37,128 nucleotides of DNA from Methylococcales bacterium (lineage in GTDB: Bacteria; Pseudomonadota; Gammaproteobacteria; Methylococcales; Methylomonadaceae), in contig QVQE01000129.1 in NCBI GenBank assembly GCA_003584865.1, forward strand, positions 1-37,128, given 5' to 3'. The position numbers and the translations under genes were made by a program. Below, one piece after another: positions 1 to 37,128 of the stretch (position 1 is its first letter; every line of letters starts with the position of its first letter). The notes below the pieces were generated by a model. It was not told the origin of the DNA. It searched no databases and saw only the letters and a list, made by a program, of their open reading frames with translations.

Positions 1-421
1 ATCGATGCCAGTTTTTCACCCAAAAGTGGGCGCACCAGTTACGGCCTGGACTGGTTTTGGAACGGTTCACAGGGGCAGGCGGAACGCGGACTGGAAATTT
101 CATTGCTGGCCTTGGTGGATGTGACACACAACACGGCTTATACGCTGTCGGCTTACCAAAGCCAAAGCCAATAAAACGCCTAAAGAAACCGGAATCACCC
201 GGATAGATATTTACCTTGATCACTTGGATATTCTGCGCTATTACAAGGCAAGATTTCAGATTGAGTTCACCAATGCGCTAACTTTACTAAAAATGATAGC
301 CCCTGAAGTCTTTGAAAAGTACAGAGCAATGAAAGCTATAAAGTCAGCGTTTCTGTTTGCTGCTACGTTACGGTCTAAAAGACCAATATTTCAAACCATT
401 TCATCAGTACCAGAAAAATAA
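1..421 (+). pseudogene. IS4-type transposase remnant (left-truncated, frameshifted)
   Basis: The first 57 codons (frame 1, up to a stop at 172-174) read as the central part of a DDE transposase: DASFSPKSG, then YGLDWFW, then RGLEISLLALVDV. Similarity continues one frame over (KTPKETGITR, then IYLDHL), so a single-base frameshift lies near 170. Further on, RYYKARFQIEF at about 235-267 fits the Y-(2)-R-(3)-E core of the IS4-family signature. The expected run between this Glu and the C-terminal Lys region seems deleted, and the frame then runs into unrecognised residues and ends at 421. In the next frame, 357 to about 480 also looks protein-like but was not identified. The 5' part lies outside the window. 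The element is dead: frameshift, probable internal deletion, no intact ORF. It lies convergent to the end of the urease operon. Confidence 0.75.
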
Positions 422-490
422 CTTTGAGCAAGTCTTAGATAAGTTAAATAAAAAACAATGGTTCAAAAAATCCAAACTACACACTCTAGC

Positions 491-1111
491 TCAACCCTCC
501 TTACCCAACATCCCTCTATCAACAATAAACCCCACAATCGCCTCCAACCCCACCCCTGTTTTAAGGTTTGAAAACACAAATGGACGCTCACCTCTCATCT
601 TTTTTGCATCCCTATCCATTACTTCCAAAGAGGCACCTACATACGGGGCTAAGTCTATTTTATTTATCACCAGTAAATCAGAACGGGTAATACCCGGCCC
701 ACCTTTACGGGGAATCTTATCCCCTGCCGAGACATCAATCACATAAATAGTCAGATCAGCCAGCTCCGGGCTAAACGTGGCACTTAAATTATCACCACCA
801 CTCTCAACCATAATAAAATCCAGATCTTTCCAGCGCTCACATAACTCATCAACCGCCGCCAGATTCATTGAGGCATCTTCCCTGATCGCAGTATGCGGAC
901 ACCCCCCCGTCTCTACGCCTAAAATCCGATCTTCTGGTAATGCCTGACTACGAATCAAAAACTGCTGATCTTCACGGGTATAAATATCATTAGTAACGAC
1001 GGCAATATCAAACTCATCACGCATCCGTTTACACAAAGCATCCACTAGCGCTGTTTTACCCGACCCCACGGGCCCGCCAATACCGACTCGAAGTACTTGT
1101 TTATCACTCAT
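491..1111 (-). CDS. ureG: Urease accessory GTPase UreG
   Basis: UreG is the SIMIBI-class GTPase that, with UreD and UreF, drives nickel delivery and lysine carbamylation during cytoplasmic urease maturation. The 206-residue product has the usual length. It shows the P-loop GPVGSGKT at residues 13-20, the invariant nickel-binding Cys-Pro-His at 71-73, the MVESGGDNL segment near 101-109 and the guanine-specificity motif NKID at 150-153. It is the last gene of the ure operon, 12 bp after ureF. The N-terminus lacks the His-rich extension seen in some UreG proteins. No clear intrinsic terminator was seen downstream; the transposase relic follows. Confidence 0.97.
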
Positions 1112-1123
1112 TATCTACTCACT

Positions 1124-1798
1124 TTATGATCGAAATAATCTGGAATACTGCATCTCATGACGAGAACTGAATAACGCTAAACCAAAGGCACTACCGCCGA
1201 TTTCCTTATCGGTTAGCGATAATGCCCGGTTAACCTGTTCCGGTAAAAGGTCAGCCAGTTTGATTAAAAGACGTTGCCCAGCCACCTGCCCTAACGGCAC
1301 TAATTTAACCGCGCATAACACCTGATTCTCTAGCCAGCTCCATAAATAACCGATCACCACTTCCTGCTTAGGAATCTCCCACCGCACCGCAGCCAGCGCG
1401 TATAAAGTCGCCAATGTGGCATCATTCCGTCTTAACCAGAAAGCCGCATCCTCAAAGTCTAGCTCAATTAACAAACGGGCCAAGGCTTGCCCCGCCTGCC
1501 TGTCTTCAGCACGCAATTCAAACGTCTCACGATAGGCCATTAAGGTGGCACTCCAGTGCATGACCTTCGTGATATCGTCCAATGACCATGCATCATACAA
1601 GCGTGCCAAAATAGGTAAATCTATCTGCGTCATGCCTTGCTCTAATAAGCCTTCGATCCAGTCATACACCTGATCGGAGGTGGTGACTAAACCATCTTCA
1701 ACCGCTCGCTCCAAACCTTGCGAATAGCTGTACATGCCAATGGGTAAGCCAGGACTGACTAACTGAAATAAGCGCAATAAAGCAATATCCTTAATCAT
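1124..1798 (-). CDS. ureF: Urease accessory protein UreF
   Basis: UreF bridges UreD and UreG in the urease activation complex and is thought to regulate the GTPase. The family pattern is clear: LLRLFQLVSPGLPIGMYSYSQGLE near the N-terminus (a stretch conserved in UreF) and a helical body ending in a basic tail. The reading frame is open up to 1843, but the ATG at 1798 was chosen. It overlaps the 3' end of ureE by 8 bp, suggesting translational coupling, and it gives 224 residues, the usual family length. The 15 extra residues of the longer form do not look like UreF. Confidence 0.94.
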   Translation of the reverse strand: MIKDIALLRLFQLVSPGLPIGMYSYSQGLERAVEDGLVTTSDQVYDWIEGLLEQGMTQIDLPILARLYDAWSLDDITKVMHWSATLMAYRETFELRAEDRQAGQALARLLIELDFEDAAFWLRRNDATLATLYALAAVRWEIPKQEVVIGYLWSWLENQVLCAVKLVPLGQVAGQRLLIKLADLLPEQVNRALSLTDKEIGGSAFGLALFSSRHEMQYSRLFRS

Positions 1799-2219
1799 GA
1801 CTATGATAAGCACCCGCTTCAGGTTCAAAAGGTAAAACTTCATGAGCCACTGCTAAACCCAACCCTTGTACCATGCGATCCAAGACATGGTCAGTTAAAT
1901 AGCGTAATTCACCCGGAAGTATTTGCAAGGCAACATGGCGATTGCCCAAATGATAACAAGTCCGGGCAAACAGCAAGGCATCGTCACTTCGCACCACTGA
2001 CACCTGTTCTGAAGCCGCTTTGATCAGTACTTTATAATGATCAGCGCCTGTCAATATAACGCCAGAATGTAAACGCTGTCCTCTGGGTAAAAAGAAGCCT
2101 ACTTTTACACCACCATCGGTTTGTGCAGGCAACCGGCTTTTTTGACGGTGTTCATAAGACAAGGTCAACTCATCATCTGCCTGGGCTTCCGGAACAGCCA
2201 CTTCGGTCAATTTCAACAT
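1791..2219 (-). CDS. ureE: Urease nickel metallochaperone UreE
   Basis: UreE is a dimeric metallochaperone that hands nickel to the UreG/UreDF complex. The 142-residue product has an N-terminal peptide-binding-like domain and a C-terminal metal-binding domain with the hallmark GNRH at residues 92-95, whose His95 is the expected dimer-interface nickel ligand. The C-terminus ends Y-H-S-H-D, so only two tail histidines are present instead of the long His-rich tail of the Klebsiella protein, which suggests limited nickel storage. It lies 30 bp downstream of ureC and overlaps ureF. Confidence 0.94.
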   Translation of the reverse strand: MLKLTEVAVPEAQADDELTLSYEHRQKSRLPAQTDGGVKVGFFLPRGQRLHSGVILTGADHYKVLIKAASEQVSVVRSDDALLFARTCYHLGNRHVALQILPGELRYLTDHVLDRMVQGLGLAVAHEVLPFEPEAGAYHSHD

Positions 2220-2249
2220 TTCAGTTATCGTTGTTTACATAACACGGGA

Positions 2250-3953
2250 TTAAAACAAAAAGTACCGCTGCGCAAACGGCAAGACGACCGCCGGTTCGCA
2301 GGTAAGTAATTGACCATCAGCACGCACCTGATAGTTTTGCGGATCAACTTCAATAGTGGGTTGATAGTGATTATGGATTAAATCCTTTTTGCCTATGGTG
2401 CGGGTATTTTTAACCGTACCGACCCGTTTGCGTAAACCCAGGATACTCGCTACACCTTCATCAACCGCCACTTGGGGTAAAAAGATCATGGAAGAAGTCG
2501 CTGATGTTTGACCAAACGATCCGAACATCGGACGATAATGCACCGGTTGAGGGGTTGGAATGGATGCATTGGGATCACCCATCGCAGCGGATGCAATTAC
2601 ACCCCCTTTAAGAATCAGTGTCGGTTTTACAGCAAAGAAAGCTGGATTCCATAACACCAAGTCAGCTAGCTTTCCCACTTCGATAGAGCCTACTTCATGT
2701 GCTATACCATGACTAATCGCAGGATTGATGGTGTACTTGGCAATATAACGTTTAATACGAAAATTATCATTATTGGAAGCATCTTCTTGCAGACTACCGC
2801 GTTGCAACTTCATTTTATGTGCAGTTTGCCAGGTACGAATAATCACTTCACCGACGCGACCCATGGCCTGAGAATCAGATGAGATCATTGAAAAAGCACC
2901 CAAATCATGCAGAATATCTTCTGCTGCAATAGTTTCTCGACGGATACGGGACTCAGCAAAAGCCACGTCTTCAGGAATACTGGGATCAAGATGATGACAG
3001 ACCATGAGCATATCCAAATGCTCATCGACTGTATTAATAGTATAGGGTCGCGTGGGGTTGGTTGATGAAGGCAGAACATTGGGCAAGCCGCAGGCCTTAA
3101 TAATGTCCGGTGCATGACCACCACCCGCACCTTCGGTATGATAGGTATGAATAGTACGATCTTTAAAGGCCGCAATCGTATCTTCAACAAATCCAGACTC
3201 ATTAAGCGTATCGGTATGAATGGCAACCTGGACATCAAAACGATCAGCGACTGACAGACAACAATCAATAGCGGCTGGCGTTGTTCCCCAGTCTTCGTGC
3301 AGTTTTAAACCCATTGCACCCGCACGGACTTGTTCTTCCAAGGCAATCGGCAAACTGGCGTTGCCTTTACCCAGCAATCCAAAATTCATTGGAAAACCAT
3401 CCAGCGCCCGCAACATCTGCTGAATATTCCAGGGACCTGGTGTACAGGTCGTGGCATTAGTGCCGGTTGCTGGCCCGGTACCTCCACCAATCATGGTCGT
3501 TACACCCGATGCAAGCGCTTCTTCAATTTGTTGGGGGCAAATAAAATGGATATGCGCATCAATTCCGCCTGCGGTTAGAATCTGTCCTTCACCGGCTAGA
3601 ATCTCGGTGCCTGGGCCTATGATTATATCAACGCCATTTTGAATATCAGGATTTCCGGCTTTACCTATCGCGGCAATCCGGCCATTCTTAATCCCGACAT
3701 CGGCTTTGATAATGCCCCAATAATCGACAATCAAGGCATTGGTAATCACCAAATCCATCGCTTTGGAGGAATCCACCTGGCTTTGACCCATGCCATCACG
3801 AATCACTTTGCCACCACCGAACTTAACTTCTTCGCCATACAGTGTGCGATCCGCTTCGACCTGTAAAAACAAACCACTGTCACCCAGGCGGACTTTATCA
3901 CCTGTCGTAGGTCCAAACATGTCACTATAGGCTTGTCGACTCATTCTACTCAT
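2250..3953 (-). CDS. ureC: Urease alpha subunit UreC (catalytic)
   Basis: This is the catalytic subunit of urease, hydrolysing urea to ammonia and carbamate at a dinickel centre. At 567 residues it has normal length, and the key residues fall at the same numbers as in Klebsiella urease: nickel ligands His134 and His136, carbamylated Lys217, His219, His246, His272, the mobile-flap Cys319-His320-His321, and Asp360. The enzyme should therefore be active once matured. The start at 3953 overlaps ureB by 4 bp (ATGA), typical of coupled subunits. The separate ureA, ureB and ureC genes are the usual bacterial three-subunit form. Confidence 0.98.
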
Positions 3954-4267
3954 ACTGACTCCTTTAAATCGCCCATGATGGCTTGACGAAACCCATATAC
4001 ACGTCGTAACCCTGAGAAAGGCACCAGATGAATTTCCCTCAGTTGTCCGGGTTCAAAACGGACGGCAGTGCCAGCCGGTATATCTAATCTAAATCCCCGT
4101 GCTTTATCCCTGTCAAAAGCCAGTGCGGGATTCGTTTCAAAAAAATGATAATGTGAACCGACCTGTATCGGTCTGTCTCCCTGATTAGCAACTACCAAGG
4201 TAATCACTTCACAACCTGCGTTAAGCTCAATATCGCCTTCGGCTGGAATAATTTCTCCAGGAATCAT
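3950..4267 (-). CDS. ureB: Urease beta subunit UreB
   Basis: UreB is a structural subunit of the UreABC trimer. The 105-residue product begins [16 protein letters not shown], a highly conserved UreB start, and contains [17 protein letters not shown] followed by [15 protein letters not shown]-type sequence (here [17 protein letters not shown]), all standard for the family. A ribosome-binding site GGAG precedes the ATG by 7 bp. It overlaps ureC by 4 bp and starts 26 bp after ureA. Confidence 0.97.
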
Positions 4268-4293
4268 AGCTATGCTCCTACTGCTCTCTAAAT

Positions 4294-4596
4294 TTATTCG
4301 ATCGGGTTATGAACCGTCACCAGCTTGGTACCGTCTGGAAAAGTGGCTTCCACTTGTACATCGGGCAACATTTCACAGACACCTTCCATCACGTCATCAC
4401 GACTTAACAGGGTACGGCCAAACTCCATCAACTCGGCGACGGTTCGCCCGTCTCTGGCTCCTTCCATAATCGCTGCTGAAATATAGGCGATGGCTTCGGG
4501 GTAGTTAAGCTTTAAGCCTCTTGCTTTACGCCGTTCTGCCAATAGTCCTGCGGTAAAAATCAGTAATTTATCTTTCTCACGGGGTGTTAAATGCAT
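4294..4596 (-). CDS. ureA: Urease gamma subunit UreA
   Basis: UreA is the smallest structural urease subunit. The 100 residues match the family from end to end: [14 protein letters not shown] at the start, [16 protein letters not shown]-like sequence (here [16 protein letters not shown]) and a C-terminus [15 protein letters not shown] ribosome-binding site AGGA lies 6 bp before the ATG. In many genomes ureD directly precedes ureA; here about 930 bp with a toxin-antitoxin pair separate them, so ureABC may depend on read-through or on a promoter inside that insertion. Confidence 0.97.
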
Positions 4597-4615
4597 AATT
4601 AATCCTGTTTCTTAT

Positions 4616-4651
4616 TCATTTCTCTTTGTCGAGTTCGGCGGTTATTTTCAT
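4616..4651 (-). pseudogene. Relic start of a second antitoxin gene
   Basis: An 11-codon reading frame MKITAELDKEK ends in TGA. Its DNA at 4629-4658 matches 28 of 30 bases of the start region of the intact antitoxin gene at 5328-5357, and weaker similarity extends upstream (ATTAATA, CAA, CC before the ATG). It looks like the 5' remnant of a paralogous antitoxin left just past the toxin gene. The two copies are direct repeats about 700 bp apart that bracket the toxin-antitoxin pair. Confidence 0.6.
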
Positions 4652-4685
4652 GGCTTGTATTAATAGTCTCTAAATATTAGAAATG

Positions 4686-5102
4686 TTAGGGGCATAATAA
4701 GTTGGAAAAAGGTTGGGCGTTTTTCCAACGATAAGTATGAAAATCACGTTTATCCGTACTTAAGATCCTGCCATGACCTAAATATTCAGCTAATAAAACT
4801 AAAGACGCATCGGCAAAATCCATGGGTAAATCAGCGTATTGTTGCATCAGAAACAATACGCGCTGTTTGTCCACTTTGGGAATTTCAAATACATCAAAAG
4901 CACCCAACTGATACATTTTTACAAAGTTAATTTGTGCTTTGATACCTTGTCGCTGTAATGAGATATGACACACTTCAGTTATCACAGGATAAGTGGTAAT
5001 CAATTTTTCGGAGCTTGTTTTGACAAACTCATTCGCCTGATAATGGTGTTTATCCTTTTTATCTGCCAAGGCAATCCAAAAACCTGTGTCGGCAATAATC
5101 AC
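4686..5102 (-). CDS. PIN-domain toxin ribonuclease (VapC-like)
   Basis: PIN-domain toxins are Mg-dependent RNases that cleave tRNA, rRNA or mRNA when their antitoxin is lost. The 138-residue product carries the acidic residues expected of the active site: Asp5 in IIADTGFW, Glu43 in VITEVCH, Asp95/Asp98 in MDFADAS and Asp117 in STDKRDF. Its start overlaps the upstream antitoxin by 4 bp (ATGA), the classic antitoxin-toxin order. It lies between ureD and ureA on the same strand, so urease transcripts could read through it. The target RNA cannot be told from the sequence. Confidence 0.88.
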   Translation of the reverse strand: MIIADTGFWIALADKKDKHHYQANEFVKTSSEKLITTYPVITEVCHISLQRQGIKAQINFVKMYQLGAFDVFEIPKVDKQRVLFLMQQYADLPMDFADASLVLLAEYLGHGRILSTDKRDFHTYRWKNAQPFSNLLCP

Positions 5103-5350
5103 AGTTTATGACTCCAATCCAGACTGGCTTTATAATTTTCTGAAAGATTTTCGTCCATTTCCACACAGCCAATAAAACCTGAATCCAGCATGAGCTGATA
5201 AGCAGTAGATCCTTCTGTTTTGGCAGAGTTGTCGGTAAATACTTTATCAATGGCAAAAGCTATTAACTCAGAAGTGTTTTTTTTAAGCGTCTTTTCCAGG
5301 ACATGCAGTTTTTCAACATGCTGACTATCGAGTTCGGCGGTTATTTGCAT
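5099..5350 (-). CDS. Antitoxin partner of the PIN toxin
   Basis: A small protein of 83 residues directly precedes the PIN toxin and overlaps it by 4 bp, so it is very likely the cognate antitoxin. Its start MQITAELDSQHVEKL followed by KKNTSELIAFAID resembles a ribbon-helix-helix DNA-binding fold (short strand, then two helices). The C-terminal half would wrap the toxin. The frame extends four codons further to an ATG at 5362. The ATG at 5350 was preferred because it has a GAG-type ribosome-binding site and because only this ATG is kept in the duplicated relic at 4651. Family assignment is uncertain. Confidence 0.78.
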   Translation of the reverse strand: MQITAELDSQHVEKLHVLEKTLKKNTSELIAFAIDKVFTDNSAKTEGSTAYQLMLDSGFIGCVEMDENLSENYKASLDWSHKL

Positions 5351-5462
5351 GGTTTGTCTCATATTAATGGGCTTGTAAATTAATAAGGGTCACTAAAAAA
5401 ACGTTCTGAGTTTAACATTTTTCAAATTTAATAATACACCTCATCAAGAATACGTAGTATAG

Positions 5463-5493
5463 GTTGGCTTTTAAGCAATAGCCGTAAACCAAC
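5463..5493. repeat. Intergenic hairpin (GTTGGCTT / AAACCAAC)
   Basis: An 8-bp inverted repeat with one G-T pair (5463-5470 with 5486-5493, 15-nt loop) lies in the 178-bp gap after ureD. Short dispersed palindromes built on GGTTGG...CCAAC are seen between genes in several gammaproteobacteria. It could act as a processing or attenuation signal between ureD and the toxin-antitoxin genes. Nothing else recognisable lies in this gap. Confidence 0.35.
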
Positions 5494-5528
5494 ATGACCG
5501 TAGATATAACCGAGTGTTTAACAACATG

Positions 5529-6350
5529 CTAGGTTGCCCAAATACGCGGCTCACAGGCATGACGGTTTAATACATCTGGCCGCAATAAAACCCAAACTTG
5601 CTGAAAAAACTCACGCAGCCGATCAGCGCGGTTATCAAGCGCCCTACTAATCAACAAATCATCAATTAAAGTCACGCCACGTCCCGGTTGATCACCGATA
5701 AGTTCTTGTACTTTTTGTAACTGCACCGATGACGCTGGATACACCAATAATGTCCCCGACGCAGAATGTCCATTCAAACCCCAACGGGCGGCAAAAGCGC
5801 GTGCATCCAGTTTGATACGCTCCTGATAAAACAGCGTATCAGCACAATATATTTGCCAACTTAAAGTCACCTCACCGGTTGTAAAGCCCTCATTAGCCGC
5901 TGGTCGACCTAGAGCCAAGACTTCCCAACCGATAAAGCTTGCCTTTTCATCCAGTTCAATAAGTAACTCAGACACAACCTGAGCGCCTTCGTAGATAATG
6001 GTTTCTTGCGGCAACCATTCTAAAGTCGCACCAGCAGCGACTTTAATACTCACTTTTTGCTTCGCCAGCGCCCCTTGGCTCCGATAAAACTTACCGGCTG
6101 CGGGCGTCGTAATCAATGCAGAGCTATCGGCAGTCGCATTGATATTAATAGTCAAACTATCACCTGCAACCACGCCACCTGGTGGATGTAGTAAATACAG
6201 ATGACAAACATCACCTTCTGGATAAAAGGGCCGTTGAATAGTGAGCGGGCCACTATGACGACGCTTGGAAATAACTGTTTTCTGCTGACTTAGCGCAAAC
6301 TCAAGATCTAATCTGGCTTGCCAACCTTCCGACACAGCCATCCCGGTCAT
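5529..6350 (-). CDS. ureD: Urease accessory protein UreD
   Basis: UreD (UreH) is the scaffold through which nickel passes from UreG to apo-urease. Family motifs are present in order: HPPGGVVAGD, then TTPAAGKFYRS, then LEWLPQETIIYEGA, and the conserved C-terminal CEPRIWAT. The frame is open to a GTG at 6356; the ATG at 6350 was chosen because AAGG precedes it by 5 bp, giving 273 residues. It follows the small membrane protein by about 16 bp and belongs to the same transcript as urt, but it is cut off from ureABC by the toxin-antitoxin insertion. Confidence 0.95.
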   Translation of the reverse strand: MTGMAVSEGWQARLDLEFALSQQKTVISKRRHSGPLTIQRPFYPEGDVCHLYLLHPPGGVVAGDSLTININATADSSALITTPAAGKFYRSQGALAKQKVSIKVAAGATLEWLPQETIIYEGAQVVSELLIELDEKASFIGWEVLALGRPAANEGFTTGEVTLSWQIYCADTLFYQERIKLDARAFAARWGLNGHSASGTLLVYPASSVQLQKVQELIGDQPGRGVTLIDDLLISRALDNRADRLREFFQQVWVLLRPDVLNRHACEPRIWAT

Positions 6351-6366
6351 CAACACCTTATGCCCA

Positions 6367-6594
6367 TCAATATTTTCTTTTAATCACACGGAGTAACAAC
6401 GACAGCAATAATTGACCACCCATAAATACACAAAGCCCCAAGCCTATTATCGTTGCCAGATGATCGAAACTCATTAAATGTAAAAGCAAGTTCTTGACCT
6501 TACTATGATCTGCATTTACACCGATATGAGCAAAAACAGGTGACGAAACCAGTGTCATTAGAGCACTTAATACAAGCAGGCATTTCATTTTCAT
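6367..6594 (-). CDS. Small HupE/UreJ-like membrane protein
   Basis: This 75-residue protein has an N-terminal signal peptide (basic start, hydrophobic core, likely cleavage after VFA) and begins mature sequence with His-Ile-Gly. One or two hydrophobic helices follow and the tail is basic (RVIKRKY). The segment HLMSFDHLATIIGLG resembles the HPLTGLDHLLAM nickel-site motif of HupE/UreJ permeases, but the protein is less than half the family length. A strong ribosome-binding site AGAGGA lies 7 bp upstream. Its place between urtE and ureD suggests a role in urea or nickel handling. It may be a shortened HupE/UreJ relative rather than a functional permease; this is inference. Confidence 0.6.
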   Translation of the reverse strand: MKMKCLLVLSALMTLVSSPVFAHIGVNADHSKVKNLLLHLMSFDHLATIIGLGLCVFMGGQLLLSLLLRVIKRKY

Positions 6595-6691
6595 AACAAT
6601 TCCTCTTTATTTGCAAAATCCCACATAAAGACTTTATGCGGCGAAGCTAAAATTTACCACAACTTGATGACACGCGCAGCGCTCTCTGCAT

Positions 6692-7474
6692 TTAAACCGT
6701 CAAATAACGTTTAACCATATCCTCAGCAAGCTGATCCATTTCACCAATCGCGACATTACGCCCCCTATCCATGATGCAAAACCGATCAGCTACTTTACGG
6801 GCGAAAGGCAACTTTTGTTCAACTAATAACACAGTGACACCTAGCTCGTGATTAATCTTTGATATCGCTTCATGCACTTCACCTAAATCATTCGGATTAG
6901 GTTTAGGCATCTGGATCGGTTTACCCAATGAACGATTAAGCCGGATGATCACATCACCGATTTCACTGACGATATTAGGTTGTATTCCTTCAGTAGGTTC
7001 ATCCAGAATTAGTAGTCGAGGATTTAATACTAAGGCGCGTCCAATGGCGAGCTGTTGTTGCTGCCCACCGGATAAATCGCCACCCCGCCGGTTTAACATC
7101 TGTTTTAATACGGGGAAAATCTCATAGATATGATCGGGGATCTTTTTTATACCGTGTCGACGTGCAGCCCGAAGTCCTGTCTTAAGATTTTCTTCTACTG
7201 TCAATAAAGGAAATATCTCCCGTCCCTGAGGCACATAGCCTATACCGAGTTCTGCACGCTTTTCTGCTTTTGCACCTATCAGGGATTCCCCATCAAGCTC
7301 AAGTAGGCCCTCCCTAACAGGCACCAGCCCCATAATGGCTTTTAATAAAGTGGTTTTACCTACGCCATTACGCCCCATTAAACACAAACAAGCGCCTTTA
7401 GGCACATCAAGTTGTAAATCCCACAAGGTATGGCTTTCACCGTAATACTGCTGTAACCCTTTAATTTTAAGCAT
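6692..7474 (-). CDS. urtE: Urea ABC transporter ATP-binding protein UrtE
   Basis: UrtE is one of two ATPases powering urea import (LivF-like). The 260-residue product shows Walker A GRNGVGKTT at about 34-42, Q-loop Gln83, signature LSGGQ at 134-138, Walker B LLILDEP at 154-160 and VEQ where the H-loop sits (218-220). Family members are usually about 230 residues. The excess is an insertion at roughly 181-205 (containing KPIQMPKPNPND) between the D-loop and the H-loop region. The start overlaps the urtD stop by one base (TAATG). Confidence 0.95.
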   Translation of the reverse strand: MLKIKGLQQYYGESHTLWDLQLDVPKGACLCLMGRNGVGKTTLLKAIMGLVPVREGLLELDGESLIGAKAEKRAELGIGYVPQGREIFPLLTVEENLKTGLRAARRHGIKKIPDHIYEIFPVLKQMLNRRGGDLSGGQQQQLAIGRALVLNPRLLILDEPTEGIQPNIVSEIGDVIIRLNRSLGKPIQMPKPNPNDLGEVHEAISKINHELGVTVLLVEQKLPFARKVADRFCIMDRGRNVAIGEMDQLAEDMVKRYLTV

Positions 7475-8298
7475 TATCCCCCCAAATACACTTGAATGAC
7501 ACGTGGATCGTTTTGGACTTCATCCATTGTACCTTCCGTTAATACCGAACCTTCGTGCAAAACAGTAACCTTACTGGCAATGGATCGAACAAACTCCATA
7601 TCATGCTCAACAACAACGATAGAGCGCTGTCCCTGTAGCGATAACAACAACTCTGCAGTCCGCTCAATCTCTTGATGTGTCATCCCTGCAATGGGTTCAT
7701 CCACGAGCATTACTTTGGGCTCCTGCATTAATAACATCCCAATTTCCAGCCATTGTTTTTGTCCATGCGAAAGGATGCCGGCGCGCTGGTGATTGCAGGC
7801 GGTTAAACCAATCGTTTCAATAATCTGATCGATACGGTCACGTTGCTCTCCATTGAGTCGATAAAACAGGGTTTGCCAGGTACGTTTATCCGCCTTTAGT
7901 GCTAACTCCAGGTTTTCAAATACTGTTAAAGCATCAAATACACTCGGCTTTTGAAATTTTCGGCAAATACCTGCCTGCGCAATAGCGGGTTCATCTATTT
8001 GCAATAAATCGATGGTTTGTCCAAAGAATACCGTCCCTGTATCGGGGCGAGTCTTGCCGGTAATAACGTCCATCAATGTGGTCTTTCCAGCACCATTAGG
8101 CCCGATCATACAGCGCAATTCACCAGCATCAATATAAAGTGACATATGATTGAGCGCTTTAAAACCATCAAAACTAACGCTCACATCTTCTAAATATAAT
8201 ATGGGACCATGACGAGTATCCAGTTCACCTTCGACAACCAGATTGCCAGAACTTACTTTGGGTACCTCGCCAAACAGGTTTTCAGCAAATATATTCAT
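7474..8298 (-). CDS. urtD: Urea ABC transporter ATP-binding protein UrtD
   Basis: UrtD is the LivG-like ATPase of the urea importer. The 274 residues contain Walker A GPNGAGKT at 66-73, the signature in the degenerate form LSHGQKQWLEIGM typical of UrtD, Walker B VMLVDEP and an H-loop VVEHDM. The N-terminal 30 residues before the ABC core are longer than in LivG and poorly conserved. It overlaps urtC by 4 bp (ATGA) and urtE by 1 bp, so urtC, urtD and urtE are translationally linked. Confidence 0.96.
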   Translation of the reverse strand: MNIFAENLFGEVPKVSSGNLVVEGELDTRHGPILYLEDVSVSFDGFKALNHMSLYIDAGELRCMIGPNGAGKTTLMDVITGKTRPDTGTVFFGQTIDLLQIDEPAIAQAGICRKFQKPSVFDALTVFENLELALKADKRTWQTLFYRLNGEQRDRIDQIIETIGLTACNHQRAGILSHGQKQWLEIGMLLMQEPKVMLVDEPIAGMTHQEIERTAELLLSLQGQRSIVVVEHDMEFVRSIASKVTVLHEGSVLTEGTMDEVQNDPRVIQVYLGG

Positions 8299-9386
8299 GA
8301 ATGACTCTCCTGTAAACGGCGACGCATTAAACCTACCAGGCCATCAGGTAAAAATACAGTAACCAATACAAAAACAGCGCCTAAGGTAAACAACCAAATT
8401 TCAGGCATTAAGCCGGTCAATACTGTTTTGCTATAATTAACCAGCACGGCTCCTATGATTGCGCCATATAATGTTCCTCGCCCACCAATAGCAACCCAAA
8501 TAACGATCTCAAGTGAGTTGAGTGGTGAAAATTCACTGGGATTGATAATGCCCACTTGAGGCACATACAGTGCCCCGGCTATTCCGGCTATCATCGCTGA
8601 GAATACAAAGATCCACAGCTTAAACATCTCAACACGATACCCTAAAAATCGTACCCGTGATTCTTGATCACGAATAGCAGTCACTACTCGGCCCAATTTA
8701 GTATTAACCAACCAACGACACAGTATAAAAACCGCAATCAGAGTGACACCGGATATCATCAACAATAAGGCTCGTAATGCCTCTGACTGAATATTAAAGC
8801 CCAATAATTCTTTAAAATCAGTCAAGCCATTATTACCACCAAAGCCCATTTCATTTCGGAAAAAGGCCAGTAACAAAGCATAGGTCAATGCTTGAGTAAT
8901 GATCGAAAGATAAACCCCCGTGACTCTTGAGCGAAAGGCCAACCAGCCAAATACAAACGCTAACACGCCGGGCACCAACACCACCATCAACAGGGCAAAC
9001 CAGAAATTATCAAAGCCTAACCAATACCACGGCAGTTCTTTCCAATTTAGAAACACCATAAAGTCGGGCAATAAGGGATCACCATAAACGCCCCGCGTAC
9101 CAATCTGGCGCATTAAATACATGCCCATGGCGTAACCACCCAACGCAAAGAATGCACCTTGACCAAGCGCCAAAATACCGCAATAGCCCCAGACTAAATC
9201 TAACGACAAGCCCAACAAAGCAAATGTTAAATACTTACCTAATACCGAGACGGTATAGGCAGAAAAATGCAGAGGAGAGTCAGCGGGAGAAACTAAATTA
9301 CAAAGCGGTATAATAAAACTCACCATAGCGAGTACGATCAATACCGTCGTACCGATTTTATCAGCACCTAATCCTATTAATTTCAT
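8295..9386 (-). CDS. urtC: Urea ABC transporter permease UrtC
   Basis: UrtC is the LivM-like inner-membrane permease of the urea importer. The 363 residues are strongly hydrophobic with eight or more predicted helices. Characteristic stretches are LLGLSLDLVWGYCGILALGQ, an RVTGVYLSIITQALTYA-type helix and IWVAIGGRGTLYGAIIGA near the C-terminus, followed by FLPDGLVGL. It lies 48 bp after urtB and overlaps urtD by 4 bp. Confidence 0.96.
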   Translation of the reverse strand: MKLIGLGADKIGTTVLIVLAMVSFIIPLCNLVSPADSPLHFSAYTVSVLGKYLTFALLGLSLDLVWGYCGILALGQGAFFALGGYAMGMYLMRQIGTRGVYGDPLLPDFMVFLNWKELPWYWLGFDNFWFALLMVVLVPGVLAFVFGWLAFRSRVTGVYLSIITQALTYALLLAFFRNEMGFGGNNGLTDFKELLGFNIQSEALRALLLMISGVTLIAVFILCRWLVNTKLGRVVTAIRDQESRVRFLGYRVEMFKLWIFVFSAMIAGIAGALYVPQVGIINPSEFSPLNSLEIVIWVAIGGRGTLYGAIIGAVLVNYSKTVLTGLMPEIWLFTLGAVFVLVTVFLPDGLVGLMRRRLQESHS

Positions 9387-9434
9387 ATCAATTCCACTTT
9401 CAAGTTATAAAATTTCTATCGTTATTCATCACAA

Positions 9435-11081
9435 CTACGAGTCCGCCGCCCTACCCTTTTGTGGAAACAAGCCTCTCGGACGTTTCTGGATAAATAGAAT
9501 AATAAAGATAAGGACTAATATTTTCGCTAAAACAGCACCCGCAAAAGGCTCCAGGAATTTATTAGCAATACCCAACACAAACCCAGCCACTAAGGTTCCC
9601 CATAAATTCCCCACGCCGCCAAACACGACGACCATAAAGGAATCGACAATATAAGCCTGTCCCAGATTGGGGCCCACATTGGTAATCTGACTTAAGGCCA
9701 CCCCCGCCACCCCTGCAATGCCTGATCCCAAACCAAAGGTCATGGCATCTACTCTGGAGGTTGGGATACCCATGGCTTTAGCCATATTTCGGTTTTGAGC
9801 AACAGCTCTTACTTCAAGACCTAAACTGGTGCGTTTAAGAATCTGCAACAGCAACACAAATACTATTAAACAAAAGACCAGGATATAAAAGCGATTCCAG
9901 GTCAGTGACAAGAAATCATTAACCTGCCAGGAGCCACTCATCCATTCTGGCGTTGCTACACTCCGGTTTAAGGGTGAAAAGATAGACCGTACACTTTGCT
10001 GAAGTATTAAGCTGACACCAAAAGTAGCCAGTAACGTCTCTAAGGGTCTACCATACAGAAATCGAATGATTCCTCTTTCAATAGCAATGCCCACCAAAGC
10101 AGAAATAACAAAGGCGGCGGGAATGGATAACAGCACTGAAAAGGCTAAATTATTAGGCATCAATTGCTGCATAACGTAAGTGGTATAAGCACCTAGCATC
10201 ATTAATTCGCCATGTGCCATGTTTATAACACCCATTACGCCAAAGGTGATGGCTAATCCAATAGCGGCCAATACTAGAACGGCACCTAAACTAAGACCAA
10301 AAAACACCGTTTCTATTGAACTGTAAAGTTGTAATCGGGTATTGATATTAATTAACGCCGCTTTTGCTGTATTTCGGATATCAATATCTGACTCTACAAA
10401 ATTTCCTGCCTCATCCTTTTCGACCATAGCATTCAGTCGGTTAACGACATCCAGACTGTTCACTTCCTTTAAGGCATCGATTGCATTGATGCGGAGTGAT
10501 TTATCACTACTGTTCATATCTTTTAACAAAAATACAACTTTTATGGCTTGCTTAACTGTCTCATCCTTCTCAACGCCTTCACGCGCTTTTAAGATAGCTA
10601 AGGCACTTTCATCCTCTTCATTTCCCATCGCTTTAACAGCGGCTAAACGAATAGCAGGGTCATCTGAACTTAATTGTAATTGCCCAATGATTTTCCTTAA
10701 TGAAACTCTAAGTTTGTTGGTTAAGTTGATCTTGCCAACATCTGTGCGCTCAACAGCTCCCTTTGCAGTTCCTGTTATGGCATCACGAATATCATAACCT
10801 TGGTTATTATCAGCACCGATCACTAGAGAGTCGTCTGATTTAAGTATAAAGAGTTGACCATCCAGCAGTGCCTGCAAAATCGTCAAACTGGAACTGCCGT
10901 TATCGGCTAGTTGAATAATGGCTTGCTCACGTTCAGCCATGGAACCTTGCTTTAAATTAGTTAACGCATTAAGCAAGAGTTGTTGCTTTGATACATCCTG
11001 ATCGCCATGAATGGCTAGCGAAAACACCAGCATTAAACAGGCAGCCAGTCGACAGTATCCTTTAATTGATTTCGCCTTCAT
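9435..11081 (-). CDS. urtB: Urea ABC transporter permease UrtB with long N-terminal domain
   Basis: UrtB is the LivH-like permease. Only residues from about 255 to 548 form the membrane domain (GVINMAHGELMMLGAYTTY, VVVFGGVGNLWGTLVAG). Before it lies a signal peptide (to about residue 26) and a soluble region of about 225 residues built of helical, HEAT-like repeats (EEDESALAILKAREG, KSLRINAIDALKEVN, DIRNTAKAALI). The region would face the periplasm. Long UrtB forms of this kind are known in Proteobacteria, so this is a variant and not a fusion error. GGAG precedes the ATG by a few bases. It is separated from urtA by 99 bp with a hairpin. Confidence 0.94.
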   Translation of the reverse strand: MKAKSIKGYCRLAACLMLVFSLAIHGDQDVSKQQLLLNALTNLKQGSMAEREQAIIQLADNGSSSLTILQALLDGQLFILKSDDSLVIGADNNQGYDIRDAITGTAKGAVERTDVGKINLTNKLRVSLRKIIGQLQLSSDDPAIRLAAVKAMGNEEDESALAILKAREGVEKDETVKQAIKVVFLLKDMNSSDKSLRINAIDALKEVNSLDVVNRLNAMVEKDEAGNFVESDIDIRNTAKAALININTRLQLYSSIETVFFGLSLGAVLVLAAIGLAITFGVMGVINMAHGELMMLGAYTTYVMQQLMPNNLAFSVLLSIPAAFVISALVGIAIERGIIRFLYGRPLETLLATFGVSLILQQSVRSIFSPLNRSVATPEWMSGSWQVNDFLSLTWNRFYILVFCLIVFVLLLQILKRTSLGLEVRAVAQNRNMAKAMGIPTSRVDAMTFGLGSGIAGVAGVALSQITNVGPNLGQAYIVDSFMVVVFGGVGNLWGTLVAGFVLGIANKFLEPFAGAVLAKILVLIFIILFIQKRPRGLFPQKGRAADS

Positions 11082-11096
11082 GTTATCTCCAAAACA

Positions 11097-11131
11097 GCGA
11101 GTTAGCCTTAAATTAATATCGACTAACTCGC
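11097..11131 (-). promoter_or_regulatory. urtA-urtB intergenic hairpin
   Basis: A perfect 9-bp inverted repeat GCGAGTTAG / CTAACTCGC (11097-11105 with 11123-11131) encloses a 17-nt AT-rich loop between urtA and urtB. No T-run follows, so it is more likely an mRNA 3'-stabilising or partial-attenuation structure than a full terminator. Such hairpins often allow the binding protein to be made in excess over the permease genes. Confidence 0.6.
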
Positions 11132-11180
11132 CTGGTTTAAGTATTTTAAGTACTTGGTAAGAATGATTCAGAACACACTA

Positions 11181-12479
11181 TTAAAAGTTTTGTCCTGAAC
11201 ATTTTTTAGTTTTGGTATTGTAGTTACCGCAATTAATAGGCGCTGTCCAATCAGCAATGATGGGTTTACTTTCTGGTAAGAAATCAGACCAGGCATCACC
11301 ATCCACCAAGGTATTGGTTTGCCAAACTGTCAATAACTGACCATCGTCTTGAATTTCACCAATTAACACGGGTTTGCTGATGTGATGGTTAGGCAACATT
11401 TTAGAAGTACCGCCCGTCAGGTTGGGATATTCAACACCGATAATCGCTTTTTGAACCGCAGTTGGATCAGTTGTACCGGCTTTCTCAACTGCTTTAACCC
11501 ACATGTTGAAACCAATGTAATGGGCTTCCATTGGATCATTCGTTACGCGCTTTGGGTTTTTAGTGTACTCATGCCATTTTTCAATGAAGGCCGCATTTTT
11601 AGTGCTATCAACACTCATGAAATAGTTCCAGGCCGCTAAATGACCGACTAACGGCTTAGTGTCCATGCCCGATAACTCTTCTTCTCCCACTGAAAAGGCA
11701 ATAACGGGAATTTTTTCAGCAGAAATCCCTTGGTTACCTAATTCTTTATAGAAAGGAATGTTAGCATCACCATTAATAGTAGAAACCACTGCCGTCTTTT
11801 TACCCGTAGAACCAAACTTTTTAATGTCTGCTACGATACTTTGCCAATCAGAGTGTCCAAAGGGTGTGTAGTTGATCAGGATATCTTTTTTAGCAACGCC
11901 TTTAGATTTTAAATACGCTTCTAAAATTTTGTTGGTGGTTCTTGGATACACATAATCAGTTCCCGCCAATACCCAACGTTTTACTTTTAGGTCGTTCATC
12001 AAATAATCAACGGCAGGAATCGCTTGTTGATTAGGCGCTGCACCGGTATAAAATACGTTTTTAGATGACTCTTCGCCTTCGTACTGAACAGGATAAAACA
12101 GCAAGCCATTTAACTCTTCAATAACCGGTAATACTGATTTACGAGATACAGAAGTCCAGCAACCAAAGATTGCCGCCACTTTATCTTTGGTTAATAACTC
12201 TCGGGCTTTTTCAGCAAATAAAGGCCAGTTAGAAGCCGGATCGACTACCACAGCTTCCAGTTTTTTACCTAACAACCCCCCTTTTTTGTTTTGTTCATCA
12301 ATTAACATCAACATGGTGTCTTTCAATGTCGTTTCACTGATGGCCATGGTGCCAGATAGAGAGTGCAATACACCGACCTTAATAGTATCTTCGGCTCTTA
12401 CAGTACCCGAAGCGACTGTTAATAATGCCATCGCACCGACAATACTTAATTTACGTAATTTTTCAGAAATTCTGTTCAT
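11181..12479 (-). CDS. urtA: Urea ABC transporter substrate-binding protein UrtA
   Basis: UrtA is the periplasmic urea-binding protein of the importer. The 432 residues start with a signal peptide (cleavage probable after Ala29, VRA-ED). The mature part has the type I periplasmic fold of the FmdD/UrtA group: DTIKVGVLHSLSGTMAISE, AAIFGCWTSVSRKSVLPV, LLFYPVQYEGEESS and TDYVYPRTTNKI are nearly diagnostic for urea/short-chain amide binding. Two cysteines near the C-terminus may form a disulfide. It follows the porin by 27 bp and precedes urtB. Confidence 0.96.
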   Translation of the reverse strand: MNRISEKLRKLSIVGAMALLTVASGTVRAEDTIKVGVLHSLSGTMAISETTLKDTMLMLIDEQNKKGGLLGKKLEAVVVDPASNWPLFAEKARELLTKDKVAAIFGCWTSVSRKSVLPVIEELNGLLFYPVQYEGEESSKNVFYTGAAPNQQAIPAVDYLMNDLKVKRWVLAGTDYVYPRTTNKILEAYLKSKGVAKKDILINYTPFGHSDWQSIVADIKKFGSTGKKTAVVSTINGDANIPFYKELGNQGISAEKIPVIAFSVGEEELSGMDTKPLVGHLAAWNYFMSVDSTKNAAFIEKWHEYTKNPKRVTNDPMEAHYIGFNMWVKAVEKAGTTDPTAVQKAIIGVEYPNLTGGTSKMLPNHHISKPVLIGEIQDDGQLLTVWQTNTLVDGDAWSDFLPESKPIIADWTAPINCGNYNTKTKKCSGQNF

Positions 12480-12506
12480 GGAAGTTATCCTAAAGTATCA
12501 AAGAAG

Positions 12507-13754
12507 TTAGATTTGCCATTGAAAGCCCAGTAGAAGAGAGCTGACCTTATCGCCTGTTGCAGTAGAAGTATAATTAAGCCCTTTAGTATTCATATCACCG
12601 TAAATGTAGTTCAAAGAGATCACTGCGTTATGGCCGTCGATAACATAATTAATACCAGTTTGGTATGAGTTACGGTTAGAACTACCATTTGGATTGATGT
12701 TAACGTAACGTAAATAAGGTTGAACCAAACCGATACCAATTTTTTGTGGGAACATGTACATCGCGCTAACATCATAAGCTTGGCCAGCAAACATTTTGAA
12801 GTTAGCAACGCCAGGAGGAAGAGGATTATTTTGAATAGCATGATAATTTCCACTGATGCCATAGTTTTTATAATCGCCTTCTAAAGTTAATACGGCTTTA
12901 TTAGGTAATATTTTTTCCATCAACACGTCAGCACCCGTGCCACGGAAGTTACCTGGATTCACAGTAGAACCCGCACCTTGGCTTTGATATTGATTATTGA
13001 GCGATACCGTTAAAATATCGCCACCTTTACCGTAATAAGTGCCTGATGTGTAATAGCCTGGGTTTTTCTCGACTTCCCAAAAGTTATACGATATTTTTTG
13101 TGCAAAAGAAGGATTGTCACTGGCATTCGCACCGCCTCTTAAGCCACGGAAGAAACCAACGGCATATTGAAAGCGATCATTAAACGCTGCACCCCAAACT
13201 GTCGCACCATCATCACGACCAAAAGAGCCTGCCGATGTACCATTGTTTTGAATAGTCGTATTATAATCAGCAGGCTCAAAAGGTGTCCCTGCACCAAAGG
13301 TTTGATAAATACCGCTATAAAACGGTCCGTTCATTTCCCGACGCTCGCCAGGTACCAACATACGACCTACCCAAAGATTGGCATAAGCGTTGTATTCAAC
13401 TTTACCAATAGCATCCAAGATTCTAATTTCACCACTACCAGAACCACTCGTCGTAGAATCGGTATTAAACTCAACTTTAATATATTTGTGAATTTGACCA
13501 TTAAGATAGATACGAGCATTATCCAGATTAAAATTATTGCTCCATTGATTACCGGTTGCGCCCGCTGCACCCTCAGTTGCCTGAAAGCTACTGCGTAAAC
13601 CTAAGCCTACACTAACCCATTTGGTGTCATCAATCTTGAAAGTGGCTCCTGCATATGAATTGGTCGAATGACCTGCAAACAGGGCAGTTACTACTGCAGT
13701 GCAAAGTAGGGACTTATTAAAGCCACCTACTGCATGTTTAATATAACTTTTCAT
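12507..13754 (-). CDS. Outer-membrane porin of the urea/amide uptake operon (FmdC-like)
   Basis: The 415-residue product has a signal peptide (cleavage likely after SYA at residue 35) and mature sequence made of alternating beta strands with many Asn, Gly and aromatic residues, ending in FQWQI. ARIYLNGQIHKYIKVEFNTD and LWVGRMLVPGERREMNGPF are typical of the OprO/OprP-like porin fold. A strong ribosome-binding site AAGGGG precedes the ATG. It is the first gene of the urt transcript, which recalls the FmdC porin of amide/urea loci in methylotrophs; the name FmdC is inferred from context and overall type. It would let urea or short amides cross the outer membrane under nitrogen limitation. Confidence 0.85.
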   Translation of the reverse strand: MKSYIKHAVGGFNKSLLCTAVVTALFAGHSTNSYAGATFKIDDTKWVSVGLGLRSSFQATEGAAGATGNQWSNNFNLDNARIYLNGQIHKYIKVEFNTDSTTSGSGSGEIRILDAIGKVEYNAYANLWVGRMLVPGERREMNGPFYSGIYQTFGAGTPFEPADYNTTIQNNGTSAGSFGRDDGATVWGAAFNDRFQYAVGFFRGLRGGANASDNPSFAQKISYNFWEVEKNPGYYTSGTYYGKGGDILTVSLNNQYQSQGAGSTVNPGNFRGTGADVLMEKILPNKAVLTLEGDYKNYGISGNYHAIQNNPLPPGVANFKMFAGQAYDVSAMYMFPQKIGIGLVQPYLRYVNINPNGSSNRNSYQTGINYVIDGHNAVISLNYIYGDMNTKGLNYTSTATGDKVSSLLLGFQWQI

Positions 13755-13863
13755 TTATAATCCCCTTTTGTTCATCAGCTAGAATGTAAATGCAAGCGCC
13801 AAGTGGCGATGCGGCCAATACTGGCAGTTGAGATTATTCAGGTTTCAATCAATCGGCACAATC

Positions 13864-13890
13864 CGTCAGATAACTATCAGTTATTTGACG
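13864..13890. promoter_or_regulatory. Candidate operator: 11-bp dyad in the divergent region
   Basis: CGTCAGATAAC (13864-13874) and GTTATTTGACG (13880-13890) form an inverted repeat with one mismatch and a 5-nt centre. It is 110 bp from the porin start and about 57 bp from the start of the divergent secreted protein gene, where a regulator of both transcripts would bind. The binding protein is unknown. No convincing sigma-54 site (GG-N10-GC) was found in either direction. Confidence 0.5.
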
Positions 13891-13946
13891 TATACCCCTC
13901 ATAGAAGGGTTATCGTAGAGTATGAATATATTAATTGGGGGATGTT

Positions 13947-14735
13947 ATGGCTTTGAAAAAATTAACAAAATTATCTTATACAATCTGCCTGCTGATCTTT
14001 ACCAGCATGGGATCTTCAAATGTACAGGCAATAAATGTCAGTGCTTATGATAAATCTTCAATAACGGCTATCGAATTCAAACTTGATAATGAAAACGGGC
14101 AGCAAGTGGGTACCGCCCAAGCACAAAAGCAAATCGCTGAACGGGTAATAAAAAATCTGGCTGAATGGCACTTTCCTGTTAAGCAGTCCGATAGCCATTA
14201 TTCTCATACGCTAACCGCTAAACTAGATAGCATTACGCACCAAAGCACGCCCGTTGGCTTCTCTTTTAGCCAAGGCAATGCTGACCCACGCTCACCTGAA
14301 TTTCAGAAAGCCGATGTTTTACCGATCAGTTGTATTCTAAAAAAAATTGGAACGAATGAAGCCCCTCTTGAGCACAATATGACTTTTAGCACCCAGTCAT
14401 TATTTTCAAATGGAAATCAAGTGCAAGACATTGATAAATTAGTCGATCAAATTACAACCACTTGTTTTAATCTACTGGATGATTTAAAAATCCCTGTAGC
14501 TACCCAATCGATTGAAGCAATTAATTTCAAGCCTGCCTGGATGCCAAATGTACAAGTTGTTGTTAAACCCGTACCTAAGTTATCACCTAAGCCAATTAAT
14601 ACTGAGAAGCCAGATGAAAAAAACACCAACGTAACCAAGCCAGTTAATGAACCTGAGCCTGAAACAGATAAAGAATTGATTATTAACAATCAGGGTTCCC
14701 CGCTAATTCTTCACATGGGGCACGAACGTCGCTGA
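13947..14735 (+). CDS. Secreted protein of unknown function next to sensor kinase
   Basis: I do not recognise this 262-residue protein. It has a clear signal peptide (MALKKLTKL, hydrophobic core, cleavage near VQA), so it is periplasmic or surface-bound. A globular part of about 165 residues with two cysteines is followed by a low-complexity linker rich in Pro, Lys, Glu and Thr (residues about 205-240) and a short C-terminus LIINNQGSPLILHMGHERR. The ATG at 13947 was chosen because GGGGG precedes it; an upstream TTG at 13935 is less likely. It lies 72 bp before the NCS1-kinase gene on the same strand and faces away from the urt operon, so it could be an accessory or ligand-handling partner of the sensor. 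Confidence 0.8.
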   Translation: MALKKLTKLSYTICLLIFTSMGSSNVQAINVSAYDKSSITAIEFKLDNENGQQVGTAQAQKQIAERVIKNLAEWHFPVKQSDSHYSHTLTAKLDSITHQSTPVGFSFSQGNADPRSPEFQKADVLPISCILKKIGTNEAPLEHNMTFSTQSLFSNGNQVQDIDKLVDQITTTCFNLLDDLKIPVATQSIEAINFKPAWMPNVQVVVKPVPKLSPKPINTEKPDEKNTNVTKPVNEPEPETDKELIINNQGSPLILHMGHERR

Positions 14736-14807
14736 TTTTATTATTCGCTAGGTAGAGAAAATTAGGTATAGTCGATGAATTAATCGTAATCTGACTCTCA
14801 ACATCCC

Positions 14808-17800
14808 GTGAAACCTGATATACATCAACATATCACCAATGTCCGTCGTGAATATAATTCCTTTGTTGCCAATGAAACAATGGAAGATTACGCCTTACGG
14901 TACGCACCCCGTAGTTTCAGGAAATGGTCTGAGTTTGAAGTTGCTAATGCAGCTTTAGGCTCAACCGCCTTTCTGGTACTGGAAGCAATTGGTGGTTTTT
15001 TATCGATTAACTATGGGTTTGCCAATGCGGTATGGGCCATCATCATTGTATCAATAATTATTTTTATCACCAGCTTACCCATCAGTTATTACGCAGCCCG
15101 CTATCATATTGACATTGATTTGTTAACCAGAAGCTCGGGCTTTGGTTATATTGGCTCTACCGTCACCTCATTAATTTATGCTTCGTTTACCTTTACGTTA
15201 TTTGCACTCGAAGCATCAATTATGTCACTTGCTATCGAACTGTATTTTCACATTCCATTACCTATAGCGCATGTAATCAGTGCTATTTTGGTTATTCCGT
15301 TGGTGACATTCGGTATTACCACGATCAGCCGTTTGCAATTATGGACTCAACCCATCTGGTTACTTTTGCTCGTCTCGCCTTATGTTGCAGTAGCCATAAG
15401 CGAACCGGATGCACTGACTATATTAAAAGATCATTTTTGGTTGGCTAGTACAGCACAAGGCTTCGACTGGATGCTTTTTGGTGCAGCAGCTACAGTCGCT
15501 TTCTCAATGATGGCACAAATTGGCGAACAAGTCGATTTTCTACGTTTTATGCCCGATAAAACACCAGCCAATAATATACGCTGGTGGTGTGCAATGATCG
15601 CAGGTGGACCCGGCTGGGTTATCTTTGGAGCCGTCAGACAAATACTGGGCGCTTTATTGGCCGATTTAGCAATCCGGCATGGCATCAGTTCTGAGCATGC
15701 GCATGAACCCACACAAATGTATCTGGTCGCTTATAAAGAAATTTTTGAGAATCCCAGATTGGCACTGGCTGCAACCACTCTGTTTGTGATTCTGAGTCAG
15801 ATTAAAATCAATGTGACCAATGCTTACGCAGGCTCTCTGGCGTGGTCTAACTTTTTTTCCAGAATTACCCACAGTCATCCTGGGCGCGTCGTATGGCTGT
15901 TATTTAATGTCTTAATTGCACTATTGTTAATGGAATTTGGTGTTTTTGGTGCCTTAGAAAAAGTCCTGGGGCTATTTTCTCACATGTCAATCGCCTGGAT
16001 ATGTACGATTGCGGCAGAGTTGATGATTAACAAACCATTGGGACTCAGTCCAAAAATAGTCGAATTTAAAAGAGCTTATTTAGCCGATCTTAACCCTGTG
16101 GGCATTATTTCTACACTATCGGCCTCGTTAATATCAATATTATCTTATACAGGACTCTTTGGAAATACGCCTAAAGCTTTTTCAGGCTTTATTGCCTTAG
16201 GACTCGCTTTCATACTGACACCTGCCATTGCCTGGTTAGCGGGTGATAAGCATTATCTAACTCGCGACCGTAATGAGAATAATCCTAAAACACAAAATAA
16301 ATGTTCTATCTGCGAAAATGAATTTGAACATGAAGATATGGCTTATTGCCCTGCTTATGCGGGTGCGATCTGCTCACTTTGCTGTACTTTGGATGCACGT
16401 TGTTTAGACATTTGTAAAACCGGTTTTCGTTTCGATGATTATCTAAAAGCCCTGGCTAAGCGTCTATTACCGTCAAGAATCAACATGACGGCTAAATTAC
16501 GTTTACTCCGTTTTGCTTTGATGTTTTTATTCTTATCGATCTTGACTGGCATTTTTATCAGCATCATTTATTATCAGGATTTATTAAGTGTTCAGAATAA
16601 TTTTGATGCCTTTCAATTATTACTGAAGAACTTCTTTAAAATCTATGCGTCGCTGTTAGTCTTTATCGGTTTATGTACCTGGTGGCTTATTTTGAATGCC
16701 GAAAGTCGGCAAGTGGCTCAAAAAGAAACCGCTAAACAAACCCAACTCTTGTTGCTTGAAATTGAAGAACATAAAAAAACGGACATTAAGTTACAAGAAA
16801 CCATGAGGATAGCCAATTCAGCAAATCAAGCTAAAAGCCGGTTTCTCAGTAATATGAGCCATGAGATTCGCTCACCGCTCAATAGTATTGTTGGATACTC
16901 TTACATTTTACAAAAAGATCCCAGTATCCCTGAACATCGAAGACAGGCCGTGGATACCCTTAAACGTAGTGGCGAACATTTGTCCGCATTAATTGAGGAT
17001 ATACTGGATATTGCCCGTATCGAAGCACGCAAATTTGAATTACATTATGATCCTTTTGACTTTCATGCACTCATTGAACATCTCGTACATGTTTATAAAG
17101 CACAGGCAGAGGATAAAGGGTTATATTTTCGTTGCCAGATAATCAATACCTTACCCAAACGCATCAAAGCAGACGAGAAACGGGTGGGTCAAATTTTAAT
17201 CAATATATTAAGTAATGCTATTAAGTTTACTCAAACAGGAGGCATTGTATTAAGTATTAGCTACAGCGCAGGTGTTGCCAAATTTGAAATAACGGACACC
17301 GGTGATGGTATCCATGAACAACAATTACAGGATATTTTTCAACCATTCACCCGCTTAAATACGGTCACAGGTAATGCCGTTTCTGGTAGTGGCTTAGGTC
17401 TAACCATCAGTAAAATTTTAACTGAAATTATGGGGGGAGAACTGGTGGTCAGTAGTCAAGTGGGGGTTGGATCGACGTTTACGGTACGCTTATTTTTGGC
17501 TAATTTGGGTACAGAGAGTGAACAATACAAAATTGAAGATATTACCGGTTATCAAGGCCGACGCCAAAGAATTTTAGTCGTTGACGATCAGTTTGATCAT
17601 CGTGAGTTAATCAAATCAATTTTGGCTCCGCTTGGCTTTATCATTGAGGAAGCCTGCTCAGGCGAAAATTGCCTGTTGAAAGTAGAGCAACTTAAACCTA
17701 ATCTTATTATTCTCGACTTAGCCATGACCGGGATAGATGGCTCAGAAACAACTCTTCAATTACGTGACAGAGGTCTAGTTGTGCCCATTATTATTCTTAG

Positions 17801-18164
17801 TGCGAATGCTTACCCTTCTGACCGGCTGGTTGCTATGAATGCAGGCGCTAACGACTTTCTAGCTAAACCCATTCAGGTTCAGCATTTACTCAATAAATTA
17901 AAATTACACTTAGGCTTGATCTGGATTTTTCAAACCGATAGTATGGATACCTCTGACTCATCCTTGGATGAAGTCATGCTAAGCCCCCCCGAAGAGATTA
18001 TTGAAAAGCTCAGACATTTTGTTCGAATTGGGGATCTCTTGGGTCTCAATAAACACCTTGATATTTTAGTCAAAAATCAACCTGAATATCGTCCCTTTAT
18101 CTCAAGAGTTAAGGCGCTGATAAAAGAATTTCGTATGGCTGAAATTAAAAAACTATTGAGTTGA
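14808..18164 (+). CDS. NCS1 permease-histidine kinase-receiver fusion sensor
   Basis: A 1118-residue inner-membrane hybrid. Residues about 35-480 are an NCS1-type transporter domain (purine/cytosine/hydantoin/allantoin family) with about 12 helices. Residues 499-536 hold eight cysteines (499, 502, 514, 522, 525, 526, 532, 536), perhaps a metal or Fe-S site. Two further helices (about 567-590 and 612-630) and a coiled coil follow. The kinase has the H-box SHEIRSPLN with His685, N-box Asn803, G1 DTGDG at 830-834 and G2 GSGLGL at 860-865. The receiver has Asp926/927, phospho-acceptor Asp970, Ser998 and Lys1020. A helical tail (1060-1118) ends the protein. The start is GTG with no strong ribosome-binding site. 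It likely senses a nitrogen compound, possibly urea or an amide, and relays phosphate to a regulator not encoded nearby. All catalytic residues are intact; ligand and output are inference. Confidence 0.9.
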   Translation: MKPDIHQHITNVRREYNSFVANETMEDYALRYAPRSFRKWSEFEVANAALGSTAFLVLEAIGGFLSINYGFANAVWAIIIVSIIIFITSLPISYYAARYHIDIDLLTRSSGFGYIGSTVTSLIYASFTFTLFALEASIMSLAIELYFHIPLPIAHVISAILVIPLVTFGITTISRLQLWTQPIWLLLLVSPYVAVAISEPDALTILKDHFWLASTAQGFDWMLFGAAATVAFSMMAQIGEQVDFLRFMPDKTPANNIRWWCAMIAGGPGWVIFGAVRQILGALLADLAIRHGISSEHAHEPTQMYLVAYKEIFENPRLALAATTLFVILSQIKINVTNAYAGSLAWSNFFSRITHSHPGRVVWLLFNVLIALLLMEFGVFGALEKVLGLFSHMSIAWICTIAAELMINKPLGLSPKIVEFKRAYLADLNPVGIISTLSASLISILSYTGLFGNTPKAFSGFIALGLAFILTPAIAWLAGDKHYLTRDRNENNPKTQNKCSICENEFEHEDMAYCPAYAGAICSLCCTLDARCLDICKTGFRFDDYLKALAKRLLPSRINMTAKLRLLRFALMFLFLSILTGIFISIIYYQDLLSVQNNFDAFQLLLKNFFKIYASLLVFIGLCTWWLILNAESRQVAQKETAKQTQLLLLEIEEHKKTDIKLQETMRIANSANQAKSRFLSNMSHEIRSPLNSIVGYSYILQKDPSIPEHRRQAVDTLKRSGEHLSALIEDILDIARIEARKFELHYDPFDFHALIEHLVHVYKAQAEDKGLYFRCQIINTLPKRIKADEKRVGQILINILSNAIKFTQTGGIVLSISYSAGVAKFEITDTGDGIHEQQLQDIFQPFTRLNTVTGNAVSGSGLGLTISKILTEIMGGELVVSSQVGVGSTFTVRLFLANLGTESEQYKIEDITGYQGRRQRILVVDDQFDHRELIKSILAPLGFIIEEACSGENCLLKVEQLKPNLIILDLAMTGIDGSETTLQLRDRGLVVPIIILSANAYPSDRLVAMNAGANDFLAKPIQVQHLLNKLKLHLGLIWIFQTDSMDTSDSSLDEVMLSPPEEIIEKLRHFVRIGDLLGLNKHLDILVKNQPEYRPFISRVKALIKEFRMAEIKKLLS

Positions 18165-18189
18165 CTTTTAAAAATCAACTCAATAGTTT
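18150..18189 (+). terminator. Hairpin overlapping the sensor kinase stop codon
   Basis: A perfect 15-bp inverted repeat (18150-18164 with 18175-18189, arms AAACTATTGAGTTGA and its complement) with a 10-nt loop includes the last codons and the TGA of the kinase gene. The stem is long, but no T-run follows it, so it may work as a weak or Rho-assisted terminator or protect the mRNA 3' end. Confidence 0.55.
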
Positions 18190-18213
18190 ACACGTCTATG
18201 ATATGGTCTGGCA

Positions 18214-18300
18214 TCAGATTAAGCAATTGATACTAATATAGACGCCTGCTTTACTGCTAGTAAAAATCATCATAAAACCAATCACTGCTGTTTTTTTCAT
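18214..18300 (-). CDS. Possible 28-residue hydrophobic small protein
   Basis: A short frame starts MKKTAVIGFMMIFTSS and ends at TGA after 28 codons. The ATG is preceded by GAGGA at a good distance (about 8 bp), and the sequence has two lysines followed by a hydrophobic run, like a small membrane protein or an exported peptide. The second half has one Cys (NCLI). It lies in the 252-bp gap between the kinase gene and scpC, downstream of scpC on the same strand. No family is recognised; the ribosome-binding site and composition are the only support. Confidence 0.4.
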   Translation of the reverse strand: MKKTAVIGFMMIFTSSKAGVYISINCLI

Positions 18301-18313
18301 AGTTAATATCCTC

Positions 18314-18328
18314 AATTAACAGTTAATT
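18314..18328. promoter_or_regulatory. AT-rich palindrome upstream of the small ORF
   Basis: AATTAACAGTTAATT is a perfect 7-bp dyad around one base, 14-28 bp upstream of the small protein start. It could be an operator or be chance in AT-rich DNA. Confidence 0.25.
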
Positions 18329-18416
18329 TTTTATAAGTATATTTAGTTGATGATAATTTGCCATAAATAAGCTGAACGGCTGCTTAACAACCTACCCGAA
18401 CCGTACCAGCCGATCA

Positions 18417-19889
18417 CTACAACATACACCCTGTTTCCAGAAACTTGACATGCATATCAAACGCATGATGTAAATCATGCGCAATGTGTCCAGGTTTACA
18501 GCTTGAAAGGTATTGATATAATACTTCCTTATACATGGGGTGCACGCAGTTTTCAATAATGGAATGAGCACGCTGGCTAGGCGACAATCCTCTCAAGTCA
18601 GCAATGCCCTGCTCCGTAATAATCACCTTGACACTGTGCTCACTGTGATCGACATGCGTACACATCGGAACAATAGACGATATCTTGCCACCCTTGGCGG
18701 TAGAGGGTGCCATAAAAACAGACAGGTAAGCGTTACGCTCAAAATCGCCACTGCCACCAATACCATTCATTAAATCTGAACCTAAGACATGTGAAGAGTT
18801 TGCATGTCCATAAATATCAAATTCCAGGCCCACATTCAAGGCAATCACACCCAAACGTCTTATTAGCTCGGGATTATTTGAAATCTCCTGCGGCCTGAGA
18901 ACAATTTTATCGCTAAAAAAGTCCATGTTATCAAAGATGGTTTGCAGTTTACCGGGTGTAATGGTCAAACTGGATGCACTGATGCCCGTGACCTTACCCT
19001 CCAAAATTAAATCCACAACCGATTCTTGAAGCACTTCCGAAAACATAGTGAATTTTGGTATGTCTGGATTTTTACCCAAGGTATCCATCACCGCATTATT
19101 AATATTACCCACACCACTTTGAATCGGCAAAAAGTCTTTAGGAATACGTCCAGCCTTTAGCTCTTTCAGTAAAAACGTTTCAACATGGTGTGCTATCAGT
19201 ACACTGGTCTCATCATTTTTGGTAAACGCCTCAATTTGATCGGCCTGATGGGTTTCGACAATACCTATTATTTTAGCTGGATCAATCTGCACATAAGGCT
19301 TGCCTATTTTATCCATCGTGCCATAAAGTGGAATAACCGGACGCTTAGGCGGATTAGGCAAGGTCACGTTATCGGCGAACTCGGTAATTCGGGAGGAAAA
19401 ATAACTATTTCTTTCAATAATGATCTTTTTTGCCCGCTCCAAAAAAGTCGGCGAATTACCAATACCCGATGTCAAAAAGACTCGACCATCAGGGGTAACA
19501 TCAACCGCCTCGATGACAGCCGCCTCTATTTCACCAAAGAATCCGGCACGTAGCATTTGCGCAACTTCACCCAAATGCATATCCACAAACTCAACTTCAT
19601 TATTGTTAATTGCCTTACGCATACCGGACGCTGACTGATAAGGCGCACGCCAGCTAACACATTTTGCAGCCGCCAGCGCATCATCAACCTGGGCGCCCAC
19701 AGAAGCACCGGTCATTAATCTTATGGCAAAATCCTCTCCTTTTTCGTGCAATGCCGTCGCTCGCTGAGCCAGTGCAAGAGGGATTACTTTTGGAGAACCT
19801 GCGGCTGTAAAGCCACTGAAAGCAACCATGTCATTATGGTTAATAATACTGGCCGCTTCTTCTGGTGTTAATAGGGGGTATTGAGTCAT
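18417..19889 (-). CDS. scpC: Propionyl-CoA:succinate CoA-transferase (acetyl-CoA hydrolase family)
   Basis: The 490-residue enzyme belongs to the class I acetyl-CoA hydrolase/transferase family (Cat1, AarC, YgfH/ScpC). Visible features are SGFTAAGSPKVIPLAL near the N-terminus, QSGVGNINNAV at about 257-267, the segment TMFSEVLQES with the likely catalytic Glu285, and the CoA-binding NGIGGSGDF at 375-383. In the E. coli sbm operon the fourth gene ygfH (scpC) moves CoA from propionyl-CoA to succinate, closing the cycle. Here scpA, meaB and scpB lie on the same strand upstream, so this assignment is favoured, but about 1.9 kb of toxin-antitoxin DNA separates scpB from scpC. Succinyl-CoA:acetate transferase activity is an alternative. 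Confidence 0.85.
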   Translation of the reverse strand: MTQYPLLTPEEAASIINHNDMVAFSGFTAAGSPKVIPLALAQRATALHEKGEDFAIRLMTGASVGAQVDDALAAAKCVSWRAPYQSASGMRKAINNNEVEFVDMHLGEVAQMLRAGFFGEIEAAVIEAVDVTPDGRVFLTSGIGNSPTFLERAKKIIIERNSYFSSRITEFADNVTLPNPPKRPVIPLYGTMDKIGKPYVQIDPAKIIGIVETHQADQIEAFTKNDETSVLIAHHVETFLLKELKAGRIPKDFLPIQSGVGNINNAVMDTLGKNPDIPKFTMFSEVLQESVVDLILEGKVTGISASSLTITPGKLQTIFDNMDFFSDKIVLRPQEISNNPELIRRLGVIALNVGLEFDIYGHANSSHVLGSDLMNGIGGSGDFERNAYLSVFMAPSTAKGGKISSIVPMCTHVDHSEHSVKVIITEQGIADLRGLSPSQRAHSIIENCVHPMYKEVLYQYLSSCKPGHIAHDLHHAFDMHVKFLETGCML

Positions 19890-19974
19890 TTGATAATCCA
19901 GTCACAGAATAAGAATCTTATTGCCCAATAATTTATCATCAATTATTCTATAGCCCAATTGCCGAAGTTTTATT

Positions 19975-20220
19975 TTATGGGGCATCAATGCTTAGCTCAA
20001 CAAATGGCTCATTTGCACGTTCAATGACAAGCTGCTTATCCTCTAAATCTTGAAGTCTCGCTAAAAGGTTTTCATAGAGCTTGGCGGGTAATAAGAAGGA
20101 TTCTGGTCTATTGTGATTGAGAATAGCACTGGGGCTTTCATTTGTTTCCTTAATTATAGAAGCATAATTACGCTTTAACTCTGTCACACTGACAGTTTTA
20201 TTGGCATACACGGTATCCAT
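19975..20220 (-). CDS. Solitary Phd/YefM-type antitoxin
   Basis: The 81-residue product starts with VSVTELKRNYASIIKE, the typical DNA-binding N-terminus of Phd/YefM antitoxins, followed by a helix-rich C-terminal half (LYENLLARLQDLEDKQ). AGGCG lies upstream of the ATG. No Doc, YoeB or RelE-type gene follows within the 85 bp before scpC, so its toxin is missing. It could be an orphan repressor, an antitoxin acting on a toxin elsewhere, or the start of decay. It sits just upstream of scpC on the same strand. Confidence 0.8.
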   Translation of the reverse strand: MDTVYANKTVSVTELKRNYASIIKETNESPSAILNHNRPESFLLPAKLYENLLARLQDLEDKQLVIERANEPFVELSIDAP

Positions 20221-20566
20221 AATAACGCCTATCTGATGCTAATTTAAATTATAAATATAGCATTTTTAGGTGGAGGCTATTATTATTTTTAGTTACAGCA
20301 AATTGCTCGATGTTTGTCGTGCTCCGTTGTACAATAGCTTAAAAATGTTGAGGTAACTAATAGGCTTTCAGAAATTAAATTTTCAAAATTACTTGCTACA
20401 GATATTATAAAATAAAGGTAGTTTGTAGGGATTGGAAATTATTTATCTGAAAAACTATAGGTGAACACGTATTCTATTCTTAGCACTTGAAGAAATTTTT
20501 AATGAAGATTGGGCTTTCCTTGTAAGGTCAAACTAAAATCTAATGACTAATGTAACCACTTAAGTT
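20221..20566. other. Non-coding AT-rich stretch
   Basis: I see no gene, RNA or repeat that I can support in these 346 bases. All frames are broken and the base composition is very AT-rich. It is the left portion of the insertion that separates scpB from scpC. Confidence 0.5.
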
Positions 20567-20757
20567 ATGAGAACAATTAAATTTACAGAGTGGCAGGACG
20601 ATTCTTTTTTATTGGTTTTCTAAATGAATACTCTGATTATCAAACTCAGGGCATGACAAAATAGGAGCTTATAGAAAACTTGAAAGACTTGTTAAATGAT
20701 ATTGAGTTGGAATACATTCCTTATATTCGTAAAGTTGAAGAGTTATTAGTGACGTAA
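20567..20757 (+). pseudogene. Broken hicB-like antitoxin gene
   Basis: Joining two frames gives a HicB-like protein: MRTIKFTEWQDDSFF, then IGFLNEYSDYQTQGMTK, then ELIENLKDLLNDIELEYIP and IRKVEELLVT. A run of six T near 20607-20615 seems to have lost one base, shifting the frame to an early stop. A TAG also interrupts the restored frame before ELIENLKDLL. This is a HicB partner-type antitoxin (small, RNase H-like fold) that can no longer be made. The TAA end abuts an ATG starting a hicA-like remnant (TAAATG). Confidence 0.8.
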
Positions 20758-20826
20758 ATGAAAAGACGCAATTTAATTAAAGCAGGTAGCCGCAGTCGCA
20801 GTAAGACCAACAAATCCCACCATTAA
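20758..20826 (+). pseudogene. hicA-like toxin gene remnant
   Basis: The first eight codons MKRRNLIK match the start of HicA mRNA interferases (MKRRDLIK). After that the frame turns into unrelated residues and stops after 22 codons; the catalytic GSH motif and the double-stranded RNA-binding-like body are absent. It starts directly at the hicB stop, the normal hicB-hicA order of this subtype. Confidence 0.65.
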
Positions 20827-21097
20827 CCCAAATGGTAATATAGCACCACAGGCACACGACAAAACAGCGTACAATGCCGATGATACCAAACGTATCTGTA
20901 AGCAAGACCAAAATTCCGTGATAAGCCTAATCAATTTTACGGGTCTATGGGTAGCAAAATACAGGATATGTCATGAGCGCATGTCAAGTAACCCAGAGTG
21001 CCGAGATTACTATAAAGGTATCTTACATCAGCAGTACCTAGCATGTATAAAGACTCGTACGAAACAGGTATTTTTTAATTTAAATTTAAAATTATAA
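20777..21097 (+). other. Unidentified open stretch without a start codon
   Basis: About 106 codons are open in one frame, from just after a TAA at 20774 to a TAA at 21095, overlapping the hicA remnant. The translation looks protein-like (TNPTINPNGNIAPQ, later LWVAKYRICHERMSSNPECR and YYKGILHQQYLACIKTR) with several Cys, but there is no good start codon or ribosome-binding site at the beginning; the first ATG gives only 38 residues. It may be the decapitated end of a secreted protein gene joined to the hicA start. I do not recognise the family. Confidence 0.3.
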
Positions 21098-21239
21098 GGG
21101 CGGATGGAGTCATATAGGGTTTGCCCCGTATTGCAAAAAAATTTAATTCGTAACATAAAGAAATATTGCACCCCTATATCTGGTCTTGGTTGCGGGTATT
21201 GGATTGTTTTTTATATTGTGCGTTATCAGGAAAAACTTT

Positions 21240-21458
21240 ATGACACAGTTACTTAATCAAGCATTTCAAGAGGCGTCCAAACTTCCTGATATGCAACAGA
21301 ATATAATTGCACGATGGTTGCTGGATGAATTATTGGCAGAAAAAAAATGGGATTCGTTATTTGCCGAGTCTGAAGATTTTTTAGCAAGTCTTGCAGATGA
21401 GGCTTTAAGTGAACATCGCGCTGGTAAGACTAAACCTTTGAATTTAGATGCGCTGTGA
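21240..21458 (+). CDS. Antitoxin of a RelE/ParE-type pair
   Basis: The 72-residue product is acidic and helical (LNQAFQEASKLPDMQQNIIA, then a C-terminal DEALSEHRAGKTKPLN). This resembles small antitoxins that pair with short RelE/ParE-type toxins. AGGA precedes the ATG at 21240 by about 8 bp; the longer frame from 21186 is not needed. It overlaps the toxin gene by 4 bp (GTGA). The pair is on the plus strand, opposite to the scp genes on both sides. Confidence 0.82.
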   Translation: MTQLLNQAFQEASKLPDMQQNIIARWLLDELLAEKKWDSLFAESEDFLASLADEALSEHRAGKTKPLNLDAL

Positions 21459-21724
21459 TTTTGCATACGACAGAAAAATTTTGGAAGTTGTATTCTGCTT
21501 TGCCTGTGGATATTCGGAAGCAGGCAAAAATTGCATATATTCAATTTAAAAATAATCCATATCACCCAAGTTTGCAGTTCAAGCGAACTCATTCCAGTAA
21601 GCCAGTTTGCTCGGTACGTATCAACATCGACTATAGAGCGGTGGGCATTATTGATAATGTTGACATATTGTGGTTTTGGATTGACTCCCATAGAGAATAT
21701 GAAAAAATACTTCAAAAATTATAG
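21455..21724 (+). CDS. RelE/ParE-family toxin
   Basis: The 89-residue protein has the short RelE/ParE fold pattern: an N-terminal helix (KFWKLYSALPVDIRKQAKIA), then strands with KPVCSVRINIDYRAVGII and the conserved end DILWFWIDSHREYEKIL. Toxins of this group either cleave ribosome-bound mRNA or poison gyrase; which applies cannot be told here. The start is GTG inside the antitoxin stop. It converges with scpB, with a strong terminator in between. Confidence 0.87.
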   Translation: MILHTTEKFWKLYSALPVDIRKQAKIAYIQFKNNPYHPSLQFKRTHSSKPVCSVRINIDYRAVGIIDNVDILWFWIDSHREYEKILQKL

Positions 21725-21728
21725 CAAA

Positions 21729-21756
21729 GCGGGACGGAATAAATATCCCGTCCCGC
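21729..21756. terminator. GC-rich hairpin between converging toxin and scpB
   Basis: GCGGGACGG (21729-21737) and CCGTCCCGC (21748-21756) form a perfect 9-bp stem around an AT-rich 10-nt loop, placed between two converging genes. It probably terminates or blocks transcription from both sides, limiting read-through from the scp operon towards the toxin-antitoxin DNA. T-rich tails are weak. Confidence 0.7.
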
Positions 21757-21787
21757 ATCATTCACTAATCCAGTCATTGATAAGAAT

Positions 21788-22582
21788 CTATTTTCCAATA
21801 AAATTAGGCTTTCTCTTCTCAAAAAAAGCCGTCAGTCCTTCGGTATAATCAAGACTGTCATAAACGTATCGTCTAAGTCCTTGAATCCGCTCAAACTCAT
21901 CAGGATTGATGGCATTTGCCTCACACAACACCCGCATCTCCTCTTTGATAACGGCAATGGCAAGCGGGGCTTTTTCACAGATAAGGTTGGCAATGGCGAG
22001 GGTTTTACTTTCCAACTCCTCATCAGGGACAATATGATTTAATATACCAATCTTTAAAGCCTGTTCAGCAGCAAAGGGAGTCGCGGTAAAAATAACTTCT
22101 TTCATCACATGCAAGCCTGCATCGCGAATCAAATTATGAATACCCACTACATTATAAGGCACCCCCAGATTAACCGGCGTCATGGCAAAGGTGGATTTGT
22201 TACTGGCAATAACGATATCGGTACTCATGATCAATTCAAAAGCACCGCCCCACACACTCCCTTCAATCATAGAGATAACCGGTTTCGGATAACGCTGAAT
22301 GGTTCGGGTTAAAATACGCAACGGATCTTGATAGCTCAACGGCAAAGGATCACGCTTGGCATTGGGCAGTTCACTGATATCATGACCGGATGAGAATACT
22401 TTGCTGCCTTTAGGCGCTCGTAAAATAACACAGCGAATCTCAGGAACATCCAGTTCTACCAATGCTTTCAGGATATCTTTAATAAAGCATTCACTCAGGG
22501 CATTTAACTTTTTAATATTATTAAACTCAATAATACCGACTCTGTCTTTGAGTTCAACCTTTACAAATTCATAATTATTCAT
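21788..22582 (-). CDS. scpB: Methylmalonyl-CoA decarboxylase (crotonase family)
   Basis: The 264-residue product closely resembles E. coli YgfG/ScpB, a crotonase-fold enzyme that decarboxylates methylmalonyl-CoA to propionyl-CoA. Shared stretches include KVFSSGHDISELP with His67, SMIEGSVWGGAFELIMS forming the oxyanion hole, TPVNLGVPYNVVG with Tyr143, GILNHIVP, and the C-terminal FFEKRKPNFIGK. The His and Tyr correspond to the residues implicated in YgfG. It overlaps meaB by 4 bp. Converging toxin genes lie downstream, separated by a strong hairpin. Confidence 0.93.
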   Translation of the reverse strand: MNNYEFVKVELKDRVGIIEFNNIKKLNALSECFIKDILKALVELDVPEIRCVILRAPKGSKVFSSGHDISELPNAKRDPLPLSYQDPLRILTRTIQRYPKPVISMIEGSVWGGAFELIMSTDIVIASNKSTFAMTPVNLGVPYNVVGIHNLIRDAGLHVMKEVIFTATPFAAEQALKIGILNHIVPDEELESKTLAIANLICEKAPLAIAVIKEEMRVLCEANAINPDEFERIQGLRRYVYDSLDYTEGLTAFFEKRKPNFIGK

Positions 22583-23586
22583 TTCAAACAGTCACACGTT
22601 AATTTTTCGGCAATGTATTGACTAACAGTCTCTACGGCGTGTCGTGGTGAAAGCTGATTACTCTCAACACGGGCTTTGGTTTTACGGTACAACTCATTAA
22701 TATCCTGAGTGTTATAAATCATATTGATAATATTTTCCTCAATTTGCCGCTTCATCCAACGACTATCTTGACCCTTTCTTATGGAAGCCACTTTTTCATT
22801 AGCTTCCATCGTGGTATAAAACTTTTCGACCACCTCCCAAATGTTTTCTATCCCTGTATTTTCTCTCGCACTACACGTTAAAACGGGCGCTTGCCATTCA
22901 CTGTATTTAGGCTTCAGGATATGCAAAGCATTTTTAAGCATAGTCTTTGCGACTTGAGCCATTATTTTATTATCACCATCCTCTTTATTGATGATAATGA
23001 CATCAGCTACTTCCATGATGCCCTTTTTAATGCCCTGGAGTTCATCACCTGCACCGGGAATTTGCACTAAGCAAAAAAAATCAACCAGATCAATCATTTC
23101 AATTTCAGATTGCCCGACACCGACCGTCTCAATAAAGACGACATCAAAACCCGCCGCATCGAAAAGAAACGTCAGCTCTCGGGTTCTTCGGCTAGCGCCT
23201 CCTAAGTGCCCCCCCGAAGGAACGGGACGAATAAAGGCGTTATATTCTCTAAGCAACCGAGTCATTCGGGTTTTATCGCCAAGAATGCTCCCCCCACTAA
23301 TAAAGCTACTGGGATCAATAGCAATAATCGCTACTTTTAGACCTCTATTGATTAAATGCATCCCCAAGGCTTCTAATAAGGTACTTTTGCCAGAACCCGG
23401 CACACCGGTAATGCCAATCCGTTTGGCTTTACCTACCAGCGGCATGATCTTATCCAAAATTTCATCAGCCAGTTGATAATGCTTGGAGTGTGTGCTTTCA
23501 ATGATAGTCATTGCTCTGGCCAGCAGGGCGCGATTACCCTTTAAAATCTCTTCGACTATATCATCGGCGCTCATCGCATTCATCAT
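22579..23586 (-). CDS. meaB: Methylmalonyl-CoA mutase-associated GTPase MeaB/ArgK
   Basis: This G3E-type GTPase (YgfD/ArgK in E. coli, MeaB in methylotrophs) guards and reloads the B12 cofactor of methylmalonyl-CoA mutase. The 335 residues contain the P-loop GVPGSGKST at 61-69, [10 protein letters not shown], the switch region [10 protein letters not shown] and the specificity motif NKEDGD. It overlaps scpA (4 bp) upstream and scpB (4 bp) downstream, so mutase, chaperone and decarboxylase should be made together. Confidence 0.95.
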
Positions 23587-25721
23587 GCTTGATTTAATAA
23601 CTCCATCGCTTCACGGACACACTTAATCATCTGGGTTCCTGGCCCGTAGATCTTGGCTACACCGCGTTCAAACAAATAATCATAATCCTGTGGAGGAATA
23701 ACCCCCCCTACGATAACTTTAATATCCCCGCGTCCATAGTCGTGCAATTGTTTAATCAACGCTGGCACCAAGGTCTTGTGTCCCGCTGCAAGCGAGGATG
23801 CTCCCACAAAATGCACATCATTTTCTACCGCCAACTTGGCAATTTCTTCGGGCGTAGAAAACATCGGACTTAAGTCCACATCAAAGCCAAAATCGGAATA
23901 AGCACTCGCAATCACTTTCGCGCCTCGATCATGACCATCCTGCCCCATCTTGGCAATCAGAATCCGCGGGCGACGACCTTCATTTTCGGCATAGTCATCA
24001 ACCAGCTTTTTAATGTCATCAAACTCACGTGCCCCTTTTTCGCTATCATGATACTCTCTGGAAATAACCCCGGTTACACACTCACTCGGTACCAGATAAC
24101 GCCCAAATACCGCTTCCATCGCGTCAGAAATCTCGCCTAACGTCGCTCGAACGCGGGCGGCATCAATGGCGGCTGCCAACAAGTTATCCCCGTCTTTAGC
24201 AACCGTTTGAATGTTTGCCAACGCCGCTTCAACTTTAGCGTTGTCACGGTTTAACTTAATCCTTTTCAAGTTGGCAACTTGTTCCTCGCGCACCGCTTGA
24301 TTGTCGATGTCCATGACCTCAACTGCGTCTTCTTTTTGCAAAGCGTACTTATTAACCCCGACAATCACACGCTTGCCTTGGTCAATCAGTGATTGCGTTT
24401 CGGCTGCCGCCTCTTCAATCATCCGCTTGGGAATACCCAATTCAATCGCTCTAGCCATACCGCCTGCTTCATCGATTTGGGCAATAATTTTACGCGCTTC
24501 CTGAACAATAGTATCCGTCAGTGCTTCAACATAATAAGAGCCTGCCAAGGGGTCTACGGTATTACAAATCTCAGACTCTTCTTGCAGAATAATCTGGGTA
24601 TTACGGGCAATCCGGGCAGAAAACTCCGTAGGCAAGCCCAGTGCTTCGTCATAAGCATTGGTGTGTAACGATTGCGTACCACCTAAAGTGGCAGACAAGG
24701 CTTCGATAGTCGTTCTAATAATATTATTATAGGGATCTTGCTCAGTTAAACTCCAACCCGACGTTTGGCTATGGGTTCGAAGGGCTTTAGATTGCTCATT
24801 GCCCCCTAATTGCCCCACCGCATCACTCCATAGATAACGGGCAGCTCGCAACATAGCCACATTCATAAACAGATTCATGCCAATACCAAAAAAGAATGAC
24901 AAACGAGGCGCAAAATCATCAATTTTAAGACCGGCATTGAGTGCCGCTTTGATATATTCAATGCCATCAGCTATCGTAAAGGCGACTTGCTGAACACAGT
25001 TAGCCCCTGCTTCTCCCATGTGATAACCACTGATACTAATGGTATTGTAGCGGGGCATATTATTTGAACAATATTCAATAATATCAGAAATAATACGCAT
25101 AGAAGGCTTGGGCGGATAAATATAGGTATTACGACACAGATATTCTTTTAAAATATCGTTCTGAATCGTACCCGTCAACAAATCCTGACTCACGCCCTGC
25201 TCTTCTGCAGCCACAATATAAAAAGCCAGAACCGGGATAACCGCACCGTTCATAGTCATTGAAACAGACATTTGCTCCAGAGGAATCTGATCAAATAACA
25301 CTTTCATATCTTCGACACTATCAACGGCCACACCCGCTTTACCAACATCCCCTTCTACCCGTGGATTATCAGAATCATACCCCCGATGAGTTGCCAGATC
25401 GAACGCAACCGAAAGCCCTTTTTGACCCGCTGCCAAATTCTTTCTATAAAACGCATTGGATTCTTTAGCAGTTGAGAAACCAGCATATTGTCTGATAGTC
25501 CAGGGTCTGGCCGTATACATAGTGGCTTTAGGGCCACGAACAAACGGCGAAATACCCGGTAATGAGTCGATAGTCTCTAGATTTTTAGTATCTTCAGCCG
25601 TATAAAGCGCCTTGATATCAATCCCTTCCAGTGTCTTGGAAACCAAATCATCTACTGTCTTACCCATTCTCTTTACTTCAGAATTGGCTAATTTTTTCCA
25701 CTGATCTAATTCCCCATCCAT
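23583..25721 (-). CDS. scpA: Methylmalonyl-CoA mutase (Sbm/ScpA type)
   Basis: This adenosylcobalamin-dependent mutase interconverts succinyl-CoA and methylmalonyl-CoA. It is a single-chain form of 712 residues. The N-terminal catalytic barrel contains [36 protein letters not shown] and the [12 protein letters not shown] segment; the C-terminal B12-binding domain has DGHDRG at about 595-600 with the cobalt-ligating His597. The frame is open to 25769; the ATG at 25721 was chosen because it aligns with the start of E. coli Sbm. As first gene of scpA-meaB-scpB-scpC it would feed a cycle turning succinate into propionate and CO2. Divergent trhP lies upstream. Confidence 0.95.
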
Positions 25722-25776
25722 CTTATGTACCCCATTAAAAAGCGTCAATTTACCTAAAATATATAGCAATGCTTAA

Positions 25777-25823
25777 GAAAGATAGCATATTTACCGATGT
25801 ATAAACAGCAACGCCTATCTTTC
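25777..25823. promoter_or_regulatory. 9-bp inverted repeat in the scpA-trhP divergent region
   Basis: GAAAGATAG (25777-25785) and CTATCTTTC (25815-25823) form a perfect inverted repeat with a 29-nt spacer in the 179-bp gap between the divergent scpA and trhP starts. It could be a pair of half-sites for a regulator. No strong promoter boxes were identified. Confidence 0.35.
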
Positions 25824-25900
25824 ACCGACCTAATTTTTGCCTATCATTAACCAGGTTGAGTGTAGAATATACATTACATGAATCACCTATCATTGTCATT

Positions 25901-27250
25901 ATGAAACAAGTTGAACTTCTTTCCCCAGCGGGAACCATTAAAAATATGCGCTATGCCTTTGCCTACGGTGCAGATGCTGTCTATGCAGGGCAGCCCAGGT
26001 ATAGCCTCCGAGTCCGTAATAATGACTTTCTTGCAGACAATCTGGCCAAAGGCATCAATGAAGCCCATGAGCAAGGTAAAAAGTTTTTTTTAGCCACCAA
26101 CGTCATCCCTCATAACGCTAAAGTTAAAACCTTTATGGCTGATCTTGCGCCGATTATCGCCATGCAACCGGATGCCTTAATCATGGCCGATCCGGGTCTT
26201 ATTATGATGACCCGAGAAGCATGGCCTGATATGCCGGTTCATTTATCAGTACAAGCCAATACCGTCAACTATGCAACTGTTAAGTTCTGGCAACGTGTTG
26301 GAGTTAAACGTATTATTTTATCAAGAGAACTGTCTCTGGATGAAATCCAGGAAATTCGCCAACAATGCCCGGATATGGAATTAGAGGTTTTTGTCCACGG
26401 TGCCCTATGTATCGCCTATTCAGGTCGCTGTTTACTGTCTGGCTATTTTAATCATCGAGATCCGAATCAAGGCACCTGTACGAACTCCTGTCGCTGGAAA
26501 TATGATACGCTGCCTGCCATAGAAAATGCCGAAGGTGATTTGATACCTCAAGGCGAAATACTGTCTATGGCGGATATTAGTACCGCCAGTTGTGGCGGCG
26601 CAGAACGACACCCCTTAGCTGATGAAGTCTATTTTCTTGAAGAAGAAGGTCGCAAAGGTGAACTACTGCCCATCATGGAAGATGAAAATGGCACTTATAT
26701 CATGAACTCCAAAGATTTACGGGCGATAGAACACGTGCAACGCTTAGTCGATATCGGCATTGATAGCCTTAAAATTGAAGGCCGTACTAAATCACACTAT
26801 TATGTAGCCAGAACCGCGCAAACCTATCGACAAGCCATTGACGATGCCGTCAATGGTCGAGCCTTTCAACCTGAGTTAATTGGCGTTTTAGAAAACCTGG
26901 CTAATCGTGGCTATACTGATGGCTTTTATCAGCGCCATCATACCCATGAGCAGCAAAACTATATCACCGGTTACTCAAAAAGCCACCAACAACAGTTTTG
27001 TGGCGAAATCAGAAGCTATGATCCAGAAACTGGTCTAGCGACTATTGATGTTAAAAATAAATTCTCAGTCGGTGATACACTAGAACTGATTCTACCTGAA
27101 GGCAATCAAGACATCGTGGTAGAACGAATGGAAAACAAATACGGTCAAGCCATGCACGAGGCCTCAGGGGGTGGTTATGAAGTTAACATACCGTTGCCAA
27201 AAACACAAAGCGCCTACGGCTTGTTATCGCGTTATACTGAAGCAAAATAA
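25901..27250 (+). CDS. trhP: tRNA hydroxylation protein TrhP (U32 peptidase family, YegQ)
   Basis: TrhP (YegQ) is needed for 5-hydroxyuridine formation at position 34 of certain tRNAs; the family was named U32 peptidases. The 449-residue product starts MKQVELLSPAGTIKNM, the family start. It has the signature EVFVHGALCIAYSGRCLLS with further cysteines in GTCTNSCRW (Cys170, 177, 193, 197), a probable iron-sulfur site, and a C-terminal beta-barrel-like part. The ATG at 25901 is preferred over a TTG at 25856, since the added residues are not family-like; the ribosome-binding site is weak. It is followed 14 bp later by rraA. Confidence 0.93.
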   Translation: MKQVELLSPAGTIKNMRYAFAYGADAVYAGQPRYSLRVRNNDFLADNLAKGINEAHEQGKKFFLATNVIPHNAKVKTFMADLAPIIAMQPDALIMADPGLIMMTREAWPDMPVHLSVQANTVNYATVKFWQRVGVKRIILSRELSLDEIQEIRQQCPDMELEVFVHGALCIAYSGRCLLSGYFNHRDPNQGTCTNSCRWKYDTLPAIENAEGDLIPQGEILSMADISTASCGGAERHPLADEVYFLEEEGRKGELLPIMEDENGTYIMNSKDLRAIEHVQRLVDIGIDSLKIEGRTKSHYYVARTAQTYRQAIDDAVNGRAFQPELIGVLENLANRGYTDGFYQRHHTHEQQNYITGYSKSHQQQFCGEIRSYDPETGLATIDVKNKFSVGDTLELILPEGNQDIVVERMENKYGQAMHEASGGGYEVNIPLPKTQSAYGLLSRYTEAK

Positions 27251-27264
27251 CTGAGAACCCTTTT

Positions 27265-27750
27265 ATGACGTTCACCACTGCTCATCTTTGTGATATCCAC
27301 TCAAAAGAAAATTATTTCCAGATTGCCGAATCTCTGTTTATCACTTATGGCGCTAACACGGTTTTTTCAGGACAAATCACTACCCTGAAAACCTTTGAAG
27401 ATAACGTATTAGTCAAAACAGTATTAGAAGAAAAAGTTCAAAACAGAGTCTTGGTTATTGATGGGGGCGGCTCACACCGCTGCGCCTTAATCGACTATCA
27501 ACTAGCAACGCTTGCCCTTGATAATGGCTGGCAAGGGATTGTTGTGTATGGCTGCATAAGAGATTCTGCGCTCATCAACACACTACCGATTGGCATTAGA
27601 GCTCTACATACACACCCGCTAAAGAGCCACAAAAAAGATCATGGCGATCGCGACTTACTGGTCAGCTTTGCCGGTGTCAATTTTAAAAAAGATAATTTTT
27701 TGTATGCTGATATGGATGGAATTATCGTATCAGAAACAATGTTGAGTTAG
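27265..27750 (+). CDS. rraA: RraA-family protein (RNase E activity regulator)
   Basis: The 161-residue protein matches RraA, which binds RNase E and lowers its activity in E. coli; some relatives act as aldolases. Recognisable stretches are FFQIAESLF-like and YGANTVFSGQITTLK, VLVIDGGGSHRCALI, and GIVVYGCIRDSALI with the conserved Arg-Asp. Length is as expected. It follows trhP at 14 bp and precedes ispH at 36 bp, so the three may share a transcript. Confidence 0.9.
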   Translation: MTFTTAHLCDIHSKENYFQIAESLFITYGANTVFSGQITTLKTFEDNVLVKTVLEEKVQNRVLVIDGGGSHRCALIDYQLATLALDNGWQGIVVYGCIRDSALINTLPIGIRALHTHPLKSHKKDHGDRDLLVSFAGVNFKKDNFLYADMDGIIVSETMLS

Positions 27751-27786
27751 AATAATAACAAATTAACCCAGTATAGAAGTCAAGAT

Positions 27787-28746
27787 ATGCAAATCGTACT
27801 CGCTAACCCTCGTGGATTTTGTGCCGGTGTAGACCGTGCCATTGAAATTGTTGACCAAGCCATTGAAACCTTTGGCGCACCTATTTATGTTCGCCATGAA
27901 GTTGTTCATAACCGCACTGTTGTTAATGGCCTTAAAGAAAAAGGTGCCATTTTCATTGAAAAACTTACTGATGTACCCGTGGGATCGTATTTGATTTTTA
28001 GTGCTCACGGTGTTTCGAAACAGGTTCAACAAGAAGCTAAAGACCGAAACCTGACTGTTTTTGATGCAACCTGCCCTTTAGTGACTAAAGTACACATCCA
28101 GGTAGCCAAGCATGCTAAATCAGACCGAGAAGTGATTCTCATTGGTCACGCGGGACATCCTGAAGTTGAAGGCACCATGGGACAATATGAAAAATGTACC
28201 GAAAATGGCGGTATTTACTTAGTTGAAACCCCGGAAGACGTCAAAAAACTAGTTGTTAATAATCCAGAAAACCTAGCTTATGTGACCCAGACTACCCTTT
28301 CAATGACCGATACCAAAATCATGGTTGATGCCTTGAGAGCACGGTTTTCATCTATTCAGGAACAGAAAAAAGATGATATCTGTTACGCGACACAAAACCG
28401 TCAGGATGCGATCTATGAACTGGCTAAAACAGCAGAAGTCATTCTGGTTGTGGGTTCCATTAACAGCTCTAACTCCAATCGCTTAAGAGAAATTGCCGAG
28501 CAATTAGGCAAAGTGGCCTATTTAATTGACACAGCGAGTGATATGCAACAAAGTTGGTTTAATGGCATTAATAGCGTCGGTGTAACTGCAGGTGCTTCGG
28601 CTCCAGAAGTCCTTGTTCAAGAAGTAATTAACCAACTAAAAGAATGGGGTGGTGATGCGGCTATTGAAATCCAGGGTATCGAAGAAAAAGTAGTCTTTTC
28701 GTTACCTAGAGGCTTAAAGAAAGAAAAAGAACTGAGTGCCCACTGA
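27787..28746 (+). CDS. ispH: 4-hydroxy-3-methylbut-2-enyl diphosphate reductase IspH
   Basis: IspH is the last enzyme of the MEP isoprenoid pathway, reducing HMBPP to IPP and DMAPP with a [4Fe-4S] cluster. The 319-residue product has the three cluster cysteines Cys12 ([11 protein letters not shown]), Cys96 ([11 protein letters not shown]) and Cys199 ([10 protein letters not shown]), and the conserved His41 and His124. Its 3' end overlaps hslR by 11 bp. Confidence 0.97.
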
Positions 28747-29131
28747 AATCGAAAGCATTCGCCTAGATAAATGGCTCTGGACTGCGCGTTTTTTTAAAAC
28801 GCGCAAACTGGCTGCTGATGCCGTCTCTGGCGGAAAAGTACATGTCAACAAACAGCGTACCAAACCAGGCAAAGAAGTGAGACCCGGTATGTCGCTTACC
28901 ATTAACAAAGAGGGTCTAAGCTGGGACATCTTAATTATTGAGTTAGCTAAACAAAGAAAGCCTGCCAAAGAAGCTGTTTTGCTTTATGAAGAAACCCCAG
29001 AAAGTCATGAGAAACGCCAAAAGCAGCTCATCGCACAGCGTGAGCAACGCGAACTATTTCCTATCAGTGGACAAGATCATAAGCCCAATAAAAAAGAACG
29101 TCGCTTGATACACCGCTTTAAACAAGTCTAA
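28736..29131 (+). CDS. hslR: Heat-shock RNA-binding protein HslR (S4 domain)
   Basis: HslR (Hsp15) binds free 50S subunits carrying a nascent chain and helps recycle them. The 131-residue product has an S4 RNA-binding domain at about 8-70 ([36 protein letters not shown]) and a basic C-terminal tail ([13 protein letters not shown]). The start is a GTG within the end of ispH (11-bp overlap). It converges with the dsrC/tusE group 20 bp downstream. Confidence 0.92.
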
Positions 29132-29151
29132 ACGCAGTGACACAAACAGGA

Positions 29152-29484
29152 CTACAAACACGTGGGTGGTTTAGGTAAGCCGGCCAATTTACAGGCGTAT
29201 TTCAAAGGCCCCTCAGGGAACAACTTATGTAAATACCGGCTGTTACCTTTTTCTTCACCAAACTCTTTTGCAATCGCTTTAGTAAAGACACGGGCATTGG
29301 GCAAATGCTTAAACTGCAAATAATAATGCCTTATAAATAAAATAATTTCCCAATGCGCTTCTGTTAAAGTAATCTGATTAAGTGCCGCCAACTGAACAGC
29401 AACTGCTTCATTCCACTCGGCGGTCTTTACCAAAAAGCCTTGATCCGTTGTTTCTAACTGACGAGAATCAACCATTAAGACCAT
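29152..29484 (-). CDS. tusE: DsrC/TusE-family sulfur carrier with two C-terminal cysteines
   Basis: The 110-residue protein belongs to the DsrC/TusE/DsvC family that relays sulfur, in TusE's case for 2-thiouridine in tRNA. It contains EAHWEIILFIRHYYL and GEEKGNSRYLHKLFPEGP, and ends CKLAGLPKPPTCL. The penultimate Cys is universal. The second Cys, 11 residues earlier, is present in true DsrC and is Thr in E. coli TusE, so this protein has the DsrC-type pair. The start at 29484 has GGTGA 7 bp upstream and overlaps tusB by 10 bp; an in-frame ATG at 29475 is possible. No tusC, tusD or dsr genes are in the window. Confidence 0.88.
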   Translation of the reverse strand: MVLMVDSRQLETTDQGFLVKTAEWNEAVAVQLAALNQITLTEAHWEIILFIRHYYLQFKHLPNARVFTKAIAKEFGEEKGNSRYLHKLFPEGPLKYACKLAGLPKPPTCL

Positions 29485-29765
29485 GACTGAATCACCGGAT
29501 TTTTAACCGTCAACGCGACCAACCCGGCATAATCAATGACCTCAATGCCCGTTACCAACTCAGAAACGGCTATACCTCTCACTTCAAGGTCATCCGCTAA
29601 AACATACAGCCGATTTTGCTCAAGACACTGCATTAAACGAGTACACAAACTACCTTTCGCCAAAATACGCAACACCGCATTTTCAAGAAACACCACATCG
29701 TCACCCGAAACAATCCGCTCCAATAAAGCCAGTTCAATAGGTGATTGAAAAATAAGATGTAGCAT
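29475..29765 (-). CDS. tusB: TusB/DsrH-family sulfur-relay protein
   Basis: The 96-residue product starts MLHLIFQSPIELALLERI, then GDDVVFLENAVL, CLEQNRLYVLADDLEVRG and ends with YAGLVALTVKNPVIQSW, which matches the DsrH/TusB pattern. In E. coli TusB works in a TusBCD hexamer that passes sulfur to TusE. Here tusB and tusE overlap without tusC or tusD, so the partners must be elsewhere or absent. It lies 1 bp downstream of gdx. Confidence 0.82.
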   Translation of the reverse strand: MLHLIFQSPIELALLERIVSGDDVVFLENAVLRILAKGSLCTRLMQCLEQNRLYVLADDLEVRGIAVSELVTGIEVIDYAGLVALTVKNPVIQSWS

Positions 29766-29766
29766 A

Positions 29767-30087
29767 CTAATAACTATCGGTTAGTTTAAGTCCAACAATC
29801 CCCACAATCACCAAACCAATCGACACCAACCGCATCCAGTCCATGGACTCCTTAAACAGAAAAATGCCTAAAATGGCAACACCCACAGCGCCCATGCCTG
29901 TCCATACCGCGTACGCTGTTCCCAATGGCAAGGTTTTAATCGCCCACATCAACAAGCCAAAACTCCCTATTCCAGATAGCGCAGTAATGACACTAGGCCA
30001 AAGCTTGGTAAAGCCTTCGTTATATTTAAGGCTTAAAGCAAAAATTATTTCTACGAAACCCGCAGAAAATAAAACGACCCACGCCAT
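29767..30087 (-). CDS. gdx: Guanidinium exporter Gdx (SugE, SMR family)
   Basis: The 106-residue protein has four hydrophobic helices and the SMR fold. Gdx-type features outweigh EmrE-type ones: GTAYAVWTGMGAVGVAILGI in helix 3. Residues expected to contact guanidinium in Gdx proteins are present: Glu13, Ser42, Tyr59 and Trp62, while the Trp at 16 is Phe. The third of three tandem ATGs was chosen, since AAGGGG lies 6 bp before it and the length then matches E. coli Gdx. No guanidine riboswitch was seen upstream. Guanidine is another nitrogen-rich compound, which may tie in with the urea genes in the window, though that link is only speculative. Confidence 0.85.
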   Translation of the reverse strand: MAWVVLFSAGFVEIIFALSLKYNEGFTKLWPSVITALSGIGSFGLLMWAIKTLPLGTAYAVWTGMGAVGVAILGIFLFKESMDWMRLVSIGLVIVGIVGLKLTDSY

Positions 30088-30173
30088 CATCATCCCCTTA
30101 CTTTGAACATAAAATCTTGGTATTCTACAATACTCTCAGCAATGCCTGTATCTCATCTTAAAATCATCTGTCA

Positions 30174-31526
30174 ATGAATAGCTCTTCAACCGCAACACGC
30201 CGAAACATACTCACCGTCAGTCAGTTGAATCGTAGCACCAGTCAATTACTGGCTGAACATTTTCTCAGTGTATTGGTAGAAGGGGAAATATCAAATCTAA
30301 GCACGCCCTCCTCGGGGCATCTGTATTTTTCTTTAAAAGATGCCCATGCACAAGTCCGCTGTGCGATGTTTAAAACCCAACAGCGTAAACTAGGCTTTAA
30401 ACCAGAAAATGGCAAACAGGTGCTTATTAAAGCACAAGTGAGTCTTTATGAACCCCGAGGTGATTTTCAACTGATTGTAGAACACCTTGAAGAAGCCGGT
30501 GATGGTGCTTTACGCAGAGCATTCGAAGCCTTAAAACTCAAATTATCAGAAGAAGGTTTATTTAATCCAGTCCATAAAAAAGCTATTCCAACACTACCGG
30601 GCACAATAGGTATTATTACCTCACCGACAGGCGCTGCCATTAAAGACATTCTGACCGTATTAAAAAGACGGTTTCCTGCGATACCTGTCATCATTTATCC
30701 GGTTGCTGTACAAGGAAGTAATGCTAAATATGAAATCACCCAAGCCATTACCCTAGCCAATGAGCATGAATACTGTGATGTTATTATTTTAGGACGTGGT
30801 GGAGGCTCACTGGAAGATCTCTGGGCCTTTAATGAAGAAATAGTCGCCCGAGCTATCTTTGCCAGTACCATTCCTATTATTTCTGCCGTTGGCCATGAGA
30901 CCGATATCACCATTGCGGATTATGTAGCCGATTATCGAGCCGCCACGCCTTCAGTAGCGGCAGAACAGGCCAGTCCTGACCAACAAGAATGGCTGAATCG
31001 CTTCGTACAGCTAGAAGGCTATTTTTATCAACAATTGCAACGCAAGCTAACCCAAAAACAACAAGCCTTGACTTGGCTTAGCAAACGCCTGCAACAACAG
31101 CATCCGGGTCAAAAGTTACTTAGAAACGCACAACGCCTGGATGATCTTGAAATAAGACTTAAACAAGCCATGTCCACCCGCTTACAACGCAATCAAAGCC
31201 TGATTGAAGCAAAGACCGCCCAATTATGGCAACACAATCCCCGTATTAAGCTCAATCAATATCAACAGAAACAAGACTATTTATACCAACGACTACTCAC
31301 AGTGATGCAGCACAAATTAGCAACGCTCAAGCAAAACCTGTCCAACCATAGCCAAACCTTACATGCCGTCAGTCCACTAGCAACACTGAATCGGGGCTAT
31401 GCCTTAGTTATAAAACAACCTTCAGGACAAATCATTCGTTCTACAGAGCAATTAAAACCGGATGACATTATTGAAACACAGTTGGCTGAGGGGCGCTTTA
31501 CCAGCCAAGTGCAGCGCTTAAATTAA
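30174..31526 (+). CDS. xseA: Exodeoxyribonuclease VII large subunit XseA
   Basis: XseA is the catalytic large subunit of exonuclease VII, degrading single-stranded DNA to oligonucleotides. The 450 residues hold an N-terminal OB-fold (about 12-110; SVLVEGEISNLSTPSSGHLY), the catalytic core with GIITSPTGAAIKD, ILGRGGGSLEDLWAFNEE and SAVGHETDITIADYVAD, a long Gln-rich coiled coil and a C-terminal region with LNRGYALV. Length is as in E. coli. It converges with trkH, 10 bp apart. xseB is not in the window. Confidence 0.96.
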   Translation: MNSSSTATRRNILTVSQLNRSTSQLLAEHFLSVLVEGEISNLSTPSSGHLYFSLKDAHAQVRCAMFKTQQRKLGFKPENGKQVLIKAQVSLYEPRGDFQLIVEHLEEAGDGALRRAFEALKLKLSEEGLFNPVHKKAIPTLPGTIGIITSPTGAAIKDILTVLKRRFPAIPVIIYPVAVQGSNAKYEITQAITLANEHEYCDVIILGRGGGSLEDLWAFNEEIVARAIFASTIPIISAVGHETDITIADYVADYRAATPSVAAEQASPDQQEWLNRFVQLEGYFYQQLQRKLTQKQQALTWLSKRLQQQHPGQKLLRNAQRLDDLEIRLKQAMSTRLQRNQSLIEAKTAQLWQHNPRIKLNQYQQKQDYLYQRLLTVMQHKLATLKQNLSNHSQTLHAVSPLATLNRGYALVIKQPSGQIIRSTEQLKPDDIIETQLAEGRFTSQVQRLN

Positions 31527-31536
31527 GCTACCGTTA

Positions 31537-32994
31537 TTATTTTCTCCAAAACTCAGGAATGAATAAAATAACAATAGAAAAAATTTGCACACGCCCAAGC
31601 AACATGGCAAAGGTACAAATAGCTTTTTGAATATCGCTTAAATGCGCATAAGTCGCCGTAGGCCCTACTTCATTTAAACCGGGGCCCGCATTATTAAAAC
31701 AGGTAATCACCGCAGAAAAAGCACTCAGAAAATCAAGACCCGTTAAAAGCAGCGCAAAGGTCAAGATAACCACGCTAATAAAATAGAGAAAAATGAAACC
31801 CGTCACTGAGTTAACAATTTTATTACTAACAATCGTATCACCAATTTTTAACGGTCTAATCGCATAAGGATGAATAAACTTAAACATCTCCAATCGCGCC
31901 TGCTTCATTAAGATAATGGTGCGAATCATCCGAATACCCCCACCTGTAGAACCAGAAGAGGCTGACATACAACTTAAAAACAACATCCACATGGGCACAA
32001 AAATCGGCCACAAATTAAAGTTCTGGTTAGTAAAGCCGCTATCTGTTGCCAGACTGACTAGATTAAACGAGGCATAACGTAATGCGGTTAAAAAGTCTGG
32101 ATAAGTCCCGGCATCCCACAAAACAAACGCAGCAAAAAGGCAACTGACCAACATTAATGTCAAAAAAGCCCGCACCTCTCTATCATAAAGATAAGGTCGC
32201 AATGATTGCTTTTTAATAGCCACAAAATGAGTTGCGAAATTAATCGCTGCCAACAACTGAAAGACGATCAATACGATCTCAATAGGCAAAGAATTAAAAA
32301 AGGCAATGCTACTGTCGTGCGTGGAAACGCCTCCTAGACTCATGGCTGAAAACGCATGGCAAATCGCATCAAACCAGCCCATGCCGGCCCAACGTAACGC
32401 GATCATACAAACCAGGGTAAGACCGGCATAAACCAGCCATAAGGCTTTTGCCGTTTGAGCAATACGAGGCGGTAAATCCGATTCTTTAACCGATCCCGGG
32501 GTTTCTGCCTTATATAATTGCATACCCCCAATACCCAAAATAGGTAAAATAGCGACTGCGAAGATAATAATGCCCATCCCCGCAATCCAATTCAACTCGC
32601 AACGCCATAAGTTAATCGACATCGGTAAGTTATCAATACCACTCAGAATAGTGGCACCTGATGTAGTCAGTCCCGACACTGTCTCGAAGTAAGCATCAAC
32701 AAAACTCAGTGACGGCATATAATTCAGTAGAGGCACTGTACACAGCACTGGGGTTAACGACCAAGTAATAGCCACTAGCAAAAAACCCGCTTGCCGCGAC
32801 ACCTTCTTCGGCACCCATAGGGTAGGAAAAAACAAACACGAACCTGTTAGCAGGGTAACCAACGTACCATTTAAAAAAGCCGTAGTCGCCCCATCGCCTG
32901 TTAGTTGCGATGTCAGTAGACACGTACTCATCAACGCACTAAAACACAAAGTAACTAAACCAAAAATATGGGCAATCGTAAGAATGACATTCAT
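31537..32994 (-). CDS. trkH: Potassium uptake channel subunit TrkH
   Basis: TrkH is the ion-conducting membrane subunit of the Trk potassium system. The 485-residue product has four pore-loop repeats, visible as SGLTTSGATIL, MSLGGVSTHDSS, ATDSGFTNQNF and CFNNAGPGLNEVG, and about ten helices. The frame is open to a TTG at 33012; the ATG at 32994 gives a length near the 483 residues of E. coli TrkH. It follows trkA on the same strand. Confidence 0.95.
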   Translation of the reverse strand: MNVILTIAHIFGLVTLCFSALMSTCLLTSQLTGDGATTAFLNGTLVTLLTGSCLFFPTLWVPKKVSRQAGFLLVAITWSLTPVLCTVPLLNYMPSLSFVDAYFETVSGLTTSGATILSGIDNLPMSINLWRCELNWIAGMGIIIFAVAILPILGIGGMQLYKAETPGSVKESDLPPRIAQTAKALWLVYAGLTLVCMIALRWAGMGWFDAICHAFSAMSLGGVSTHDSSIAFFNSLPIEIVLIVFQLLAAINFATHFVAIKKQSLRPYLYDREVRAFLTLMLVSCLFAAFVLWDAGTYPDFLTALRYASFNLVSLATDSGFTNQNFNLWPIFVPMWMLFLSCMSASSGSTGGGIRMIRTIILMKQARLEMFKFIHPYAIRPLKIGDTIVSNKIVNSVTGFIFLYFISVVILTFALLLTGLDFLSAFSAVITCFNNAGPGLNEVGPTATYAHLSDIQKAICTFAMLLGRVQIFSIVILFIPEFWRK

Positions 32995-33054
32995 AAGGAA
33001 ATCAAGATCCAATAGATTGAAGCAAGTTATCGACCGAAGCTCCAGAGCGTCTCA

Positions 33055-34416
33055 TCAGATACGTTGAAATGTTTGTTCGATATTAATCACCAGTTTTTTA
33101 TCCATGGCAAACATAACCACATGATCATTTTCGGCAAATACCGTGTCGTGATGAATCGGAACCACCTGGCTATTACGAATCAAAGCCCCCATCACAATAC
33201 CGGCAGGAAAATTAATGCTATCAACACGACGACCGACCACAGAATCCTCGTCATTATTGGCATGAGCAACCGCTTCAATCGCTTCAGCAGCGCCTCCACA
33301 CAGTGACGTCACTTGAGCTACGTCTCCACGACGCACATGTTTCAAAATAGCCCCCAAGGTTGCCTGATTAGGTAATACAGTGACATCAATACCCGTACCG
33401 GGCAATAATTTGGTGTATGAATTTTGATTCAATAAACAAATGGTCTTTCTTGCCCCTAAACTTTTTGCCAAGGAAGCAGAAATGATATTAACACCGTCAT
33501 TATCCGTAATCGCACAAAATAAATCGGCACTCTCAATAGACTCGTCCAGTAACAAACCTTCATCCGTGCAGTCGCCTAAAAGAACAACCGTATTACGTAA
33601 ATCATCGGCAATTTTATGCGCCCGGAGAGAGTTTTTCTCGATGATCTTTACTTGATGATTATTTTCCAAGGCTAATGCTAATCGCTTACCGATATGCCCC
33701 CCTCCCGCAATAATAATACGTTTTAAGGGAGCTTCCAATTTATCTAAATCTTTTAATACCCGTTTAACCTCTTCACTTGGGGCAACAATAAAAACCTCGT
33801 CATCGGTTTCTATGATAATGTCACCCGTTACACAAATCGGTTTACCATTCCTAAAAATCGCTACCACTCGCGTTTTACCATCAGACAAACGTTCTTTCAG
33901 TGATCTAATTTTCTTGCCTGTTAAAAAGCCGTTAGCCACCACTTTAACGGAGAATAGTCTAACCAATCCACCAGCAAACTCAGAAACATGTAACGCCCCC
34001 GGAAACTCAACCAAGTTCCGAATAGACTCCATCACAATGTGTTCAGGGCTAATCACAATATCAATGGGAAGACCTTCTAGGCCAAATAACTGAGGCGTCT
34101 TTAAATAATCAATGGCTCTAACTCGGGCAATCGTTTTCGGACGATTGTGCAAGGCATTAATAATCAGACAAGCCAACATATTCGTTTCATCACTGTCGGT
34201 AACGGCAATCACTATATCTGTGTTATGTATCCCTGCCTGTTCTAAAACACTGGGATGAGCCGCATTACCTGTGACAGTAGCAATATCAAAACGATCTTTT
34301 AAGGCATCCAACAATTCCTGTCTAAAATCTACAACAACAATATCGTTCTCTTCACTCGCAAAAGCCTCAGCCACTGACGAACCCGTGACACCCGCTCCAA
34401 GAATAAGTATTTTCAT
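33055..34416 (-). CDS. trkA: Trk potassium system regulator TrkA
   Basis: TrkA is the cytoplasmic gating ring of Trk. The 453 residues consist of two tandem RCK modules: NAD-binding folds with GAGVTGSSVAE (near residue 7) and AGGGHIGKRLA (near residue 235), each followed by a TrkA_C domain. It is upstream of trkH by about 60 bp in the same direction, so the two likely form an operon. Confidence 0.96.
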   Translation of the reverse strand: MKILILGAGVTGSSVAEAFASEENDIVVVDFRQELLDALKDRFDIATVTGNAAHPSVLEQAGIHNTDIVIAVTDSDETNMLACLIINALHNRPKTIARVRAIDYLKTPQLFGLEGLPIDIVISPEHIVMESIRNLVEFPGALHVSEFAGGLVRLFSVKVVANGFLTGKKIRSLKERLSDGKTRVVAIFRNGKPICVTGDIIIETDDEVFIVAPSEEVKRVLKDLDKLEAPLKRIIIAGGGHIGKRLALALENNHQVKIIEKNSLRAHKIADDLRNTVVLLGDCTDEGLLLDESIESADLFCAITDNDGVNIISASLAKSLGARKTICLLNQNSYTKLLPGTGIDVTVLPNQATLGAILKHVRRGDVAQVTSLCGGAAEAIEAVAHANNDEDSVVGRRVDSINFPAGIVMGALIRNSQVVPIHHDTVFAENDHVVMFAMDKKLVINIEQTFQRI

Positions 34417-34520
34417 TTACACCATACCGAAATAAACAGTACCAGCCTGTCAAAACATTGACGATCAAAGGGGCATTTTACCTGAATAACGCATATTTAA
34501 AACGTATTAAAGTAGATTAT

Positions 34521-34549
34521 TTCGCACTATCGACAAGCAAAGCTATAAT
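34521..34549 (+). promoter_or_regulatory. Candidate sigma-70 promoter for proA-nadD-rsfS
   Basis: A perfect -10 box TATAAT (34544-34549) lies 17 bp after TTCGCA (34521-34526, four of six matches to the -35 consensus), in the 189-bp region between divergent trkA and proA. The proA GTG is 56 bp downstream. Confidence 0.55.
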
Positions 34550-34605
34550 ATAAGGCTCAAAGTTATATAATAGACGATCAAATTAACTCCGTCAGTGAGT
34601 ACACA

Positions 34606-35862
34606 GTGGATATTAAAACCTATATGCAGGGGCTTGGACTGAGCGCCAAAAATGCAGGAAGAGAAATTAGCCGGGCTGACTCTGGCAAAAAAAACCAGGT
34701 CTTATTAAAAATTGCCGATATTATTGAAAAGCATCAAGACCGATTGATTTCAGAGAATCAAAAAGACTTAGAGGCAGGCCGACAAAATGGTCTGGATGCT
34801 GCCTCATTAGACAGACTGGCTATTACCCCTAAAGGAGTTCAAGCCATGGTTGAAGGCTTAAAACAAGTCGCTGCTCTCCCCGATCCAGTCGGTGAAATCA
34901 GTGACTTAAATTATCGCCCCAGCGGTATTCAAGTCGGACAAATGCGTGTACCTTTAGGTGTTATCGGGATTATTTATGAATCCAGACCCAATGTTACTGT
35001 TGATGCTGCGGCCTTATGCCTTAAATCGGGCAATGCCTGTATCTTAAGAGGTGGTTCTGAAGCCATTTATTCTAATCAGGCTATTGCCGCTTGCATTACT
35101 GAAGGCTTAGAGACTGTTGGTTTACCCGTTGAAACTGTTCAAATTGTAGCCACTTCTGATCGTGATGCGGTGGGAGAACTGATTACCATGAAGCAATACG
35201 TTGATGTGATTGTGCCCCGTGGTGGTAAAAGTCTGATTGCCCGTATTTCTGCAGACGCCACTATTCCAGTTATTAAACATCTGGATGGTATTTGTCATGT
35301 GTATATTGATGACAAAGCCGATATAAACAAGGCCATTAACATTGCCATCAATGCTAAAACCCATCGTTACGGCGTTTGCAATGCCATGGAGACTTTATTA
35401 GTTGCTGAGGGTATTGCCGCGAAGATATTACCTCTATTGGCAGATATCTATTTAGAAAAAGGCGTAGAGTTACGTGGCTGCCTAAAAACAGGCTCTCTAA
35501 TCCCTCACTGTTTAAGAGCCACCGAAGAAGACTGGCACACTGAATATTTAGCCCCTATCTTATCCATTAAAGTCGTACACGATATGGATGAAGCCATAGC
35601 ACACATTGGCAAGTATAGTTCTAGCCATACCGAAGCCATTGTCACTGAAGACTACACGCGAGCCAGACGCTTTTTACGTGAAGTCGATTCCAGCTCAGTT
35701 ATGGTTAATGCCTCCACCCGTTTCGCCGATGGCTTTGAATATGGATTGGGAGCAGAAATTGGTATCAGTACCGATAAACTACATGCACGTGGCCCGGTCG
35801 GTTTAAAAGGCCTAACGTCATTAAAGTTTATTGTGCTGGGTGATGGTCATATCCGACAATAA
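34606..35862 (+). CDS. proA: Gamma-glutamyl phosphate reductase ProA
   Basis: ProA carries out the second step of proline synthesis, reducing gamma-glutamyl phosphate to glutamate semialdehyde with NADPH. The 418 residues show the aldehyde dehydrogenase-like fold with [34 protein letters not shown], the catalytic Cys258 in [14 protein letters not shown] and the C-terminal [20 protein letters not shown]. The start is GTG. The stop touches the nadD ATG (TAAATG), so the two are probably coupled. Confidence 0.97.
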
Positions 35863-36486
35863 ATGATTGGCATATTAGGGGGGACATTTGATCCGATTCA
35901 TTACGGTCATTTACGTTCTGCACTTGAAGTTAAAGACATTTTTGGCCTGACAGAAATTCGCTTGATTCCCAGTGCGCAACCACCCCATCGTCAACAGCCG
36001 ATAGCTAGTGTTCTGATGCGTTTAGACATGCTAAAACTGGCCATTGAAAATCAGCCGGACTTTGTAGCGGATGATCGTGAAATAAAGCGGATAGGCCCGT
36101 CTTATATGGTTGACACGCTTAAATCGTTACGGGATGAATTTCCAGAGACGCCCTTGCTTTTATTTATTGGCACCGATGCCTTCAATCAGTTAAAAACCTG
36201 GCATCAATGGTCATCATTATTTAATTTTGCACATATTGTGGTTATGACTAGACCCGGCTTCAGGCCACAACCACTGGATGATTGCTTTATTGAACGGCAC
36301 ACGGATAAGGTAACTGAATTGGCACATAAGCCAGCAGGTAAGTTATACTTTCACCAAGTCAGTCAACTGGATATTTCGGCAACCGCTATCAGAAACATGA
36401 TTGCAGAACACCAAAATCCGGGGTTTTTACTCCCTGATACCGTTATTGCCTACATTAGGCAGCATCAGCTTTACCTGAGACAGTAG
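35863..36486 (+). CDS. nadD: Nicotinate-nucleotide adenylyltransferase NadD
   Basis: NadD joins ATP and nicotinate mononucleotide in NAD synthesis. The 207-residue product has the nucleotidyltransferase signature GGTFDPIHYGHL at 6-17, LIPSAQPPHR, the FIGTDAFNQLKTWHQW segment and the second motif LDISATAIR. It directly follows proA and precedes rsfS by 25 bp. Confidence 0.97.
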   Translation: MIGILGGTFDPIHYGHLRSALEVKDIFGLTEIRLIPSAQPPHRQQPIASVLMRLDMLKLAIENQPDFVADDREIKRIGPSYMVDTLKSLRDEFPETPLLLFIGTDAFNQLKTWHQWSSLFNFAHIVVMTRPGFRPQPLDDCFIERHTDKVTELAHKPAGKLYFHQVSQLDISATAIRNMIAEHQNPGFLLPDTVIAYIRQHQLYLRQ

Positions 36487-36511
36487 TCTCATTATTACCT
36501 TAGGAATTTTA

Positions 36512-36868
36512 ATGCAAGTAGAAGATTTATTGAAAGTTGTCCAGGATGTTTTGGACGAACGCAAAGGACACAATATTACCACACTGGATGTGCGTGGCAA
36601 AACCAGCTTTACCGATTATATGGTCGTGGTCACAGGTACTTCAGACCGTCACTTAAAATCACTCTGTGATTACGTTGTAGAAAAACTGAGAGAATACAGC
36701 ATCAAACCCCTGGGTATTGAAGGCGACTTAGGTTCAGACTGGGTACTTTTAGATTTAGGCGATGTGATTGTTCATGCCATGACAGCACAGGCACGCGGTT
36801 TTTATCAACTCGAAAAATTGTGGTCTGTTGACGGCGCAAGCACTGAAGTAGAAGTGACTTCAGCGTAA
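36512..36868 (+). CDS. rsfS: Ribosomal silencing factor RsfS
   Basis: RsfS (Iojap family) binds uL14 and blocks subunit joining when nutrients are scarce. The 118 residues contain DVRGKTSFTDYMVVVTGTSDRHLKSLCDYVV-type sequence (key parts: FTDYMVVVTGTSDRH), then GDLGSDWVLLDLGDVIVHAM and ARGFYQLEKLW. The nadD-rsfS order is widespread; rlmH, which often comes next, is not found in the remaining 260 bp. Confidence 0.96.
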   Translation: MQVEDLLKVVQDVLDERKGHNITTLDVRGKTSFTDYMVVVTGTSDRHLKSLCDYVVEKLREYSIKPLGIEGDLGSDWVLLDLGDVIVHAMTAQARGFYQLEKLWSVDGASTEVEVTSA

Positions 36869-37128
36869 GTCAAGATTAGATACACCCTTAGGTAACTCGC
36901 AATCAATAAAATATCCTCTGAATGTTCTGGACGACAACACATTCTATAGGGGTGATTTGGCATCCTTCATAGCGGCCTAAAAGTAGTTGACACTTTTGAT
37001 GTCAATAAAAAATTAACAACAAGCTACCGTAGCCATTAAAAAACGGCCAGTGACTTTAAAGATAAACGGCTTAGCTGTTTCTTAAATTTAAGAAATCAGA
37101 AGTAGTTCTGGCTTTTTCTCTCTGACGA
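36869..37128. other. Gene-free right end with inverted repeats, possible mobile-element edge
   Basis: No gene is seen in these 260 bases. They hold a 6-bp hairpin TTGACA / TGTCAA (36987-36992 with 37000-37005) and a perfect 18-bp palindrome TTTCTTAAATTTAAGAAA (37078-37095). On the minus strand the stretch near 36961-36992 begins TGTCAACTACTTTTAGGCCG, which resembles the TG-starting ends of some insertion sequences. This is suggestive only; no transposase lies inside the window. Confidence 0.3.

Follow-up and report, generated by a model that had tools for sequence, protein, structure and literature searches.

A hybrid histidine kinase with a divergent NCS1-like permease domain, a probable sensor of urea and short-chain amides in a methane-oxidising bacterium and its relatives

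Histidine kinases fused to a transporter domain have been described for the transporter families SLC5 and Amt. CbrA and CrbS are SLC5-STAC histidine kinases, the latter described as a hybrid kinase (PMC13022988, PMC7096432, PMC5715377), and an Amt domain is fused to a histidine kinase in Kuenenia stuttgartiensis (PMC5764959). For the fmdCABDEF genes of Methylophilus, the accessible portions of the describing paper name a putative positive regulator and no kinase (PMC10781810). Here, we analysed a stretch of 37,128 nucleotides from a Methylococcales bacterium (contig QVQE01000129.1, assembly GCA_003584865.1; hereafter "the window"), in which an earlier note made from the sequence alone had recognised a full NCS1-type permease joined through an eight-Cys linker to a histidine kinase and a receiver, divergent from porin-urtABCDE-urease genes, and had suggested a dedicated sensor of urea or a related nitrogen compound. 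Loci of relatives are given by L numbers and genomes by G numbers where they have to be told apart.

The gene at 14808-18164 (+ strand) encodes a fused sensor kinase of 1118 aa, with a GTG start and no internal stop, and the features described here all lie on the same strand. Its permease-like domain (residues 1-485; 14808-16262) falls in a divergent NCS1 branch, as judged by aligning it with homologues that lack a kinase, two of them scoring over the PF02133 cut-off, and is followed by an 8-Cys module (residues 497-538; 16296-16421) and by two hydrophobic segments that look by eye like putative transmembrane helices (residues ~560-632; 16485-16703). HisKA (residues 675-740 with His685; 16830-17027), HATPase_c (residues 789-897; 17172-17498), and a receiver (REC, residues 922-1031 with Asp970; 17571-17900) all score over their Pfam cut-offs, giving the window protein the domains and phosphorylatable residues of a hybrid histidine kinase. 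The eight-Cys linker (Cys 499, 502, 514, 522, 525, 526, 532, and 536), the kinase domains, and the receiver with Asp970 thus stand as the earlier note had read them. Conservation follows the same lines: across 143 aligned fused ORFs (window included), all eight Cys and the phospho-acceptor His are invariant, the receiver column holds Asp in 134, a gap in eight, and Asn in one, and the nine polar permease residues that we checked (E135, Q237, E240, Q331, K333, N335, N338, Y340, and S343) are likewise identical in 143/143.

These ORFs come from a widespread family. The permease domain (residues 1-540) was found in 115 of 201 sampled genomes of the window's family, from which the better-ranked part of the matches was fetched as loci, and in 18/369 genomes of a class sample; a profile of residues 1-660 matched in 54/398 genomes of a phylum sample. 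The nine nearest loci in a named genome collection are labelled as Methylococcaceae or Methylobacter (eight) and Alteromonadaceae (one), whereas viral contigs, scanned for additional members, yielded eight pattern matches and no relative. Matches also occur in 530 records of a plasmid collection (342 of them Klebsiella), where the gene is often annotated merely as "ATP-binding protein". Removal of two ORFs under 800 aa from 144 left 142 distinct fused ORFs, window excluded, and two loci were left out of the counts, one with a kinase end and no intact permease part (L219) and one cut by a contig end (L083).

Kinship of the permease domain with NCS1 transporters is real but remote by sequence comparison, and we call it remote because the window protein itself misses PF02133 (no match at E≤10) and only homologues pass. 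The bridge consists of two kinase-free proteins with full-length homology to the window domain, L082 (43% identical; 31.8 bits, with the cut-off at 23.5) and L218 (27% identical; 36.4 bits). The latter shares 82% identity with a protein annotated as cytosine permease. No PF02133 match was obtained for two further kinase-free homologues and L071, nor anywhere in the window's own genome (75% complete), and among 60 diverse family members a single one, presumably L082, matched at E≤0.01 and 59 missed. The earlier claim of a full NCS1-type permease therefore holds as remote homology through L082 and L218 but not as a direct domain match. Other origins were considered and rejected: PF00474, the SLC5 model, is unmatched in the protein and has 0 matches in its genome, and Amt is unmatched in the protein's Pfam results. 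STAC was likewise unmatched among those results, which carries weight only if Pfam includes a STAC model. Structure-based routes added little, in that an AlphaFold2 model of residues 1-660 from ten sequences was too poor to help (pLDDT 42, pTM 0.30) and, when PDB sequences were searched with L082, L218, the domain, or a profile of it, no transporter was among the matches listed.

The 8-Cys module looks like a part of the permease tail that is complete wherever the kinase follows, because the five kinase-free homologues keep all, some, or none of the eight Cys: L071 has the full set, the L160 copy and L082 have four, L161 has one, and L218 has none there. We suggest that the module may bind metal and gate the kinase. 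Its own PDB sequence matches (CRIPT and a tetraheme cytochrome c) are weak and were not relied on.

In the window, the kinase stands divergent from an operon on the − strand whose first gene encodes a porin (12507-13754; ExtI-like, 71 bits, below the model cut-off of 150). It continues with urtA (11181-12479; TIGR03407, 569 bits), urtB (9435-11081; TIGR03409, 434 bits), and urtC (8295-9386; TIGR03408, 451 bits), all over their NCBIfam cut-offs, and with urtD (7474-8298; ABC_tran and BCA_ABC_TP_C in Pfam) and urtE (6692-7474; ABC_tran), both named by position. The urease genes ureD, ureC, ureF, and ureG (491-6356, − strand) are recognised by Pfam UreD, Urease_alpha, UreF, and cobW/UreG, and two small ORFs on the same strand (1791-2219 and 4686-5102) are assigned to the urease region by position only. 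Between porin and kinase lies a 266-aa ORF, p266 (13935-14735, + strand; likely start ATG 13947), so the kinase is not the porin's immediate neighbour; the divergent placement and the genes named earlier are confirmed with this one correction. Judged by eye, p266 seems to carry a signal peptide; nothing in Pfam matches it at E≤0.001, and there is one weak match at E 0.06. It accompanies 40 of the 48 kinases in the window's subfamily vs 1 of 72 others.

Linkage to urea and amide genes extends across the family. After 22 of the 142 ORFs with <6 kb of upstream sequence were dropped, 103 of the remaining 120 lie within ~10 kb of urt, urease, fmd-type ABC, or formamidase genes, counts that are not independent because the loci share descent. 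Of the 103, 48 have an fmd-type ABC system together with formamidase, 30 have urt, 13 have both urt and urease, five have urease, four have only formamidase, two have an fmd-type ABC system, and one has an fmd-type ABC system and urease. With one to three such genes per ~4 Mb, we roughly estimate that a gene picked at random would have one of them within 10 kb in ~1-2% of cases. Of the 30 families represented in the class and phylum samples, 24 have the link (71 ORFs), and in the class sample UrtA-like genes (E≤1e-50) occur in 14/18 genomes with the domain vs 76/351 without it (Fisher p 1.5e-6). Among the 17 ORFs without a listed link, L116, L235, and L241 have p266 at the stretch edge (two of them with the porin), L125 is an additional copy in a locus whose fmd-type system lies at a greater distance, and L075 has UreD and a UrtA-like gene of weaker score; after this inspection 12 of the 17 are counted as unlinked, and their neighbours were varied in those scanned. 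Homologues free of urea or nitrogen genes, which would have spoken against a urea sensor, were thus looked for, and the outcome was the opposite. The sensor proposed earlier keeps its transporter derivation and its tie to urea and nitrogen genes but was framed too narrowly: 48 of the 120 lie beside an amide-type ABC system and formamidase rather than urea genes, and we therefore restate the ligand as urea and/or short-chain amides.

A larger solute of the NCS1 kind (a purine, pyrimidine, allantoin, or hydantoin) might instead be sensed, its breakdown yielding urea or amides and the urt and fmd genes serving in downstream salvage. Pfam does list cytosine/purines, uracil, thiamine, and allantoin as substrates of PF02133 permeases. 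The genes linked in 103/120 cases are, however, those for urea and formamide, and 20 neighbour proteins scanned at less typical loci included one nucleoside transporter (L080) and one PnrA-like binding protein (L117), so that salvage of a larger solute seems unlikely to us.

A partner for the kinase is evident in most relatives. Seven of the 142 ORFs had <0.7 kb of downstream sequence and were dropped; in 126 of the other 135 (at least 0.7 kb downstream), a LuxR-type regulator is encoded directly 3' of the kinase. Profile scans of two of these regulators (311 and 294 aa) gave a REC-GerE architecture, and 103/126 carry RTVNKHLE or a close variant of it as the presumed contact helix. In three of the nine regulator-less loci (L162, L213, and L214, beside formamidase), the kinase reads as non-hybrid, L213 being the one profile-scanned. 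Neither the window nor L002 has a regulator beside the kinase, as the earlier note had said of the window. The window's own genome (75% complete) gave no orthologue, its best match being 42% identical and confined to the receiver. Two sister genomes (G142 and G184) encode an orthologue with 78-79% identity on contigs other than that of the kinase. A position beside an fmd system in these sisters was considered and is unsupported, the sole binding-protein match (41% identical) being on the kinase's contig. These absences from the window, L002, and the searched genome could signify a system in decay in the window's clade, its regulator lost and its kinase idle; yet the genome is 75% complete, both sisters retain the regulator, and the kinase is open at 1118 aa in the window and in L001-L003 with the predicted operator site kept, and we hold decay to be highly improbable.

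That predicted site emerged from relatives in which a binding-protein gene is nearest upstream of the kinase (53 of 142 fused ORFs; the 46 with this gene nearer than 1200 bases were used). A dyad, TACG-N8-CGTA, occurs in 37 of the 46 intergenic regions, and in ten shuffles dyads of the same form reached no more than 9/46. Forty-two sites gave the palindromic consensus ATACGTCA-NN-TGACGTAT upstream of the kinase, and a matrix was built from these regions, none of which has a kinase ≥70% identical to the window's. Applied to the window, the matrix ranks first the predicted operator ATCAGTTATTTGACGTAT at 13876-13893 (score 10.7 vs 7.1 for the second), ~120-140 bp upstream of the porin start. Within the window's subfamily (window included), 34 of 35 porin-upstream regions hold a site scoring at least 10.7, located 123-252 bp upstream of the matched porin start, the exception being L001 at 7.5; of 175 shuffled regions, 99% stay under 8.6, with a maximum of 10.9. 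Taken singly, the window's score is close to that maximum, and the weight of the prediction rests on position and repetition. In the same subfamily, none of 66 kinase-upstream regions exceeds 6.1, and the region preceding an fmd-type binding-protein gene scores at most 4.5 in 8 of 10 cases. The site pattern occurs once each in five genomes of the genus, the window's site being the sole match in its own genome, and is absent from the sixth (G142), whose site differs by one base; a reversed control pattern has no match in any of the six. The bare dyad with ≤1 mismatch gives 9 matches over the window vs 8.25 expected by chance, so the crude pattern is uninformative there and the ranking comes from the matrix. 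No sigma-54 site was seen by eye upstream of the porin.

A refined matrix, partly circular because sites of the window's group were included, finds 173 sites scoring at least 14 in 157 loci vs 6 in 60 shuffled loci. Nearly all of them (160/173) precede a gene for a kinase, p266, porin, binding protein, or formamidase by no more than 450 bp. Sites at this threshold are absent from 44 of the 157 loci, including the urease-only loci L081, L189, L215, and L217, the urt- or urease-linked L203 and L206, and the three loci with a non-hybrid kinase (L162, L213, and L214).

Two loci (L160 and L071) bear on what the permease domain does, since the site there has the kinase on one side and a free-standing copy of the kinase's permease domain on the other. 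Neither urt nor an fmd-type ABC system was seen at these loci; L071 also has formamidase within 10 kb. The kinase-free copy at L082 stands beside ureDCEFG. Were the permease a mere membrane anchor, with the signal being either the redox or metal state sensed by the 8-Cys module or else overall nitrogen status, and with the linkage reflecting nitrogen regulation, the operator-like site would not be expected before free-standing copies of the same domain, nor would many polar permease residues be invariant in 143/143; the equally invariant Cys do fit a sensing or metal site, and we regard the anchor reading as quite improbable overall. Comparison of Urt/Ure-linked with Fmd-linked sensors revealed no cleanly separating column, the best being 401, which together with the nine invariant polar residues makes it plausible, and does not prove, that urea-linked and amide-linked sensors share one ligand class. 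Known NCS1 substrates bear a ureido or amide group, and urea and formamide are therefore chemically plausible ligands.

Domain order, gene linkage, partner regulator, and a conserved operator-like site are established by comparison of sequences, and on this basis we consider it probable that the window protein is an NCS1-derived sensor of urea and/or short-chain amides that activates urt or fmd operons through the LuxR-type regulator and the palindrome. The divergent NCS1 permease domain would bind urea and/or short-chain amides in the membrane, and its conformational change would pass through the 8-Cys module and the two putative transmembrane helices to the kinase at His685. With Asp970 as the internal receiver, phosphotransfer would proceed without a recognised Hpt domain to the LuxR-type regulator, encoded beside the kinase in most relatives and probably elsewhere in the window's clade. 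The phosphorylated regulator would bind ATACGTCA-NN-TGACGTAT (13876-13893 in the window) and, activating rather than repressing, would switch on porin-urtABCDE here, probably together with urease, and in relatives the fmd/formamidase operons.

A wider proposal, to which we give about even chances, is a broad transceptor family: an NCS1 branch for the smallest ureido and amide compounds (urea and formamide), gated to a kinase via an invariant 8-Cys metal module, that would be the missing sensor of formamide- and urea-induced uptake operons across Pseudomonadota and, where ABC uptake is lacking, would control a kinase-free copy of its own permease. If this is true, sensor and transporter share ligand and ancestry in those loci.

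Set beside known systems, the window protein resembles CbrA and CrbS in having a transporter domain fused to the kinase as its input, and differs from these SLC5-STAC proteins, tied to histidine or acetate genes, in lacking PF00474 and in having the 8-Cys module and urea and amide genes around it (PMC13022988, PMC7096432, PMC5715377). With the Kuenenia stuttgartiensis protein it has in common the joining of a kinase to a transporter domain for a nitrogen compound, the domain being Amt there and Amt being unmatched here (PMC5764959). By domain content it belongs to neither group, and by analogy it would follow the same working principle. From NCS1 permeases, to which it is remotely homologous through L082 and L218, it is set apart by the missing direct PF02133 match, the C-terminal Cys module and kinase, and the urea/amide gene context. 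In the accessible text of the Methylophilus fmdCABDEF paper, "two-component" and "histidine kinase" occur 0 times (PMC10781810). In the open-access PMC literature searched, mostly at the level of titles and abstract openings, we found no description of an NCS1-kinase fusion. The family supplies a candidate sensor, a regulator, and an 18-bp predicted operator in methanotrophs and other Pseudomonadota, and the window protein is a likely nitrogen sensor of a methane-oxidising bacterium, directly open to experiment. The fusion would add NCS1, with a new linker module, to SLC5 and Amt as transporter families found in transporter-kinase fusions.

A gene at window 13935-14735 encodes an apparently secreted 266-aa protein (p266), which was found near 40 of the 48 kinases of the window's subfamily versus only 1 of 72 other kinases in a neighbourhood count. 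In the window, p266 and the porin gene share the intergenic region that bears the predicted operator, and p266 may be part of the sensor system. A matrix scan revealed operator-like sites in pairs, 16 bases apart, at six loci holding relatives of the sensor (L116, L118, L235, L086, L087, and L091), perhaps representing a tandem operator, and a single copy scores in the window.

Among the other relatives, three variant fusions of 885-900 aa (L162, L213, and L214), whose kinase reads as non-hybrid, are adjoined by formamidase, with no LuxR-type regulator adjoining the kinase. The relative in L219 (8901-10100) is readable only from near the TM/kinase end onward; the upstream frames contain stops, and a search for a permease match found none. 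In a Klebsiella plasmid record (L158, 9995-13375), the sensor gene is grouped with urt-like genes and formamidase, and a regulator match lies 3′ of these, which is absent from the (incomplete) PLSDB gene table.

Elsewhere in the window, UrtB (9435-11081) is long, at 548 aa, and profile searches placed a HEAT_2 repeat match ahead of its permease domain. Downstream of the kinase, profile matches identified genes for a succinate CoA transferase (TIGR03458, 708 bits) and a methylmalonyl-CoA decarboxylase (402 bits) at 18417-22582, which, together with two larger ORFs (22579-25769), possibly constitute a methylmalonyl-CoA/propionate pathway cluster.
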